Below, one piece after another: positions 1-64,000 of a stretch of DNA of 64,000 nt; positions within the stretch are counted from its first letter, which is position 1; the number at the start of each line of letters is the position of its first letter. Made by a program: the position numbers and the translations under genes. The notes under the pieces were generated by a model. The model ran no database searches, was not told the DNA's origin, and saw only the letters and a list, made by a program, of their open reading frames with translations. Origin of the DNA: Kordiimonadaceae bacterium (GTDB taxonomy: Bacteria > Pseudomonadota > Alphaproteobacteria > Sphingomonadales > Kordiimonadaceae); NCBI GenBank assembly GCA_017640725.1, contig JAEPQB010000001.1:1240001-1304000 (forward strand), given 5' to 3'.

Positions 1-3000
1 CACGCAGGGCATCGTTGGCGCGGTCGCCGGCCTGCTGGTCTGTTTCGTCGGTGGCACGTACGTAGGTGCCAATACCGCCGAACCAAAGCAGGTCTGCATT
101 GGCTTTCAAAATACGGTTTATCAGGTCGGTAGGCGCCAGGCTTGCTTCTTCAATGCCAAGCCAGGTCTTAATCTCAGGCGTCAGCTTGATGGACTTTTCC
201 GCCCGCGAGAAGATGCCGCCGCCCTTCGAGATAAGTTTCGCATTATAATCTTCCCAAGATGATCCCGCCTTATCGAACAGGCGTTTGCGCTCTTTCCAGG
301 CTTTGGCTGTATCGCCCGGGTTCGGGTCGATGAAGATGTGCATGTGGTTAAATGCTGCTTGCAGGCGAATTTTTTTCGACAGCAGCATGCCGTTGCCGAA
401 CACGTCCCCCGACATGTCACCCACACCAATAACCGTGAACTCGTCGTTTTGAACATCCAGACCACGTTCACGGAACAGGCGCTGCACGCTGACCCAGGCC
501 CCTTTGGCGGTGATTCCCATCTTCTTATGATCATAGCCGGCCGAGCCACCAGAGGCGAACGCATCGCCAAGCCAAAAGCCCCGGCCTTCCGAAATACTGT
601 TCGAAATATCGGAGAATGTTGCGGTACCTTTGTCGGCAGCAACCACCAAATAGGGGTCATTTCCATCGCGGCGCACGGTTTGTTTTGGCGCAATCGTTTT
701 GCCGCCCTTCAAGTTATCTGTGACTGACAATAGACTGGTGATGAAGGACCGATAGGACGAAATACCTTCATTGATGAAGGCGTCCCTGCCTCCTGTCGTC
801 GGCAACTGCTTAGGATAAAAGCCACCTTTGGATCCCTGCGGCACAATCACGGCATTTTTCACCTGCTGTGCTTTCACGAGGCCCAGGATTTCGGTGCGGA
901 AATCCTCTCGCCGGTCTGACCACCTCAGGCCGCCGCGGGCAATGGGTCCTCCGCGCAAATGCACACCTTCCACTTGCGGCGAGTAAACCCAAATCTCTGC
1001 ATGCGGCCGCGGCAGCGGGGCTTCTTCGACATTGCGGGAACGGATTTTGAAAGCAAGAGCACGTTCATCGACCCGGTCCACAACGCCGTCTTGGAAGAAG
1101 TTGGTGCGCAGCGTGGCCGAAATGACATTCTGATAAGCGCGCAAAATTCGGTCATGGTCGAGGCTGCGTACATTCTCGAGCGCTTTCGCAATATCCGAAT
1201 TTTGTTTGTCCGCTTCTTTGTCCCGGTTGCCTTTGAACGCGGGATCAAACTGCGCTTCAAACAGGGCATAAAGCTCGCGGCTGACCGCACCATGTTCCAC
1301 CATCGTATCGGCGATATAGTCAGGCGTGTAGCCGATGCCGAGCTGGCGCAGATATTTACCGTAAGCCCGCAAAACAAGAATTTGGCTCCAGGTCATCGCA
1401 GACGTAAGAACCAGTTTGTTGAAGCCGTCATTTTCAACAGCCCCCAACCAGACACCCACAAACAAGGCCTCAACGAGCGGTTTAATTTCGGATGCCGTGA
1501 AGCAGGTCTCTGCGCCGCATTCTAGCGAGAAATCATGGATGTGGCTTTTGCCCCCACCGCCCATTTTGAACGAATGCTCTGACAAAACGCGGAAGCCCAT
1601 ATTCTCAAGAATGGGCATGCAATTTGACAGGGCAATCAATTGAGAGCCGTGATAAACCTTGAGCCTGAACCGGTTATCGCCGTCACCCAGATGCTGGTAG
1701 AAATCAACCCGCAAGTCATCTTCACCGTCAATTTCTTCAAGCTTGATAACGTCATATGCAGCTTGTGGCGGCGTGAAGAATTCCCTGTAAGCGGTTGTGA
1801 AGCGGGTTTTGTAAAGATGATGCAGGCGGTTGCCTTTTTCTTCTCCCAAATGATCAATCAGTGAGAGGTGCAGCCTGTCATCCCAGCCCTGTGCCGCCTC
1901 AATAATTTGCTGCTGGATATCTTCTTCTTCAACTACAGGCACATTGCCTGGCTTGGTGCGAATAATGAAATGCCAGCGCGCAAGGGGTTCTTCGCTCAGT
2001 TTGGCATAATAAACCGACATTTCGCCGTTATAGCTTTCGCAGAGAATATCTGTGATCGCTGAGCGCAAACCTGAGTGATAGTTTTCACGCGGAACATAAA
2101 CCAATGCCGAGACAAAACGCCCGAACTGGTCGGGGCGGATGAACGCACGCGGGCGTGGACGCTCAGTGAGCTGCAAAACACCAAGCGATGTTTCGTAAAG
2201 CCAACCTTCATCAACCTGGAACAATTCATCACGCGGGAAATTTTCAAGGATGTGCGCAAGTGCTTTGCCCGCAAACGAACGGTTGCCGAGTTTGGCGCGT
2301 TGCTGAATGTTGGCCACCTTGCCGCGGATAAGCGGCACATCGTGGGCGAACTGGCTATAAGACAGAGACGTGAACAGGCCGACAAAACGCCGCTCACCAA
2401 TCGCGTTGCCTTCTGCATCAAATATCTTAACGCCGATATAGTCCAGATGAGACATGCGATGCACCGTCGACTTCACGTTTGCTTTTGTGATGATCAGCGG
2501 TTCGGGCTGGGTGAGGAAATGCCGAATTTCCGGCGACATAGGTGTCAGACCGTCTTTGTCTCTGAGCACATAACGGTCTGGATCGCGGAGGATGCCCAGC
2601 GCCGTGCCGTCAACATGGCTGAAATCGAATGTGGCTGGATTGCCATCGAACCGATATTCGCGGAAGCCAAGGAAGGTGAAATGATCAGACCCCAGCCAGC
2701 GCAAAAACTGAATGGTCTCATCTACTTCGGCCTGCGCAATCGGCGGTGGGTTTACCGTTAGCGATGCAACAGTTTCATCAATTTTCGCGAGCATCGCTTT
2801 CCAGTCGGTAACAGCGTCGCGCACATCCTGGAGCGTTTTTTCGAGGGTTGTCTTCAGTTCCTTTAGGGCGGATTGATCAGATTGAGCGTCCACCTCCACA
2901 TACATCATGCTTTCGCGCACACGCTGTGTGCCTTTACCGCCAGCGCGCTTGCCCTTGTCATCACGCGCTACATCCATAATGGGGTGGTGCATCATGTGGA

Positions 3001-3364
3001 TGCGATAGTGCATTGTGGACGCGAGACAGCCAGTGATCGAATCCACAAGAAACGGCATGTCATCATTGATGATGAGAATGGCTGTGTGCCGCATTTCGTT
3101 GGGACCGGCGGCAGCGGTTCCCTTGGGGCCAAACACATGAACAAGCGCGGTTCCAGATGAACGATTGGCCGAAAGCTTCCAGAGCTCATACCCGGCTGCA
3201 AAAAGTTCTTCTGGCTCTCTTGTCAGGAGGTCGTCTGGCGCATCTGCACTGAAAAACTCTGACAGGAACTCAAGCAGCTCTTTGGCCTTTGCCCCTTTTT
3301 CCGCTTTCTTTGCCATCCCGGCAAATGCCTGGTTCAGATGGTCGCAGATGGTTTTCTTGCTCAT
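1..3364 (-). CDS. NAD-specific glutamate dehydrogenase, large type (3' end outside window)
   Basis: Oxidative deamination of glutamate to 2-oxoglutarate with NAD, in the cytoplasm. About 1,121 N-terminal codons are present on the minus strand; the C-terminal part lies beyond base 1. The reading frame is open from the ATG at 3364 to the edge. The segment GGLRWSDRREDFRTE followed by KAQQVKNAVIVPQGSKGGF is the dehydrogenase core signature of the ~180-kDa bacterial NAD-GDH family (usually about 1,600 residues). The N-terminal region carries the long regulatory extension typical of that family (MRHTAILIINDDMPFLVDS). The ATG overlaps the stop codon of the upstream gene (ATGA), so the two are probably translationally coupled. 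Confidence 0.93.
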   Translation of the reverse strand, partial: MSKKTICDHLNQAFAGMAKKAEKGAKAKELLEFLSEFFSADAPDDLLTREPEELFAAGYELWKLSANRSSGTALVHVFGPKGTAAAGPNEMRHTAILIINDDMPFLVDSITGCLASTMHYRIHMMHHPIMDVARDDKGKRAGGKGTQRVRESMMYVEVDAQSDQSALKELKTTLEKTLQDVRDAVTDWKAMLAKIDETVASLTVNPPPIAQAEVDETIQFLRWLGSDHFTFLGFREYRFDGNPATFDFSHVDGTALGILRDPDRYVLRDKDGLTPMSPEIRHFLTQPEPLIITKANVKSTVHRMSHLDYIGVKIFDAEGNAIGERRFVGLFTSLSYSQFAHDVPLIRGKVANIQQRAKLGNRSFAGKALAHILENFPRDELFQVDEGWLYETSLGVLQLTERPRPRAFIRPDQFGRFVSALVYVPRENYHSGLRSAITDILCESYNGEMSVYYAKLSEEPLARWHFIIRTKPGNVPVVEEEDIQQQIIEAAQGWDDRLHLSLIDHLGEEKGNRLHHLYKTRFTTAYREFFTPPQAAYDVIKLEEIDGEDDLRVDFYQHLGDGDNRFRLKVYHGSQLIALSNCMPILENMGFRVLSEHSFKMGGGGKSHIHDFSLECGAETCFTASEIKPLVEALFVGVWLGAVENDGFNKLVLTSAMTWSQILVLRAYGKYLRQLGIGYTPDYIADTMVEHGAVSRELYALFEAQFDPAFKGNRDKEADKQNSDIAKALENVRSLDHDRILRAYQNVISATLRTNFFQDGVVDRVDERALAFKIRSRNVEEAPLPRPHAEIWVYSPQVEGVHLRGGPIARGGLRWSDRREDFRTEILGLVKAQQVKNAVIVPQGSKGGFYPKQLPTTGGRDAFINEGISSYRSFITSLLSVTDNLKGGKTIAPKQTVRRDGNDPYLVVAADKGTATFSDISNSISEGRGFWLGDAFASGGSAGYDHKKMGITAKGAWVSVQRLFRERGLDVQNDEFTVIGVGDMSGDVFGNGMLLSKKIRLQAAFNHMHIFIDPNPGDTAKAWKERKRLFDKAGSSWEDYNAKLISKGGGIFSRAEKSIKLTPEIKTWLGIEEASLAPTDLINRILKANADLLWFGGIGTYVRATDETDQQAGDRANDALR

Positions 3365-4548
3365 GAGTGTTCCTTAATAGCCTGATCGATTGCACGATCC
3401 AGTAGGTGTTCTGAAGCGTCAACTTTGGTCAAAATTTTGGCGGTGCCTGCCGCGTCAGTGCGGACCAGAACAAGACCAAATTCATTGTCCATTCTCAAAT
3501 CCGAGATATCGGTGCCAGCCAGTTCGCGCGCGGTGTCCATCGCCTTTTCCCGGGCTGGATTAGGCCCAGGGGCGCCGCGACGAAAAGCGCGCTCGCGAGA
3601 CACACACCCTTTAATGCCGCCTGGTTCATTGCGCAGAAACTCTGGCAATTCATTGGGGCCCACTTCGTGCCGGGCAGCGTAGGAAAGGGCTGCCGCATAT
3701 TCCGTCAGGCGGGTTTTTTCATAGTTCGCCCCGAACGTGAGTTTAAGGGCTGGCGTAAAGGGTGCGCGCTGTTGCTGCCTTAGGCCCTTGGCCTTCAAAA
3801 ATCGGCGATATGCCGCCGGGTCCCGCGCAGCCTCAATATGAAAGCGATAAGCTTGCGACAGAGCCAGATAGAGGCCGTCGCGTGTGCTCGCGCCCGGGTG
3901 CACCACGATGTCGCCGGCTTTTTTGCAGGCGTCCGCCAGTGGTTCCATTGGGTCTGGCACACTCTCCGACACTGGGTCTTCAAGATGAATTTTTTCCCGC
4001 TCTTCGGCACCCAGTGACTTTTGCCTGTGGTTTACAACCACCATCACAAACTCAGCTGTTTCACCGCGCGCGCTAAAGGGCAGTAAAATACCGCGGCACT
4101 CCAGGGGGCCATCGATAAATTCAAATTCTGCTGCTTCCTGGCGGCTTGACTGGTCATGCAGCCTGGCTGTCAAAGCCTCTGCAAACACATTGAGACGTGC
4201 AGAAGAAAGCTTTTGCCCCGGGGAAAGCACCCCGCCCAGCAAAGGGGCCATCTCCGCCCCGCAAAACCGCACAATAGTTTCTTGCCCGGAAAAGTCCAAA
4301 AGCAAGCTGTTGCGCTTGAATGGCAACAGACCTTCCGCCGTTAAATCGGCAAACAAGGGAAGAATGTTGGAGCCATGCAATGCATGCCAATAGTCAAACG
4401 CCCGCAAATGCAGACGCCGTTCACGCTTTTTTGCTTGGCGTTCACCCCGGTTTATTTCGGGTCGAAGCACAAAGTCGTCTTGCGCGCGCTCAGGAGGCGT
4501 GTTGGAGGTGGGCACAGTGCCCTCTTGATCTGTTTCGTCAATGCTCAT
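3361..4548 (-). CDS. PAS-like regulatory protein of unknown function
   Basis: A 395-residue soluble protein without signal peptide or membrane segment. Residues ~45-110 (AFDYWHALHGSNILPLFADL, then LLLDFSGQETIVRFCG) resemble the PAS_5-type sensory domain found in many alphaproteobacterial orphan proteins; this is a resemblance by eye, not a search result. The C-terminal half has no motif I recognise. Its TGA overlaps the ATG of the glutamate dehydrogenase gene by the classic ATGA arrangement, suggesting one operon and possibly a role tied to glutamate or nitrogen metabolism. That link is inference from position only. Confidence 0.6.
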   Translation of the reverse strand: MSIDETDQEGTVPTSNTPPERAQDDFVLRPEINRGERQAKKRERRLHLRAFDYWHALHGSNILPLFADLTAEGLLPFKRNSLLLDFSGQETIVRFCGAEMAPLLGGVLSPGQKLSSARLNVFAEALTARLHDQSSRQEAAEFEFIDGPLECRGILLPFSARGETAEFVMVVVNHRQKSLGAEEREKIHLEDPVSESVPDPMEPLADACKKAGDIVVHPGASTRDGLYLALSQAYRFHIEAARDPAAYRRFLKAKGLRQQQRAPFTPALKLTFGANYEKTRLTEYAAALSYAARHEVGPNELPEFLRNEPGGIKGCVSRERAFRRGAPGPNPAREKAMDTARELAGTDISDLRMDNEFGLVLVRTDAAGTAKILTKVDASEHLLDRAIDQAIKEHS

Positions 4549-4798
4549 GCCATGAACTTCAACGGGTTACCCCGCACAAATGCACCGGGGACTTTGGTTC
4601 TCTCGCGCCGAATATGGCACCAGCAATTGACCCTAGCAAGTGCAATCGGTGACAATTAGACAACTTTATTGTGGATAAAGTGTTAACGCCGAAATGAGCC
4701 GGTTAGACTTGACTTGCGCAGCTTCAAGGGCAATTTTCTAGGCGGGAAGTCAACAGTAATAGGCTGGGCCACTGCGCTCACCGTATGAGAGAGACCGC
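4549..4798. other. divergent intergenic region
   Basis: 250 bases between the divergent PAS-like gene and the acyl-CoA synthetase gene. It must carry both promoters. A TGGCAC element near 4616 lacks the GC doublet at the right distance for a sigma-54 promoter. I see no convincing operator, hairpin or small gene. Confidence 0.5.
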
Positions 4799-6586
4799 AT
4801 GGCGACCAAATCGTGGAACAGCCTGACGCATATGTTCTTTGAACAAGCGCTAACGCTCAAGGACAAACCACTTCTTTTCGCAAAAAATGGCGACAGCTGG
4901 AAATCACAAAACTGGACGGAAGTAGCGGAGCAAGTGACGCGGCTGGGCGCTGCTTTGCGCGCCATGGGCGTTGATAAAGGTGACCGGGTTGTCATCGTCA
5001 GTGAGAACCGCCCCGAATGGATGATTGCAGACTTTGCCATCATGGCGATCGGCGCAATTTCTGTTCCGACCTACACCACCAATACTGTTCGGGACCATCT
5101 GCATATTATTGAAAACAGTGGTGCTAAAGCGGCGATTGTTTCCACCAAAAATCTGACACGTACGTTTCTGCGAGCCGCTCACCAATGTGATGAAATGCAG
5201 CATGCGATTGTGATGGAACCGGTGGCGCTCGAGCAACAGCTGAACGTGACTGTTTACAATTGGGACGATGTTATCAATGCCGAAAAAGCAGACATCGTCG
5301 GTTTCCGGGATGGCTGCGTGGATGTTACGCGCGACGACATCGCCTGCATCATTTACACGAGCGGAACCGGCGGCTCACCCAAGGGTGTGATGCTGCACCA
5401 CGGGTCCCTGATGCATAATGCAGAAGGCGCGTCGAAGGTGATCAAGCCCCTGGGTCTTGAAAACAACGCGTTCCTGTCGTTCCTACCGCTTAGTCACGCG
5501 TACGAGCACACTACCGGCCTTTGCTGGCCGCTGATGATCGGGGCCGAGATCTGGTACGCGGAGAGCATCGAAAAATTGGCCACCAACATGGCTGAATCTA
5601 AGCCAACAATCATGGTCGTGGTGCCGCGCCTGTTTGAGATGCTACGCACTCGTATAACCCGCGGCGTGCAAGCGGAAGGTGGCATGAAAGCCAAACTGTT
5701 TGAGCGTGCGATCGCACTTGGCTTCAAGGTACAGCGAGATAATGAGAAACTCTCATTCTTTGAGAAAATCGAAGACTGGTTCCTGAACATGACCGTGCGC
5801 AAAAAGGTGCGCAAACAGTTTGGTGGTCGCCTGAAAGCGCTTGTCTCCGGCGGCGCACCCCTGTCACCAGATGTTGGCTTTTTCTTTGCCTCTTTGGGCC
5901 TGCCACTGCTGCAAGGATATGGTCAAACCGAAGCCGGACCCGTTATTTCAGTCAACCCACCCTGGGCGCCAAAAATGCACACTGTTGGGCAATTATTTGA
6001 CAAAATTGACGCAAAAATTGCCGATGACGGCGAAATTCTGGTGAAGGGCGAACTCGTCATGAAGGGCTATTGGCGCAACGATGACGCCACTGCAGAAGCC
6101 ATCAAAGACGGTTGGTTGCATACCGGTGACATCGGCCACTTCGATGACCAGGGCTATCTTGAAATCACCGACCGGAAAAAAGACATCATCGTGAATGACA
6201 AAGGCGATAATGTTTCGCCGCAGCGGGTTGAAGGCCTGTTGGCGCTTGAGGATGAAATTGCCCAAGCGATGATCTACGGTGACAAACGCCCGCACATGGT
6301 AGCGCTGATTGTGCCTGATGCCGAATGGCTGGTGGGCTGGGCCAAATCAACCGGCAAATCTTCGGCCCGACTTGAAAAACTTGCCGACGACAAAGACCTA
6401 CACCGCGCGATTGATGAGGCTGTCAGCCGCATCAATAAACGCCTTTCTAACATTGAAAAAGTGCGCAAGTTTGCGCTCGCGGATGAAGCATTCACCATCG
6501 AAAACGCGCAAATGACGCCGAGCCTGAAGCTACGGCGCCATGTGGTGAAAGAAGTTTATAAAGAAAAACTGGAAGCCATGTACTAG
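4799..6586 (+). CDS. long-chain acyl-CoA synthetase (AMP-forming)
   Basis: Activates long-chain fatty acids to acyl-CoA through an acyl-adenylate. 595 residues, the usual size of the FadD15/ACSL-like branch. The AMP-binding P-loop motif IIYTSGTGGSPKGVMLHHGS lies at ~185-205. The A5-type motif GYGQTEAGP is at ~375, and the TGDIGHFDDQGYLEITDRKKD motif with the hinge aspartate follows. Insertion of an amphipathic segment at ~300-340 (FFEKIEDWFLNMTVRKK) fits the membrane-associated long-chain group. Monocistronic as far as can be seen; the purine-rich GAGAGAG just upstream may serve as ribosome binding site. Confidence 0.93.
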   Translation: MATKSWNSLTHMFFEQALTLKDKPLLFAKNGDSWKSQNWTEVAEQVTRLGAALRAMGVDKGDRVVIVSENRPEWMIADFAIMAIGAISVPTYTTNTVRDHLHIIENSGAKAAIVSTKNLTRTFLRAAHQCDEMQHAIVMEPVALEQQLNVTVYNWDDVINAEKADIVGFRDGCVDVTRDDIACIIYTSGTGGSPKGVMLHHGSLMHNAEGASKVIKPLGLENNAFLSFLPLSHAYEHTTGLCWPLMIGAEIWYAESIEKLATNMAESKPTIMVVVPRLFEMLRTRITRGVQAEGGMKAKLFERAIALGFKVQRDNEKLSFFEKIEDWFLNMTVRKKVRKQFGGRLKALVSGGAPLSPDVGFFFASLGLPLLQGYGQTEAGPVISVNPPWAPKMHTVGQLFDKIDAKIADDGEILVKGELVMKGYWRNDDATAEAIKDGWLHTGDIGHFDDQGYLEITDRKKDIIVNDKGDNVSPQRVEGLLALEDEIAQAMIYGDKRPHMVALIVPDAEWLVGWAKSTGKSSARLEKLADDKDLHRAIDEAVSRINKRLSNIEKVRKFALADEAFTIENAQMTPSLKLRRHVVKEVYKEKLEAMY

Positions 6587-6615
6587 GGTTTCACCAAGCC
6601 ACGGCTTCCATTACC

Positions 6616-9129
6616 TCATTCATACCTCAAGGCAGAGATAGGGTTGGTTTGCGCCACCCGAAACGCCCGGCCCGCAACCGTTACCCAGGCTATCAATAGC
6701 GCCGTGGTACCGGCGCCCGCTGCCGCCATCCAGATGTAACTGTCACCCAGACTGTAGCTGAAACCATCCAGCCAATCAGACATGAAGTACCAGGCGGCTG
6801 GCCAGGCAATCAGGTTCGCGATCAGTACCGGGCGCGAAAACTGCCACACCATCAATTGCACGATGTCACGGATGGTGGCACCCAACACTTTGCGAATACC
6901 AATTTCCTTGGTGCGCTGCTCGGCGGTAAAGCTCGCCAACCCAAACAGTCCCAGACAGGCAACAACAATCGCAAGCACGGTAAAGGCAGCAAACAGTTCG
7001 GCTTGCCGGTTTTCCTGATCATATTGCGCTGCCAGCATTTCTGACAGGAACTCATAGGAAATCGGCGCAAGCGGCATTTGCTGTCGCCAAACCTCTTCTA
7101 CATTTTCAATCAGGGTTGGAATATCCGCAGTGTTGAACGCGATGGTCGCCACATTATAGCTTTGCGGCCGCACCCAGTAAGCGGTTGCCCGCACGCCATA
7201 TTTCACAGAACGGAAATATACATCAGGCACCACGCCAATCACTGTGAAGTCATGCGTGCCAGACAGAAAAACGTTTGCGCGCAAGGTCTTGCCAACGGCA
7301 TCTTCCGCTGTCGGAAAGCCAAGTGACCGCACGGCCGTTTCATTTAGAATAACACTTGCTGTGCCAATTCTGTCCTCTTCCTGAGGGATCTGCTCGATCG
7401 CGTCTGTGCCAAACTCTTCGCTGAAAGTCCGTCCTGCAATCGGCTCAATGCCGTAGGCTTCCAAGAAGCCAAAGCCAAAGGTGTGGTAATTTAAAACCAC
7501 GCCATCATTATCTGTGGCTCCTTCTTCTCCGCCCACAATTGTGAAAGCAGTGTTGTTTTCATTGTCCTGACTTGGCACTTCGGAAGATGCCACAACGCTT
7601 TCCACATTTGGTATTTGCGACAAAGCCTGCACGATGGTTTGGGCCTGCTCTGGCGAGCTGGCGGCCTGCAGACTTGTGAGCGCAAGCTTGCCCTCATAGC
7701 TGAACCCGAGATCAAGCGACCGCGCGTACATGGTCTGGCCATATACCACCGCTGTGCAGATCACGAGCGCAATGGAAACAGCAAACTGAAATACAACCAG
7801 CATGGAACGGAAGCCAACCTGCCCGTTGCCCTCTGACGATTTGTTGGACTTCAGGATACGCGCAGGCAAAAACCGGGAAAGATAAAGCGCTGGATAGCTG
7901 CCTGAAATCACACCAGTGATGACAGCGCCCGCAAGCAGCATCAACAGCACCGGTAAGTCCGAAAACAGGTCCAGGGTCAACTCTTTGTCGATGGCTTCGT
8001 TGTATATCGGCAGGGAAAGTTCAACGCCAACAAGCGCCACCAATAGTGACACAAACGCGATAGCAACAGCTTCGCCGAGGAATTGCCAAGCCACCTGCCT
8101 GCGTGTCGCGCCCATCACTTTCCGAAGCGCCACTTCGCGCGCGCGCTTGGACGCCTTGGCAGTGGACAGGTTCATAAAATTGATGGAAGCAATGACGAGA
8201 ATAAGGAAAGCGACAACCACAAAGGTCACGACCAGGTCATAGTCTCCCATCGGACCCATGTCGCCGATGGTGCCGGCCTCATTGCGTGCCTGCAGATGAA
8301 TATCCAGAAGTGGCATGACATTGGGGCGAATAACGGTAGAGGGTGCGGCCCCTTGCAGCTGCGGGTTTTCAGTGAATATGCTTTCGTTATCAAGCCACGT
8401 ATAAACCCGCTCTTTCACCTGCGCCGCGGTCACCCCTTCTTTCATCTTGAAATATGTGAACACATTCACACTGGTCCAGGTGTCCAGAATATTCGGAAAG
8501 GGGGCAAACCAAGCGGGGTCGAGCGCGACCAGCATATTGATGCGAAGATGCGATGCCTGCGGAATATCTTTGATCACACCGGTAATGCGAAAGCTCACAC
8601 GTTCGCTTGCCATACAGCAGGTGGTCAGCGTCTCTCCGACCACGTCGGTACGGCCAAAGTATCGGATTGCGGTTTCTTCGGAGATAACCAGATCACCGCT
8701 GTTCTGGAATGCGTTTTCCAAATTGCCATGTGCAAAGGGCAGACTGAACACATCAAAAAACGACGTATCGGCAAAAATGATGTTTTCTGAAAAAGCCTCT
8801 TCGTCGCGAATAACGGTGGTGTCATTAACAAACAGCCGAACACCCGCTTCCAGGTCACCGCTTGCATAATTCAAAATCGCGTCTTTCATGCGGCCTGCGG
8901 ACCGCACCGTGATGAAAGGGGGGCGATTGGGCGCATAAAATGCTGAATGCAGGCGCACAACACGTTCACCCTCAGGGATGAAGCGGTCATAGGTGAGCTC
9001 GTCCCGGACAAAAAGCATAATCAATATGCAGCTCATCAGTCCGATGGCTAAGCCAAAAACATTAATGACTGTAAATAGTCGATTTTTAAGCACATGCCCC
9101 ATGGCTGTTCTGAGGTAGTTTTTGAACAT
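6616..9129 (-). CDS. two-module MacB/FtsX-type ABC permease, array copy 6 (operon-distal)
   Basis: Membrane subunit of an ABC transporter of the MacB/FtsX superfamily, 837 residues. It is built as two repeated units: TM1 at ~20-42, a periplasmic MacB-core-like domain to ~290, three TMs to ~425; then TM5 at ~440, a second periplasmic domain to ~690, and three C-terminal TMs. The cytoplasmic coupling segments are RAREVALRKVMGA after TM2 in unit 1 and RTKEIGIRKVLGA in unit 2. The protein ends in NPISALRYE, the tail shared by all six array members. Last gene of the transporter operon, 45 bases after the preceding permease; no clear terminator follows. Confidence 0.9.
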   Translation of the reverse strand: MFKNYLRTAMGHVLKNRLFTVINVFGLAIGLMSCILIMLFVRDELTYDRFIPEGERVVRLHSAFYAPNRPPFITVRSAGRMKDAILNYASGDLEAGVRLFVNDTTVIRDEEAFSENIIFADTSFFDVFSLPFAHGNLENAFQNSGDLVISEETAIRYFGRTDVVGETLTTCCMASERVSFRITGVIKDIPQASHLRINMLVALDPAWFAPFPNILDTWTSVNVFTYFKMKEGVTAAQVKERVYTWLDNESIFTENPQLQGAAPSTVIRPNVMPLLDIHLQARNEAGTIGDMGPMGDYDLVVTFVVVAFLILVIASINFMNLSTAKASKRAREVALRKVMGATRRQVAWQFLGEAVAIAFVSLLVALVGVELSLPIYNEAIDKELTLDLFSDLPVLLMLLAGAVITGVISGSYPALYLSRFLPARILKSNKSSEGNGQVGFRSMLVVFQFAVSIALVICTAVVYGQTMYARSLDLGFSYEGKLALTSLQAASSPEQAQTIVQALSQIPNVESVVASSEVPSQDNENNTAFTIVGGEEGATDNDGVVLNYHTFGFGFLEAYGIEPIAGRTFSEEFGTDAIEQIPQEEDRIGTASVILNETAVRSLGFPTAEDAVGKTLRANVFLSGTHDFTVIGVVPDVYFRSVKYGVRATAYWVRPQSYNVATIAFNTADIPTLIENVEEVWRQQMPLAPISYEFLSEMLAAQYDQENRQAELFAAFTVLAIVVACLGLFGLASFTAEQRTKEIGIRKVLGATIRDIVQLMVWQFSRPVLIANLIAWPAAWYFMSDWLDGFSYSLGDSYIWMAAAGAGTTALLIAWVTVAGRAFRVAQTNPISALRYE

Positions 9130-9174
9130 GGCTAGAACCCCTTTCTCGTAATTCTCACTGTCTCTCGTTTTTTA

Positions 9175-11613
9175 TTATTCATATCGAAGCGCCTTAATCG
9201 GGTTGGCACGCGCCACCGCCACGGCATGCATTGCAACAATTCCCCAGGCAGCACACACCCCGATCAATCCCGCAATGGCAATAATGCCGATGGGAAGGCT
9301 GATCCGGTCGGTGAAAAAATCCAGATATAGATTCATGGAGAAATAGGCGAGCGGCAGCGCCAACAGGAGCGCCCAGATTACTGGCTTGGAAAACTGCCAG
9401 ATCAGAAGCCGGATAACTTGCTGCACATTTGCCCCCATCACCCGGCGAATACCTATTTCTTTGGTGCGTTGTTCCGCCATAAATGCAGCAAGACCAAACA
9501 GCCCAATCAATGCCAGCGACAGAGCGAGCGCCGCAAAGGCAGCCAGTGCCATATTGATCGCGCGAAAAATTCCATAAACACCTTCAAAGGTTTCACTCAG
9601 GAACACCGTTTGGATGGGATAGTCTGGAATGACACGGTCCCAAACAGCTTCGATGTCTCGGAGCGTTTGCTCGACGCCTACCGGCTTGAACCGCACGGCA
9701 GCGTTATATTGGCCCGGTATTACTTCGAATTGGAACGGTTTGATGACATTGTGGAAGCCAAGGAAATTCTGGTTCTCCACAACACCAACAATAGTGAACT
9801 GTTGTTGCCCTTCAATTGCTTCACCTTCGCCGGGTAGTTCAAAGTAAGTTTGCCCAAGCGCTGCTTCTGGCGATGTGAAACCAAGCTTTTCTACGGCCAA
9901 TTCGTTGACAATAACATTCTGCGCTGCGTCTCGGCTGCGATATGTATCTGCAGCCACTTCGAGCGAGAAGTCGCGCCCTGCAACAAGCGGTATGTCGAGT
10001 GTCGCCAGGAAATCATGATCGACGCGGTTGCGGTTGATGCTGAAGCTTGCTGTTTCGTCACCGCTTGTTGGGGTCACATCCTGCGTGCTGTTGCTTTGGT
10101 CAAATGGCACCTGGGACATTACAGACACGCTGACAACACCGGGCAAACGATTGAGTTCATTTTTCAATGTCTCAACACGGTCCCTGACACCGTCCACATC
10201 GAGCCGCTCCAGCACCAGGATTTGGTCCGTTGGGTAGAGATTTATGGTATCTCGCACTTTCTGGTTCTGGAAATACATCACCATCACTGCGGCCAGCATG
10301 AAAATGGCGATGACAAACTGAAGGCCGATCATGGTGGAGCGCATGAGGGACTGTGTTCCGCCTTTGTTGTTTCCATCGCGCAAGGCCTGAATAGGGGTTG
10401 AGCGTGTAATCTGATAGGCGGGATAACCGCCCGAAACAAAAGCGACCGCCAATACAGTTGCTGTGAGCCACGGCAAAATGTCGACAAGGTTTAGTGCCAG
10501 CACTTTGCCCGATGCCTGGTTAAAGAGCGGCACAATAAGTTCTAGCAGGACCAGTGCTATGGCCATGGCGATTGACGTCAATACAAGGCTCTCTGTCAAA
10601 AACTGTGTCAGCAATTGCTGACGCATGGCGCCAAGTGTTCGGCGCAGTCCCACTTCGCGGGTACGACCAATATTCTGCGCTGTTGCCAGATTGGCATAAT
10701 TTACTGAAGCAACCACCAAAACCAGCAATGACAAAAGTGAGATGCTGCCCAGGATCGGCATCCCAATCGCATCCCAGATGAAGGTGTTGGCCTCGCCGAG
10801 GGGACGCAAGGTAGCATCGGCTATCAACCGCTCTTGCAGGTCTTCGGGTGCATGGGTCTTGAACAGGGCTGAAAGGCTCGTTTGCAACCTTTCAACATCA
10901 TGCTGCTGGGGTGCGAGCAGATATGTTCGGTCCCCAAGAGACAAATTGTTCCAGTCCTGTGTTGGATCATAGTTGTTGGTCTGCTCCAACACGGAAAGTT
11001 GGGCAATCGCACCCACTTTGCCTTCTCCAAAAAGGGAAGAATTAAAGTGTGTGTTTGCCGGCAAATCTTGAATAACAGCTGAAACCGTCAGCGCATGGTT
11101 ATGATCCAGGGTGATGGTCTGACCAACTGGGTTTGCGGCGCCAAACAGCCTCTGTGATGTTGTCTCGGTGATGATGATGCTTGATGGGTCCAAGAGGGCA
11201 TTTGCATCACCATAGATATATGACAGATCAAAAATTGTGGTGAACCCGGGGCTTGCAAAACGAATTTCCTGATAGAAATCGTTGTCGCCCACTGTGATCA
11301 GAAACTCCTGGCGCTTCAGATAGGCGACTGCTTCCAAGTCCGACATATTGGTTTCTATATGCTGCAAGAATGCCGCATGTACTGAATCAGTTTGTCGCAA
11401 ACCAATATTGGCGCTTGGAGCAATCAGAGAGCCAACCGTGTATATGCGGTCAACCTTCGAGAACATCTGGTCATGGCTGCGCTCATAGTCCACAAGCACT
11501 GTGCCAAACACATATACGGCTAACCCAATGGCAAGCCCGAGGATATTAATCAGCGCATAAAGCCGGTTTTTCAGCAAATTTCGGATCGCTGTCGTGATGT
11601 AGTTTTTTATCAT
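9175..11613 (-). CDS. two-module MacB/FtsX-type ABC permease, array copy 5
   Basis: 812 residues with the same eight-helix, two-periplasmic-domain layout as its neighbours. First transmembrane segment at ~20-42, unit-1 coupling segment RTREVGLRRTLGA, unit-2 segment RTKEIGIRRVMGA followed by WQFSKPV, and C-terminus NPIKALRYE. The periplasmic domains differ clearly from those of the other copies, while TM and coupling segments are conserved, suggesting a common ATPase but different periplasmic partners or ligands (inference). GGGAGA six bases before the ATG is a good ribosome binding site. The 60-base gap before it in the operon is A/T-rich without a usable terminator. Confidence 0.9.
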   Translation of the reverse strand: MIKNYITTAIRNLLKNRLYALINILGLAIGLAVYVFGTVLVDYERSHDQMFSKVDRIYTVGSLIAPSANIGLRQTDSVHAAFLQHIETNMSDLEAVAYLKRQEFLITVGDNDFYQEIRFASPGFTTIFDLSYIYGDANALLDPSSIIITETTSQRLFGAANPVGQTITLDHNHALTVSAVIQDLPANTHFNSSLFGEGKVGAIAQLSVLEQTNNYDPTQDWNNLSLGDRTYLLAPQQHDVERLQTSLSALFKTHAPEDLQERLIADATLRPLGEANTFIWDAIGMPILGSISLLSLLVLVVASVNYANLATAQNIGRTREVGLRRTLGAMRQQLLTQFLTESLVLTSIAMAIALVLLELIVPLFNQASGKVLALNLVDILPWLTATVLAVAFVSGGYPAYQITRSTPIQALRDGNNKGGTQSLMRSTMIGLQFVIAIFMLAAVMVMYFQNQKVRDTINLYPTDQILVLERLDVDGVRDRVETLKNELNRLPGVVSVSVMSQVPFDQSNSTQDVTPTSGDETASFSINRNRVDHDFLATLDIPLVAGRDFSLEVAADTYRSRDAAQNVIVNELAVEKLGFTSPEAALGQTYFELPGEGEAIEGQQQFTIVGVVENQNFLGFHNVIKPFQFEVIPGQYNAAVRFKPVGVEQTLRDIEAVWDRVIPDYPIQTVFLSETFEGVYGIFRAINMALAAFAALALSLALIGLFGLAAFMAEQRTKEIGIRRVMGANVQQVIRLLIWQFSKPVIWALLLALPLAYFSMNLYLDFFTDRISLPIGIIAIAGLIGVCAAWGIVAMHAVAVARANPIKALRYE

Positions 11614-11673
11614 TTTTTGTCTCCCACATTTGGTGCCACTGTTTTTTTTGCACCTATTTTATTTTGGTTGCTT

Positions 11674-14106
11674 TTATTCGTACCTGAGCGCTTTCACTGG
11701 GTTGGCCCGCGCCACTTTGAACGCGTGCCCGGCAACGGTCGCCCATCCGATCGCGACCGCCGTCAAGGCCACCATGACGAAGGGGGCGGCTTCCATGTCG
11801 ATCCGGTAAGCAAAGCCACTGAGCCAATCGTTGACCATGTAAACGGCGATCGGCAAAGCCACCAAAAGCGCAATTACAATCGGCTTTGAAAATTGCCAGA
11901 TCAGCATCACCGCAACGTCTGTGAAGCTGGCACCTAGCACCCGACGAATACCAATTTCCTTTGTGCGCCGGTCAACGGCAAACGATGCCAGGCCATAAAG
12001 TCCCAGGCAGGAAATCGTAACTGCGAGCAGCGTGAAGGCCATGAGTGCCGTGCTTAGTTGATCCTCTGTTTGATACTGCTCTTCCACCAGATCGCCCATA
12101 TAGCTGTAGAACAACACCTGATCGGGGAACATGTCGCGCCACACGGCCTCCAGGTCAGCGATAGCAGCTTCCCGGTTAAATCGGCTGAGGCGCACCGTCA
12201 TTTCAGCCAAACGGCGTTCATCCAGATAATAGATGCCCGGGCGGATAACATCGCGCGCGCTGTCAAAGTGGAAATCGTCAACCACGCCCACAATCGTTGC
12301 TTCCAAATATTGTGTGGCTGTCAGGTTAGTAGGCACGGTTTGTCCAATCGCGGCAGCTGGGTCTTTGAACCCCAGCAGTTCGGCCCCGGATTTGTTCACT
12401 ACAATATTCGCGCGCTCGCGGTATTCGCCGTCGCCCGCGCGCTGCCGCAAATAGTCAGCTTCGGTGTCGGTCAGGTATCGGCCGGCGATGAGCGGAATTT
12501 CAAAGACGGAGAAAAAGTCCGCGTCGGTTGGCAGGCCGTCAAGCGTGACAAGTTCTTCGGTTCCCAATTGGCGCATGGTCAGACGGTCTTCGCTGCCGCG
12601 AGTTGGCACATCTGATGAGCGGCCCACAGATACGATGTGATCGCTCGCGAGCAGGCGGGTTTTGAGTGCGTTTGATTGATCACTGTTGGTGCCCGCGACA
12701 ACAATCAGGTTTTCCGGATTGAAACCAAGGTCGAGGGTGCGCGCAAAATTGGTTTGCTTGTTGACAAAAAACGCCCCGACCATCAATGCAATCGAAATGG
12801 TGAACTGCGCCACCACAAGAACGCTGCGTAGCCGACCTGTGGAATGGTCCGATGACATGTTGCTATAGAGCACATCCCGTGGCTTCAGGAGCGCAAAATA
12901 GGTTGCCTGGAAGCTGCCCGCCACCAAGCCCACTGTGATCACCAGCATCAAACCGCCAACGGCGATGCCAGGGCCCGCAAAAAAGTCGAAGGCAACAACA
13001 GCGGAAAGGAATTCGTTGTAATAGGGCAAGGATACCTCAACCAATACGAACGCCACGGTCATTGCAATCAGCGCAAGGGCTGTCGCTTCGCCGAGGAACT
13101 GCTCAACGATTTGCTTGCGGCTGGCGCCCACCACTTTGCGCATGGCAACCTCGCGCGCACGGTTTGAGGTGCGCGCCATCGACAAGTTGAGGAAGTTGGC
13201 GACGGCAATCAAAAGAATGAGCGCCGCCAGCCCAACAAACCCCATCAGCACATCCGGGTCGCTTGTCGACGCATGCGAATAAAGGTGTGCGTCCGTTAGC
13301 GCGACCAGATGCAAAATCACGGTACGCGCATTTTCCTGCCCTGCTTCGTCTTCTGGTTTTGGCCGGTGCTGTTCCACCAGGCCCGGCAAGGCGGCGCGAA
13401 CGCTGTCAACATTGGTGCCCGGCGCAAATTTCACAAAAACATTGCGATAGAGAAAGCGCCAGTCTTCGGTGAACCAGCGGGACCCGACAAAATATTCGCG
13501 GTTGAACGGCAAAATGAAATCATGATCGATGTGTGTGTCGACAACCGGGTCTGTGATGACCGCGGATACAGTGAAGTCGCGAAACTCGCCGCCGATGCGA
13601 ATGGTAACGGTGCGCCCAAGGGCTGCCTGATCTCCATAAAGTGATAGCGCCGAGCGCTCACTGATCACCACACTGTTCATCGAATTGAACGCTGTATCAG
13701 GGTCGCCAGCCAAAAACTCAAAATCAAAAAATTCGAAGAAATTGGGGTCGGCCAGCAGGCCTTCCTGCAACATCACGGCACCGTCCCGCATGATCGACAT
13801 GCCGCCTTCCATATAGCGGGTGACCGCTTCCACTTCGGGCACACTGTCGAGCAGAATGTCTTTCATGGGGTCCGGCGCATAAGGGCTCAGCCGGTCGGTG
13901 CTCACAGGGTGTTGGAGCGTGGTCTCAAGGCGGTAAATATCTTCTGCGCGCTCCCAGTGATCATCCCAGCCAAACTCGTCGCGCACAAACAAAAGAATAA
14001 GCGCGCAGGCCGCCAGACCAATCGCAAGCCCAATGATGTTGATGAAGGAAAACAGCTTGTTCCTGATCAGGTTACGAAAGGCGATTTTCACATAGTTGCT
14101 AAACAC
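11674..14106 (-). CDS. two-module MacB/FtsX-type ABC permease, array copy 4
   Basis: 810 residues, same two-unit architecture. The start is GTG at 14106, only nine bases after the stop codon of copy 3; these nine bases contain the Shine-Dalgarno GGGGA, so translation is likely coupled. Coupling segments are RAREVAMRKVVGA and RTKEIGIRRVLGA; the protein ends NPVKALRYE. N-terminal MFSNYVKIAFRNLIRNKLFS is the family's amphipathic lead-in to TM1. It depends on an ATPase encoded elsewhere in the operon (21659-22342), since it has no nucleotide-binding domain itself. Confidence 0.9.
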   Translation of the reverse strand: MFSNYVKIAFRNLIRNKLFSFINIIGLAIGLAACALILLFVRDEFGWDDHWERAEDIYRLETTLQHPVSTDRLSPYAPDPMKDILLDSVPEVEAVTRYMEGGMSIMRDGAVMLQEGLLADPNFFEFFDFEFLAGDPDTAFNSMNSVVISERSALSLYGDQAALGRTVTIRIGGEFRDFTVSAVITDPVVDTHIDHDFILPFNREYFVGSRWFTEDWRFLYRNVFVKFAPGTNVDSVRAALPGLVEQHRPKPEDEAGQENARTVILHLVALTDAHLYSHASTSDPDVLMGFVGLAALILLIAVANFLNLSMARTSNRAREVAMRKVVGASRKQIVEQFLGEATALALIAMTVAFVLVEVSLPYYNEFLSAVVAFDFFAGPGIAVGGLMLVITVGLVAGSFQATYFALLKPRDVLYSNMSSDHSTGRLRSVLVVAQFTISIALMVGAFFVNKQTNFARTLDLGFNPENLIVVAGTNSDQSNALKTRLLASDHIVSVGRSSDVPTRGSEDRLTMRQLGTEELVTLDGLPTDADFFSVFEIPLIAGRYLTDTEADYLRQRAGDGEYRERANIVVNKSGAELLGFKDPAAAIGQTVPTNLTATQYLEATIVGVVDDFHFDSARDVIRPGIYYLDERRLAEMTVRLSRFNREAAIADLEAVWRDMFPDQVLFYSYMGDLVEEQYQTEDQLSTALMAFTLLAVTISCLGLYGLASFAVDRRTKEIGIRRVLGASFTDVAVMLIWQFSKPIVIALLVALPIAVYMVNDWLSGFAYRIDMEAAPFVMVALTAVAIGWATVAGHAFKVARANPVKALRYE

Positions 14107-14115
14107 GGTGTCCCC

Positions 14116-16602
14116 CTATTCATACCTGAGAGCTTTAATCGGGTTGGAACGCGCCACCCGGGCCGCGTTGCCGCCCACTGTGACCCAGGCAATCATGAGC
14201 GCGATCACGCCGGCAATCACACAAAGCGGCACAATGAGCCAGCTTTCCATTCGATACGGGAAGCTCTCAAGCCACGTGATCATGCCATAGGCAACCAGTG
14301 GCCATGCGATGATGTTGGCAATCAAAACGGGTTTGGAGAACTGCCAGATCAGCAAGCGCACAATGTCGAGCACGGTTGCTCCCATCACCTTGCGAATGCC
14401 AATTTCTTTTGTACGCCGCTCGGCCGTAAACGACGCGAGGCCATAGAGGCCTAGGCAGGCGATCACGATCGCCAGACCTGAAAACACCGCCAGCATAATG
14501 GACTGTTGTTCTTCGCGGGCAAACTCTCCTTCGATACGCTCATCGATAAAGCTATAAGCGAACGGCACTCCGGGTGCGAGGTCGCGCCAAATCGTTTCGA
14601 CTTGTTGGATGACGGCCTGTGCGTCGCCCTCAAATTTGATGGAAAGGTCCAGATAATAGTCCGTAGGCAATTGATACATTTCGGGTCGCATCGGTTCGCG
14701 CATGGACTGGTATTGCATATCACGAACAACACCAATGATTTCCAACAAAGCTTCATGCTCTCTATCAAGGAAGATGCGCAACTGCTCTCCAACTGCGGCA
14801 GCGGGTGATGCAAAACCCATACGGTAAGCAGCCGCCTCATTTAGGATAATCGCGCCCCTTTGTCGTTCGCCGTCTACCGCGTTTTCTGCCACAGGGGTGA
14901 CATCCGTTTTGCGAGCCCGTTCATAAAAGCGGCCCGCCAAGAGCTCAACGTCATACAAAGGGAAGAAATCATGATCGACCACTTGCACACCTATCAGCAT
15001 GCTTTCCTTGTCACTTTCCCCTTCCCGGACCACGGTGGTATTGCCAGTATTCCCGTTCACTGGCGTGTCCGGCGCGAGGCTGGTCATCGTCACCCCAGGG
15101 ATTTGCTGCACCTCCTCGCGTAACGTCTCTTGTTTTCCTTGAACACCAGACAAATTGAGGTTGCTGACCACCATAATGTTTTCCTTGGAAAACCCGGGGT
15201 CCACAGAGGTAACATAAAGGCGTTGGCCGTAGACGACGCTTGTCGCAACAATCAATCCAATAGAAATCGCAAACTGCGTGATAACCAGCACATTGCGGAG
15301 GGACACAGAGCCGCTGGTCTCTGTTGATCGATTGGCTTTCAATACACGTGCCGGTAAAAACCCTGAAAGCACCAGGGCTGGATAGGCACCACCGACTGAG
15401 CCAACAAAAGCCACCAACCCAAGTAGCAAAACGATGGTGGAACCGTCTGAGTAATCGAGGGCAAGTGACTTGCCAAGCAAGTCGCTAAAGGGGTCGATCA
15501 TTAGTTCGACCAAGGCAACACCCACCGCCAGTCCAATAAGCGCTATCAAGACGGACTCGCCAATAAACTGTGTCATCAGTTGACCGCGATGAGCGCCAAG
15601 CACTTTGCGCAGGGCAACCTCGCGAGCGCGCTGTGTTGATTTAGCCGTTGCCAAATTCATGAAATTGATACAAGCAATCAGGAGGGTGAGCAGGGCTATC
15701 GCCACAAACATAACCACACTTGTCATGCTGCCGGTTGGCTTCATTTCCGACCCAATGCGACCCTGCGGAAACAGCTGAAGGTCTTTGATACTTTGGGCCC
15801 TCATTTCAAGAAAGTCGGAAGCTTGCTCGAAGGCCCCGGCGTCCGGGTCGATTTTGATCGCATTATTTACAAATGGGGCAGACTGGTCGTTGATCGTGTC
15901 TATGCTCGAACCTGGTTTTAGCTCAAAAAACAGATAGGAATTGGTGCTGTACCACTGTTCAAATTCCCATGACTGATTGGTGAAGTCCGCTTCGTCGATT
16001 GCCGCAAACGCCTGAACATCCAGAACGGTGTTTTCGGGCAGGTCCTCAAAAACAGCAGCTACCTTATAGTCTCGCGCAATGTCATAAATATTGAGGTTCA
16101 CCACCTCACCCAGAGCGTCGGTTGTGCCAAAATATCGCTCTGCGAACGATCGATTGACGGCAAGGCTGGATTTGTCACCCAAAGCATCCTTCATGTCGCC
16201 CGCAATAACATTAAAGTCAAAAATCTCTGCGGTTTCCGGGTCAGTCCAGTGGATGCGTTCACTCGCCACTTGGTCTTTGTGCCGAAGGATCGGGAAAAAG
16301 GTTCTTATTCTTGTCGTTGCTAATACATCCTCGGAAAAGTAGCGAATAAGTTCATGCTTTGCCGGGCCAGGCGCTTTAACGAAATGCATGGGTTCGCGGC
16401 CTGGAATATTGAACGTATTGTGCAGCCGATAAATCCGGTCCGCTTTGTTCCAGTGCTTGTCGTAAGAGAGCTCATCGCGCACAAACAGGGCGATCATGAC
16501 GCAGGCGGCCAGTCCAACCGCCAGGCCTATGATGTTAATGAAGCTATAGAGCTTGTTTGCGACCAGGTTCCTTAAGGCGACTTGTAAATAGTTGTTAAAC
16601 AT
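14116..16602 (-). CDS. two-module MacB/FtsX-type ABC permease, array copy 3
   Basis: 828 residues. Coupling segments RAREVALRKVLGA and RTKEIGIRKVMGA, C-terminus NPIKALRYE. By eye this is the closest relative of copy 2 (16612-19113): they share the LGAxRGQLxTQFIGESVLIAL segment of unit 1 and nearly the whole last 80 residues, including WVTVGGNAARVARSNPI. Only nine bases, containing GGGAA, separate its ATG from the stop codon of copy 2, an arrangement repeated on its other side. The pair probably arose by recent tandem duplication. Confidence 0.9.
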   Translation of the reverse strand: MFNNYLQVALRNLVANKLYSFINIIGLAVGLAACVMIALFVRDELSYDKHWNKADRIYRLHNTFNIPGREPMHFVKAPGPAKHELIRYFSEDVLATTRIRTFFPILRHKDQVASERIHWTDPETAEIFDFNVIAGDMKDALGDKSSLAVNRSFAERYFGTTDALGEVVNLNIYDIARDYKVAAVFEDLPENTVLDVQAFAAIDEADFTNQSWEFEQWYSTNSYLFFELKPGSSIDTINDQSAPFVNNAIKIDPDAGAFEQASDFLEMRAQSIKDLQLFPQGRIGSEMKPTGSMTSVVMFVAIALLTLLIACINFMNLATAKSTQRAREVALRKVLGAHRGQLMTQFIGESVLIALIGLAVGVALVELMIDPFSDLLGKSLALDYSDGSTIVLLLGLVAFVGSVGGAYPALVLSGFLPARVLKANRSTETSGSVSLRNVLVITQFAISIGLIVATSVVYGQRLYVTSVDPGFSKENIMVVSNLNLSGVQGKQETLREEVQQIPGVTMTSLAPDTPVNGNTGNTTVVREGESDKESMLIGVQVVDHDFFPLYDVELLAGRFYERARKTDVTPVAENAVDGERQRGAIILNEAAAYRMGFASPAAAVGEQLRIFLDREHEALLEIIGVVRDMQYQSMREPMRPEMYQLPTDYYLDLSIKFEGDAQAVIQQVETIWRDLAPGVPFAYSFIDERIEGEFAREEQQSIMLAVFSGLAIVIACLGLYGLASFTAERRTKEIGIRKVMGATVLDIVRLLIWQFSKPVLIANIIAWPLVAYGMITWLESFPYRMESWLIVPLCVIAGVIALMIAWVTVGGNAARVARSNPIKALRYE

Positions 16603-16611
16603 GGCGTTCCC

Positions 16612-19113
16612 CTATTCGTACCTAAGAGCATTAATGGGATTGGAACGCGCCACCCGGGCCGCGTTGCCGCCGACAGTGACCCAGGCAATCATCAGCGCAA
16701 TCAAACCGGCAACCACACAGAGTGGTATCAAGACCCAGTCGGCAATACGGTATGGGAAGGTCTCCAGCCACTGAAGTGTAGACCATACAGCGATTGGCCA
16801 AGCGATTAGGCTGGCGAGCAAAACCGGCTTGGAAAACTGCCATAAAAGAAGGCGGATAATGTCCATGACCCGCGCGCCCATGACTTTGCGTATGCCAATT
16901 TCTTTGGTTCGCCGTTCCGCGGTGTATGCGGCTAGACCATATAGACCCATGCAAGCAACCAGTATGGCCAGAGCCGCGAACACACCAAGCGTAGTCGCCA
17001 GATTTTGCTCGCCCATAAACTCTGATTCTATCAGTTCGTCGACAAATTCGTAACGGAACGGAATAGTGGTTGTGAGGTCGCGCCAGATGTTTTCCAACTG
17101 AGCAACCAGCTCAAGTGGGTTTCCTTCAAACCGTACGGCCAGGTTTCTGTAGCGACCGTCAACCAGATAATACATTTCTGGACGGATCACTGAGCGAAGC
17201 GACTGAAAATTTGTATCCGACGCCACGCCAACAATTTCCAAATGTGCGTAGCGTGTCGCCTGACCCGGTCCACCACGACCAGCGGGAACGCGAAGCAACT
17301 TGCCGAGCGCTTCCTGAGCAGATGGAAAACCAAGTCGGCGCAGCGCTGCTTCATTCACAATTACCGTGCCGTTCAGCAGCTCGCCGGCCTCGGTGTCGCT
17401 TGCGTCAGGAAGGCCGTCATTGGCAAATTCTCTCGAATAACTTCGACCAGCAACAATCGGGATTTGGTAAACATCGAAAAAGTCGTGATCCACGGTCTGA
17501 CGTCCAATCAGAACTGACCCCAATTGCTCATTTCCCGGAATTTCCACGGATGTGTTGCTTTCATTGCCGCTTATTGGTGCATCAGCAGAATAGGTTGCGC
17601 CCAGCACTCCGGGCAAACTAACAACCTCCTGAAACAGGGCTTGCTGTTTGTCCTGAAAACCAGAACGGTTCACATTGCGAACGATCAACAGGTTTTCTTT
17701 ATTGAAGCCCGGATCAAGCGTGGTTGCATAGAACATCTGGCCATACACGACGCCCGTTACCACAATAAGGGTAATGGAAATCGCGAACTGCAATATCACC
17801 AATGTGCCTCGCACACGTGCCGAGCCCTGAGTTTCGGCAGAGCGGTTGGCTTTGAGAATGCGCGACGGCCGAAACCCAGAGAGAACAAGCGCAGGGTATA
17901 GTCCGCCTACAGCGCCCACAAATGAGATCAAACCAAAGAACACGCCAACCGTTGTGGTATCGGTATAGTCAAGGGTCAGTTCTTTATCGAGAAAGTCACC
18001 AAAAGGCGCCACCAGAAGTTCCACAAGCACCACACCCAAAACCAGACCGAAAAGCGCGATGAGGACAGATTCGCCGATGAACTGCGTTACAAGTTGACCG
18101 CGCTTGGCACCAAGAACTTTCCTCAAGGCCACTTCTCGCGCCCTGCGCGTAGATTTAGCTGTGGCGAGATTCATGAAATTGATGCAGGCAATCATCAAAA
18201 TCAGCCCCGCGATTGTGGCAAAAATCACGACAATTTGCATATCGCCCGTGGTTTTCATCTCACCGCCACCAGACGGGTTCAACTGGATATCCGTGAGCGC
18301 CATTGTATTGAATTCGATAATGTCTGAGGGCTTGGTTTCTTCGTCCAGCGCTCCTGGTGGAATAGCGATCCCGTTGTCGATAAATTCGATCATTCGGGAG
18401 TTGATTTGCTCGATAGAAACACCCGTCTTAAGCTGCATGAAATACATGGTGTTGACCGAAAACCATTGCTCGAACAAAGAAGGTGTACTCGCAAAATCCT
18501 GCTCATCGATCATTGCAAGCGCCTGGAAATCCAGCACCGTGTTGTGAGGCAAATCTTCAAACACTGCCGCAATGCGATAGTCGCGCTGAAGGTCAAAGCT
18601 GTTGAGTGTCAGCACCTGCCCTATTGCCGGTTTGTCGCCAAAATATTTACGCGCGAAACTTTCATCAATCGCAAGGCTGGCGTTATCAGAAAGCGCTGCT
18701 TGAAGATCACCCGCCACAACCCGCAAATCGAAAATTGAAGCCGCTTCAGGGTCAGCCCAATGGACGCTTTCTCGCACCACGCGGTCTTCATATTGAACAA
18801 TCGGAGTCATGCCGGCGAACCGTGTCGAGGCTTCAATTTCGGCATCAAAATATCGGTCGGCCGCGTCCTTCAGCGGACCAGGGGCTAGGACCAATACAAA
18901 AGGCTCGCGTCCCGGCACATTGAAGGTTGTTTGCACCCGATAAATGCTATCGGCATTTTTCCAGAATTTATCGTAGGAAAGTTCGTCCCGGACAAACAAT
19001 AGAATCAAGATGCATGCGGATAACCCGACGGCCAGTCCCACAACATTTATGGTGCTATAAAGCCGGTTCCCTAGAATGCTTCGAATGGCGACCTGCAGAT
19101 AGTTCTGGAACAT
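16612..19113 (-). CDS. two-module MacB/FtsX-type ABC permease, array copy 2
   Basis: 833 residues; eight predicted membrane helices and two extracytoplasmic domains. Coupling segments RAREVALRKVLGA (preceded by AKSTR) and RTKEIGIRKVMGA; C-terminus NPINALRYE. Near-duplicate of copy 3, with DNA tracts over 30 bases identical at the 3' ends of the two genes. Follows copy 1 by 27 bases in the operon. No catalytic nucleotide-binding motifs are present, as expected for a separate permease subunit. Confidence 0.9.
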   Translation of the reverse strand: MFQNYLQVAIRSILGNRLYSTINVVGLAVGLSACILILLFVRDELSYDKFWKNADSIYRVQTTFNVPGREPFVLVLAPGPLKDAADRYFDAEIEASTRFAGMTPIVQYEDRVVRESVHWADPEAASIFDLRVVAGDLQAALSDNASLAIDESFARKYFGDKPAIGQVLTLNSFDLQRDYRIAAVFEDLPHNTVLDFQALAMIDEQDFASTPSLFEQWFSVNTMYFMQLKTGVSIEQINSRMIEFIDNGIAIPPGALDEETKPSDIIEFNTMALTDIQLNPSGGGEMKTTGDMQIVVIFATIAGLILMIACINFMNLATAKSTRRAREVALRKVLGAKRGQLVTQFIGESVLIALFGLVLGVVLVELLVAPFGDFLDKELTLDYTDTTTVGVFFGLISFVGAVGGLYPALVLSGFRPSRILKANRSAETQGSARVRGTLVILQFAISITLIVVTGVVYGQMFYATTLDPGFNKENLLIVRNVNRSGFQDKQQALFQEVVSLPGVLGATYSADAPISGNESNTSVEIPGNEQLGSVLIGRQTVDHDFFDVYQIPIVAGRSYSREFANDGLPDASDTEAGELLNGTVIVNEAALRRLGFPSAQEALGKLLRVPAGRGGPGQATRYAHLEIVGVASDTNFQSLRSVIRPEMYYLVDGRYRNLAVRFEGNPLELVAQLENIWRDLTTTIPFRYEFVDELIESEFMGEQNLATTLGVFAALAILVACMGLYGLAAYTAERRTKEIGIRKVMGARVMDIIRLLLWQFSKPVLLASLIAWPIAVWSTLQWLETFPYRIADWVLIPLCVVAGLIALMIAWVTVGGNAARVARSNPINALRYE

Positions 19114-19140
19114 GAGTTTTTCTCGCTGTCGTACATATTT

Positions 19141-21606
19141 TTATTCGTATCTAAGGGCCTCTACAGGTGCCGCACGGGCGGCCTTGAAGGCGTGACCGGC
19201 CACGGTCAACAAAGCAATGGTAAGTGCCAAAATACCAGCCAGTACAAACCACAAAGGATTGGGCGCTACGCGGTAGACAAAATTCTCGAGCCATAGCGTC
19301 ATCACGTAAAAGGCAACGGGCCAAGCCACCACCATGGCGACAAACACCGGTTTGGAGAATTGCCACACAAACAGTTGAAGGATGTCACGCACCCGGGCAC
19401 CCAGCACTTTCCTGATGCTGATTTCGCGGCGGCGCGACTGCGCGCTGTAGGCGGCAAGGCCATATTGGCCAAAGACAGCAATCAGAATGCCCAGAGCAGA
19501 CAGCACGGTTACTGTCTTCAACTCTTGCGCTTCTGCATCATATTGCTGGGACAGAGTCGCTGCCAGATAGTCACTGCTAACTGCTTGGTTTGACATCACA
19601 GCCGACCAGCCCTCCTCAATGGATTGCAGCGCTGTTTCGCGTTGTTCCGGGTCAATCCGCACCATCATCACACTGAAGGCGCCTGGATCAGGATAGAAAA
19701 TCATGGGCTGGATGGCGTCCTTGAGTGACTTGTAATGGACATCAGGTATGACACCGACAACCTCCGCCACTCGGTCATCAGCTTCGGACACAGTGAACTG
19801 CATTTGCTGCCCAATCGCGTTTTCTGGCAGAACAAAGCCAAGGCTTGCCGCTGCGCGCTGATTAAGGACAACCGGCATAACTTGTCCCTGGCGTTCTTGA
19901 AATTCCCACTGGATCCGGTCCATGCCGAAATCTTCGCTGAACAAGCGCCCAGCAACAGGCTCAATGCCCATCATCGGGAAAAAATCAAGGTCGACAGAAA
20001 TGCGACCCATCGTTTGCGCGGCCTCTGGTGCGTCTGCCTGAAGCCGAACGCCAACTTCTGGCACGTAACCCCAAGCGGGAGAGCTATTGCTTGCTGAGAC
20101 AGTAAGAATACCTGGGCGGCCACTGATGGATTTATCAAGCCTGCTTGTCAGTCTAATGGCACTCTCAGGGGCCCGACCCACACCGTACAGGAGCAACACG
20201 TTTTCAGCATTGAACCCAAGGTCGGCCTGACGCGCATACTTTAACTGGCTCCAGATGACAGCTGCGCCAATAGCCAGACAAATGGAAACGGCAAACTGAA
20301 ACACCACCAAAACAGAGCGCAGCCCTTTGCTGCCACGCGCACCTCGGGCATGGCTCGCGAGGACTTTTCCGGGCATTACCGCACTCACGATATAAGCGGG
20401 ATAAACGCCGGCAGCCAAAACAACAAACGCAACCAAGCCTACAAGCCAAAGCAGGAAGCTGGGTTCAGTTAGATTGGCGAGGTCGAGCCGCGTCTGCAAA
20501 AGATCGTTGGCAAATTCGCTTGATAGCTCCACAAGCGTTAGCGCCAGGACAAGAGCGACACAGGCAAGCACAGTTGCCTCCAAAAGGAATTGCACGACAA
20601 GCTGCTGACGCCCTGCCCCCAGGATTTTGCGCAATGCAACTTCGCGGGCTCGCTCGATCGAGCGCACCGTCGAAAGATTAATATGATTGACGCAGGCGAT
20701 CACAACGATCAGGACAGCAATTGCAGCAAACACTGTGAGTTTCAGTTTGTCTGCGGGCGGTCGTATGCCCCAATCATAGGTGCGGTCATTTAAATGTAAG
20801 CCCGAAAGCGACTGTAGAGAATTGTCAATCAAATCAGCAACATTGCCGCCCGCAGGCAACCATCTCGCTGTTTGGAAATTCTGGTGAACAATATCTTCAA
20901 CAGCCTGCTCGGCCAACGCGACAGAAGCGCCTTGTGCAAGCCGAATGTAGGTAAAGGCAGAGAAGCGCTGCCAGTCGCTATCGAAATCGGTGCCGCGCCC
21001 CGCAATTGCTGGCGTCCGTTCCGGGACGATCAGGTCCATTACCATGTGGCTGGTGGTTGGGAAGTTTTTATAAACGCCAACTACCGACATAGCGGTGCCA
21101 TCCAGCAGGAAACTCTCACCCAAAACCGGTCCGTCGCCGAAAAGGCGTTCAGCCAGGTTTTCGGAGACAAGTGCCGCTGTCGCATCGGCGTTAAAATCAT
21201 CGCGCGTGCCTTCAACGATAGGCAATTCAATCATCTCAAGCCAAGCATCATCCACGCCCAGGATTTCCAGATTGAAGCTGAAGCGGTCATCTATTTCGAT
21301 GGTTGACCATTGACGGAGAACTCGCGCCGACGCCTCTAAGCCAGGCACTCTATCATCAAGCACACGAACCAGTGCACCGGGTGTCTGAGCAGAGATAGCT
21401 TCTGTGCGACCAGGCCGTGTGACCCGGCTATCCACAATGAAAATGCGGTCTGCGTTTTTGATATGGCTGTCGTAATGCGTTTCTTGCCATGTAAACAACA
21501 AAGCAATTACCGCAACGGCAAGGCCGATCGCTAAACCAAGAACCGCCATCAAGCCATAGAGGCCCTGACGCTTTAAAACCCTTAATCCGATCAATAGCTG
21601 CGACAT
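19141..21606 (-). CDS. two-module MacB/FtsX-type ABC permease, array copy 1 (operon-proximal)
   Basis: 821 residues, first permease after the ATPase gene (52-base gap). It is the most divergent copy: the N-terminus is MSQLLIGLRVLKRQGLYG instead of the MFxNY lead-in, and the unit-2 coupling segment is RRREISIRKVLGA rather than RTKEIGIRKVxGA. It still ends APVEALRYE and retains unit-1 RAREVALRKILGA and the WQFSKPV motif. AGGAG six bases before the ATG is a good ribosome binding site. Its divergence may mean a constant partner for the other copies, but that is speculation. Confidence 0.9.
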   Translation of the reverse strand: MSQLLIGLRVLKRQGLYGLMAVLGLAIGLAVAVIALLFTWQETHYDSHIKNADRIFIVDSRVTRPGRTEAISAQTPGALVRVLDDRVPGLEASARVLRQWSTIEIDDRFSFNLEILGVDDAWLEMIELPIVEGTRDDFNADATAALVSENLAERLFGDGPVLGESFLLDGTAMSVVGVYKNFPTTSHMVMDLIVPERTPAIAGRGTDFDSDWQRFSAFTYIRLAQGASVALAEQAVEDIVHQNFQTARWLPAGGNVADLIDNSLQSLSGLHLNDRTYDWGIRPPADKLKLTVFAAIAVLIVVIACVNHINLSTVRSIERAREVALRKILGAGRQQLVVQFLLEATVLACVALVLALTLVELSSEFANDLLQTRLDLANLTEPSFLLWLVGLVAFVVLAAGVYPAYIVSAVMPGKVLASHARGARGSKGLRSVLVVFQFAVSICLAIGAAVIWSQLKYARQADLGFNAENVLLLYGVGRAPESAIRLTSRLDKSISGRPGILTVSASNSSPAWGYVPEVGVRLQADAPEAAQTMGRISVDLDFFPMMGIEPVAGRLFSEDFGMDRIQWEFQERQGQVMPVVLNQRAAASLGFVLPENAIGQQMQFTVSEADDRVAEVVGVIPDVHYKSLKDAIQPMIFYPDPGAFSVMMVRIDPEQRETALQSIEEGWSAVMSNQAVSSDYLAATLSQQYDAEAQELKTVTVLSALGILIAVFGQYGLAAYSAQSRRREISIRKVLGARVRDILQLFVWQFSKPVFVAMVVAWPVAFYVMTLWLENFVYRVAPNPLWFVLAGILALTIALLTVAGHAFKAARAAPVEALRYE

Positions 21607-21658
21607 GATGAACTCCTGCTTCTCCGCACCCCCCGGTGTTGAAATTGGGCGATAGACG

Positions 21659-22342
21659 TTAAACAGCGGCCCGCAAGTTTTCGGTCACCACATGACCATC
21701 AAACAGGTTGATGGTGCGGCGCGCGTAATCGGCGTGCGCTGGGCTGTGGGTTACCATCACGATGGTGGTGCCTTCAGCGTTCAAGGCCTGCAGCATTTCC
21801 ATCACTTCCTGCCCGTGCGCACTATCAAGGTTACCGGTTGGCTCATCCGCCAGGATCATGGCCTGGTCGCCAACCACAGCGCGCGCCACGGCAACACGCT
21901 GCTGTTGACCACCTGAAAGCTGGCTCGGCATGTGTTTGGCCCGGTGCGCTATGCCCACCTTGTCCATGACTTTTGCAACACGCTCGCGGCGAACACTTGA
22001 TGGGATGTTGTGATAAAGAAGCGCCAGCTCGATATTCTCTTCAACTGTCAGTTCGTCGATCAGATTGAACGACTGGAAGATAAAGCCGATGTTCTGCTTG
22101 CGGATATTGCTGAGTTTCGATTCAGGATAGCCGGCAACGTTCTCCCCCATGAAAACATAGTCGCCACCCGAAGGTGTATCCAGCATCCCGATGATGTTCA
22201 GAAGTGTGGATTTACCGCAGCCCGAAGGGCCCATTATGGCAACAAATTCGCCAGACTCGATTTCAATGTTCACATTATCAAGTGCGACGGTTTCAACCTC
22301 GTCGGTCCGATAGACCTTTGAGAGATTGTGCAACTTCAACAT
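21659..22342 (-). CDS. ABC transporter ATP-binding protein (LolD/MacB type)
   Basis: Cytoplasmic ATPase, 227 residues, the size of stand-alone LolD/MacB-family nucleotide-binding subunits. Walker A GPSGCGKST at ~39-47, Q-loop FQSFNL at ~90, signature LSGGQQQRVAVARA at ~142, Walker B MILADEPTGNLD, and H-switch VTHSPAHA. It is the only ATPase gene in the operon and therefore the presumed energy source for all six downstream permeases. A 116-base gap with a strong hairpin separates it from the adaptor gene upstream. AAAGGAAA before the ATG is the ribosome binding site. Confidence 0.95.
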   Translation of the reverse strand: MLKLHNLSKVYRTDEVETVALDNVNIEIESGEFVAIMGPSGCGKSTLLNIIGMLDTPSGGDYVFMGENVAGYPESKLSNIRKQNIGFIFQSFNLIDELTVEENIELALLYHNIPSSVRRERVAKVMDKVGIAHRAKHMPSQLSGGQQQRVAVARAVVGDQAMILADEPTGNLDSAHGQEVMEMLQALNAEGTTIVMVTHSPAHADYARRTINLFDGHVVTENLRAAV

Positions 22343-22425
22343 GCTGCGTTTCCTTTCTTTATTATAGCCGTCCCCAGATTTCTGTTTTTGGGGTTTTGGG
22401 CCTGTCCTCTTGTCGTTTCTCGGGT

Positions 22426-22452
22426 CCAGCCCCTGATTGTCGTTGGGGCTGG
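22426..22452 (-). other. intercistronic hairpin between adaptor and ATPase genes
   Basis: Perfect 8-bp GC-rich stem (CCAGCCCC / GGGGCTGG) with an 11-base loop, just after the adaptor stop codon on the minus strand. No uridine run follows, so it is not a classic terminator. It may protect the upstream mRNA 3' end or tune the ratio of adaptor to ATPase and permeases. Confidence 0.6.
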
Positions 22453-22458
22453 GGTTTA

Positions 22459-23802
22459 TCAGTCACCGGATAGTTTGAGCCGGTCCATATCGATAAAGCT
22501 GCTGTAGGGTGAGGTGACCACACGCTCCCCAATCTCCAGGCCTTCCACCACTTCAATGAAGCGGGAGTTGCGGCGCCCTAGGCGCACGTTGCGGCGTACC
22601 GCTTGCGTGCCATCATCTGTCACTACAAAGATCCAGTTGCCACCTGTGTCCTGGTAAAAGGCGCCATTGGGGATGAGAGCAGCGGAACTAGAGTCGCCAA
22701 GCGTGAGCTTGGTTTGCAATGTCTGTCCTCGGCGAATGTCGTCTGGCTGGTTCTCGGCAAACACCAGGTCCACTTCAAATTGTCCGTTGGTCACCTGGGG
22801 GTAAATCTTGGCGACGGTCATGCGGTAGCTCTCTCCACCCCGCTCGAATACAGCGTCCTGACCAAGGTCGACACGGCCCAGATAAAACTCATCAATATTT
22901 GCCGTTAGTTTGTAATTCGCGGGGTCATCCACCTGACCAAGGCGGCCACCGCGTGCAATGCTTTGACCGACTTCAACGTTGAAGCCAGACAATTTACCGT
23001 CAACCGGCGCGCGCACATTTAGCGCGTCCAGATTTTTCTGGGCGTACGCCAGATTGCGCTCAAGCTGCTCACCAGCCGTTTTTAGCGAGGCGAGTTGGGC
23101 CTCTTGCAGGCGCGCATCGGTCGCTTGACTTTCAAGCGTTACCTCGCGGCGATTGATATTGTATTCCAGCTCGTCCTGAGACTGATCCAACTGAGCCTGA
23201 GAAACGGCATTGGTTTTGATGAGTTCCCGCTCGCGCTCCACTTGCCTGGTTAGTCGCTTAATTTGATAGTTGAAGTCCACCAGATTGCGCTTGTGAGACA
23301 AGCGGTTCTGCTCCAACTGCAATTCGATAGTGCGCATGTTGTTGAGCTGCTCGGTCACCAGCGCTTCGTTGCGGGTTACATCGAGCTGAAGGGTGGTGTT
23401 GGACAATTCCACAATCAAGTCACCCTGCTTAAGGGTAGCGCCATCTTCAACAAGCACGCGCTCAACGCGGCCACCCTCAATAGCATCCAGAAAAACGGTG
23501 GTAAGCGGCGTTACCCGTCCGCGGATTGGGATGAAGTCCTCAAAAGTGCCTTCGCTCACGGTTGAGATGACAATCCGGCTCTCGTTGACCCGAAAGGTAC
23601 GACCCGCCGCAGCATCCTGGACAAACATCCAGATGACTGCGGCAGCAGCAAGCACGCCGGCGCCAATTCCAATGGGTTTCCATGGTGTTTTTTTCTTTTC
23701 GATGCGACGGTCCATGCCCGCGCCCGATGCTGGGCGATCTGTGCCGCCTGTTTTCCCGCCGTACATTGGAATTGTATTCTCGCTGATCTGTTTTTTTTCC
23801 AT
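22459..23802 (-). CDS. HlyD/MacA-type periplasmic adaptor (membrane-fusion) protein
   Basis: Inner-membrane-anchored periplasmic adaptor of an ABC efflux or envelope transporter, 447 residues. A cytoplasmic N-terminus of ~40 residues precedes one transmembrane anchor (IGIGAGVLAAAAVIWMFV). Next come a lipoyl/barrel-sandwich half (EGGRVERVLVEDGATLKQGD), a long coiled-coil hairpin at ~120-230, the second lipoyl half (VRAPVDGKLSGFNVEVGQSI) and beta-barrel domains. First gene of the minus-strand operon, transcribed from the sigma-54 promoter at 23861-23876, with an AGAGG ribosome binding site. No outer-membrane TolC-like partner gene is in the window. Confidence 0.92.
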   Translation of the reverse strand: MEKKQISENTIPMYGGKTGGTDRPASGAGMDRRIEKKKTPWKPIGIGAGVLAAAAVIWMFVQDAAAGRTFRVNESRIVISTVSEGTFEDFIPIRGRVTPLTTVFLDAIEGGRVERVLVEDGATLKQGDLIVELSNTTLQLDVTRNEALVTEQLNNMRTIELQLEQNRLSHKRNLVDFNYQIKRLTRQVERERELIKTNAVSQAQLDQSQDELEYNINRREVTLESQATDARLQEAQLASLKTAGEQLERNLAYAQKNLDALNVRAPVDGKLSGFNVEVGQSIARGGRLGQVDDPANYKLTANIDEFYLGRVDLGQDAVFERGGESYRMTVAKIYPQVTNGQFEVDLVFAENQPDDIRRGQTLQTKLTLGDSSSAALIPNGAFYQDTGGNWIFVVTDDGTQAVRRNVRLGRRNSRFIEVVEGLEIGERVVTSPYSSFIDMDRLKLSGD

Positions 23803-23860
23803 CGCCCGCGCCTCTTATGCTGCCCGGGAAAATCCCGGTTGGGTTCGTTAGCGGAGACGG

Positions 23861-23876
23861 AGCAATTGGTGTGCCA
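23861..23876 (-). promoter_or_regulatory. sigma-54 promoter of the six-permease operon
   Basis: On the minus strand the sequence is TGGCACACCAATTGCT. This matches the sigma-54 -24/-12 consensus TGGCACR-N4-TTGCW, with GG and GC separated by exactly ten bases. The expected start of transcription is near 23850, about 48 bases before the adaptor ATG. Sigma-54 promoters need an AAA+ enhancer-binding activator, and one is encoded divergently 113 bases away. Confidence 0.85.
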
Positions 23877-23915
23877 ACATATAACCAATTGTTTTAACGG
23901 TATTAATTGAACTTT

Positions 23916-23931
23916 TGTGCGTTTTTGGACA
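23916..23931. promoter_or_regulatory. candidate activator site 1 (imperfect palindrome)
   Basis: TGTGCGTTTTTGGACA, the weakest of three copies of the motif TGTnCGnnnTnGGACA. Its centre lies about 62 bases upstream of the -12 element of the sigma-54 promoter, a usual enhancer position. Confidence 0.65.
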
Positions 23932-23939
23932 CATTTTTC

Positions 23940-23955
23940 TGTACGATTTCGGACA
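23940..23955. promoter_or_regulatory. candidate activator site 2 (imperfect palindrome)
   Basis: TGTACGATTTCGGACA; the half-sites TGTnCGA and TCGnACA are inverted copies. It is 24 bases from site 1 and 21 bases from site 3, close to whole helical turns, so bound dimers would lie on roughly the same face. Confidence 0.72.
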
Positions 23956-23960
23956 GGGTG

Positions 23961-23976
23961 TGTACGGTTTCGGACA
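23961..23976. promoter_or_regulatory. candidate activator site 3 (imperfect palindrome)
   Basis: TGTACGGTTTCGGACA, one base different from site 2. It ends 12 bases before the start codon of the response regulator gene, so occupancy could also repress that gene (autoregulation; inference). Confidence 0.7.
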
Positions 23977-23988
23977 TTCAGGAAATGC

Positions 23989-25404
23989 ATGGAGACAGCA
24001 ATGCAGGAGCACAATGGCGCTATTCTAATCGTTGACGACGACGAGGATATTCTGGTCGCAGTCAAGCTTCTGCTTAAGCGGCATTTTGATACTGTGATCA
24101 CCTGTAATGACCCGGAAGACATTCCTGTTTTGCTTGCCGCTCACACGTTTGATGCCATCCTGCTCGACATGAACTTTGGACCGGGAGAGTCGTCTGGCGA
24201 GCAGGGATTTCATTGGCTCAGCAAAATCGTGGAGATAGACCCCCAAGCGGTTGTCATCATGATCACGGCCCATGGCGGCGTGAATGTTGCCGTGGAAGCT
24301 ATGAAGCGCGGCGCCACAGACTTTGTCGCCAAACCCTGGCAAAACGAAAAGCTGGTTGCCACGCTAAACACCAGTGTGAAGCTTAGGCGATCCCGTTCCG
24401 AGGCAGAAAAACTCAAAAAAACCAACCGGGCCTTGGCCGCTGTCGCCAGCGCGCCAGCGCAGCCAATATTGGGCAACAGCCCGGCAATAGCCGAAGTGCT
24501 TTCGGTGATCCAGCGCACGGCCCCGACAGACGCTAACGTGCTGATTTTGGGCGAGAATGGCACAGGCAAAGAACTGGTGGCGCGCGAACTTCACAGACTA
24601 TCGAACCGGGCCGGTGAAGTGTTCATGTCGGTGGACATGGGTGCGGTGACCGAGTCGCTTTTCGAATCTGAGCTGTTTGGCCACAAAAAGGGTGCTTTCA
24701 CAGATGCTCGTGAAGACCGGGTGGGCCGCCTGCAGGCTGCCGAAGGCGGCACATTGTTTCTCGATGAAATTGGCAACCTGCCCCTGCATCTGCAAGCCAA
24801 ACTATTAACAGTTCTAGAGCAGCGACAGGTTGTGCCGGTGGGGTCTGACAGGCCCGTTCCCATTGAGGTTCGAGTGATTGCAGCCACCAACATGCCGATG
24901 GAAAAGCTCAAAGACGAAACTGTTTTCCGGCAAGACCTCTTGTTCCGCCTGAACACGGTGGAGGTGCACGTGCCGCCGCTTCGCGACAGGCGGCAGGACA
25001 TTCCAGAGATTGCCCGTCATTATGCCGACCTTTACTGCAAAAAATACGACAAGGAAGCCAAAGGCTTTTCGCCCCAAGCCATGGACGGCATTGTCAACGC
25101 AGACTGGCCTGGCAACGTACGAGCCCTGCGGCATGCCATCGAACGCGCAGTCATTCTCTCTGAATCGGGTGATTTCAGTCCATCCGACTTCGCTTTGGAC
25201 GCCTCGACTGCGCCGCAGGCCGCGTCTTTTGAAGGAGAAGCTTCGGATCAAAGCGCACCTGCAGACTTGAACCTGGAACGACTGGAGAAGACCGCCATTT
25301 CAGGCGCGCTCAAGAAACACCGCTTCAACATCAGCCATGCCGCCAAAGAGCTTGGTATCACTCGGGCAGCGCTGTATCGCAGGATGGAAAAACATGGGCT
25401 TTAA
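23989..25404 (+). CDS. NtrC-type sigma-54-dependent response regulator
   Basis: Phosphorylation-controlled enhancer-binding protein, 471 residues from the ATG at 23989 (a second ATG at 24001 with GGAG is also possible). Receiver domain with acidic pocket VDDDED and phospho-acceptor Asp60 in LLDMNFG; the following loop ([10 protein letters not shown]) is longer than usual. The AAA+ domain has Walker A GENGTGKE at ~187 and a sigma-54 contact loop reading GAFTDA (residues 235-240) instead of GAFTGA. A Fis-type helix-turn-helix ([20 protein letters not shown]) ends the protein. It diverges from the transporter operon whose sigma-54 promoter it should activate. The histidine kinase gene overlaps its 3' end by 11 bases. 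Confidence 0.93.
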
Positions 25405-26746
25405 ACGTTTCAGTGTCCTGCTGGCCGGCCGGCTAGTTGTCATTATGCTTTTGCTGATGGGTATCGCTTATTTGATCCTGTTGCCAGGCTATCATGCAGC
25501 TACTTTTCTCACCTTCTGTGTGATCGTATTTCTGGTGTTTGAAGTATATCGCTTTGTCCAGCGCACCAATGCGGAGGTAAGCCGCTTTCTCGACGCCGCC
25601 CGTTATGCCGATTTCAGCCAGCGGTTCCGTATGCATGATCTGGGTGCCGGGTTCGGTGAGCTTGGTGAAACCTTCACCGATATTTTGAAGCGATTTCAAG
25701 AGGTTCGCGCTGGCCAGGAAAAAGAATTACGGCACTTGAAAGCGCTCGTCGAACATGTGCCGGTACCTCTTATGAGCTTGCATGCAGACGGCGCGCTGAC
25801 CGTATGGAACAATTCCGCACGACGTCTTTTTGGCAGCACCCCTACCACGCACCTGAATGACCTGGCCCAGTTTGGTGAACCGCTCCTGAAAGAAGTTGCG
25901 AGCATCGAACCGGGTGAGCGACGTTTGGTTGGTTTTGACGCTGACGGCGTTGATCAAAAAATGATGCTGGTTGCCACCAAAATCATCATCGACAGCAAGC
26001 CCGAAAAGCTTTTCAGCCTGCAAAATATCCAGTCCGAACTTGATGTGGCTCAGCTACAGGCCTGGCAGGATCTGGTGCGCGTACTAACTCACGAAATCAT
26101 GAACTCAATCACGCCCGTGGCGTCGCTCGCAAAAACCGCCGTAGACCTTGTTGATGACGCAGCCAGCAAAGTTACGGACAACCCTGAGGTTGTTGATGAG
26201 CTCGGCGATGTCAAAGACGCTGTAAACACCGTTGCCAAACGCTCAGACCGGTTAAACCAATTTGTCTCCAGCTACCGCAGCCTGACCCGCCTGCCACCAC
26301 CGGAAAAACAGCTGATTCGCCTCAAGGACATTTTCGAGGAACTTGGCAGTTTGTTTGATAAGGAATGGGCCGAGAAAGGGGTGCAGCTTGTGGCCAAGAT
26401 CGAGCCAGCGGAGCTTGATCTGTCCGCAGACCGCGAAATGCTCGAGCAGGTGTTGATCAATATGATGCAAAACTCTGGTCAGGCGCTCGCAGGCAAAGAG
26501 GATGCAACCGTTTGGCTGCTGGCGCGCCTTAACCGCAGGGGTCGGGTCACGATAGAAGTGGCAGACAACGGCCCCGGTGTGCCAGCCGATATTGCGAAGC
26601 GGATTTTTGTGCCCTTTTTCACCACCAAACGTGAAGGCAGCGGCGTGGGCTTAGCGCTCACGCGCCAGGTGATGATTGCGCATGGCGGAGCCGTAAGCCT
26701 TGCTGAGCGGCCAGGGGGTGGTGCACAGTTTTCACTAACTTTTTGA
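25394..26746 (+). CDS. NtrY-like sensor histidine kinase with intramembrane-type sensor
   Basis: Cognate kinase of the preceding regulator, 450 residues from the ATG at 25394 inside the regulator's last codons. Two N-terminal TM helices (~8-28 and ~32-50) are joined by only a few residues, so there is no periplasmic sensor domain. A HAMP-like linker follows, then a PAS domain (~115-200: [20 protein letters not shown]). The phospho-acceptor motif [10 protein letters not shown] has His233. The ATPase domain has N box [11 protein letters not shown]1 DNGPGVP, F box FVPFFTTK and G2 [11 protein letters not shown]. The HEIMNSxTP type places it with NtrY-like PAS kinases. Confidence 0.92.
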
Positions 26747-26858
26747 CGCCACAAAGCAGAATGTATCGACACCATTCTTCATCATGCGTTAACCCCAATC
26801 ATCGTACAAAATCGAGGATGAAGAGGTATGTTCACTCAGTGAGGCGAGGCGTGTTTTA

Positions 26859-27638
26859 ATGTTGGCAAACTTAATAAACCCATTCTGGCGGCGAGATTTG
26901 GTCTTCCGTCAGCCGGTCTTAGCTCTGGTTTTTGCTTCGCTCGTTACCGTTTCAGCAGTTTCACAAGAAACAAGCCCCGCCATTTCCATTGTCAGCATGG
27001 AAATCCCTAAGGCATACACACCGGACGGGGACGGCGTTTACAACCGTGTTTTCAATGAACTGGTCAAGGGTTACGACGGCGAGATTGATATCGGCTTTTA
27101 TCCCTCAGCGCGATACAATCGGATTATGTCCTCTCGCGGTGGCGACTGCGACTATATCGCGACAGACAATACCGCCCGGTGGAAGTCCAGCGGCGTTTTA
27201 CCAGACGAATTGGAGTTTATTGGCCCCATAAACCAGCTGCATGTGGTCGCTTACATCCCCATCGATGCTGAAGACGTGCGCTCTCCGGACGACCTGAAGG
27301 GGTTGAGCCTGGCGTCTGATGTCAACCTGCTCGATACAATCCATGGCCTGGGCATAAAGGAAACCTTTGCGCTGCAAAGTCAGCCACAAATGCTGAGTTT
27401 GCTCGCGGTGAACCGAATAGAAGCGATGATTGGATACGACTTTGACCTGGATTTTTTATCCCGCGAGATGAGTCTCACCGACAAAGTCAAGAAAGCGAGC
27501 GTCCGGCTTAGCACTGTCAGTGACGGTCTTGTTTGTTTCAAGACCGAGCGCACAAAACAGTTCCGTGCACATGTTCGGGAACGGTTTAAGGCGCTCAGCG
27601 AAAGTGGTTGGTTAGCTGACGCATTTGCCGACTATTAA
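26859..27638 (+). CDS. orphan periplasmic substrate-binding protein (type-2 fold)
   Basis: 259 residues with an N-terminal signal peptide: basic WRRD, then hydrophobic PVLALVFASLVTVSAVS. The mature part has the lobe organisation of SBP_bac_3-like amino-acid-binding proteins (IDIGFYPSARYNRIM, DDLKGLSLASD, VNRIEAMIGYDFDLDFL). No permease or ATPase of an amino-acid importer is nearby. It follows the histidine kinase by 112 bases in the same direction and could be a soluble partner of that sensor. Two further orphan proteins of this type lie at 61.6-63.1 kb. Confidence 0.75.
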   Translation: MLANLINPFWRRDLVFRQPVLALVFASLVTVSAVSQETSPAISIVSMEIPKAYTPDGDGVYNRVFNELVKGYDGEIDIGFYPSARYNRIMSSRGGDCDYIATDNTARWKSSGVLPDELEFIGPINQLHVVAYIPIDAEDVRSPDDLKGLSLASDVNLLDTIHGLGIKETFALQSQPQMLSLLAVNRIEAMIGYDFDLDFLSREMSLTDKVKKASVRLSTVSDGLVCFKTERTKQFRAHVRERFKALSESGWLADAFADY

Positions 27639-27655
27639 GGCCCCAGCTTGACTTA

Positions 27656-28105
27656 CTAAAGCATGTCGCTGTAGCGACTGCCAGATTTGATAAGCCGGGT
27701 TGTGATCGATGTATTAAACCGCGTAACACCCGGCAATCGGCTTAGCTGTGTTCGCAACAATTCGTCGAGGCAGGGCATATCCGGCGCCAGTATCTCAAGC
27801 ACATAATCATATTCCCCGGTCACTGCATGACATACGCTGATGCTTTTGTGCGCAACAATGGCCGCCTCAAAAGCTTCATATTGGTCAAAGCTGACAACCA
27901 GATGCACTAGCGCACGGATCTTCAGGCCCAGCGCATCAGCATTCACTCGAGCACCATAGCCCTCAATAAGACCTTTGGCTTCAAGGTCGCGCACACGGTT
28001 CCAGGCTGGTGTTTTGCTCAAGCCCACAGCGTCGCCCAGGGCCGCAAAGGAAAGACGGCCATCGGCTTCCAAAAGCTGCAAAATGCGTTTGTCGACCTTA
28101 TCCAT
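27656..28105 (-). CDS. kynR: Lrp/AsnC-family regulator, probable KynR
   Basis: 149 residues from the ATG at 28105 (MDKVDKRILQLLEADGRLSF). N-terminal helix-turn-helix (ALGDAVGLSKTPAWNRVRDL) and C-terminal RAM domain (residues ~65-145) typical of the family. It is divergent from the tryptophan dioxygenase gene, as kynR is from the kyn genes in Pseudomonas. By that precedent it should activate kyn transcription in response to kynurenine. The long inverted repeat at 28133-28181, directly upstream of its start, is the likely binding region. Confidence 0.8.
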   Translation of the reverse strand: MDKVDKRILQLLEADGRLSFAALGDAVGLSKTPAWNRVRDLEAKGLIEGYGARVNADALGLKIRALVHLVVSFDQYEAFEAAIVAHKSISVCHAVTGEYDYVLEILAPDMPCLDELLRTQLSRLPGVTRFNTSITTRLIKSGSRYSDML

Positions 28106-28132
28106 TTGTTTTTCTATTTTCCGATAATTCAA

Positions 28133-28181
28133 AACATTGTTCTTTAAATAATACCATACTGCAGAATTAAAGGACAATGTT
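28133..28181. promoter_or_regulatory. inverted repeat, candidate KynR operator
   Basis: Left arm AACATTGTTCTTTA (28133-28146) and right arm TAAAGGACAATGTT (28168-28181) are inverted copies with 13 of 14 bases matching, separated by 21 bases. It sits between the divergent regulator and kynA genes. Arm centres are 35 bases apart, consistent with cooperative binding by an Lrp-type oligomer. Confidence 0.7.
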
Positions 28182-28199
28182 CAACGGCTAGAGCGCTAT

Positions 28200-28216
28200 A
28201 TTGGTCGTAGACCAAT
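28200..28216. promoter_or_regulatory. short perfect inverted repeat before kynA
   Basis: ATTGGTC-GTA-GACCAAT, seven-base arms with a three-base spacer, 12 bases before the kynA start codon and overlapping the region just 5' of its ribosome binding site (TGGAG). It could be an operator or an mRNA hairpin affecting translation. Confidence 0.5.
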
Positions 28217-28228
28217 CTGGAGCCCATC

Positions 28229-28972
28229 ATGAACCGTGAAGACTATTACAAGCGCATCGAAACACCCGAAATGCTGGATTACGGTGTTTACCTCAAATGC
28301 GATCAGTTGCTGAGTTGCCAAAAGCCTCTGGCTGACTTGTGCACACCGGATGAGCTCCAGTTCCAAATCGTGCATCAGGTGGAAGAACTGTGGATGAAGC
28401 TCATATGCTTCAGCCTCGTTGAAGTGCTTGATTACATGAAAGAGCGACAAACTCACCGGGTAAACACGCTCATGGGTCGGGTGCATCAGTTGCAACGCAT
28501 GATGATCCAACAGCTTGATGTCCTGGAAACCATGTCACCAAAAGAGTATCAGGAAATTCGCCTGCAACTCGGAAACGGCAGCGGGCAGGAAAGCCCTGGT
28601 TTCCGGACGCTCCTCAAAATGCCGCCAGACCTTTGGGAAAGCTTCAACACGCACTATCTGGAAGCCGAAGGCCGCACCATTCGCGACATTTACGACGAAA
28701 ACTACGCTCATGATGACGCCTACATCGTGGCTGAAGCACTGATCGAGTTTGATGAACTGTTCCAGAAATTCCGCTGGCATCATGTGTTCTTGATCAACCG
28801 TTCCATCGGCCTGGGTTCAAAGTCATTGAAAGGCCGATCTGTGGATCTGTTGCAAGCGGCGGCCAAGTACCGATTTTTCCCCGAACTTTGGGATATCAGG
28901 AGCGACATGACCGATCGCTGGGGCGGCGAATATGGTGTTGTGCGGGAACCCATACATGTGGCGGCTAAATAG
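28229..28972 (+). CDS. kynA: tryptophan 2,3-dioxygenase (divergent)
   Basis: Haem enzyme that opens the indole ring of L-tryptophan to N-formylkynurenine. 247 residues. YLKCDQLLSCQKPL and the helix IVHQVEELWMKL, whose histidine is the conserved active-site one, identify the family; the distal end keeps AAAKYRFFPELWDIRS. The substrate loop GTGGSSG of standard enzymes is absent: after the haem-ligand region (FRWHHVFLINRSIG) it reads LGSKSLKGRS. This indicates a divergent subfamily, so substrate use is less certain than the fold. Its stop TAG overlaps the GTG start of the kynureninase gene. Confidence 0.85.
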   Translation: MNREDYYKRIETPEMLDYGVYLKCDQLLSCQKPLADLCTPDELQFQIVHQVEELWMKLICFSLVEVLDYMKERQTHRVNTLMGRVHQLQRMMIQQLDVLETMSPKEYQEIRLQLGNGSGQESPGFRTLLKMPPDLWESFNTHYLEAEGRTIRDIYDENYAHDDAYIVAEALIEFDELFQKFRWHHVFLINRSIGLGSKSLKGRSVDLLQAAAKYRFFPELWDIRSDMTDRWGGEYGVVREPIHVAAK

Positions 28973-30078
28973 TGACGATTGACGATCAGTTCAATGTGCC
29001 CGCTGGCCCCTATTTGCTGAGCCATTCGGTTGGGTGCCTGCCGAAGGGCGCCGAGAGCAGCTTGGCTTCGGGCTATGTGGAGCCATGGGCAAACAATGGC
29101 GGTGACGCGTGGCCTACTTGGCTGGACACGGTCGAAGGTTTTTGCACAGCACTTGGCGAGCTCATGGGTTCTCGGGGGCAAGACATATGCCCGCAAACCA
29201 GTGTTTCAGCCGCATTCACCGCCTATCTAACGTCCCTGCCAGAGCGTGGCCGATCCAAAATTGTCATGCATGAAAACGCCTTCCCGACCATGGGTTTTGT
29301 TGTTAAAGGCCTCAAAAAAATGGGGCTTGAGCTGGTGTTGATTGAAGGCGACGCAGATGACCCCGGCCTTTGGCAACGCCATTTGGATCAAACCGTCCAG
29401 ACCTGTTTGATAACCCATGTGCATTCCAACACAGGCGTGGTGTCACCGGTAAAGGAGATCGCTGACCTCTGCCAAAAACATGATGTTTTTTCGGCCGTAG
29501 ATGTGGCTCAAAGCATTGGCATAAAACCGGTTGAACCGAATGCATGGGGGGTGGATGCGCTGTTTGGCTCGTGCGTCAAATGGCTGTGTGGCGGACCGGG
29601 CGCAGGTTACATGTGGGTGAGACCTGGCCATGCTGAATTGCTGGAAGCCACAGCCATCGGATGGTTTTCTCACGAAAACCCGTTCGAGTTTGATATCCGC
29701 CATTTCCGCGCCGCAAGTGGTGCGCGCAAATTCTGGGGTGGCACACCGAGCGTGGCACCTTACGCCTTGGCAAACGGTAGTTTAAAGGCGCTGTCAAAAA
29801 TCGGGTTTTCTCACATCCGGGAACATAATCTGCGGTTAAAAACCGTTGCCCTGAGTGGGTTTGAAACTGCCGGGCTGACCATGCGTCCAGCAGGGCAATC
29901 AGGTGGCACCTTGTGCCTGAATCTAACAGCCTCCCAGGCAGACGGGATGGCGTCGAAACTCACGGATGAAAACTGTCGTTTTGATCGGCGCGGCAACAGC
30001 TTGCGTCTGTCGTTCCATATCTACAACACACAAGCGGAAGCCAAGCTTGTTAACAACATATTGGGCTCTGTTCTTTAG
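28972..30078 (+). CDS. kynU: kynureninase-like PLP enzyme (class V aminotransferase fold)
   Basis: Expected to cleave kynurenine to anthranilate and alanine. 368 residues, shorter than the ~410-420 of classical kynureninases. GTG start overlapping the kynA stop codon, so translation is coupled. PLP-binding features: VDVAQSIG with Asp177 (pyridine nitrogen) and VKWLCGGPGAGYMWV with Lys203 (Schiff base). The fold is class V; the kynureninase call rests on these motifs plus the fusion to kynA. No kynurenine formamidase (kynB) is adjacent. Confidence 0.8.
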   Translation: MTIDDQFNVPAGPYLLSHSVGCLPKGAESSLASGYVEPWANNGGDAWPTWLDTVEGFCTALGELMGSRGQDICPQTSVSAAFTAYLTSLPERGRSKIVMHENAFPTMGFVVKGLKKMGLELVLIEGDADDPGLWQRHLDQTVQTCLITHVHSNTGVVSPVKEIADLCQKHDVFSAVDVAQSIGIKPVEPNAWGVDALFGSCVKWLCGGPGAGYMWVRPGHAELLEATAIGWFSHENPFEFDIRHFRAASGARKFWGGTPSVAPYALANGSLKALSKIGFSHIREHNLRLKTVALSGFETAGLTMRPAGQSGGTLCLNLTASQADGMASKLTDENCRFDRRGNSLRLSFHIYNTQAEAKLVNNILGSVL

Positions 30079-30986
30079 TCGGCCCGCGCTAAAAACTCTT
30101 CCACCGTTTGCACAAATGCGTCCGGGACTTCAGCAAACGGCAAATGCCCCGTTGCCGGCAAAATCGTGATCTCTGAATTTGGAATTTGCTGGTGCAGTTT
30201 CCAGGCAGTAGCGGGTGTAATCACCGGATCATAACGACCGTGCAGCACAAGCGTAGGCACCGTTAGCGCGGCCAGCGTATCTGCATAATCAAGGTCCGCC
30301 ATATCCTGCCGCAGCGCGTTGTTCACTTCGATGTTGTAGGTATAGTCTGCAATGGCTCTGAGGAATGCATCCAAACGACCCAGGTCCACAAATTCCATAC
30401 CTGTGAAAATTGCAATCTCGCTGGCTTTGAACCGCGGCGTGAGGTTCGCGCGCACGCGGCCCCATTCTTCAATCCGGTCCGGGAACATCTGCCTGAGGCC
30501 GCTTTCAGTGCCAGCAATAGAGGAGGCCGTAGAATTCGTGAAAACGATGGAAGCGATGTGGTCGCCATACCGCTCGGCATAATTCATGGCGACGATGCCA
30601 CCGAAGGAATGACCGAGAATGTGCAGGCGCTCAGATCCGGATGCCGCGCGCACCGCCTCCACATCATCCGCCCATTGGTCAAGCTTTGGGGCACCTGTAA
30701 CCGCACCCGAGAGAGACGTGCCACGCTGGTCAAACATAATAACCGGACGACGAGCGGAGATGCGGTCAAAACTGTCACCAACCCGCATGTAACGGTGGTC
30801 ACTACCTGGCCCGCCGGAGATCACAAACAGGGGTATTTGCTCTGACATCATATCACCAGCCAGATAGTATGTAATGCGCGTGCCGTCAGCGCTGGTAGCC
30901 TCAAACGGACGCCACTGTGCCGCCTGAACACCCAGTGAGCAAAGTCCGACAAAAAGCAGCGCAAGGTACCTCAGATACAGTCTCAT
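30075..30986 (-). CDS. secreted alpha/beta hydrolase, proline-iminopeptidase-like
   Basis: 303 residues with a signal peptide (LRYLALLFVGLCSLGVQA). Oxyanion motif GGPGSDHRYM, nucleophile elbow LGHSFGG, acid in GRYDPVI and histidine in TGHLPFAE give a complete catalytic triad. The HGGPG-like motif is that of the proline iminopeptidase family, but substrates of such periplasmic members are not predictable. Convergent with kynU, the two stops overlapping by a few bases. It could conceivably act as formamidase for the kyn pathway, but nothing in the sequence shows this. Confidence 0.82.
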   Translation of the reverse strand: MRLYLRYLALLFVGLCSLGVQAAQWRPFEATSADGTRITYYLAGDMMSEQIPLFVISGGPGSDHRYMRVGDSFDRISARRPVIMFDQRGTSLSGAVTGAPKLDQWADDVEAVRAASGSERLHILGHSFGGIVAMNYAERYGDHIASIVFTNSTASSIAGTESGLRQMFPDRIEEWGRVRANLTPRFKASEIAIFTGMEFVDLGRLDAFLRAIADYTYNIEVNNALRQDMADLDYADTLAALTVPTLVLHGRYDPVITPATAWKLHQQIPNSEITILPATGHLPFAEVPDAFVQTVEEFLARAD

Positions 30987-31017
30987 ATGTTGTCTCCTTG
31001 TGTCGCTTAGTGATTTG

Positions 31018-31512
31018 TTATCGGCTGAATTTCAGCCCGGCTGCCGTGATGCCCGCTCGTGCGCATTCGGCGTCCTCTGAACCCCTTGCACCCGAAACAC
31101 CCACGCCGCCGATATGAGAGCCATCCTCGGTGAAGATCGCTTCACCGCCCTCGAAAATCGCGATGTTTGGGGCAAAACCAATGGCTGGAAAATCACGAGC
31201 GCGGTCGGCTGTCACTTTACTGGCGCGCGGAAACGCCGCAGACGAATTGGCTTTCCACTGGGCAATGTCCTTGGAGCCTAACGGCGCACCATCCATGCGA
31301 AGAAAGGCGATTAGATTGTTGCCTTGGTCATGCACCGCGATATTGAGCCGCCAGCCCTTTTCACCCGCATAGGCTTCGCAGCCCTGGATGATCGCTTTGG
31401 CGGAGGCGGCACTTAACGCCGCGCGCATATCCTGGGCGCTGCCGCTACTGCTCGCACCAATGAGCAATGCGCCTAGCAAACAAGCTTTTGAAACTGACAT
31501 TTGATTTTTCAT
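31018..31512 (-). CDS. exported HbpS/GlcG-like (DUF336) protein
   Basis: 164 residues from the ATG at 31512, preceded by GGGGAGAGG. Signal peptide (MSVSKACLLGALLIGASSSGSAQ). The mature domain contains the family pattern NIAVHDQGNNLIAFLRMDGAPLGS, AFPRASK and a GGVGVSGARGSEDAECARAG end, as in HbpS/GlcG-type proteins. HbpS binds haem in Streptomyces, while the function of most members is unknown. It diverges from a LysR regulator, its probable controller. Confidence 0.82.
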   Translation of the reverse strand: MKNQMSVSKACLLGALLIGASSSGSAQDMRAALSAASAKAIIQGCEAYAGEKGWRLNIAVHDQGNNLIAFLRMDGAPLGSKDIAQWKANSSAAFPRASKVTADRARDFPAIGFAPNIAIFEGGEAIFTEDGSHIGGVGVSGARGSEDAECARAGITAAGLKFSR

Positions 31513-31566
31513 GACCTCTCCCCACAACATGAAACCGTTATACTGTTGCAAAAGTTCAGCCTAAAT

Positions 31567-31612
31567 ATTATTGAATATCAATCCTCATTAATGACGGAAC
31601 CTCTTCAATAAT
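31567..31612. promoter_or_regulatory. LysR-type operator candidates
   Basis: ATTGA-ATA-TCAAT (31570-31582) fits the T-N11-A LysR box. In addition ATTATTGAA (31567-31575) and TTCAATAAT (31604-31612) form a perfect nine-base inverted repeat reaching into the regulator's start codon. The location between the divergent genes suits autoregulation plus control of the HbpS-like gene. Confidence 0.55.
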
Positions 31613-32510
31613 GAAGAATGTGAATTGGCAGCGGCTACGCATACTGAAAGCGGTTCTTGATCGGGAAAGCTTCTCTGAAGCGGCGCGTTTTTTGGGCATC
31701 AGCCAGCCCACTGTCAGCCGCCAAATCAAGACCCTGGAAGAAGAACTGGGCGAGCCACTGATTTACGTGACACCCGAAGGTGTTGTTCCCACTGATGCGG
31801 CGCAAAAGCTGCTGCCTGACCTGAACGAGTTGGCGCGCACCGTTGCCCGCATTGAGCGCACAAAACCTACAGGCCCCGAAACACAGTCTGTGCGTATCGC
31901 ATGCGGCCCCTGGCTCGCAAGCTTCATCAGCCGGCACGCGCGGGCGATAACGGGGACTCCGGCAGATTGCTTCCTCGATATATCCTCAAGCGTTTTGTTC
32001 GCTGATATGCCCAGGCGGGAAGCCGATATCGCAATTCGCACCCAGCGCCCGGAAAAAGGTAGCATGCGCGTGCGGCGGCTGCCTCATTACCATTATGCTG
32101 TTTACGGTGCGCGGGGCCTTGTTGACGGGCAAGAGGAAGCGTTTGACGACAGACGGTTCACCGAATGCAACTGGGCCATGATGGCAGAAGAACTGGACCA
32201 TTTTGCCACATCAAAGTGGCTGATCGCCAACGGTGTTAAACACCCACATGTGCGTTGCTCTGCGTCCATCAACCTGATGGATGCTATCCGCAGTGGTGGC
32301 CTCTTGGCAGTGGTGCCCTGTTTTGCCGGCGACGGGGAACCAGACTTTGTGCGCGTTTCCGAGCCCTTTGTGCCAGAGACCGGCCGCATCTGGATGGTGT
32401 TGCCCGACGACGTGAACAAGCGGCCGCATGTTCGCCGGGCGGCGGACCGGCTAGTAACCCTGTTTGAACAGCAATTCGGCACAAAGCAGCCCGCTGGCGC
32501 CGAGACGTAA
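31611..32510 (+). CDS. LysR-family transcriptional regulator
   Basis: 299 residues. N-terminal winged helix (LDRESFSEAARFLGISQPTV and SRQIKTLEEELGEPL), then the effector-binding domain. The pattern LPHYHYAVYGARG and LLAVVPCFAGDGEPDFVRVS fits the branch that includes GcvA/AmpR-like orphan regulators. Divergent from the HbpS-like gene at 31018-31512. The S9 peptidase gene follows 48 bases downstream in the same direction, so readthrough or co-transcription is possible. Confidence 0.9.
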   Translation: MKNVNWQRLRILKAVLDRESFSEAARFLGISQPTVSRQIKTLEEELGEPLIYVTPEGVVPTDAAQKLLPDLNELARTVARIERTKPTGPETQSVRIACGPWLASFISRHARAITGTPADCFLDISSSVLFADMPRREADIAIRTQRPEKGSMRVRRLPHYHYAVYGARGLVDGQEEAFDDRRFTECNWAMMAEELDHFATSKWLIANGVKHPHVRCSASINLMDAIRSGGLLAVVPCFAGDGEPDFVRVSEPFVPETGRIWMVLPDDVNKRPHVRRAADRLVTLFEQQFGTKQPAGAET

Positions 32511-32558
32511 GAATCAGTACACTGCTGCCTTAGATGCATTTCAGGGGAGGGGTTCATC

Positions 32559-34622
32559 ATGAAGAATATCACAAGTATTTTCTGCGCATTTGTGTTGGCA
32601 GCAGTGTTGGCGCCAGTCAGTTTGGCTCAAAAACAACCACTTCAGATAATGGATGTGTTTGAGCTTGAGCATGCCAGCGACCCGCAAATTTCGCCAGACG
32701 GCACGCGGGTTGTGTATGTGCGCAATTTCGCAGATGTGTCCAAGGACCAACGTTACTCCAACCTTTGGATTGTGAACACAGACGGCAGCGGCCACCGGGC
32801 GCTGACGGATGGCATGATCAACGCCAACACACCGCGATGGTCGCCGGATGGCAGCCGCCTGGCGTTCATCTCTAATGCGCACGTAAAAGACGACAAAGAC
32901 GCCAAACCGCAGATTTATGTGCGGGATATGGCGTCGGGCGATACAGGCATGATCAGCCGGCTAACCGAAGCGCCGGCAGGCATCAGCTGGTCACCGGACG
33001 GTGAGAATATCGCCTTCACCATGCTGGTGCGCGGCAGTGCGCCCGAAGTGGGCGCCATGCCCACTGCCCCCGAGGGTGCTGAATGGAAAGACCCTGCGCG
33101 TATCATCGACCGCATGGTCTACCGCTTCAATGGCGCCGGGTATCTGCCGTATGGCTTTCACCATGTGTTTGTCGTGCCAAGCGAGGGCGGCACAGAGCGG
33201 CAAATCTCAACTGGTGACTTCAACCACGCCGGACCCGGCAGCCGAGGCGGGCCACTGAGTTGGTCACCCGACGGCGGCAAGCTCATCATGTCCGCTAACC
33301 GTCGCGCTGACGCGGACTGGAAACCCCACAACAACGACGTGTTTGCCTTCGATGTAGCGTCGGGTGATGTTGCGCAGTTAACAACGCGTGACGGTGCAGA
33401 CGGGGCTGGCAGCGTCTCCCCAGACGGCAGGATGATCGCCTACCGAGGTTTTGACGACGAAGGCCTGGGTTTTCACACAACCGAACTTTATGTGCAGGAC
33501 ATGGACGGCAGCAATCGCCGGTCGCTCACGCCCTCGCTTGACCGCACAGTGCACGCCCATGCCTGGGCGAAAGACAGCAGCGGTCTCTATGTTGCCTATG
33601 ATGACCACGGCGTGACGCATCTCGCTTTTGTTGATCTTGCAGGTGACATGCAGACCCTGCAATCGGACCTGAGCGGCGCTGGCGCCTACAGCGCTTACGG
33701 CGGCAGCGCCCAGTTTTCTGTGGCGGGCGATGGCACGGTTGCCTTTGTCAGCACAGCCACAGACCGCGCCGAAGATATTGCCATTAGCCGGAATGGGGCG
33801 GTTTCAGTTCTCACCAACGTCAACGGGGATTTGTTCAGCCAGCGCGCCTTGGGCAGCGTTGAGGAAATCACCTATCTGTCGTCGGTTGACGGGCGCGAGA
33901 TGCAGGGCTGGATCATCTATCCGCCCGGGTTCGATGCCAGCAAAAAATACCCAATGGTGATCGAAATCCACGGTGGGCCCTTCGCCAACTATGGGCCGCG
34001 GTTTGATTTCGAAAAACAATATATGGCCGCGCAGGGCTATGTGGTGCTCTATACCAACCCGCGCGGATCAACGAGCTATGGGAAGGAGTTCGCCAATCTC
34101 ATTCACCATAATTACCCGAGCGACGACTTTTTTGATCTGAACTCAGGCGTTGATGCAGCCATCGCCAAAGGCGGCATTGATGAAGACAGGCTGTATGTCA
34201 TGGGGGGCTCTGGTGGCGGCGTATTGAGCGCCTGGATGATCGGCCGCACCGACCGGTTTAAAGCCGCCGTCATCCATTATCCGGTGATCGAATGGGAGAG
34301 CTTTAACCTCACCACAGACATTCCATACGTGAATACCTATTGGTTCCCGGGCGTGCCGTGGGAAAACCGGGATCATTATTGGAAGCGGTCGCTACTGTCT
34401 GTTGTTGATCAGGTCAAAACACCATCGCTTTTGATCACGGGCGAGGCCGACTGGCGCACGCCCATGTCCCAGACAGAGCAATATTACTCAGCGCTCAAAA
34501 TCCAGGGCGTGGAAACCGTGATGATCCGGGTACCAGACGAACCGCATGGCATTCGCGTATTCCCGAGTCACTGGGTCGCCAAAATGGTGCATTCCGTCGG
34601 TTGGATGGACAAACACCCATAA
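32559..34622 (+). CDS. secreted S9-family prolyl oligopeptidase-type peptidase
   Basis: 687 residues; signal peptide (FVLAAVLAPVSLA) and a strong AGGGGAGGGG ribosome binding site. Residues ~30-420 form a beta-propeller with repeated SPDG motifs (SPDGTRVVYVR, SPDGSRLAFIS, SPDGRMIAY). The C-terminal alpha/beta hydrolase domain has Ser551 in GGSGGG (most family members have GGSYGG or similar), Asp631 in GEADWRTP and His663 in PHGIR. Likely releases dipeptides or acylated amino acids from peptides in the periplasm. A good terminator follows. Confidence 0.92.
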   Translation: MKNITSIFCAFVLAAVLAPVSLAQKQPLQIMDVFELEHASDPQISPDGTRVVYVRNFADVSKDQRYSNLWIVNTDGSGHRALTDGMINANTPRWSPDGSRLAFISNAHVKDDKDAKPQIYVRDMASGDTGMISRLTEAPAGISWSPDGENIAFTMLVRGSAPEVGAMPTAPEGAEWKDPARIIDRMVYRFNGAGYLPYGFHHVFVVPSEGGTERQISTGDFNHAGPGSRGGPLSWSPDGGKLIMSANRRADADWKPHNNDVFAFDVASGDVAQLTTRDGADGAGSVSPDGRMIAYRGFDDEGLGFHTTELYVQDMDGSNRRSLTPSLDRTVHAHAWAKDSSGLYVAYDDHGVTHLAFVDLAGDMQTLQSDLSGAGAYSAYGGSAQFSVAGDGTVAFVSTATDRAEDIAISRNGAVSVLTNVNGDLFSQRALGSVEEITYLSSVDGREMQGWIIYPPGFDASKKYPMVIEIHGGPFANYGPRFDFEKQYMAAQGYVVLYTNPRGSTSYGKEFANLIHHNYPSDDFFDLNSGVDAAIAKGGIDEDRLYVMGGSGGGVLSAWMIGRTDRFKAAVIHYPVIEWESFNLTTDIPYVNTYWFPGVPWENRDHYWKRSLLSVVDQVKTPSLLITGEADWRTPMSQTEQYYSALKIQGVETVMIRVPDEPHGIRVFPSHWVAKMVHSVGWMDKHP

Positions 34623-34635
34623 ATCGTAAGACTTT

Positions 34636-34665
34636 GAAGGCGGCATGATGGCCGCCTTCTTTTTT
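34636..34665 (+). terminator. rho-independent terminator after the S9 peptidase gene
   Basis: Perfect nine-base stem GAAGGCGGC / GCCGCCTTC with a six-base loop, followed at once by six T residues. It starts 13 bases after the stop codon. Confidence 0.92.
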
Positions 34666-34796
34666 GTTGCTGCGGCTTAATCACAATTGCGTTTGATCTC
34701 CGGCCTCGCACGCCGCGTATGTTTACAATGGGCGGCGCGCCCGATAGCGTTCCGGCCTTGGGCATTTGCATTTGCGAAATTTGGAGGGGGTTTGTC

Positions 34797-36722
34797 ATGT
34801 TGGCACAAGCGAAAATCATTATTGAAAAGCGGTCTAGGATCATGGTTGCTACCGCCGCACTGCTGGGTGCACTCGTTGGCATGCCGATGAGTGAAAGGGC
34901 TGACGCACAGTCAACATTGAAGCCGGTTTTGCATGGCAAACACTGGGTTGCTGTCACCGGCAAACCGCTGGCTGCAACGGCAGGCAGCATGATTTTCTCC
35001 CAAGGCGGCAACGCTGTTGATAGCGCCTGCGCCATGCTCGCTGCCACCAGCACTATGTGGGACACGCTTGGCTGGGGCGGCGAAACGCAGGCCCTGATAT
35101 ATAACCCCAAAACCGGCAAGGTGATTGGTATCAACGCGCTGGGTGTAGCGCCAACCGGCGCGACGCCCGAGTTTTTCAAAGAAAAAGGCATGGCTTACCC
35201 ACCGGAGTTTGGCCCCCTCGCGGCTGTGACCCCCGGCACACCAGGCGGGCTGATGGTGATGCTTGCTGAATATGGCACCATGAGCCTGAAAGAGGTGCTC
35301 GCGCCCGCCATGCAAATGGCGGAGGGCTACCCCATTGAAGAAAGCCAAGCCAACAATATCGAGCGCCGCAAAGACGTGATCAAGCAATGGGAGCACTCGA
35401 CAAAAGTGTTTTTACCGCACCTGAACGCAGACGACAGCCAAGAGCGCGCAGCACCTTACGCTGGTGAAGATTTCAAGCAGCCAGACCTCTTGAAAACGCT
35501 TCAGAAACTTGTGGACACTGAAGCCGAAGCGCTCGCCGCTGGCAAAAGCCGCAAAGAAGCGATCTACGCCGCCTATGACCGCTTCTACCGCGGCGACATT
35601 GCTGAAGAAATGGTGCACGGGTCCAAGGAATACGGTGGCCTGATGACTATGGAAGACCTGGACAAATGGCAGGTCCACATAGAAGAACCCGTCAGCACCA
35701 CCTACAAAGGCATCGAGGTTTATAAGTTGACCCACTGGGTGCAGGGTCCTGTGCTTCTGCAAATGCTGAACATGCTGGAGAAAGTGAACCTGAAGGCAAT
35801 GGGGCATAACTCGCTACCTTATATCCATGCGCTTTACCAGACCATGAACCATGCCTTCGCTGACCGGGATTTCTATTACGGTGACCCCTATATGCCACCG
35901 GCGGAACCGATAGACGGCTTACTTTCAAAAGAGTATGCCGACCACCGGCGCGGCATGATCAACTGGAATGAGAACGACCCGAACGTGAAGCCGGGCGACC
36001 CATACCCGTTCCAGGGCGGCACCAATCCCTTCCCGCAACTCTTGGAAAAATGGACACCCATCCCGCCGGAGGCTGACGCCGCTGGCTCAGACGGCTTTCA
36101 GGTCGCCCAAAACATCATGACGGATGATGAAAGCTTTCTCGCGGGCACCACCAGCATTCAGGCGTCAGACGCAGATGGCTGGGTCGTTTCCATCACCCCA
36201 AGTGGGGGCTGGATACCGGCTTTCATTGCCGGTGAAACGGGCATTGGCTTGTCCCAGCGCATGCAGAGCTTTGTGCTTGATGAAAGCATCAACCCCTATA
36301 ATGTGGTGGCGCCCGGCAAACGCCCGCGCGCGACACTCACGCCAAGCCTCGCCCTTAAAGACGGTAAGCCTTTGATAGCGTTTTCGGTGCAGGGCGGCGA
36401 CAGCCAGGACCAGAACCTGCTGCAGTTTTTCCTCAATATGGTTGAGTTTGACATGAATGTGCAGGAGGCGGTTGAGGCGCACAATATCACCAGCTACCAG
36501 ATGCAAAGCTCGTTTGGTGCGCACAAGTCAGAACCGGGCCGCATTCAGGTGACCACGCAGGTGTCTGAGTGGGTGCGCAAGGAGCTCGCGAAACGCGGCT
36601 ACACTGTGCAGGTGGTGCCACGCACCTACAGCCCGGTCACCGCCATCTATTTTGATCATGAAACCGGCACCATGTGGGGCGGCGCAAGCGATAGCGGCGA
36701 AGACTATGGCATTGCCTGGTAG
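34797..36722 (+). CDS. gamma-glutamyltransferase-like Ntn hydrolase
   Basis: 641 residues from the ATG at 34797, placed by the GGAGGGGG ribosome binding site. N-terminal hydrophobic segment (IMVATAALLGALVGMPM) and likely export. The GGT hallmark SQGGNAVDSACAML lies near the N-terminus. The autocatalytic cleavage region reads GTTSIQASDADG, with Thr451 the presumed nucleophile, while typical enzymes have TTHFSVVDxxG; the usual histidine is serine here. The C-terminal KRPRATLTPSLALKDGKP is well conserved. Probably an exported glutathione/gamma-glutamyl hydrolase or a cephalosporin-acylase-like relative. Confidence 0.85.
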   Translation: MLAQAKIIIEKRSRIMVATAALLGALVGMPMSERADAQSTLKPVLHGKHWVAVTGKPLAATAGSMIFSQGGNAVDSACAMLAATSTMWDTLGWGGETQALIYNPKTGKVIGINALGVAPTGATPEFFKEKGMAYPPEFGPLAAVTPGTPGGLMVMLAEYGTMSLKEVLAPAMQMAEGYPIEESQANNIERRKDVIKQWEHSTKVFLPHLNADDSQERAAPYAGEDFKQPDLLKTLQKLVDTEAEALAAGKSRKEAIYAAYDRFYRGDIAEEMVHGSKEYGGLMTMEDLDKWQVHIEEPVSTTYKGIEVYKLTHWVQGPVLLQMLNMLEKVNLKAMGHNSLPYIHALYQTMNHAFADRDFYYGDPYMPPAEPIDGLLSKEYADHRRGMINWNENDPNVKPGDPYPFQGGTNPFPQLLEKWTPIPPEADAAGSDGFQVAQNIMTDDESFLAGTTSIQASDADGWVVSITPSGGWIPAFIAGETGIGLSQRMQSFVLDESINPYNVVAPGKRPRATLTPSLALKDGKPLIAFSVQGGDSQDQNLLQFFLNMVEFDMNVQEAVEAHNITSYQMQSSFGAHKSEPGRIQVTTQVSEWVRKELAKRGYTVQVVPRTYSPVTAIYFDHETGTMWGGASDSGEDYGIAW

Positions 36723-36771
36723 GCGCCACTCACAGCCATTTTGAACAGATTTCACAACGGGGGATTTTTGA

Positions 36772-37287
36772 ATGAAACAGGTTTTGGCTTTTCTGATGCT
36801 TGTGTGGGCAATGCCCGCACTCGCAGATGGGCATACGCCCGAAGAACGGCTGGCGGACGCAGGCCATACCCTGCCCACACCCACCACACCGGTGGCGAAC
36901 TATGTGACATGGCGGCGTGCGGGCAATATTCTGTATTTGTCTGGCCACGGTGAATGCGGCCCTGATCGCACCACCGGCAAAGTTGGCCGTGATCTTACTG
37001 TCGAGCAAGCCTATGGCGCGGCACAGCGCACCGGCCTGTGCATGCTCGCGACCATCAAAAGCGCGGTGGGCGAGCTGTCGAACGTTAAGCAAGTATTACA
37101 GATCATCGGCATGGTGAACGCGGCGGATGATTTCACGCAGCAACCGCAGGTGATCAACGGGTTTTCTGACCTGTTCGTGGTTGCGTTTGGTGACAGTGGC
37201 AAAGGCGCGCGTGCCGCCGTTGGCATGGCAAGCCTGCCGGCTGGCATCGCTGTAGAAATCAACGCCATTATTGAGCTGAAGGAATAG
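36772..37287 (+). CDS. periplasmic RidA/YjgF-family protein
   Basis: 171 residues, with a signal peptide (VLAFLMLVWAMPALA) unusual for this mostly cytoplasmic family. The domain shows YLSGHGECGPDRTTGKVGRD, LTVEQAYGAAQ and the C-terminal GARAAVGMASLPAGIAVEIN, which retains the arginine that RidA enzymes use for imine hydrolysis. It follows the gamma-glutamyltransferase-like gene by 49 bases, so both may act on amino-acid derivatives in the periplasm. Confidence 0.88.
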   Translation: MKQVLAFLMLVWAMPALADGHTPEERLADAGHTLPTPTTPVANYVTWRRAGNILYLSGHGECGPDRTTGKVGRDLTVEQAYGAAQRTGLCMLATIKSAVGELSNVKQVLQIIGMVNAADDFTQQPQVINGFSDLFVVAFGDSGKGARAAVGMASLPAGIAVEINAIIELKE

Positions 37288-37293
37288 GCGAAA

Positions 37294-37316
37294 TTGGGGG
37301 CATCACCAGCCCCCAA
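37294..37316. other. hairpin between convergent genes
   Basis: Perfect eight-base stem TTGGGGGC / GCCCCCAA with a seven-base loop. On the plus strand an A run follows. On the minus strand the stem is followed by a short TTT, so it may be a weak terminator for the second ABC cassette. Confidence 0.5.
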
Positions 37317-37325
37317 AAAAGACGC

Positions 37326-38513
37326 CTAGGCCACCTTCCTGAAGGCTGTCACAACCGGCAGCCGCGCTGCGCGCCACGCTGGGAAAAACCCACCAACAAG
37401 CCCGATAATCAGCGCAAGTTGGATACCGTTTTTAAAGAGTTCTGGTGACATCTCGAACGTGAACACGACCTGCGTAAACCCGGGTCCCATGGTGGCGGTG
37501 GTCAGGCCATCCATGAAGGTATAGGACACCAGCGCACCAATCACGCCGCCTATGATCGAGAGCACCACAGACTCTGCCAGCGTGCCAAAAAATGCGGACA
37601 CATTACTGAAGCCGATTGCACGTAGTGTTGCGATTTCACCAGCACGAGAAGCAACTGATGTGTACATGGTATTAAGCGCACCCGCGAGCGCACCAAGCCC
37701 CATGATAATGCTTACACCCCATCCGAAGAAAACGATGCCTTGCAGCGCTTCGCCTTGCGAGGAGAAATAATCAGACTCGGTATCCACATCCAGAATAAGG
37801 CGCGGATCATTTTCAATGAGCTCGCTGATGCCTTCCACATTGCCCGGTTCCGACAGGCGTATCCGCATGGTTTGGAAGCTATTGCCGCGGTTGAACAGGT
37901 CCTGCACCAGCCGGGCATCCGCCCACAGTTCACTTTCAAACGCAGTGCCACCTGTTGAAAACACGCCGACAACGGACCAGCGTGTTTTGCCAAAAGTCAC
38001 CTCCTGGCCCAGGTCGAAACCCGCAAATTGGTCAATCACGCCCTGACCAACCAGGATTTCGTTTGTGCCCGGCTCAAACATGCGGCCAGCAACCACGTCA
38101 ACACGGTCCCTGAGCGCAAACCCTTCCGGGGAAATGCCGCGCATTGGAATATTTACTTCCGTACCGCTGGATTTTTTGATGCCGTCCACCACCACATACA
38201 GCTCTGCCGAATAGATGGGCTGGCCGTTTTCGTCCTGGGCAATGCCGGGAGCGGTCGAGACAATATTGACGCTGTCGCGGCCAATGACGCTGTTGAGTTC
38301 GGACTGCGAACCACTGCGCGTCACGATCGCCACACTGTCAGACCCGGTGCCGCCAAGCGTGCTGGCGAACCCGTTTGACATGGCAAGGAACGACAATAAA
38401 ACAGCCACAACCACTGATACCGCCAGCACGGCCGCCAATGACATCCAAAGCCGCTGTGGCAGGCTGCGCACATTCATCACGACAACAGTCCAGATTTGAG
38501 AAAAAAGTCCCAT
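37326..38513 (-). CDS. ABC transporter permease, FtsX/MacB type (cassette 2, distal)
   Basis: 395 residues, the normal single-module size: TM1 at ~20-45, a periplasmic core domain to ~265, three C-terminal TMs (with RAGEIATLRAIGFSNVSAFF as coupling segment). It ends LPVVTAFRKVA. Good AGGAGG ribosome binding site; nine bases after the preceding permease gene. Works as heterodimer with the adjacent 385-residue permease (inference from the pair). Confidence 0.9.
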   Translation of the reverse strand: MGLFSQIWTVVVMNVRSLPQRLWMSLAAVLAVSVVVAVLLSFLAMSNGFASTLGGTGSDSVAIVTRSGSQSELNSVIGRDSVNIVSTAPGIAQDENGQPIYSAELYVVVDGIKKSSGTEVNIPMRGISPEGFALRDRVDVVAGRMFEPGTNEILVGQGVIDQFAGFDLGQEVTFGKTRWSVVGVFSTGGTAFESELWADARLVQDLFNRGNSFQTMRIRLSEPGNVEGISELIENDPRLILDVDTESDYFSSQGEALQGIVFFGWGVSIIMGLGALAGALNTMYTSVASRAGEIATLRAIGFSNVSAFFGTLAESVVLSIIGGVIGALVSYTFMDGLTTATMGPGFTQVVFTFEMSPELFKNGIQLALIIGLVGGFFPAWRAARLPVVTAFRKVA

Positions 38514-38522
38514 TGTGACCTC

Positions 38523-39680
38523 CTATTGCCGCGACAGGGCAGTGATGATGTTGAGCCGCAGTGCATTCACCGCCGGAATGATGCCGGTAATCAGCCCCAG
38601 GGCAACCATGATAGCGATTGCTTCCAGGATGATCTCCTGCTTCAGGATCAGGACCGGCAACTGAATGGCCGTTATACCGTTGATCAGATCGACAACAGCA
38701 CTGGTTGCCAGAAGCCCGAGGGCACCGCTCATCAGTGCAAGCAGGAGCGATTCTGCCAAAACCATCATGAAAATGCGCTCAGATTTAAACCCAAGCGTTT
38801 TCAAAACGCCGATTTCACCCGTACGCTCTCGGATGGCGAGAACCATGGAGTTGCCGACGATCACCAGAATGATAAAGAAGGCCGCAAACACCACAGACCC
38901 CAGAATGAGGCTGAGGTTGCCAATTTGCTCGATGAAGGCCTGGTTAAAGGCTTTCTCCGGCACTGTTTCGGTTTCAAACGGCGTGTTCGCGAACATATCA
39001 TCCACCGCTTTGATCACGCTCTCATTCAGTTGCGGATCCGCGGTGCGAATGCCCATGAAACCAATGTAATCCTGGCCGAAGCTTTGGGTTTCGTTGAAGT
39101 AATCATAGTGGAAATAGACGCTGTTGGTATCGGTTTGCGCGTCTTCGCCGCTGTAGATGCCAACAATGTCAAACTCCCAGGCTGAGCTGCCATTTGACTG
39201 CGTGAAAATATTGGAGTTCACGGGCACTCGGTCACCCACGCTCCAACCAAGGCGTGCCGCGATGGCTTCACCGGCGATCAGCCCCTGGCGATTTTGCATC
39301 CAGTTGCTAATCTCTTCATCCGTCATGATGAGTTCGTTGTAAACGTCGAGAAAACTGCCTTCGTCGACCGCAAACATCACAATGACGTTCTGTGGATCCT
39401 GATAATAACCACCGAACCAATTGAGGTGCGTAACGCCTGTGATGTTTTCCACACCCTTCACCCGGTTCACATAGGAAATGGGCAAAGGCTGCGTGAAGTT
39501 GATCTTATTGACGGCGATAAGGCGGTCATCAGCTGACAGTTCCACCCCGCTATCAATGGCCACCTGAAAAGTGGTGAGCGTGCCGTAAATCAGGAATGCG
39601 ACAAAGGTCGCAAACATGGTCAGAAAAAGCCGGAGCGGTTTTCTCGTCAGGTTTTTGAAAACGAGGAAAAAGTCCTTCAT
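38523..39680 (-). CDS. ABC transporter permease, FtsX/MacB type (cassette 2, proximal)
   Basis: 385 residues, single-module permease: N-terminal TM (FLTMFATFVAFLIYGTLTTF), periplasmic domain ~45-260, three C-terminal TMs with the coupling segment RTGEIGVLKTLGFKS. Its ATG overlaps the stop of the ATPase gene (ATGA), so translation is coupled. The two permeases of this cassette are only distantly similar to the 800-residue ones at 6.6-21.6 kb and lack the ALRYE tail. Confidence 0.9.
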   Translation of the reverse strand: MKDFFLVFKNLTRKPLRLFLTMFATFVAFLIYGTLTTFQVAIDSGVELSADDRLIAVNKINFTQPLPISYVNRVKGVENITGVTHLNWFGGYYQDPQNVIVMFAVDEGSFLDVYNELIMTDEEISNWMQNRQGLIAGEAIAARLGWSVGDRVPVNSNIFTQSNGSSAWEFDIVGIYSGEDAQTDTNSVYFHYDYFNETQSFGQDYIGFMGIRTADPQLNESVIKAVDDMFANTPFETETVPEKAFNQAFIEQIGNLSLILGSVVFAAFFIILVIVGNSMVLAIRERTGEIGVLKTLGFKSERIFMMVLAESLLLALMSGALGLLATSAVVDLINGITAIQLPVLILKQEIILEAIAIMVALGLITGIIPAVNALRLNIITALSRQ

Positions 39681-40366
39681 GCCACCAGTTCCTCTTCAAC
39701 AAATTCACCTTTGTCGAGATGGATGGTGCGTTTGGCGTATTTGGCGGCTGCAGGATCGTGCGTGACCATAACAATGGTCTTGTTGAATTCACGATTAAGG
39801 AGCTGCAGCGTTTTCAAAATCTCGTCCGCGGTTGCGCGGTCCAGATCACCTGTTGGCTCGTCACACAGCAGAAGCTTGGGGTCGGAGACTATGGCGCGAG
39901 CGATGGCAACCCTTTGCTGCTGGCCACCGGACATTTCATTCGGCATATGCTTGGCGCGGTCCGCAAGCTCCACGAGCGAGAGCGCTGTTTCTACGTTCTT
40001 TTTGCGTTGCTTGCCATTGAGCTTAGTCAAAAGCAGCGGCAATTCCACATTGCGCGCGGCATTCAGCATGGGCATCAGATTATAGAACTGGAAGATGAAG
40101 CCCACATTGTTGGCCCGCCACTTGGCAAGCTGCCCCTCTGACAAACTGTCAACGCGCTCAGCGTCAAACCAGACTTCGCCGCCGGTGGGTTGATCAACAC
40201 CACCCAGCATATTGAGAAGTGTTGTTTTACCCGAACCGGAAGGCCCCATGATGGCAACAAAATCCCCGTCTTCGATGGTCATATTGAGCTTTTCGAAAAT
40301 GGTGATCTTCTCTTTACCTTTGACAAAGCTCTTGGCCACATCTTTCAGGTCAAACAAGGCTGTCAT
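39677..40366 (-). CDS. ABC transporter ATP-binding protein (LolD/MacB type, cassette 2)
   Basis: 229 residues. Walker A GPSGSGKTT, Q-loop FQFYNLMP, signature MSGGQQQRVAIARAI, Walker B LLLCDEPTGDLD and switch histidine in VTHDPAAA. GAGGAGA ahead of the ATG is the ribosome binding site. Energises the two downstream permeases; the adaptor gene lies 41 bases upstream. Confidence 0.94.
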   Translation of the reverse strand: MTALFDLKDVAKSFVKGKEKITIFEKLNMTIEDGDFVAIMGPSGSGKTTLLNMLGGVDQPTGGEVWFDAERVDSLSEGQLAKWRANNVGFIFQFYNLMPMLNAARNVELPLLLTKLNGKQRKKNVETALSLVELADRAKHMPNEMSGGQQQRVAIARAIVSDPKLLLCDEPTGDLDRATADEILKTLQLLNREFNKTIVMVTHDPAAAKYAKRTIHLDKGEFVEEELVA

Positions 40367-40407
40367 GGTTGGCTCTCCTCAATTTTCAGGCGTTTCTTTT
40401 GGGCAAT

Positions 40408-41457
40408 TTAGGCTTTCAAAAAGGCGACTTTTACGCCCATGTCGGGCAGGATTCGCGCATCTTTTTCCTCAATGCGGATGCGCACACGCACCGTTGCTTT
40501 GGCACGGTCCGCGGTAGGGATAATGGCGATAACTGAGGCCGGGATGGTCCAGCTCGGATAAGCGTCCAGGTTGGCTTCCACCTTCTGACCTTCGAACACG
40601 CGGCCAATAAAGGCCTCGTTCACATCCACTTCAATCTCTAGCGAATTCATGTCAACGATGGTGCAAATGCCGGTTCTGGTGAAACCACCACCCGCGGAGC
40701 TGGGGGAAACAATTTCACCGGGCTGCGCATTCTTGACCGTTACCACGCCGCCGAACGGCGCGCGAATGGTATGGTCATTCAGGCGCTCTTGCTGGCGTGC
40801 TGCTTCAAGCTTTGCAACTTCGATGTCTGCGGCGGATTGCTTCAATTGCGCTTCCCAGGACGCAACATTGGCGGCGGCACGGGTCACGTCTGCTTCGCTT
40901 GAAAAATCTTCTTTCTTGAGTTCCTCAGTACGACCGAGTACACGGCGCGCCTCTGCAAGCTGCGCCACGATGTTTTCGCGCCGCGCTTCCTGCACCGCAA
41001 CTTGCGCTTCGGCAAAGCGGTAGTTCACGCTCGCGACCGCATCATCAAGTGTCGCGAGGACCTGCCCCTCGCTCACCTGCATGCCTTCTTCAACCCGCAC
41101 GTCAGTGAGCAGGCCCAGAATTTCCGCAGAAACCGTCGCGATACGCCGCGCCGTAATATAGCCAGACGCATTCAAAAGCCGATCAGAAACAGGCGCTTGC
41201 GGGGCAGGTGCTGTTTCTTGCTCTGCTGCCACGGTTGCCACTTTTGGTGTTGTTTCAGATGCCTGAGCTATTGGGGCATCGTCCGATTGAGGCTGAGGGG
41301 ACGAGCCAAGAAAATAATAGCTTCCTGCGCCGCCGGCCAACAGTGCCAGCACAAGCAGCCCAACCACAACCGGCATGGAAACCCCGCCTGAGCCCTCGTC
41401 TTCGCTTCGGTCAATCTTTAGCTCATTCAGGAGCTGACTTTTGTTTTCAGTACTCAT
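40408..41457 (-). CDS. RND/MacA-type periplasmic adaptor (cassette 2)
   Basis: About 349 residues from the ATG at 41457 (MSTENKSQLLNELKIDRSED); an upstream in-frame start at 41523 is less likely. A cytoplasmic N-terminus precedes one TM (VVVGLLVLALLAGGAGSYYF), then a lipoyl half (LGLLTDVRVEEGMQVSEGQV), a coiled-coil hairpin (~120-200), the second lipoyl half (IRAPFGGVVTVKNAQPGEIV) and beta-barrel. First gene of an adaptor-ATPase-permease-permease operon. Confidence 0.9.
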   Translation of the reverse strand: MSTENKSQLLNELKIDRSEDEGSGGVSMPVVVGLLVLALLAGGAGSYYFLGSSPQPQSDDAPIAQASETTPKVATVAAEQETAPAPQAPVSDRLLNASGYITARRIATVSAEILGLLTDVRVEEGMQVSEGQVLATLDDAVASVNYRFAEAQVAVQEARRENIVAQLAEARRVLGRTEELKKEDFSSEADVTRAAANVASWEAQLKQSAADIEVAKLEAARQQERLNDHTIRAPFGGVVTVKNAQPGEIVSPSSAGGGFTRTGICTIVDMNSLEIEVDVNEAFIGRVFEGQKVEANLDAYPSWTIPASVIAIIPTADRAKATVRVRIRIEEKDARILPDMGVKVAFLKA

Positions 41458-41703
41458 TTCGAACCCAGTTTTAAGTTGAGCAATCCAGTGCCAGAGCCTA
41501 TTTCGATTTCGAAACAGACGCAATTCATGCAGACCCTATTTTTGGCAAATAATCTTCAACTGGCATTTCCCCACAGTGGTATTTTTCATTATAGACGACC
41601 TTACCCAGCGTAAGGTTCAAGAAAAAAATTCCACTTCCCAGACATTGTGAGCAATCTGCGATTTGCAATAGCAAGGCGGGGATTCTTTTGGGAGGGCGGC
41701 CAG

Positions 41704-42318
41704 TTACCGAAGCAACAGCCAGCGCGGGGTTTGCGCACAATATTCCCGGTACAGGTCACCAAAGGCGTCCGAGAGGGCTTTGCGCTCCAGCGACTCTTGA
41801 ATGAACACAGAAGTGACCCCGACAACCAAACACACAAGGCTGAACAAGCTCGGCAGCGCCAGGAAAAAGCCCAGCTGGGCTACCATCACAAACAGCATCA
41901 TCGGGTTGCGGGAATAGCGATAAGGCCCTGAAGTAATGAGCTCTTTTGGCGCTTTTTCGGGAATGCCAGACCGCCAGCGGTCACTCATGAAGAAGTTGAT
42001 CGCGATGATACCCGCCATGGCGGCAAGCATCAGCACATCGCCCACAATCATAACAGGAGCTGTCCACAAACTTGCGATAATGCCAATAGAATTGTCGGTT
42101 TCGGGCGAGATAAGACGTAGCCAGCACAGCAGCAAAATGGCGACACGAAACACGCGGAAAATAATGTGCACATAAAAGTGCAGGCTGCCGCGCGGCCCAA
42201 TAGGCGTCACAGTTTCCTGCGTTTTTTTCGCCAAAAAAGTGACGCGAACTGCATAAAAAAGTGCAACCGACGCGAAAAAAAGTGCAAGAAACCATCGATT
42301 AAATTCGATGATGTCCAT
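41704..42318 (-). CDS. membrane methyltransferase, isoprenylcysteine/phospholipid methyltransferase-like
   Basis: 204 residues with four to five membrane segments. The C-terminal part has the ICMT/PEMT signature: LITSGPYRYSRNPMMLFVMV, then ERKALSDAFGDLYREYC, which forms the S-adenosylmethionine pocket in the family. The lipid or isoprenoid acceptor cannot be told. GAGGAAT before the ATG is the ribosome binding site. It reads toward the second ABC cassette on the same strand, 246 bases away, but is probably separate. Confidence 0.85.
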   Translation of the reverse strand: MDIIEFNRWFLALFFASVALFYAVRVTFLAKKTQETVTPIGPRGSLHFYVHIIFRVFRVAILLLCWLRLISPETDNSIGIIASLWTAPVMIVGDVLMLAAMAGIIAINFFMSDRWRSGIPEKAPKELITSGPYRYSRNPMMLFVMVAQLGFFLALPSLFSLVCLVVGVTSVFIQESLERKALSDAFGDLYREYCAQTPRWLLLR

Positions 42319-42457
42319 TTGTCATTCCTCAAGGCAAGTATGACTCGACCGTCCAAATGACGCAATCGAATCCTGTTTTTCGAAAATTGAGCATGTTGAT
42401 TGAAGGCGATTGCTCCAGTAGCGTGGCACGAGCACCCAACTGGAAAGGTGAATTGCC

Positions 42458-43990
42458 ATGACGTCGCTTTATCTCTCAAACGAGAAAACAGACCGCGCTG
42501 ATTTTGAAATAGCTGCCCGGAAAACCGCATCAGTTTTGAAAGACTTTGGTGTCGGGGAAGATATGGCGATTGCGGTGCTGCTCAGGAATGACACCCGCAT
42601 CATGGAAGTTGTTGAAGCCTGCCGGTTGGTGGGCGCGCGCTATGCGCTCCTCAATTGGCATGCGGCTGCACCGGAAATTGCGCATATTCTGGAAGATTCA
42701 GGCGCGAAGCTCCTGATCGCGCACGAGGACCTGCTGCGCGGGCTTGATGTGGAAGGGCTTGGGCCGACCCCCATCGCGACAATGAAAACGCCCGCCGCAG
42801 TTGCCGCCGCCTACTCAGGCGAAGCGCAGGAGCCACTCCCGGCGCGGGTGCATGACCTGGATGCGCTTGTCGCAGACGCCAGCCCGGTTGAAAGCGCACC
42901 GCTGCGCTTCCGCGGCATGTTTGCCTACACCTCGGGCAGCACAGGCCGCCCCAAAGGCATCAAGCGCAACACCAACCCTGATGCACCGGACAGTTACGAG
43001 GTCTATGCAGGGCTTGCCCAAACCATGCTTGGCGGTACACCGGGGGACAAGCTCTTGGTCGCGGCACCCCTGTATCACAGCGCACCCCATGCGCTCGCCA
43101 CCTTTGCCATCGCGTGCGGGTTCATGGACCTGATTATCCTGCCCAAGTTTGACCCGGTGAATTTCCTTGAAATGCTTGCGACCCACAAGGTCACGCATGT
43201 TTACATTGTGCCCACAATGATGGTGCGTCTCTTGAAGCTGCCGGAAGACGTGCGCAACAAGTATGATCTCTCGTCGCTCAGGTTCGCGGTTTCCACCGGC
43301 TCGCCGTGGCCAGCGGACGTGAAGACCGCGATGATCGATTGGCTTGGCCCGATATTTTACGAAAGTTACGGCGCCAGCGAACTTGGTTTCATGACGCTGA
43401 TCAGCTCAGAAGAAGCGATCCGCAAGCCGGGCTCGGTCGGCAAAATCCTGCAAGGCGGATCGATCAAAATCATTGATGATGACGGCAATGAGCTGCCGCC
43501 CGGTGAGGTGGGCTCCATTTATGTGCATCTGCCACTGTTTGGCGATTTTGCCTACACCAATGCCGAAGGCTCGATGGTCGACCAGCGCATTCAGGGCCAC
43601 GCCACCGTGGGTGATGTGGGCTATCTGGACGACGAAGGGTACTTGTTCATCAGCGACCGCAAGAAAGACATGATCATCTCGGGCGGTGCCAACATCTTCC
43701 CTGCGGAAATTGAAGCCGAGCTTATCAAAATGCCAGAAGTGGCAGACTGCGCCGTGTTCGGCGCGCCCGACCCCGAGTTTGGTGAGCGCATTATCGCCGC
43801 CGTTCAGCTCACCGATGGCAACAGCCTGACCCTTGAAGAGGCGCGTACGTTCCTGGAAAGTCGCCTTGCCAAATTCAAACTGCCCAAGCAGCTTGATGTG
43901 CATGACGCCCTGCCGCGCGAAGACAGTGGCAAAATTTTCAAAAAGCGCCTGCGCGACCCTTACTGGGAAGGCCAGAAAACCAAAGTTTAA
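42458..43990 (+). CDS. acyl-CoA synthetase (AMP-forming), class I adenylating enzyme
   Basis: 510 residues. AMP-binding motif AYTSGSTGRPKGIKRN at ~155-170; YESYGASELG as the A5 motif; VGDVGYLDDEGYLFISDRKK with the ribose-binding aspartate; catalytic lysine near the C-terminus in REDSGKIFKKRL. The N-terminal domain is short, starting almost directly at the nucleotide-binding fold. The carboxylic acid substrate is unknown; relatives act on bile-acid, steroid or aromatic acids as well as fatty acids. The last 53 bases are repeated at 45541-45593. Confidence 0.9.
   Translation: MTSLYLSNEKTDRADFEIAARKTASVLKDFGVGEDMAIAVLLRNDTRIMEVVEACRLVGARYALLNWHAAAPEIAHILEDSGAKLLIAHEDLLRGLDVEGLGPTPIATMKTPAAVAAAYSGEAQEPLPARVHDLDALVADASPVESAPLRFRGMFAYTSGSTGRPKGIKRNTNPDAPDSYEVYAGLAQTMLGGTPGDKLLVAAPLYHSAPHALATFAIACGFMDLIILPKFDPVNFLEMLATHKVTHVYIVPTMMVRLLKLPEDVRNKYDLSSLRFAVSTGSPWPADVKTAMIDWLGPIFYESYGASELGFMTLISSEEAIRKPGSVGKILQGGSIKIIDDDGNELPPGEVGSIYVHLPLFGDFAYTNAEGSMVDQRIQGHATVGDVGYLDDEGYLFISDRKKDMIISGGANIFPAEIEAELIKMPEVADCAVFGAPDPEFGERIIAAVQLTDGNSLTLEEARTFLESRLAKFKLPKQLDVHDALPREDSGKIFKKRLRDPYWEGQKTKV
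43938..43990 (+). repeat. direct repeat, copy A (3' end of the acyl-CoA synthetase gene)
   Basis: 53 bases encoding the last 17 residues (from FKKRLRDPYWEG) and stop codon of the synthetase. Copy B at 45541-45593 matches with two substitutions, 1,603 bases downstream in the same orientation. Confidence 0.9.
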
Positions 43991-44037
43991 CGGCACATAG
44001 ATTTTACAGACAGCAAATCGGGGTCGGGGGAAACAAA

Positions 44038-45537
44038 GTGAAAATTTGGACATCAGCATCATTTGTGCTGTTTGCGCTGATTATGGCTGGCCTGCTGCCC
44101 ACGGCAGCAATAGCACAGGACCTGCTCACGATAGAGCGGGTGCCCACCGCCGACCCGGCACCCAAGGGCATCGAAAGCGACTATTATTACAGCCTTGAAA
44201 TTGTTGATAGTCAGCTGGATTTTGATGACCGGCGCAACGGGTTCATCCGCACGCTCAGGCAGCTTTTCTTCAACGACAGCCGCCGCATGATGATGACCGT
44301 CAAACAGTCCGTGGCGCGCCAAAACAGCACACCTTATGCGGCTTCCCGCGTGGTCAACATCTATGACCGGTCCGGCAACACCCAACATATCGAGCGGCGA
44401 CTTGGCGACCAGCTTATCCCCTACCGTCGGTATCAGTATGGCGACCGGATCGAGGTGTCCGTGACCCTGTCGGACATCAGCGAGGAGCAGGCGGGCCTTG
44501 TGGCGCGCATCATGCCCCCGCTGGAGCAAGTGAACCTGATTGACAGTTTCACGCTGAACACCGTGGGCGTGTTCGCCGATGTCTTGAACGCCTTCACCCA
44601 GTCCGGCAATAATGTCAGCACAAGCACCCTCGTGTTGGGCGGTCTTGAGGACCTCACGGAAACCGATTATCTGGTGGTTTTGCCTGCCGAGTTGCAGACT
44701 GCGTTCCAGGCGGCTGCGGGGGGCTTGCGCGGCGCTGCGGTTGAACAGTTTTTCAAAGAAAATGCAGAAGCTTTCCCCAACTATCTGTTGTTCCGGGTGG
44801 TGCGGGAACGCAGCCTCTATGACCCAACACAGGTGCTGGGCGGCAACTCCACCATCCGCCAGTGGGTAGAAGCTGACCTTACCGAGCTTTCGGAAGCCCA
44901 GAACAATCAGGCCCGCGCGCGCATTTGCCAGCGCATCCGCCGCAACATCCGCCAGGCCGGACCACTCACCAGCGTCGATGAAAGCTTTGTCGCGATCGCG
45001 GCACTGAAGGAAATCAACTTCCGGCCAGACGCCACCAGCCACCATTATGATGAAGGCTGCCTCACTGAAGCCGAAGTGAACCATGCGCTGGATCGCTTCC
45101 GCGCGCTGGAGTTTGGCGCCTGCAACCGGAACCCGCTGTGCCGGTCAGCCTCCCGGGTGTTCGCTTCCTGGGCGCGCAACCGCGCCAGCAGTATCGCGGA
45201 CGACACCATCAGCTGGTTCATCACCTTGGACGGCGCGATCATAGACGGCAGTGGCAGCGAGCAGGATTTTCTGCGCACCTTCGCGATTCGACCCGACATC
45301 GGCAGCTACCGGCAGGTGGGCGAACATGAATATGCCACCCTCGCGAGCCACTTCGGGGAAAAAGACGGGCAGCGCTGCACCTATGATGTGGAGCTTGTTC
45401 TGGAAATCCGCAACGACGCCGCGGGCAACCCAAAGATTTTGAGCGTTAGCGGCGGCGAAACCGAGCGCACGCTGGATGGCCGCAAACCATCCGCGCGTTA
45501 TCGCAGTTCATCCATACCCAACTGCGGCAGTTTGTAA
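44038..45537 (+). CDS. secreted protein of unknown function, cysteine-containing
   Basis: 499 residues from a GTG at 44038 with GGGGGAAACAAA upstream. Signal peptide (FVLFALIMAGLLPTAAIAQ). No family recognised. The N-terminal part (~50-220) is predicted mixed alpha/beta with LRQLFFNDSRRMMMTVKQSV and YGDRIEVSVTLSDISEEQAG. The C-terminal part holds eight or so cysteines (for example ACNRNPLCRS, CTYD, NCGSL), suggesting disulfides in the periplasm. It lies exactly between the two copies of the 53-base repeat, so it may have arrived or been framed by a duplication. Confidence 0.7.
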   Translation: MKIWTSASFVLFALIMAGLLPTAAIAQDLLTIERVPTADPAPKGIESDYYYSLEIVDSQLDFDDRRNGFIRTLRQLFFNDSRRMMMTVKQSVARQNSTPYAASRVVNIYDRSGNTQHIERRLGDQLIPYRRYQYGDRIEVSVTLSDISEEQAGLVARIMPPLEQVNLIDSFTLNTVGVFADVLNAFTQSGNNVSTSTLVLGGLEDLTETDYLVVLPAELQTAFQAAAGGLRGAAVEQFFKENAEAFPNYLLFRVVRERSLYDPTQVLGGNSTIRQWVEADLTELSEAQNNQARARICQRIRRNIRQAGPLTSVDESFVAIAALKEINFRPDATSHHYDEGCLTEAEVNHALDRFRALEFGACNRNPLCRSASRVFASWARNRASSIADDTISWFITLDGAIIDGSGSEQDFLRTFAIRPDIGSYRQVGEHEYATLASHFGEKDGQRCTYDVELVLEIRNDAAGNPKILSVSGGETERTLDGRKPSARYRSSSIPNCGSL

Positions 45538-45540
45538 GGA

Positions 45541-45593
45541 TCAAAAAGCGCCTGCGCGACCCTTACTGGGAAGGTCAGAAAACCAAGGTTTAA
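45541..45593 (+). repeat. direct repeat, copy B (gene-end relic)
   Basis: Near-identical copy (51 of 53 bases) of the 3' end of the acyl-CoA synthetase gene including its TAA. Nothing of the rest of that gene precedes it. It starts four bases after the stop codon of the secreted protein gene, and marks the left border of the AT-rich cluster. Confidence 0.9.
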
Positions 45594-45697
45594 GGAATTA
45601 AACTAGGTTGGCCAGTCATCGTCATCGGCGCTTGGAAGTTCGAAGTGCCGCGCAAGCATGAGCGAGAGAACAACTTCGAACAGGAGCATCAACTCCA

Positions 45698-46069
45698 CTA
45701 TACACTTGGACAATGATGCAATAACTCGATTACTGGAAACTCGTTACGTAATTCAAGCGGCCACCTAGCTTGAATCGCACTCAAGAGTTCTTTGTCTGTA
45801 CTGAATACTTCAGACATGCGAAGCCAAAGGCCTTCCTTATCTTCATATGATTCCAAATAGTCACTATAGGAAGAAACTATTAATTCCATCAACGCAAGAC
45901 GTTTATTCTGGCCAAGTTTAGCGTTTTGAAAGTAGTCGATAAAGTCTGCCACTCGTTCACGATCTGCTGCTTCGAGTGCCCACTCCTGGGCCTTTTCAGA
46001 AACTTTGAGTTCTAATGCTTGGTTCAGAAACTTTGCCGACTCACTTGTTATGAATTCGTCGTAAATCAT
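45698..46069 (-). CDS. small protein of unknown function (AT-rich cluster gene 4)
   Basis: 123 residues from the ATG at 46069 (MIYDEFITSESAKFLNQAL). Acidic and helical, no signal peptide, no recognised motif. Its start overlaps the end of the preceding gene by 29 bases in another frame, so the two are almost certainly co-expressed. Size, acidity and setting resemble immunity-type genes of toxin systems, but no toxin is adjacent. Confidence 0.6.
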   Translation of the reverse strand: MIYDEFITSESAKFLNQALELKVSEKAQEWALEAADRERVADFIDYFQNAKLGQNKRLALMELIVSSYSDYLESYEDKEGLWLRMSEVFSTDKELLSAIQARWPLELRNEFPVIELLHHCPSV

Positions 46070-46421
46070 CGATCCACCGAAAACTAATCTTGTATTCTCC
46101 ACCCGTCCCACCTGTTTTGATGCACTCACATTCAATTTCTGCTGCAGTCATTGGCAAATCGTTTGAGGAAATCAGCCTTTTGATTTCCTCACAAAACTCA
46201 AGTGCCGCCACATCCCTCTCGCTAAATGGAACACCCGGCTCCAGGTCACCAACTCTTTCTTCAAGACTTTTGAGCAAGTACACATCTGCAAGCGCGGAAT
46301 ACTCATCCAACTCCTCAGAAAAGCGGCGTGAAAAATAACACAGTCCTTTATCTGACTGTGCTACGCCACTTAGAGGCTGGTCATAATAATCAAGAACCAT
46401 CAATATCTGATAGTCAGCCAT
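46041..46421 (-). CDS. small protein of unknown function (AT-rich cluster gene 3)
   Basis: 126 residues (MADYQILMVLDYYDQPLSGV). Soluble and acidic; the run LMVLDYYDQPLSG then YFSRRFSEELDEYSALADVY looks like a compact alpha/beta domain. I do not recognise the family. It is followed by an overlapping gene and preceded 58 bases away by the 142-residue gene, all on the minus strand. Confidence 0.6.
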   Translation of the reverse strand: MADYQILMVLDYYDQPLSGVAQSDKGLCYFSRRFSEELDEYSALADVYLLKSLEERVGDLEPGVPFSERDVAALEFCEEIKRLISSNDLPMTAAEIECECIKTGGTGGEYKISFRWIDDLRRIHNK

Positions 46422-46479
46422 ATTCTATTTTCTTTACTAAACCACGCGATTTTAAACTGAGCTATTCGCCTGCAGAGTT

Positions 46480-46908
46480 TCAACTGTCATAATATCCGTC
46501 CCGAAACACCATGATAGACTCCACCTCGGCTCCGTCATCGCCTGCTTCTGGTGCGTACACACCTAACCCAAGCTCAATGGACGTTAGGCCGTCAGGTTCA
46601 AACTCTGCTTTCGGGTCTAGGCAAACAATGAAATTTTTCAGTTCTTCATAAGACATATCCAATAGCGCACGACCGTTCAGTGTTGGGCGCGCCGGCGAAG
46701 CAAACTCAATGGCCTCAAGTATGTCGGGCTTTCGAAAGTAGAGAAAAACACTTCCTTCCTCATATGCGTCACAGGGAAGTTCGGCGGTTGGTGTTCTTTT
46801 GAAGCTCTCATAAGAAGCGCCCAGTACAGCGCGTGTCGAAGCGCGCGTGTCGCCAAAAGAGAGACGATCGGTGCCTTTGCGCGGTTTCAGCTCAATTCTA
46901 GTTTTCAT
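46480..46908 (-). CDS. small conserved-type protein of unknown function (AT-rich cluster gene 2)
   Basis: 142 residues from the ATG at 46908 (a GTG at 46923 is possible; neither has a clear ribosome binding site). The pattern SFGDTRASTRAVLG, AIEFASPARPTLNGRALL and SIMVFRDGYYDS matches, from memory, a widespread family of small orphan proteins that often lie beside polymorphic toxin or immunity genes. Function unknown. Confidence 0.62.
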   Translation of the reverse strand: MKTRIELKPRKGTDRLSFGDTRASTRAVLGASYESFKRTPTAELPCDAYEEGSVFLYFRKPDILEAIEFASPARPTLNGRALLDMSYEELKNFIVCLDPKAEFEPDGLTSIELGLGVYAPEAGDDGAEVESIMVFRDGYYDS

Positions 46909-46947
46909 GGGGGTCAGCTTCACACCAGTGTCGAAACGCCTGCAAAA

Positions 46948-47283
46948 TTATGAACCTCCATACGGTTTCAGTTCTTTGTGCTTTCTTGAAAACAAAAGAT
47001 AATATGGGAATCCGGTAACCACCATCACCACAATAAAAACATAACCCCTGTTTTCCGAAGCCCAACTTGTTTCCAGAACACTTAGATTCGATGCCGTCTG
47101 AGTAACCAAATACAACCACATGCCAAACCAAACGATCACAGCAAAATAGTGAAGCAATAGAGCCAACAATTCAGCGAAGTGTTCTCGTGCCCACCAAACA
47201 CCTTTGACTACCAGGAACTGTCCGAATGAAACGAGGGCAGTGCATGCAATCAGGTAAAGCAAGTCCAACCACCAAACAAACAT
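46948..47283 (-). CDS. small membrane protein of unknown function (AT-rich cluster gene 1)
   Basis: 111 residues with three hydrophobic helices (LLYLIACTALVSFGQFLVV, LLLHYFAVIVWFGMWLYLV, YVFIVVMVVTGFPYYLLF) and a basic C-terminal tail. First gene of the minus-strand cluster. No family recognised. Confidence 0.6.
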   Translation of the reverse strand: MFVWWLDLLYLIACTALVSFGQFLVVKGVWWAREHFAELLALLLHYFAVIVWFGMWLYLVTQTASNLSVLETSWASENRGYVFIVVMVVTGFPYYLLFSRKHKELKPYGGS

Positions 47284-47492
47284 CTGTCTTTCGCCCTAAG
47301 AATGATTTCGGACCAATATACGAAGTGTCTTGCCAAGAACACCATCTAAAATTTGCCGCAATCTCGCATAAAACTGGCTGCAACTCTTAGGGTTAGGAAA
47401 AGAATCAGCTAGTATAGTTCAGCGTCTTGGTAGGACTGGTTCGAGCGTTCATCTGGTGGCAGCCGGGTAGAACAGGGCTCAATCAACGGGGA

Positions 47493-49355
47493 ATGACGGT
47501 GGCAACATCATATCGGGCTACGGCAATATTGCGCACGCTTCTTTTGGGCGCGGCCGTCGCGCTGCTTACGGCGTGCGGCGGTGAAGACCAACCCTCTTCT
47601 GGCGGCGGCGGGGGCGCGGCACCGCCACCCCCACCACCCCCAAAAGAACCGGCGAGCGCGGCATTTGAAACCCGCGACAGCACCGCCCGCTTCCTCACGC
47701 AGGCCACCTTTGGCCCCACCAAGTTTGACCTGGATACACTTGTGGGAACCGCGCCGTCGGAGTGGATTGTTGACCAGTTCAACAGGGCCCCCACACTGAA
47801 CCTGCCGCGCATTGAAAGCCTGCTTGCATTTGACGAAACCCCCGAAGATGAGTTCAGCGAATTTCGCGGCATGACCACCACCCTTTCGTTCTGGACCAAC
47901 GCCATTGCGGGCAATGACCAGCTGCGGCAGCGGGTGGCGTTTGCGCTTTCTGAAATATTGGTGGTGTCCAACTTTGGCGGCGACTTCCTGTTTTTTGAGC
48001 CGCGCGCGCTTGGTTACTATCAGGACATTATGGTCGAAGGCGCGTTCGGCAACTACCGGGATATCCTGGAGGATGTCACCTACTCGCCCGCCATGGCCTA
48101 TTATCTGACCTATCTTGGCAACCGAAAAGGCGACCCGGAAACAGGCCGTATGCCGGACGAAAATTATGCGCGGGAGCTGATGCAGCTGTTCACCATTGGG
48201 CTGACGGAGCTCAATATGGATGGCACACCGGTTGAGGACGGCAATGGCAACCCCGTAGAGACCTATGACAACAGCGACATCACCGGCCTTGCCAAAGTGT
48301 TCACCGGGCTTTCTTACAATTGTTATTTCTTTGACCTGTCGTGGGACGAAGACTGTGACTGGGACCAGGAAAGCGAAGTGAATGAACCCATGCAGGTGTA
48401 TGACAGTTTCCATTCATCTGAATCCAAAAGCTTTTTGGGCCTGACGATCCCCGCTGAAACGTCTGGCGAGGACAGCATTGAGCAGGCGCTGGATCATATA
48501 TTTGATCAGGACAGCTTGCCCCCGTTTGTCAGCCGCCAGCTTATTCAGCGCCTGGTCACAAGCCACCCAAGCGGCGACTATATCGAGCGCGTCGCCAATG
48601 CGTTTGCCGACGGCACCTACACGCTCCCTGATGGCACCGATGTGGGCACCGGGGACCGCGGCGACATGCGAGCCACCGTGGCCGCCATCCTGTTTGACGA
48701 AGAAGCCCGCGCAGAACCCGACATTGCTGGCAATACGTTCGGCAAGATCCGCGAGCCGATTGTGCGCTTTGCCAATTGGGCCCGCGCGTTTGACGCGGGC
48801 ACCATCTCCCCGGAGGCCACCGTGCAACTATGGTACACCACGGGCTCGGACGCGCTGGCGCAGCAACCTTACAAGTCACCTTCGGTGTTTAATTTCTTCC
48901 GCCCGGGGTACGTGGCGCCGGGCACAGAAACCGGGTCGCGCGGCCTGACGATGCCTGAGTTTCAGCTGATCACCACAAGCACCATCGCGGGCTATGCCAA
49001 TTTCATGACCTTCTTTGTGCTCAATCAGGCGGAGGGCTACACCGACGAAACACTCGAGAACATCTTTGGGTTCCGGCAGCTTTCATTCGAGCCTGAGCGC
49101 GCGCGCTCCAGCTTCATTGCAGACTATAGCGACGAGATCGCGCTGGCGACCGACCCGGCGGCGCTCGTGGACCATCTGGATGAACTGCTGACATACGGCA
49201 CGCTTTCGGACGAGACGCGTACCAACATCATAGATTTTATCAGTGAACTACCTCTCGAGAACGAGTTTGACCCCGATTATGACGGGCCCACCACGCGCGC
49301 GCAGCTTGCCGCGCTCACGATCCTCACATCCCCTGATTTTTTGGTGCAACGATGA
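47493..49355 (+). CDS. DUF1800 lipoprotein
   Basis: 620 residues from the ATG at 47493. Lipobox LLTAC at ~24, then a low-complexity linker (SGGGGGAAPPPPPPP) that spaces the domain from the membrane. The DUF1800 domain shows RFLTQATFGPT, DENYARELMQLFTIGL and VFNFFRPGYVAPG. Members of this family are regularly found with a DUF1501 protein; roles in outer-surface or biopolymer assembly are proposed but not established. Its stop codon overlaps the start of the DUF1501 gene. Confidence 0.9.
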   Translation: MTVATSYRATAILRTLLLGAAVALLTACGGEDQPSSGGGGGAAPPPPPPPKEPASAAFETRDSTARFLTQATFGPTKFDLDTLVGTAPSEWIVDQFNRAPTLNLPRIESLLAFDETPEDEFSEFRGMTTTLSFWTNAIAGNDQLRQRVAFALSEILVVSNFGGDFLFFEPRALGYYQDIMVEGAFGNYRDILEDVTYSPAMAYYLTYLGNRKGDPETGRMPDENYARELMQLFTIGLTELNMDGTPVEDGNGNPVETYDNSDITGLAKVFTGLSYNCYFFDLSWDEDCDWDQESEVNEPMQVYDSFHSSESKSFLGLTIPAETSGEDSIEQALDHIFDQDSLPPFVSRQLIQRLVTSHPSGDYIERVANAFADGTYTLPDGTDVGTGDRGDMRATVAAILFDEEARAEPDIAGNTFGKIREPIVRFANWARAFDAGTISPEATVQLWYTTGSDALAQQPYKSPSVFNFFRPGYVAPGTETGSRGLTMPEFQLITTSTIAGYANFMTFFVLNQAEGYTDETLENIFGFRQLSFEPERARSSFIADYSDEIALATDPAALVDHLDELLTYGTLSDETRTNIIDFISELPLENEFDPDYDGPTTRAQLAALTILTSPDFLVQR

Positions 49356-50770
49356 AACAGTTCAAAAGCAATAGCCTAAGCCGTCGCCATTTCCTGAAAA
49401 GTTCCGGGGCCAGCATGCTGGGGGCCGCGGGGCTGGGTGGCCTGACGTCCGCCATGTCGATGTTTCCGGCGCAGGCCGCAAACGTGGATGGCTACCGCGC
49501 GCTGGTGTGTGTGTTCCTGCTGGGCGGCATGGACAATTTCGATACACTGCTGCCGTATGACCAGACATCCTATGACCGGTACGCCGACATTCGCGCCAGC
49601 CTGATCGGCCGCCATAGCGGGCGCCGAGACCGGGATAACCTGCTTCAGCTTTCGCCCGACACAACAAGCGGGTTTGACGGCAGGCGGTTTGCCCTGCCAC
49701 CCGAAATGCCGGGGTTGCATGCCCTGTTTCAGGCGGGCGACCTTGCCATTGTTGACAATGTTGGCCCGCTGATTGAGCCGGTGAACCGATCGCAGATTGA
49801 AACTGGCAACCGGCGCTTGCCACCAAGGCTGTTTTCGCACAATGACCAGCAGTCCACGTGGCAATCCAGCGAACCCGAGGGCGCGCAGTTTGGCTGGGGT
49901 GGCCTGTTTGCTGATGCTGCTGTCGCGTCTGGCGCCAACGGCAGCAGCAGCGCCAACGTGTTTTCCACCATCACCAGCGAAGGCAGCCAATTGTTCCTCA
50001 CGGGTGACACCACGCGCCCGTATCAGGTGAGCGGCAGCAAAGGCACACGCGTCAATTTGCTCGAATGGTTTAGTTACCGCGAGGATGCGGCGTTTGATCT
50101 TCTGACCCAGCATTTTGGTGCGGCCAATTTCAATGCTGCCAACTTAATCGAGCGCGATGTGGCGGGCGCGATGGCCGGCGCGCAGGAAGCAAACCGCTTG
50201 TTCCGTGAAGCCCTTGAAAACGAGGTGCCATTCAACACCGAATTTCCGCCCAACTATTTGGGATCCCAGCTGCGCTCTGTCGCGCAGACCATCAGCTTGC
50301 GCGACGTGATGCTGGTGGACCGGCAGGTGTTTTTTGTGGCGATTGGCGGGTTCGACACCCACGACGACCAGGCAGGCGATTTGCCCGGCCTGCACAGTGA
50401 AATTGATACCGCGCTGGTGGCCTTCAATGCCGCCATGCAGGAGCTTGGCGTGCATAATGATGTGACCTTGTTTACCGCCAGCGAGTTTGGCCGCACCCTT
50501 GCGATCAACGGCGACGGCACCGACCACGGCTGGGGCGGTACCCAGTTTGTGATGGGTGGCGCCGTAAACGGCCGCGAAATTTATGGCACCGTGCCGGTGA
50601 TGGACTTCGATCATGACCAGGATGTGGGCGGCGGCAGGCTAATTCCGACAACGTCTGTCGAGCAGTTTGCCGAACCTCTCGGCAGCTGGTTTGGCCTGAC
50701 GGACCAGGAACTGGCCGCAGCTTTGCCAAATCTTCAGAATTTCACCCGCGGCGCCATTGACCTGATATAG
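49352..50770 (+). CDS. Tat-exported DUF1501 protein
   Basis: 472 residues. Twin-arginine signal SRRHFLKSSGASMLGAAG. The domain has LVCVFLLGGMDNFDTLLPYD at the start, GGFDTHDDQ in the middle and the EFGRTLAINGDGTDHGWGG metal-type motif near the C-terminus, placing it in the alkaline-phosphatase/sulfatase-like fold group with DUF1501. ATG overlaps the stop of the DUF1800 gene, so the two are coupled and probably act together in the periplasm. Confidence 0.92.
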   Translation: MKQFKSNSLSRRHFLKSSGASMLGAAGLGGLTSAMSMFPAQAANVDGYRALVCVFLLGGMDNFDTLLPYDQTSYDRYADIRASLIGRHSGRRDRDNLLQLSPDTTSGFDGRRFALPPEMPGLHALFQAGDLAIVDNVGPLIEPVNRSQIETGNRRLPPRLFSHNDQQSTWQSSEPEGAQFGWGGLFADAAVASGANGSSSANVFSTITSEGSQLFLTGDTTRPYQVSGSKGTRVNLLEWFSYREDAAFDLLTQHFGAANFNAANLIERDVAGAMAGAQEANRLFREALENEVPFNTEFPPNYLGSQLRSVAQTISLRDVMLVDRQVFFVAIGGFDTHDDQAGDLPGLHSEIDTALVAFNAAMQELGVHNDVTLFTASEFGRTLAINGDGTDHGWGGTQFVMGGAVNGREIYGTVPVMDFDHDQDVGGGRLIPTTSVEQFAEPLGSWFGLTDQELAAALPNLQNFTRGAIDLI

Positions 50771-50828
50771 CCTGATTTGACTTAAACGCCCCATGCGCTT
50801 TAGCCTTGCGTTTGGAAGGGGTGATATC

Positions 50829-51518
50829 ATGGGATTAGACGTTATTGGTGCCGGTTTTGGCCGCACAGGAACCGCATCGCTTAAAGTGGCGCTTGAAACG
50901 CTTTTGGAGGCGCGCTGCTATCATATGAGCGAAGTGCTCGGCAACGCCGGTCATGTGGATATGTGGCTTGAAGCGGCGGCAGGCAACCCGAGTTGGGATA
51001 AGATTTTTGACGGGTTTGCCGCCACGGTCGATTTCCCTGCATCCAATTATACTTTTGAGCTTGCTGAAGCCTATCCGGACGCAAAAATTGTCTTGTCCGT
51101 GCGCGACGCAGAGCGCTGGTTCACTTCAACACAGGAAACCATTTTCAGCGATACTTTGAAGGGTCTGTATCAAGGCTCAAAATGGGGACGCATGCTCAAA
51201 GCGACCATCGATGACCATTTGGGCGGCGACCTCAAAGACCGGAACGCTCTGGTTAAAGCATTCAACGATCACACCGCCCGCCTGCAGGAGGCGTTTGGGC
51301 CGGACCGGCTGCTGGTTTTTGAAGCCAAACACGGCTGGGCACCGCTGTGCGAATTTTTGGGTGTCGCAGAGCCCACAGAGCCCTATCCCCATATCAACAC
51401 GAAGGAAGAATTCGACAGTGTCTTCGATTTGCTGCGGTCTCCCATTGGGGCGGCCGTTATGAATGGTGAGGGCATGCAAAACGCCGCCGCGCACGACGAA
51501 TTATTCGATACGCCTTAA
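50829..51518 (+). CDS. sulfotransferase-family protein
   Basis: 229 residues from the ATG at 50829 with GGAAGGGG upstream. P-loop-like 5'-phosphosulfate motif GFGRTGTASLKVAL at the N-terminus and 3'-phosphate motif AKIVLSVRDAERWFTSTQ at ~80 indicate a PAPS-dependent sulfotransferase-like fold. No signal peptide. The acceptor is unknown. Stands between the DUF1501 and RTX genes with no obvious operon link. Confidence 0.85.
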   Translation: MGLDVIGAGFGRTGTASLKVALETLLEARCYHMSEVLGNAGHVDMWLEAAAGNPSWDKIFDGFAATVDFPASNYTFELAEAYPDAKIVLSVRDAERWFTSTQETIFSDTLKGLYQGSKWGRMLKATIDDHLGGDLKDRNALVKAFNDHTARLQEAFGPDRLLVFEAKHGWAPLCEFLGVAEPTEPYPHINTKEEFDSVFDLLRSPIGAAVMNGEGMQNAAAHDELFDTP

Positions 51519-51690
51519 CCCATTATTGGGCGGGCTCATTCATCCTGACGCCCTGGTTGAACCAAGCAAGACTGGCCGATTGCGCTTCGTCTGAACCCCG
51601 CTGCATGCTTGGTTTTCTGGCTAAAAACGGCCATTTATGCTATGAAATCGACTCAGTAAAAACTGCAGTTCGTGTTTGGGGGAATGCACG

Positions 51691-53067
51691 ATGGGTTTCT
51701 TCGAAGGTGGTGACGGCGACGACCTTGTCACGGGTGGTGACGGGGACGACACCATACGCGGATACCGCGGCTGGGATACACTGGAGGGCGGTTTTGGCGA
51801 CGATACGCTGATCGGCGGGCGCGGCAATGACAGCATCGATGGCGGCTGCGGCGACGACTATATCCGCATTGACCGCGGCGACGACACAATCGACGGCGGG
51901 CTCGGTTTCGATATTATCGACTATAGCTGGTGGGTCATCACATCTCCTGCGGGCCTGCTGATCAACCTGGATGCGGGTGTTGCGCTCGATTTTGAAGACG
52001 GCGAAGATATTATCAGCAACATCGAGCATGTGATCGGCCCCGAGGGCGACGACACCATAATCGGCAGCGATGATGATGAAAGCCTTGAGGGCAATGGCGG
52101 CGACGACATCCTGATCGGCGGCGGTGGCACCAATACGCTTGAAGGTGGTTCCGGTGCGGACACGTTCCGATATGACGGGTTCGAAGACGATATCATCGCT
52201 GACTTCAACTCCAATGAGGGCGATGTTATCGACCTGCGCGAAGTCGCGGAAATTGAGAGCTTCGCCGAAATCCAGGCCATCGCAACACAAGTGGGCGACG
52301 ATCTGGTGCTGACTTTCGCCCAAGGCGCGACAATAACCCTGTGGGATACGGCAATTGCGGACCTGGACGCGAACGACTTTCTGTTTGCAGGCGTAGACGA
52401 CGCCGACACCGTACGCGGTAGCGACGCATCCAATGATCATATTGGCTCTTCCGGCGCGGAGCATTTCCGCGTTGGTGCCGGTGATGACAAGGTGTTTGGC
52501 CGCGGCGGCAACGATATCACTCATGGCGGCCGGGGCAGCGACACCATCGGCGGCGGGTCTGGCAACGACACGATCTTTGGCGGCAATGGCAATGATTTGA
52601 TCTTCGGCGGCAAAGGCAGCGGTGACAATGACGATGTGCTGGACGGTGAAGGCGGCAACGACACCTTGCATGGTGGCAGCGGCTCGGACACAGCCGTTGG
52701 CGGTGATGGCCGGGACGTGCTGTTTGGCGGCACGGGCGACGACGACCTGTCGGGCGGCAGCGGCAACGACAGTCTTTACGGTGGCACCGGCGACGATGTC
52801 ATGGCGGGCGGTGTAGGCGATGATGCCTTTTACTTTGGCGGCAACCATGGTGACGACGTGATCACTGACTTTGACGCTGGTGATGATGTTTTGTTTTTGC
52901 GCAACGCCGACGCTGGCTTTGCAGACCTCGCAGCTGTTCAGGCGGCTGCAACTGAAACCACCATCGACGGTGTGGCCGGGCTATTGATTGATACCGGCGG
53001 CGGTAATGGCATATTTATCGAAGGTGCCACTCTTGCCGACCTGACCGCCAGCAGCGTTGCGCTGTAA
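51691..53067 (+). CDS. RTX calcium-binding repeat protein
   Basis: 458 residues from the ATG at 51691, chosen for its GGGGGAA ribosome binding site. Almost entirely GGxGxDxLx nonapeptide repeats in three blocks: ~5-75, ~125-150 and ~250-390 (for example GGSGNDTIFGGNGNDLIFGG). They are separated by short beta-rich linkers (DTFRYDGFEDDIIADFNSNEG) as in hemolysin-type proteins. No signal peptide and no enzymatic domain, so it would need type I secretion; no such exporter lies nearby. Confidence 0.92.
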   Translation: MGFFEGGDGDDLVTGGDGDDTIRGYRGWDTLEGGFGDDTLIGGRGNDSIDGGCGDDYIRIDRGDDTIDGGLGFDIIDYSWWVITSPAGLLINLDAGVALDFEDGEDIISNIEHVIGPEGDDTIIGSDDDESLEGNGGDDILIGGGGTNTLEGGSGADTFRYDGFEDDIIADFNSNEGDVIDLREVAEIESFAEIQAIATQVGDDLVLTFAQGATITLWDTAIADLDANDFLFAGVDDADTVRGSDASNDHIGSSGAEHFRVGAGDDKVFGRGGNDITHGGRGSDTIGGGSGNDTIFGGNGNDLIFGGKGSGDNDDVLDGEGGNDTLHGGSGSDTAVGGDGRDVLFGGTGDDDLSGGSGNDSLYGGTGDDVMAGGVGDDAFYFGGNHGDDVITDFDAGDDVLFLRNADAGFADLAAVQAAATETTIDGVAGLLIDTGGGNGIFIEGATLADLTASSVAL

Positions 53068-53186
53068 CCAAAATTAACATGGTGACAATGATTGGTCCCG
53101 CCTGCGCTGCCATCCATCGCACCCGACTTGTGCCACATTGAGCGCATAAGCATGCTACCGTCATCAGGAAATGAGGGCGAGGATGC

Positions 53187-53972
53187 ATGCAACAACCACT
53201 CTGTATGATAGCTTTACTAATTGGCTGGTGCGCCGGATTGTTTTCGGGCGCGGCTGCGCTTGACGGCGAACTGTCGCACAACCAACGCATCAGCAGCAGC
53301 CACTTGGGCTATGACCTCCAGTACCGGGTCTATACCCCGGAAGGCGTTGAAAATTTGGCAAACCTGCCGACACTTTACCTCACCGATGGGCAGGGGTACA
53401 TCTCGTCCGGCCAGATGCCGCGCGTCCTCGATAAGGAAATCAAAGCCGGGCGCGTCAGACCCATGGTAGCTGTGTTTGTCGACCCGCGCGACCCCGACAA
53501 TTTGCGCAATAACCGGCGCAATTATCAGTTCTTCTGCAACCAGGACTATCTGAAGTTTTTTGTGACCGAGCTGGTGCCCCGTATTTCTGACGATTATCCC
53601 GTCAGCTATTCAAAACAGGATCGGGCCGTTATGGGCCTCTCGTTTGGTGGGTTGAATGCTGCTTGCTTTGGCTTGATGGCGCCCTCAGTGTTTGGTGCCA
53701 TTGGCATGCAGTCCCCTGCCATCCACCCCGTGCCCATATTGCGCGAACTGTATGAAAAAGAGGATACGCGCGACATTCGCATTTTCTTTAGCCTGGGCAA
53801 AATCAGGGACAACACAGAGGTCGGCCGTGACCTTAAGCGCATATTGGAAATGAAGGGCTACGACATGCATTATGTGGAAGTGAATGCCAGCCACACCTGG
53901 CGCAACTGGCGCCCGCTCCTTGATGACGCGCTTCAATATTTTTTCCCCGCACAAGCGGCCCAAGCGCGCTGA
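53187..53972 (+). CDS. secreted esterase-D-like alpha/beta hydrolase
   Basis: 261 residues with a signal peptide (CMIALLIGWCAGLFSGAAA). Putative-esterase (Fes/EstD) family: YRVYTPEG, VFVDPRDPDN, nucleophile elbow MGLSFGG and C-terminal histidine in ASHTWRNW. Substrate unknown; relatives hydrolyse siderophore esters, formylglutathione or acyl sugars. Confidence 0.87.
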   Translation: MQQPLCMIALLIGWCAGLFSGAAALDGELSHNQRISSSHLGYDLQYRVYTPEGVENLANLPTLYLTDGQGYISSGQMPRVLDKEIKAGRVRPMVAVFVDPRDPDNLRNNRRNYQFFCNQDYLKFFVTELVPRISDDYPVSYSKQDRAVMGLSFGGLNAACFGLMAPSVFGAIGMQSPAIHPVPILRELYEKEDTRDIRIFFSLGKIRDNTEVGRDLKRILEMKGYDMHYVEVNASHTWRNWRPLLDDALQYFFPAQAAQAR

Positions 53973-54048
53973 TCACCCAATCAGGTGAAGACAATTTTCC
54001 CTTGTCTGCGCTACTGTTCTGCCTGTCTGAGCAAGCGAGGAGGGCACA

Positions 54049-54405
54049 ATGCAGGTATTGGGAATGCGGTTTTGTCAGGTCTCAACCGAAAGTGAAGCTT
54101 TTGCCAACTTTTTGGGAAGCGGCCTTGGCTGGCAACCAAAAGACATTGGCATAGATGGTGACACTTTTGGCGGGGCCGTCTTTCCCGCAGGCAACAGCTG
54201 GGTGGAACTTTGGCCTTCGGATGACCCTAATACAAACATGACCATGCTGCAGCTTGTGGTCGATGACGCCGACGCTTTTGCTGACAACGCCCGCTCGAAC
54301 GGGCTTGACCCGCAGGGCCCCACGGATGCCCACGGTGAACGCATTTATATGATTACCGCACCAAACGGTATGGCCATGTCGTTCCAGTCCAAACTACCGG
54401 AATGA
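54049..54405 (+). CDS. VOC/glyoxalase-fold protein
   Basis: 118 residues, AGGAGGG ribosome binding site. Two beta-alpha-beta-beta-beta modules: FCQVSTESEAFANFLGSGLG and MLQLVVDDADAFADNARSNG, ending in TAPNGMAMSFQSKL. Small single-domain member of the vicinal-oxygen-chelate superfamily; could be a dioxygenase, lyase or binding protein. Confidence 0.8.
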   Translation: MQVLGMRFCQVSTESEAFANFLGSGLGWQPKDIGIDGDTFGGAVFPAGNSWVELWPSDDPNTNMTMLQLVVDDADAFADNARSNGLDPQGPTDAHGERIYMITAPNGMAMSFQSKLPE

Positions 54406-54479
54406 GCAGACCCATTTGTGGACGGCACCCGGTCTCACGCTATCTTCAATTCTGACAGTAACCCGGAGACCGACCCGTC

Positions 54480-55025
54480 ATGAGCAACAAACTTACGCCG
54501 ATTTCTGAACCCTACCCAGACGATGTAGCCGCCATTTTGAAGCACTATCCGCAGCAAAATGGGTACCTTTTGAAACTGTTCCGCTTGTTTGCCAATAGTG
54601 CCCGCTTCCTCACCAAAGGGGTGCCGAACCTCCTGGACAAGGAAAGCCCGCTTTCCATGCGCGAGCGTGAGATTGTCATTTTGCGGGTAACAGCAAACCT
54701 GAACTGTGAATATGAGTGGGGTGTGCATGTCACCGCCTTTGCCAAGCATGTTGAGTTGAATGCCGACCAGATAGCCGCCACAAAAACCGGTGCGGCCAAT
54801 GCTGAGTGCTGGGATGCCCGCGAGCAACTGTTGCTAAAGGCCGTCGATGAGCTGACATCCGGCGGGCGCGTTGAGCCCGAGACCTACGCCGACTTTGCAG
54901 AAACCTGGAACAAGGACCAGCAACTGGAGGTGTTCGCTCTCGCCGGCGCTTATTCCACGGTGAGTTTTGTTGCCAATTCAACAGGCCTGGACAACGAAGA
55001 TTTTGCAGCCAGGTTTCCAAGCTGA
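54480..55025 (+). CDS. carboxymuconolactone-decarboxylase/AhpD-like protein
   Basis: 181 residues. Core helices REREIVILRVTANLNCEYEW and GVHVTAFAKHVELNADQI match the CMD family. The AhpD redox pair CxxC is not complete: the motif reads C-EYEWGV-H, with one cysteine. It may therefore lack peroxidase activity and be a decarboxylase-like or unknown enzyme. Same direction as its neighbours, 74 bases after the VOC gene. Confidence 0.85.
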   Translation: MSNKLTPISEPYPDDVAAILKHYPQQNGYLLKLFRLFANSARFLTKGVPNLLDKESPLSMREREIVILRVTANLNCEYEWGVHVTAFAKHVELNADQIAATKTGAANAECWDAREQLLLKAVDELTSGGRVEPETYADFAETWNKDQQLEVFALAGAYSTVSFVANSTGLDNEDFAARFPS

Positions 55026-55096
55026 AGCTGCCGGTCAGGCATCTTTAATTGACTTCGCGACTGGCGCGCTCAACACTCCCTTAAGGGAGAGCGCAT

Positions 55097-55975
55097 ATGT
55101 TGATTAAGAGCAAAGGGTTTACGGACAAAGAGCTGGACAGGTTCCGTGCGCTGCAGCGCACGTCTTTTGACATATTGGAAACGATGGCCGCATCCCTAAA
55201 GGAAGGCCAAACGGAAAAAGAAGTAACAAAAGCTTTGGTACGCGCCTACCGCGACGCTGGCGCCTCTTCGTTTTTCCATTTGCCGGTTGCCTTGTTCGGC
55301 GAGCGCACGGCCTTGCCTGGCAAATGGCCGGTTGGCAAGTTTTTCCCAAAGTCCAAATCCCTTGAAAAAGGTGACAGTGTTATTCTCGACGCGGCACCTT
55401 TATTTGATGGCTATCTTGTGGACACGTCCTACAGTTTTTGCTTTGGCGAAGATGCTGTGCACGCGGAGATGATGCAGAATCTTGGCAGCTTCAGAGGCAA
55501 GGTGAAAGACGCGGTGAACGCCGGTGCCACTTTCAAGGAAATCGCCGACGATGTGCTCGCCGACTTCGAATCTTTTGGTTATGAGCCATCCCACACCAAA
55601 CACCCCGGTGAGGTGCTGGGCCACCGCGCGGTCAAGGCCGCAAATCTGCCTTTCACCTGGCGCTTGAATGGGTTTGACGGCCTGTCGCTCACCTGGTTTG
55701 GCATGAAAGACAAGCTTGCTATGTCGGGGCTTGGACGCCGGTCGCCACTGTGGAACAGCTCCAAAGCCTCAATGCACAAGCCACATGACGGCCTGTGGCT
55801 TGTAGAACCCCATGCGGGCCTGGGGCCTGTGGGCGCCAAGTGGGAAGACATTCTTGTGATCGATGGCGGGAAAGCCACTTGGCTTGATGACGAAGTACCC
55901 CACATGTATCAGTGGCAACAAATTGCCGCCGGGGCAGACTATGGCCCAAGGGCGCAAGCGATTGCCGCTGAATAA
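55097..55975 (+). CDS. M24-family metallopeptidase-like protein
   Basis: 292 residues with the pita-bread fold of methionine aminopeptidase/prolidase. Candidate metal ligands: ILDAAPLFDGYLVDTSY (two Asp), LGHRAVKAAN (His), LVEPHAGLG (Glu) and a C-terminal WEDILVIDGG (Glu). The N-terminal creatinase-like domain is missing; the peptidase domain begins almost at once. No signal peptide. Likely cytoplasmic dipeptidase or aminopeptidase. Twenty bases before the next gene. Confidence 0.87.
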   Translation: MLIKSKGFTDKELDRFRALQRTSFDILETMAASLKEGQTEKEVTKALVRAYRDAGASSFFHLPVALFGERTALPGKWPVGKFFPKSKSLEKGDSVILDAAPLFDGYLVDTSYSFCFGEDAVHAEMMQNLGSFRGKVKDAVNAGATFKEIADDVLADFESFGYEPSHTKHPGEVLGHRAVKAANLPFTWRLNGFDGLSLTWFGMKDKLAMSGLGRRSPLWNSSKASMHKPHDGLWLVEPHAGLGPVGAKWEDILVIDGGKATWLDDEVPHMYQWQQIAAGADYGPRAQAIAAE

Positions 55976-55995
55976 AAAACATATGAGGAATTCTC

Positions 55996-56637
55996 ATGTC
56001 CGCACCTGCGCAGTCCCGTCAATGGGTTGGCCGCACATTTTTTGAAAGTGCCCTGATTGTTGTCGGCATTATCCTTGGCTTCATTGTCAACGAGTGGCGC
56101 GAGGACCTGCAGCTGGAGCAGAAAGCGGACCTGGCGATGGACCGCATTCTGCAGGAGCTTGAGCTAAACCGTGAGGCGGTCGCGGGTGTCCTGCCATATC
56201 ATGAGCAGATTGCTGGCGACCTGAAAGCCTTGCTCGAAAACCCTCCACAAAAGCCATTGATGGACACGTTTTTACAAGAGGTAGCACCAAACGGTGTGGG
56301 TGATCTGCTGTTACTGGATACCGCCTGGAAAACTGCCAATGGCCGAGACTCGCTCGCCCCGTTTGATTTTTCAGCTGTGCAACAATTGGCCGACGTTTAC
56401 GACCTTGCCGAAACCGGACCGCAAACCAGCTGGACCATGATCATCACTTTCTTCGCTGACAAAGAAATGTATGCACCGGACGTGGACGGTATTTTGCTGC
56501 GTCGCATGTCTTTCGCCTATGACACGCTTGTCATGCAGGAAAAAGCTTTGCTGCAGCGCTATGACTGGGTGATCAAAGAGATCAGAGAATGGGACAAACC
56601 AACCGAGCCTTCTGCGGCTGCATCAACAGAAGGCTGA
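55996..56637 (+). CDS. single-span membrane protein of unknown function
   Basis: 213 residues. One N-terminal TM (ALIVVGIILGFIVNEWRED), then a long soluble region rich in helices (ELELNREAVAGVLPYHEQIA; VMQEKALLQRYDWVIKEIRE) facing the cytoplasm or periplasm. The TM-NEWRE arrangement recurs in uncharacterised proteins of marine proteobacteria. Follows the M24 gene by 20 bases; convergent with the acylase gene. Confidence 0.72.
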   Translation: MSAPAQSRQWVGRTFFESALIVVGIILGFIVNEWREDLQLEQKADLAMDRILQELELNREAVAGVLPYHEQIAGDLKALLENPPQKPLMDTFLQEVAPNGVGDLLLLDTAWKTANGRDSLAPFDFSAVQQLADVYDLAETGPQTSWTMIITFFADKEMYAPDVDGILLRRMSFAYDTLVMQEKALLQRYDWVIKEIREWDKPTEPSAAASTEG

Positions 56638-56656
56638 GTGTATGCGTGCCGCCGTT

Positions 56657-58849
56657 TTACTGGCGTGCACCGGGTTTGTAGGTTTCTTCGGCAACCGCCT
56701 CGATATCTTCCGGATAGAAATAGACCGGGCGGAATTCACCGCGTGCATATAGCTCGATCTGGTCGTCAAAATGCGGTGAGCTTGGATCGCCGCTTTGGCC
56801 GCCAGCTGTAATCGCAAGGGCCTGCACTTTTTCGCCAAACTCCACAACCGCCACAAAGCTGTTGCCGCGCGTGCCATAGGTTTTCTTGGTGCCATTGAAC
56901 GTGCGCTGACCGTATGCCGCGAGCGAGCCCCAACGTGCCGATGGGAACTTCACTGCCGTGGAGGGCTGCTCGTCATCAAATGGCTGAACAATGTCGCCCG
57001 TCAGGCGCTGGTATCGGTTGATCTCGCCAAACGGCAATTGCCATGTTCCAAAGTCTTCTTCGAGCTTTGCAACCGCCTCAGAGAAAAGCGGCAGGCCGCG
57101 CGCATCCGCAACTTCAGCAATATATTGATCGTAAGAGATGCCGCGGGCACGGAAACTGGCAACACCGGTCCGGTCATCAAAGGCAGAACGCCAAACCCGC
57201 TCTGCCCACACGGTGGCGAGTGTGGTTTCCACACTGTCGACCCCCGCATTTTTGTCCCAATCCCTAAGCATCGCGATCTGCTCACTGATACCGGATGTGC
57301 GACTGTCATCGCCGTTGAGGGCATCATAATCGGCGAACAAAATTGGCAGCAATACATCAAACGCGGCCAGATACGGGTCATAGGCTGCATCGATTAGGGT
57401 TTGCAGGGTGAAATCCTTTTTGTCTTTCAGGACCCGCACTGCGTTAATGCCGCGATAGTTTTCAGGAAACGTTGCCATATAGGCCGGGAAATCTTCCGCC
57501 TTGGGGCTCGCCTCCCCAATCACACTGAAGGGCGTGTTGTTGGTATTCTGGAGCCATCCGGTTGCCGGATTGAGGATGCCCACAGTTTCCTCAACGGTGT
57601 GCAGGCGCCCCCATTCGGTTGCCGGGTTCGAGCCATCAACTGGTTTGGACCAATCAAACGATGTGTCCCGCACCGGGATGTGGTTGGCGTGGAAATAGGC
57701 AATGTTGCCACCACTGTCTGCATACACAGTGTTGTTGGAGCTGTTGGTGTGCAGGCGCATGGTCTCGAGGAAACTGGCGTAATCCGTCGATTTGGTGCGC
57801 AAATAGCTTTGCATCAGTGCGTCTTGCGGCCTGTTCATCAGCTGGATGGACTGCCAAGTTCCACCCTCACCAGCGATAATTGGTCCATGATGGCTGTGAT
57901 ACACGCGGAAGGTTTTCTCCACTGCACCATTGTCGGTTTTGTAGGAAAGCGTGATGTCGCTTTCCTTCAGCTGACGCTGCTCTCCGCCATACTGATAATA
58001 AATGCCGTCATCTTTTTTGATGATGGTCTCATTATACCAATCGATGGTGTCGGCCCCTGACGAGGTGTGCATCCAACCGGTGTTTTCATTAAAGCCCTGA
58101 TAGATGAAAAACTGGCCCCAGGTGACGGCACCGTAAGCATTTAACCCCTCATCCGAACGCACATGCATTTCCGCGCGGAAGTAAAAGCTTGTGTGCGGGT
58201 TGATGAGCAGTAGCGCATTGCCGGTGGCGGAGTTTGACGGTGCGATCGCAAACCCGTTTGAGCCCGTGGGCTCCAGCGGCATCAGCTCTTTTTTTGAGGC
58301 CAGCTGCTCGGCTGGCGCGCCGCCATAAAAGGCTTCCAGGTCTCGCAGGTTAACCCGCTCAATATCACCGCCAATACTGCCTTCGCTGAATGTCAGTGCC
58401 ATCCAGGGCTCGAACCGTGTCAGTACCTTGGGCTGCACCTCGGGGTGAGTGTGCAGGTAATAGTTCAGGCCGTCCGCCCACGCGTTCATCAGCTTCTTGA
58501 GCCACTCTGGGCTGGCGTCATATTCGGAGCGCATCACGTCGGGGTCGATAAACATGCGCATGCGCAGGTCCTGATAAAGCTTGGCTTCGCCTTCAGCCTC
58601 TGCGGCGCGGCCCATCGCGGTCAGGAAATTCATCTCTACGCGGTTAAAGTCATCTTCGGCCTGCGCAACCATCATGCCAAACACAGCATCCGCGTCTGTT
58701 GGGCCATACACATGGGGTATGCCCCATTTGTCGCGCGTTATGGTCACGCGGTCGGCAGTTGCCTGCCAGCGATCAAGCTCGCTTACCGTTGATGCACCAT
58801 TACTGCATGACGCCAGGACCAACAAAAGCCCAACAAGAAAAATACGCAC
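56657..58849 (-). CDS. penicillin-acylase-family lipoprotein
   Basis: 730 residues, Ntn hydrolase. Lipobox LVLASC at ~15. N-terminal (alpha) part with ITRDKWGIPHVYGPTDADAV, then the cleavage site before Ser197 in TGSNGFAIAPSNSATGN, the catalytic serine of the mature beta chain. It continues with LLINPHTSFYF and NTGWMHTSSGADTIDWY. Substrates of the family include acyl-homoserine lactones, penicillins and other N-acyl compounds; which applies here is unknown. Confidence 0.9.
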   Translation of the reverse strand: MRIFLVGLLLVLASCSNGASTVSELDRWQATADRVTITRDKWGIPHVYGPTDADAVFGMMVAQAEDDFNRVEMNFLTAMGRAAEAEGEAKLYQDLRMRMFIDPDVMRSEYDASPEWLKKLMNAWADGLNYYLHTHPEVQPKVLTRFEPWMALTFSEGSIGGDIERVNLRDLEAFYGGAPAEQLASKKELMPLEPTGSNGFAIAPSNSATGNALLLINPHTSFYFRAEMHVRSDEGLNAYGAVTWGQFFIYQGFNENTGWMHTSSGADTIDWYNETIIKKDDGIYYQYGGEQRQLKESDITLSYKTDNGAVEKTFRVYHSHHGPIIAGEGGTWQSIQLMNRPQDALMQSYLRTKSTDYASFLETMRLHTNSSNNTVYADSGGNIAYFHANHIPVRDTSFDWSKPVDGSNPATEWGRLHTVEETVGILNPATGWLQNTNNTPFSVIGEASPKAEDFPAYMATFPENYRGINAVRVLKDKKDFTLQTLIDAAYDPYLAAFDVLLPILFADYDALNGDDSRTSGISEQIAMLRDWDKNAGVDSVETTLATVWAERVWRSAFDDRTGVASFRARGISYDQYIAEVADARGLPLFSEAVAKLEEDFGTWQLPFGEINRYQRLTGDIVQPFDDEQPSTAVKFPSARWGSLAAYGQRTFNGTKKTYGTRGNSFVAVVEFGEKVQALAITAGGQSGDPSSPHFDDQIELYARGEFRPVYFYPEDIEAVAEETYKPGARQ

Positions 58850-58922
58850 GAGACGGCCCCCACCTTATGGAAAAAACTGGGCGCATCTTAGGGAGGGGCA
58901 GGTAGGCTGTAAAGGGCGCTGG

Positions 58923-59291
58923 TTAGTCGTTTTGCAGCCACGCAAAAGCCTCTTCAAGCGTATCAAAGATGCCCAGCTCGCGCTTAATAGATTGGCTGGC
59001 GTAGACCCTGAAAGCCTCCAGCAGCATCCGGTCAAACTTTGATTTGCCCACCAGGGCCGCGCGCGCACCCGGCCCCCGAATGTGGGAATAACGGCTGCCC
59101 CGCTCGGATATTTCCAAAAATTGTGTCGCCATGAACCCGGACAAGTCCGCTGCGGTGAGGTCCCAGACGGTGTGTTTCACCTTGTGCGAGGCAAAAAGCC
59201 GGTCCAACGCTTCGGTGCCGTCTTTGATGCTGAAAGGCCCGACAGGCGCAAAGATGGCAATATCACCATGGATTTGGAATGGGATCTTGAT
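58923..59291 (-). CDS. SpoIIAA/STAS-like small protein, apparent ATC start
   Basis: 122 residues if read from an ATC at 59291, preceded by CAGGG eight bases upstream. The only conventional start, TTG at 59207, would remove the first strand (IPFQIHGDIAIFAPVGPFSI), which clearly continues the domain. The rest, ALDRLFASHKVKHTVWDLTA, and IFDTLEEAFAWLQND resembles the SpoIIAA-like/STAS fold seen in orphan bacterial proteins. Function unknown. No in-frame ATG or GTG exists before the upstream stop near 59349. Confidence 0.6.
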   Translation of the reverse strand: MKIPFQIHGDIAIFAPVGPFSIKDGTEALDRLFASHKVKHTVWDLTAADLSGFMATQFLEISERGSRYSHIRGPGARAALVGKSKFDRMLLEAFRVYASQSIKRELGIFDTLEEAFAWLQND

Positions 59292-59579
59292 GGAAAAAAC
59301 CCTGCTATTGCGACACTTCCCCTTATATGCCCGTCGGGCGCAAGTGGATCATCACACATTGCTTCCCGTTTTGGTTGCTCTTTGCAATTTTGCCCCACTT
59401 AGTGCAAGCAACCGGCGGGGTAAGCGCGGAATCGAACCTGAGAGGGTTGATGGACGGACTGGATATAAGCGGAGCCGGAACACTGCAGAGCGGCGAGAGC
59501 CTGGGTGCAACCAGCCATTGGGGAATGGGGTGTCGTGGAAAGTGAAGCGCCCAGCCGAACTGCACACTGATGGTTTTGT
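59292..59579. other. gene-free interval
   Basis: 288 bases between the small STAS-like gene and the hydroxylase gene, both on the minus strand. Short open frames occur on both strands but none has convincing protein character. A GGTTCGATTCC string near 59427-59437 (minus strand) mimics a tRNA T-loop without pairing arms. No terminator seen. Confidence 0.5.
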
Positions 59580-60401
59580 TCAGTCAGGCTGGTGTCCCGG
59601 CGGGCCAAACACTTGCGCCACCGCAGACCTTATGTTTTTTGCGTGGCGTACGCCCACAATGGTGTCTCTGATGTCGTGAAACGCGATGACAAAAGGGTTG
59701 TAACTCTCAATGTTTTTCGTCAGGCCGTAACGCACAGGCTCCATCTCGTCTTGAAAGGTGCCAAACAATCGGTCCCAAATGATCAGGAAATTTGCATAGT
59801 TTTTGTCAATGTAGATGGGATTGGAGCCATGATGCACACGGTGGTGCGCGGGCGAAACAAACACCCATTCAAACACGCCAAGCCGCCCGATTTGTTCTGT
59901 GTGGGTCCAAAACCCATAAATGGTGAGAAACGCCCCAACCGTCATAATTGCGAGCGGATCAAAACCCAAAAGCGGCAACGGCCAATAAAATACGGGCTTA
60001 ACAAGGGGGGCAAGCCACGGCTGCCGCAGCGCTGTGCCAAAATTCATAAGTTCACTTGAATGATGGCTGACGTGAACAGTCCAGAATATTCGGATGCGAT
60101 GGGATGCGCGGTGAAACCAGTAAAAGACAAAGTCAATCGCAACAGCTGTTATCAGCAGACCCAACAGGCTGTTGGGCACGGTAAAAATCCGGAATTCATA
60201 GAGCCATAGGTAAAAGCCTAAAATGGCGCCACGGGTTAATAGCTGCACAGCAATATTGCCGGCGAGCTGCGACATGCTACCCGCAAAGTCTTTGAGCTCG
60301 TAGGCTTGCCGCCCTCGCCAGACTGACCATCCAGCTTCCAGCAAAATAATCAGGGCAAACACCGGCAACGCCCATGCTCTCGAATCGTCAAATAATTCCA
60401 T
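59580..60401 (-). CDS. sterol desaturase/fatty acid hydroxylase-family membrane protein
   Basis: 273 residues from the ATG at 60401. Several TM helices. The three histidine clusters that hold the di-iron centre are present: HRASH, HVSHH and HHRVHH. Substrate may be a fatty acid, carotenoid or sterol-like lipid. Start and the stop of the preceding gene overlap as TAATG, so the two genes are translationally coupled. Confidence 0.9.
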   Translation of the reverse strand: MELFDDSRAWALPVFALIILLEAGWSVWRGRQAYELKDFAGSMSQLAGNIAVQLLTRGAILGFYLWLYEFRIFTVPNSLLGLLITAVAIDFVFYWFHRASHRIRIFWTVHVSHHSSELMNFGTALRQPWLAPLVKPVFYWPLPLLGFDPLAIMTVGAFLTIYGFWTHTEQIGRLGVFEWVFVSPAHHRVHHGSNPIYIDKNYANFLIIWDRLFGTFQDEMEPVRYGLTKNIESYNPFVIAFHDIRDTIVGVRHAKNIRSAVAQVFGPPGHQPD

Positions 60402-61573
60402 TATTGCTGTGCCAAATAAGCATCGCCCTGCAGGCGCACCATTTCCACGAGGTCGCCGAGCACAAGGCTTACATCCACCAGGTGCAGGCCCCATTCGGCG
60501 TATAACTCACCATCGATAACGAGGTCACCGCCAATATCATCTGTGCGAGGGTCATCTGGATCAGCATTCACGCTAACCGCGAAATAAGAGGCGCCACCTG
60601 ACTGCACGCACTCACCCGACACAAGGCCCGGCAGCCGCACGAAGGCGGTGTCGACGTTTGGGTGTTGCTCGCTCCAACGGATACTGTTTTTCGCGCTCGC
60701 TGTCCGGTCGCCAATAAGCTTGCGCGATGGCACCAGCGCATCGAGCTCTGTTATGCCACCACCAGGTGCGGCGGGATTAACACAAGCATTGGTTTGGCCC
60801 TCGGGCGCAAACCCATATCGCCCGCCTGCTGGTGGCGGGTTTGTTGCCCTGAAAGACACAAGGCCCGTAACACAGCCTATTTCATCACGCGCTGAACAAA
60901 GCGGCATATGGTCAAAGGTGCCGCCGACCCGTGCGCCGCTTGTCACGGGCATTTGCGCACCCAGAATATGGACACCGATAATCTGGTCCTCGATCGCTTG
61001 GTCTTCGATGTGGCGCTGAACGAGCGTGCCGAGGCGGTAGCTTCCCTGCGAATGACCAAGAAGAACAACGCCGCGGCCTTCATTGTAATTTTGCAGGTAA
61101 TAATCCCAGGCTGCTTTCACGTCTGCGTCCGCCATCGGAATATCGCGGTCCATTTTGAAAGATGTCGCATCTGAAGCAAGCGCCGTCAGCGTGACTTGCC
61201 GGTAAACCGGCGCGAACAAACGGCACACCGCACCAAATCGCGCAAACTGAATTTGCGCGACGCCGTTTTCCTGAATGTCCACATCCCAGTCACTGTTGCC
61301 GGAAAGGTCAGTGGAAACCGTGGGGTATACATAAAAGCAATCAAATGGAGCGTTTGGGTTCGGCGTAAATGGCTCAAGGGTCGCAGACCCATCTGCCGCA
61401 ATGACAGTGGCAGACCAATCGCCAGTGCAGGCATCGTCCCGGTCCGGCAAGCAAAGCCATTTATCGCCGCTGGCATATATGTTTTCGCCTGTATCCGGGT
61501 CAATGGCGGGGTCGGTGGGTCCCGAACACGCCGCCGCAAACAGAAACATCAGTCCGATCAATACTGTGCGCAT
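60401..61573 (-). CDS. DUF3089 lipoprotein, alpha/beta hydrolase-like
   Basis: 390 residues from the ATG at 61573 (MRTVLIGLMFLFAAACSG), lipobox near residue 16. DUF3089 pattern: DCFYVYPTVS, RLFAPVYRQ, nucleophile-type elbow LLGHSQGS and a late histidine region (WGLHLVDVS). Probably a secreted esterase or lipase-like protein anchored in the membrane. Coupled to the hydroxylase gene downstream, which suggests work on the same lipid. Confidence 0.87.
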   Translation of the reverse strand: MRTVLIGLMFLFAAACSGPTDPAIDPDTGENIYASGDKWLCLPDRDDACTGDWSATVIAADGSATLEPFTPNPNAPFDCFYVYPTVSTDLSGNSDWDVDIQENGVAQIQFARFGAVCRLFAPVYRQVTLTALASDATSFKMDRDIPMADADVKAAWDYYLQNYNEGRGVVLLGHSQGSYRLGTLVQRHIEDQAIEDQIIGVHILGAQMPVTSGARVGGTFDHMPLCSARDEIGCVTGLVSFRATNPPPAGGRYGFAPEGQTNACVNPAAPGGGITELDALVPSRKLIGDRTASAKNSIRWSEQHPNVDTAFVRLPGLVSGECVQSGGASYFAVSVNADPDDPRTDDIGGDLVIDGELYAEWGLHLVDVSLVLGDLVEMVRLQGDAYLAQQ

Positions 61574-61636
61574 AACCCTCTCCCCAGAGACGCGTTGATA
61601 CATCATGACCTAGAGTAAAATGCTCTCGCGGCGAGC

Positions 61637-62323
61637 CTATTGGTGCCCCAAGCCACCAATAGCGAGAAAAACTTCCTTTTCAATCAATTCGGCAATGGAC
61701 CGATTGATGATGGGCAACAAGTCGGCCCTCGATTTATGGACCCTGACAGACAATGGATGTTTGGCAACAAGCGGGCCCATGACCAGGTCCCGTTTTTGAT
61801 TGATTTGCCTTTCCTGGAAAACCAGGTCGCCGATAAAACCAACATCGGCACGGCCCTTTTCAACAAGCTGCAGCATTGCATCCCAGTTTTGAACGGGCAA
61901 CACCTCGCCAAAATGAGGGCTGAGCTCATATTTGAACCCCAGCACGGTTGCCACTCGATACTCTGCAAGGTCCGCAGGGTCTTGAATTGAGACTGCCCTT
62001 TCAGCACTGAAAATATAACGGTTATGACTGGTGAAGAAGGGCACCGACCACAGCTGCACACGTTCTTCTTCTGGTCTGGTACGCCACTGGGGCATGGCAC
62101 AGCAATCGATGACAATTGTGCCTTGTTCAAAAAGGCGCCGTTTTCGCTCAGGCGGGAATGATTCGATCGAAACATCTAAATCGGCGTTTTTCAAAATGGC
62201 TGCGAACATCTCTTGCAGGATTCGCGATTCGCCGTCACCGACAAGAATGGGTTCGGCTTTCAGGGGCAATGAAACCAACGCCAGCATGGCGGCCAGAAGC
62301 AAAGTCATCGACTTGATGGTCAT
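61637..62323 (-). CDS. orphan periplasmic binding protein, tandem copy 2
   Basis: 228 residues from the ATG at 62323, with AAGGAGG six bases upstream. Signal peptide (MTLLLAAMLALVSLPLKA). SBP_bac_3-like lobes: ILQEMFAAILKNADLDVSIE, IVIDCCAMPQWR, VEKGRADVGFIGDLVFQERQ. The DCC pair is shared with its upstream neighbour, a clear paralog. No importer membrane genes are near, so it may serve sensing or a non-transport role. Confidence 0.82.
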   Translation of the reverse strand: MTIKSMTLLLAAMLALVSLPLKAEPILVGDGESRILQEMFAAILKNADLDVSIESFPPERKRRLFEQGTIVIDCCAMPQWRTRPEEERVQLWSVPFFTSHNRYIFSAERAVSIQDPADLAEYRVATVLGFKYELSPHFGEVLPVQNWDAMLQLVEKGRADVGFIGDLVFQERQINQKRDLVMGPLVAKHPLSVRVHKSRADLLPIINRSIAELIEKEVFLAIGGLGHQ

Positions 62324-62457
62324 TGTCAGCCTCCTTGCGCAGGCCCCCACAACCAGAATAGCTGGTGCGTAAGTGTTTACAAGAACATTTCTTGATAGCG
62401 CCGCAATTGAGTGATGGTTTGGCCGGCCAACTGATGCTGGGAATTGCTCAGTATTCC

Positions 62458-63144
62458 TCATTCCGGCACCAAATTGGCAATCGTCAGAAAAGCCTTTTGC
62501 GCTTTGAGGTCCAAAATGGACTGATTGATGACCGGCAATAGATCTGCGCGCGACCGGTGCACCCTAATTGACAGCGCCTGCTCGTCAGCAACCTCGATCA
62601 GCTGCAAAGTCCGCCTTTTGTTCAGCTGCTTTTCCTGAAAAATAACCTCACCAATAATGCCGATGTCAGCTCTTTTCTTTTCAATCAGCTGCAGCACGGC
62701 GTCCCAGCCCCGCCCGGGCACCGCCATGCCAAAATGGGGGCTGTGTGCATACTCAAAGCCGTGCACCACAGCGACACGATACTGCTTTAAGTCCTCTGGT
62801 TGGATGATTGTAATTGTCGAATCTTCATGAACAACAAAGCGGTCACGGTTGATAAAAAAGGGTGTGGACCAAAGTTGAACCGCCAGCTCTTCCTCGCGCT
62901 GCCGCCATGCCTCCATAGAACAGCAATCCAGGACCACTCTGCCCTGTGCAAACATGCGGCGGCGTCTCTCTGGCGGCGCCGCGATGAGTTTGGTTTCAAG
63001 GCCAGTATTTTCCAGGATGGCTGCAAACATTTCGCGAAAAAGGGGAGAATCACCGCCGCCCGCAGGAACCGGGTCGGCTGACACAGTGCCAGACATCAAA
63101 ACCAGGCTTGCAGCAAAGCCAATTATGACAGTTCTAATTGCGAT
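62458..63144 (-). CDS. orphan periplasmic binding protein, tandem copy 1, apparent ATC start
   Basis: 228 residues if read from ATC at 63144, which lies seven bases after GGGAGG. The alternative TTG at 63099 cuts the signal peptide (IIGFAASLVLMSGTVSA) in half and has no ribosome binding site. The paralog downstream has AAGGAGG-N6-ATG at the equivalent place. Domain motifs match: LFREMFAAILENTGL, VVLDCCSMEAWR, IEKKRADIGIIGEVIFQEKQ. Function as for the paralog: orphan ligand binding in the periplasm. Confidence 0.75.
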   Translation of the reverse strand: MAIRTVIIGFAASLVLMSGTVSADPVPAGGGDSPLFREMFAAILENTGLETKLIAAPPERRRRMFAQGRVVLDCCSMEAWRQREEELAVQLWSTPFFINRDRFVVHEDSTITIIQPEDLKQYRVAVVHGFEYAHSPHFGMAVPGRGWDAVLQLIEKKRADIGIIGEVIFQEKQLNKRRTLQLIEVADEQALSIRVHRSRADLLPVINQSILDLKAQKAFLTIANLVPE

Positions 63145-63207
63145 TTCGCAGCCTCCCGCCAGTATGAACTGTGCAAGAAGCGTATCATTGGAGTCTTAAC
63201 AAAGGGA

Positions 63208-63648
63208 TTACGCCCGTTCCTCACCCAGCGCCTCTGTTAGGGATGAAAGCAAGCGCCCCAATTCTCTCACATCCGAGGGCCCCATCGCCTTATCGATACG
63301 GTCGTTTATTCGGGAAAAAGGGTCTGAAACTGCCGCCAACGCTTTACGGCCACTTTCTGTAAGGCCCAGCGACCAGGCGCGCGCATCGGCTTTGCTGCGC
63401 TCTCGAACAATCAACTCGCGGTTAATCAGTTTTCGGATCATCGCTGTCAGGGCGCTTTCGTTGAGGCCCAAGGCGAGTGCAACAGTGCGCTGGGTTGCGC
63501 CTTCTTCAGCATAAATCGCAACCAATACAGCCGACTGGGCCGTTGTGAGGTCTGCCGCTACCAGCAGGGCAGCATCCGCTCTCTTTTTAAAAGCATGGGC
63601 AGCTTTTTGTAGCGCCATATAGAGCCTGACATCGCCAGCAGCCGACAT
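63208..63648 (-). CDS. MarR-family transcriptional regulator
   Basis: 146 residues from the ATG at 63648 with AGGGAGA upstream. Winged helix with TTAQSAVLVAIYAEEGATQR, LALGLNESALTAMIRKL (recognition helix) and the wing RERSKADARAWSLGLT. Divergent from an amidohydrolase gene and next to a perfect palindrome, the likely operator for both. MarR proteins are usually repressors released by small aromatic or phenolic ligands. Confidence 0.9.
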   Translation of the reverse strand: MSAAGDVRLYMALQKAAHAFKKRADAALLVAADLTTAQSAVLVAIYAEEGATQRTVALALGLNESALTAMIRKLINRELIVRERSKADARAWSLGLTESGRKALAAVSDPFSRINDRIDKAMGPSDVRELGRLLSSLTEALGEERA

Positions 63649-63691
63649 AATTTTCTCCCTAGTCTTGCCTTCCGCAGAGTTTGCACCATAA

Positions 63692-63709
63692 TACTTCACT
63701 AGTGAAGTA
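63692..63709. promoter_or_regulatory. perfect 18-bp palindrome, MarR operator candidate
   Basis: TACTTCACTAGTGAAGTA, identical to its reverse complement, in the 75-base space between the divergent marR-type and amidohydrolase genes, ending just before the AGGAGG of the latter. Confidence 0.85.
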
Positions 63710-63723
63710 AAAAGGAGGCAGAT

Positions 63724-64000
63724 ATGTCTGTCATTGATGTTTGGGCCCAAATCACCACCGACCGCATGGCGCGCGAACGCTGGATGGAAACGCTGCTGCG
63801 TTGGACCGGCAAAAGCGGCGATTTCAGTGTGCCAACAACCGAGAGCACCCTTGCCTCCATGGACGAGGCGGGGGTCAGCCTTTCGCTTCTGTCGGCTTGG
63901 GGCGGACCCAATGGCGCCTTGATTACCAATGAAGAGGTCGCGGCCCACATCGATGCTGCACCAGACCGGTTCCGTGGCCTCGCGAGCGTGGACCTCAATG
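63724..64000 (+). CDS. amidohydrolase-family (COG2159-like) protein, N-terminal part
   Basis: 92 codons visible; the rest is beyond the window. AGGAGG seven bases before the ATG. MSVIDVWAQITTDRMARERW resembles the start of metal-dependent TIM-barrel amidohydrolases of the aminocarboxymuconate-decarboxylase type (where IDxHxH is normal; here IDVWAQ). The following STLASMDEAGVSLSLLSAWG and FRGLASVDL fit the family. Divergent MarR regulator suggests inducible catabolism of an aromatic-derived acid. Confidence 0.8.
   Translation, partial: MSVIDVWAQITTDRMARERWMETLLRWTGKSGDFSVPTTESTLASMDEAGVSLSLLSAWGGPNGALITNEEVAAHIDAAPDRFRGLASVDLN

Follow-up and report, generated by a model that had tools for sequence, protein, structure and literature searches.

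NtrC-family sigma-54 enhancer systems combine a regulator with receiver, AAA+ and Fis-type HTH domains, tandem upstream palindromes, a −24/−12 promoter and rpoN. The locus described here shares all of these features, with rpoN present in the genome, and differs in that its target is a MacB-type exporter with scattered permeases, and in that the regulator's own gene is probably repressed through the same sites. Two tripartite exporters, MacAB-TolC and the darobactin system DarBCD, share with it an adaptor, a MacB-type ATPase and a MacB_PCD/FtsX permease, and a TolC-family channel (PF02321) lies behind a copy of the same regulatory module in one relative (G055); here, however, six duplicated permeases accompany one ATPase and unlinked orphan permeases are found as well, and scores against the DarBCD NCBIfam profiles are all below the cut-offs (222.6/450, 269.5/375 and 135/700). 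The permeases resemble the duplicated ADOP permeases (TIGR03434) in length—about 800 aa—in having two MacB_PCD and two FtsX domains, and in that unlinked ones lie without a nearby ATPase gene, but those described here are tied to one ATPase operon by a common operator, and their TIGR03434 scores (307.9 and 332.2 for the two array permeases scanned, 256.1 for the unlinked permease at L102) fall below the cut-off of 622.3. Bce-type modules (BceRS-BceAB and GraRS-VraFG), likened to this locus from sequence only, also place an FtsX-family permease beside a kinase with a minimal extracytoplasmic loop, whereas the present locus has an NtrC/sigma-54 output, an adaptor protein and a Gram-negative envelope.

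Control of FtsX-like permeases by sigma-54 has been reported as a COG enrichment: a 2025 PSSM study describes COG0577 permeases as enriched for sigma-54 in the Gammaproteobacteria, Opitutia and Bacteroidia, and calls this the first such link (PMC12316311). In titles and abstract openings, a scope that leaves most subscription papers outside, there is nothing on the regulator, its operator TGTnCG-N4-YGnACA, the geometry, the trans targets or the peptide described below. We consider it highly probable, from the sequence evidence set out here, that positions 23861-23976 are the hub from which a sigma-54 regulon serving a MacB-type (type VII ABC) exporter is controlled, trans targets and autorepression included.

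The window—the whole 64-kb stretch analysed, G000:C6:1240001-1304000—comes from a genome totalling 4.04 Mb (G000). In it, an intergenic region (23803-24000) parts a regulator-kinase pair on the plus strand from a divergent adaptor-ATPase-six-permease operon on the minus strand. The operon begins with an HlyD-type periplasmic adaptor (MFP; 22459..23802; PF13437, with a DarC-like score below cut-off), followed by a MacB/DarD-like ABC ATPase (21659..22342; PF00005, NF038007 score below cut-off) and an array of six MacB_PCD/FtsX permeases of 810-837 aa each. The first of these (19141..21606), duplicated and ADOP-like, and the second (16612..19113) were assigned by family profiles, and the third to sixth (14116..16602, 11674..14106, 9175..11613 and 6616..9129) by Pfam; all are on the minus strand. 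Adaptor, ATPase and permease thus stand in one operon, as in MacAB/Dar-type tripartite exporters (Pfam). In 76 of the 80 loci compared, an adaptor gene adjoins that of the regulator and runs on the opposite strand; these loci are those of the best 80 of 95 regulator relatives and come from alphaproteobacteria, numerous gammaproteobacteria and a single MAG with a Deltaproteobacteria label. Of the other four, three are at contig ends (L039, L060 and L095) and no divergent adaptor was detected in L083. The nearest named relatives of the regulator in this set are from Kordiimonas. Other features were noted nearby and by eye: the ORF after the kinase (26859-27638) has the look of a solute-binding protein, without a Pfam match, and 28229-30078 holds likely tryptophan 2,3-dioxygenase and kynureninase genes adjoining an Lrp-type regulator (27656-28177). 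An SBP_bac_3 protein (L102:12140-12904) adjoins an unlinked permease.

The regulator (24001..25404, plus strand) was described in an earlier note, made from the sequence alone, as NtrC-type, and matches to the receiver (PF00072), AAA+ (PF00158) and Fis-type HTH (PF02954) families bear this out. A Walker A/B check finds GENGTGKE and LDEI, and the sigma-54 contact loop reads GAFTDA instead of GAFTGA, a point against the activator role. Among the best 80 of 95 relatives the loop is GAFTGA in 46, GAFTDA in 24 and GAFTNA in 2, with none detected in 8; GAFTDA is nevertheless listed among loop variants stated to maintain activation (PMC4641369). The genome has one copy of rpoN.

The sensor kinase (25394..26746, plus strand; PF02518, on the ORF read from 25337) has two transmembrane helices predicted by hydropathy, at residues 14-32 and 37-55, with about 4 residues between them. 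This is the Bce-type arrangement of two helices and a minimal extracytoplasmic loop, and a periplasmic sensor domain would not fit between the helices as predicted. Kinases were found at 78 of the 80 loci (best 80 of 95 regulator relatives); judged by hydropathy only, 66 have two helices with 1-13 residues between and 12 a single hydrophobic stretch. In Firmicutes, the kinase BceS works with the FtsX-family permease BceB, and Bce-type kinases need the permease (PMC5985334); GraS similarly works with the FtsX-family permease VraG (PMC7951975). By analogy with BceS and GraS, the window kinase would probably sense what state the transporter is in, which is the more speculative element of our interpretation. 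The opposing proposal, that the kinase responds by itself to a small ligand or to the membrane state and not through the permeases, has a chance not far short of even: a cytoplasmic linker of about 180 residues could bind a ligand, but the minimal-loop layout, with its minority of single-stretch kinases, is that of permease-dependent Bce-type kinases.

The consensus of sigma-54 −24/−12 promoters is TGGCACG-N4-TTGCW. The minus strand of 23876-23861, TGGCACACCAATTGCT, agrees with it at 11 of the 12 specified positions with the GG-N10-GC spacing exact, and would be the promoter of the adaptor-ATPase-permease operon, with a predicted start near 23850. Upstream of it are three palindromes, at 23916..23931 (TGTGCGTTTTTGGACA), 23940..23955 (TGTACGATTTCGGACA) and 23961..23976 (TGTACGGTTTCGGACA), lying 39, 63 and 84 bp from the promoter, the first being the promoter-proximal candidate enhancer site. 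They are better described as a dyad, TGTnCG-N4-(C/T)GnACA. The earlier note had placed the promoter, with its exact spacing, and the three palindromes, spaced 24 and 21 bases, precisely where they are found. Neither promoter nor palindrome has significance by itself in the window, since chance counts in 64 kb suffice: with at most one mismatch, 2.9 matches to TGGCACR-N4-TTGCW are expected and 1 is found, and for single palindromes about 9.9 are expected and 7 found. The case for the module comes from conservation of the elements in relatives, a comparison proposed in the earlier note, and both are kept there between divergent regulator and adaptor genes.

An adjacent tandem pair of sites, each matching at least 9/10, is present in 78 of 81 upstream regions (the window and the best 80 of 95 relatives) and in 0 of 4050 shuffles. 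The three misses are L095, with only 4 bp of upstream sequence on its contig, L096, which has no sites, and L098, whose second site is weak. At least two sites were counted in 79 of the 81: two in 55, three in 23 and four in 1. In 72 of these 79 loci 21 bp separate the last two sites, and in 24 of the 79 a third site lies 22-24 bp outside the conserved pair, at exactly 24 bp in 21 of them. A −24/−12 site is recognisable in 78 of 79 readable regions, the window included. The promoter comparison has 80 rows (the window and the best 80 of 95 relatives, with L095 excluded, having too little DNA); 53 count as canonical, having GG and GC and scoring at least 10/12, 25 have GG and TTG without GC and score 8-11/12, with one member at only 8/12, one (L096) lacks a site, and L039 has no upstream DNA. 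Shuffled controls for the promoter classes gave 5 and, at a score of at least 9/12, 26 of 3160. The 25 main loci without the −12 GC belong mostly to Colwellia and Paraglaciecola relatives. Loss of the promoter in the Colwellia group was considered and rejected, as a GG...TTG site without GC lies at an equal distance, mostly, from the palindromes. A variant of the type TGGAACGATTATTGGA recurs among the 25 (for example L041, L045, L051, L056 and L089), a sigma-54-like promoter with the −24 GG and the TTG kept and the −12 GC absent.

Spacing between promoter and sites is also constrained. In 78 main loci the gaps from promoter to penultimate site fall at 40, 51-53, 61-66, 72-76, 84-87 and 97, with none between these bands, and a period of 11-11.5 bp gives them a mean resultant of 0.86-0.88, or 0.71-0.74 with each distinct value taken once, kinship ignored; the genomes are related and the locus counts are therefore not independent events. 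Such banding is the pattern that helical phasing of an enhancer would give. The description of the three palindromes as phased holds for the 21-bp pair, two helical turns apart, and for the distance to the promoter, but not for the 24-bp step of about 2.3 turns.

The two sites nearest the regulator also bear on expression of its own gene. The left half of site 2, TGTACG, is a possible if poor −35 (3/6 match), and 17 bp further TACGGT within site 3 (23963-23968) is a candidate −10. The regulator-proximal site reads TGTACGnT in 78 of 79 main loci, whereas of the 49 distal sites that precede other targets only 2 do so; that this form is rare in the latter implies that the protein does not need it, and a constraint that fits a −10 (TACGnT) inside site 3 suggests a −10 element and autorepression. 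At L078 the last site ends 2 nt ahead of the regulator's in-frame ATG, so the promoter of the regulator can there hardly be downstream. Sites 2 and 3 overlap the candidate sigma-70 promoter, and binding would therefore also repress the regulator-kinase pair. The alternative is that both sites are enhancers only, that TGTACGnT is a preference of the protein, and that the regulator uses another promoter with no autorepression. In its favour, a sigma-70 and terminator scan of 23700-24100 calls no sigma-70 promoter in the region, the −35 match is poor, and penultimate sites likewise favour A at position 4 (69/79). Distal sites elsewhere, however, have T or C at that position in 45 of 49, and these, with the rarity of TGTACGnT among them and the placement of the last site at L078, make the enhancers-only account unlikely. 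It seems likely that the regulator represses its own gene; the self-repression suggested as a possibility in the earlier note gains from the position-specific TGTACGnT, while the absence of a called sigma-70 promoter speaks against it.

Which protein would use these sites was addressed by co-occurrence across 59 genomes of the window's order, G000 included, with a threshold of E ≤ 1e-120 for the regulator. Strict tandem sites are found in 32 and the reversed pattern in none; the regulator is present in 36, including all 32 with strict sites, and the 23 regulator-less genomes have no strict sites (Fisher p 1.2e-12, kinship ignored). Four regulator genomes lack a strict pair: G007, G012 and G016, each with a relaxed pair at the adaptor gene, and G025. 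Another activator could possibly share the same operator. That the regulator activates the array operon, as the earlier note had it, gains support from the conservation, from rpoN and from the sites never occurring without the regulator in the 59 genomes.

The strict tandem pattern occurs in only two places in the 4.04-Mb genome, the second lying 0.49 Mb away in front of the gene for an 804-aa permease; a sigma-54 site stands between this pair and the gene. A MacB_PCD family search, independent of the sites, gave seven ORFs beyond those of the array, each 817-852 aa long. Four encode duplicated permeases without an ATPase relative nearby, and all four (4/4) have an upstream pair and a sigma-54 site, the pair spacings being 20, 24, 32 and 33 and the second site matching 9/10 in two; the three permeases directly behind an ABC ATPase-like ORF, judged by eye (C6:1071990, C6:918718 and C6:1783287), have no pair before them (0/3). 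No sites were found at two shorter MacB_PCD ORFs inside the window near 37326-39680.

Across the 59 genomes there are 58 strict-pair places, of which 41 were examined (14 main loci and 27 others, the second place in G000 included), not counting the window locus, a further 15 main loci and G055:C40:238. At all 41, the best sigma-54-like site is 39-85 bp from the pair and points away, and 39 score at least 10/12, a score reached by 513 of 40000 random positions (1.3%). A search of the 19 genus genomes for one site plus a promoter, which selects for the promoter, yielded 18 more loci, and a second site is present in 18/18; they comprise 3 adaptor genes, 11 permeases, 2 M61-like peptidases, a permease remnant (L288) and one locus without a clear gene (L291). 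The reversed control gave 2 matches overall, one of them in G000. Four one-site matches without the CG core have a chance-like look (G000:C6:76092, G017:C1:648481, G006:C78:21537 and G018:C1:64488).

At the 49 non-main loci tabulated, the module precedes 37 permeases (36 called by tblastn, one by Pfam), six micropeptides, two M61-like peptidases and one TolC-family channel; L182, L288 and L291 have no assigned gene. Most were found through the sites, so these counts show what the sites precede and not how many permeases lack them. At the 36 tblastn loci (stretches of 3.3-18 kb, in eleven cases no longer than about 5 kb) a permease homologue was found in 36/36, and a relative of the window ATPase or adaptor is absent nearby in 35; the exception, L171, is part of a second array, which has an adaptor and an ATPase of its own. 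The M61-like metallopeptidases (L287 and L294) are membrane-anchored, carry HExxH, match PF05299 and PF17899, and have the same tandem sites and sigma-54 promoter. Two loci have a full site pair and promoter without an evident gene: L182 (G052:C75), with a leader motif, CGACAGCGAGGA, and further downstream a stretch resembling a tRNA, and L291 (G013:C1), with a terminator-like hairpin; these are possibly small RNAs or lost genes. A leader motif, CGACAGCRAGGA, is common to L192, L182 and several micropeptide loci, standing before the start codon and, in L182, alone, and is perhaps more than a ribosome-binding site.

These distributions leave little room for a purely local circuit, in which the regulator would control the neighbouring operon and itself and the unlinked copies would be due to chance or to another regulator. 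Such an arrangement would suit the 31 genomes from beyond the order (30 labelled as gammaproteobacterial and 1 as Deltaproteobacteria), of which 27 have a strict pair, in a single place each, and from this the trans targets appear to be an expansion inside the window's order. Within that order, however, modules precede 37 permease genes among the 49 loci, and the reversed pattern and the regulator-less genomes gave nothing, so that a local circuit is very improbable. A chance origin of the module is rejected by the shuffles, the reversed patterns and the random positions.

The micropeptides form a family of their own. In six of the 19 genus genomes (loci L195, L196, L197, L198, L202 and L213) the module stands at a plsC-like locus before an ORF of 31-42 codons, which has an SD-like motif and lies just downstream of the sigma-54 site. 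The products are cationic peptides of 31-42 aa with a basic, RRxRR-bearing tail in 6/6 and an MxF(L/V)NEV start in 3/6; those in G010 and G002 were assigned by position and tail only. A profile from three of them matched a fourth at the same locus (G004, E 7e-6), and Pfam and NCBIfam scans of all six gave no match. By eye, a G+C-rich hairpin and then a T run follow four of the six ORFs, and the neighbours, by Pfam at one locus, are an acyltransferase (PF01553) and a PilZ protein (PF07238). In G000 the micropeptide was not seen at the plsC locus, and a profile search gave a weak match only (E 1.5). The peptide may be an export cargo, a transporter regulator or an envelope peptide.

From the sites, promoter, conservation, geometry, co-occurrence and target genes read in these genomes, we infer binding, activation and repression as follows. 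The phosphorylated regulator would bind the tandem palindromes as an enhancer, contact sigma-54 RNA polymerase and fire the adaptor-ATPase-six-permease operon. It would also act in trans on unlinked promoters of like build before ATPase-less permeases. This genome has four such targets, to which relatives would add the cationic micropeptide, the M61-like peptidases and the TolC-family channel. One can go further and suppose that a single sigma-54 switch builds a modular exporter, in which one adaptor-ATPase pair serves many interchangeable permeases, the six of the array as well as the scattered orphans, the micropeptide and M61-like peptidase that relatives co-regulate are cargo or maturation parts, and the kinase reads transporter occupancy; we put this forward as a decidedly doubtful proposal. 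If true, the system would be a Gram-negative, sigma-54-driven analogue of the Bce module, and it would answer which ATPase powers the orphan permeases.

As read from the sequence, the enhancer-promoter pair is real and ordinary in kind, yet it is the hub of an unusual regulon linking orphan permeases to one exporter operon. To the COG enrichment it adds a probable activator, an operator, a geometry and a regulon, and it brings under the same operator, in relatives, a micropeptide family that neither Pfam nor NCBIfam matches. Through the common operator, permeases that lack an ATPase are connected with a single ATPase operon, so that what energises the orphan permeases becomes a concretely testable question, and scattered genes, in this and related genomes, become attributable to one regulator through copies of the same switch.
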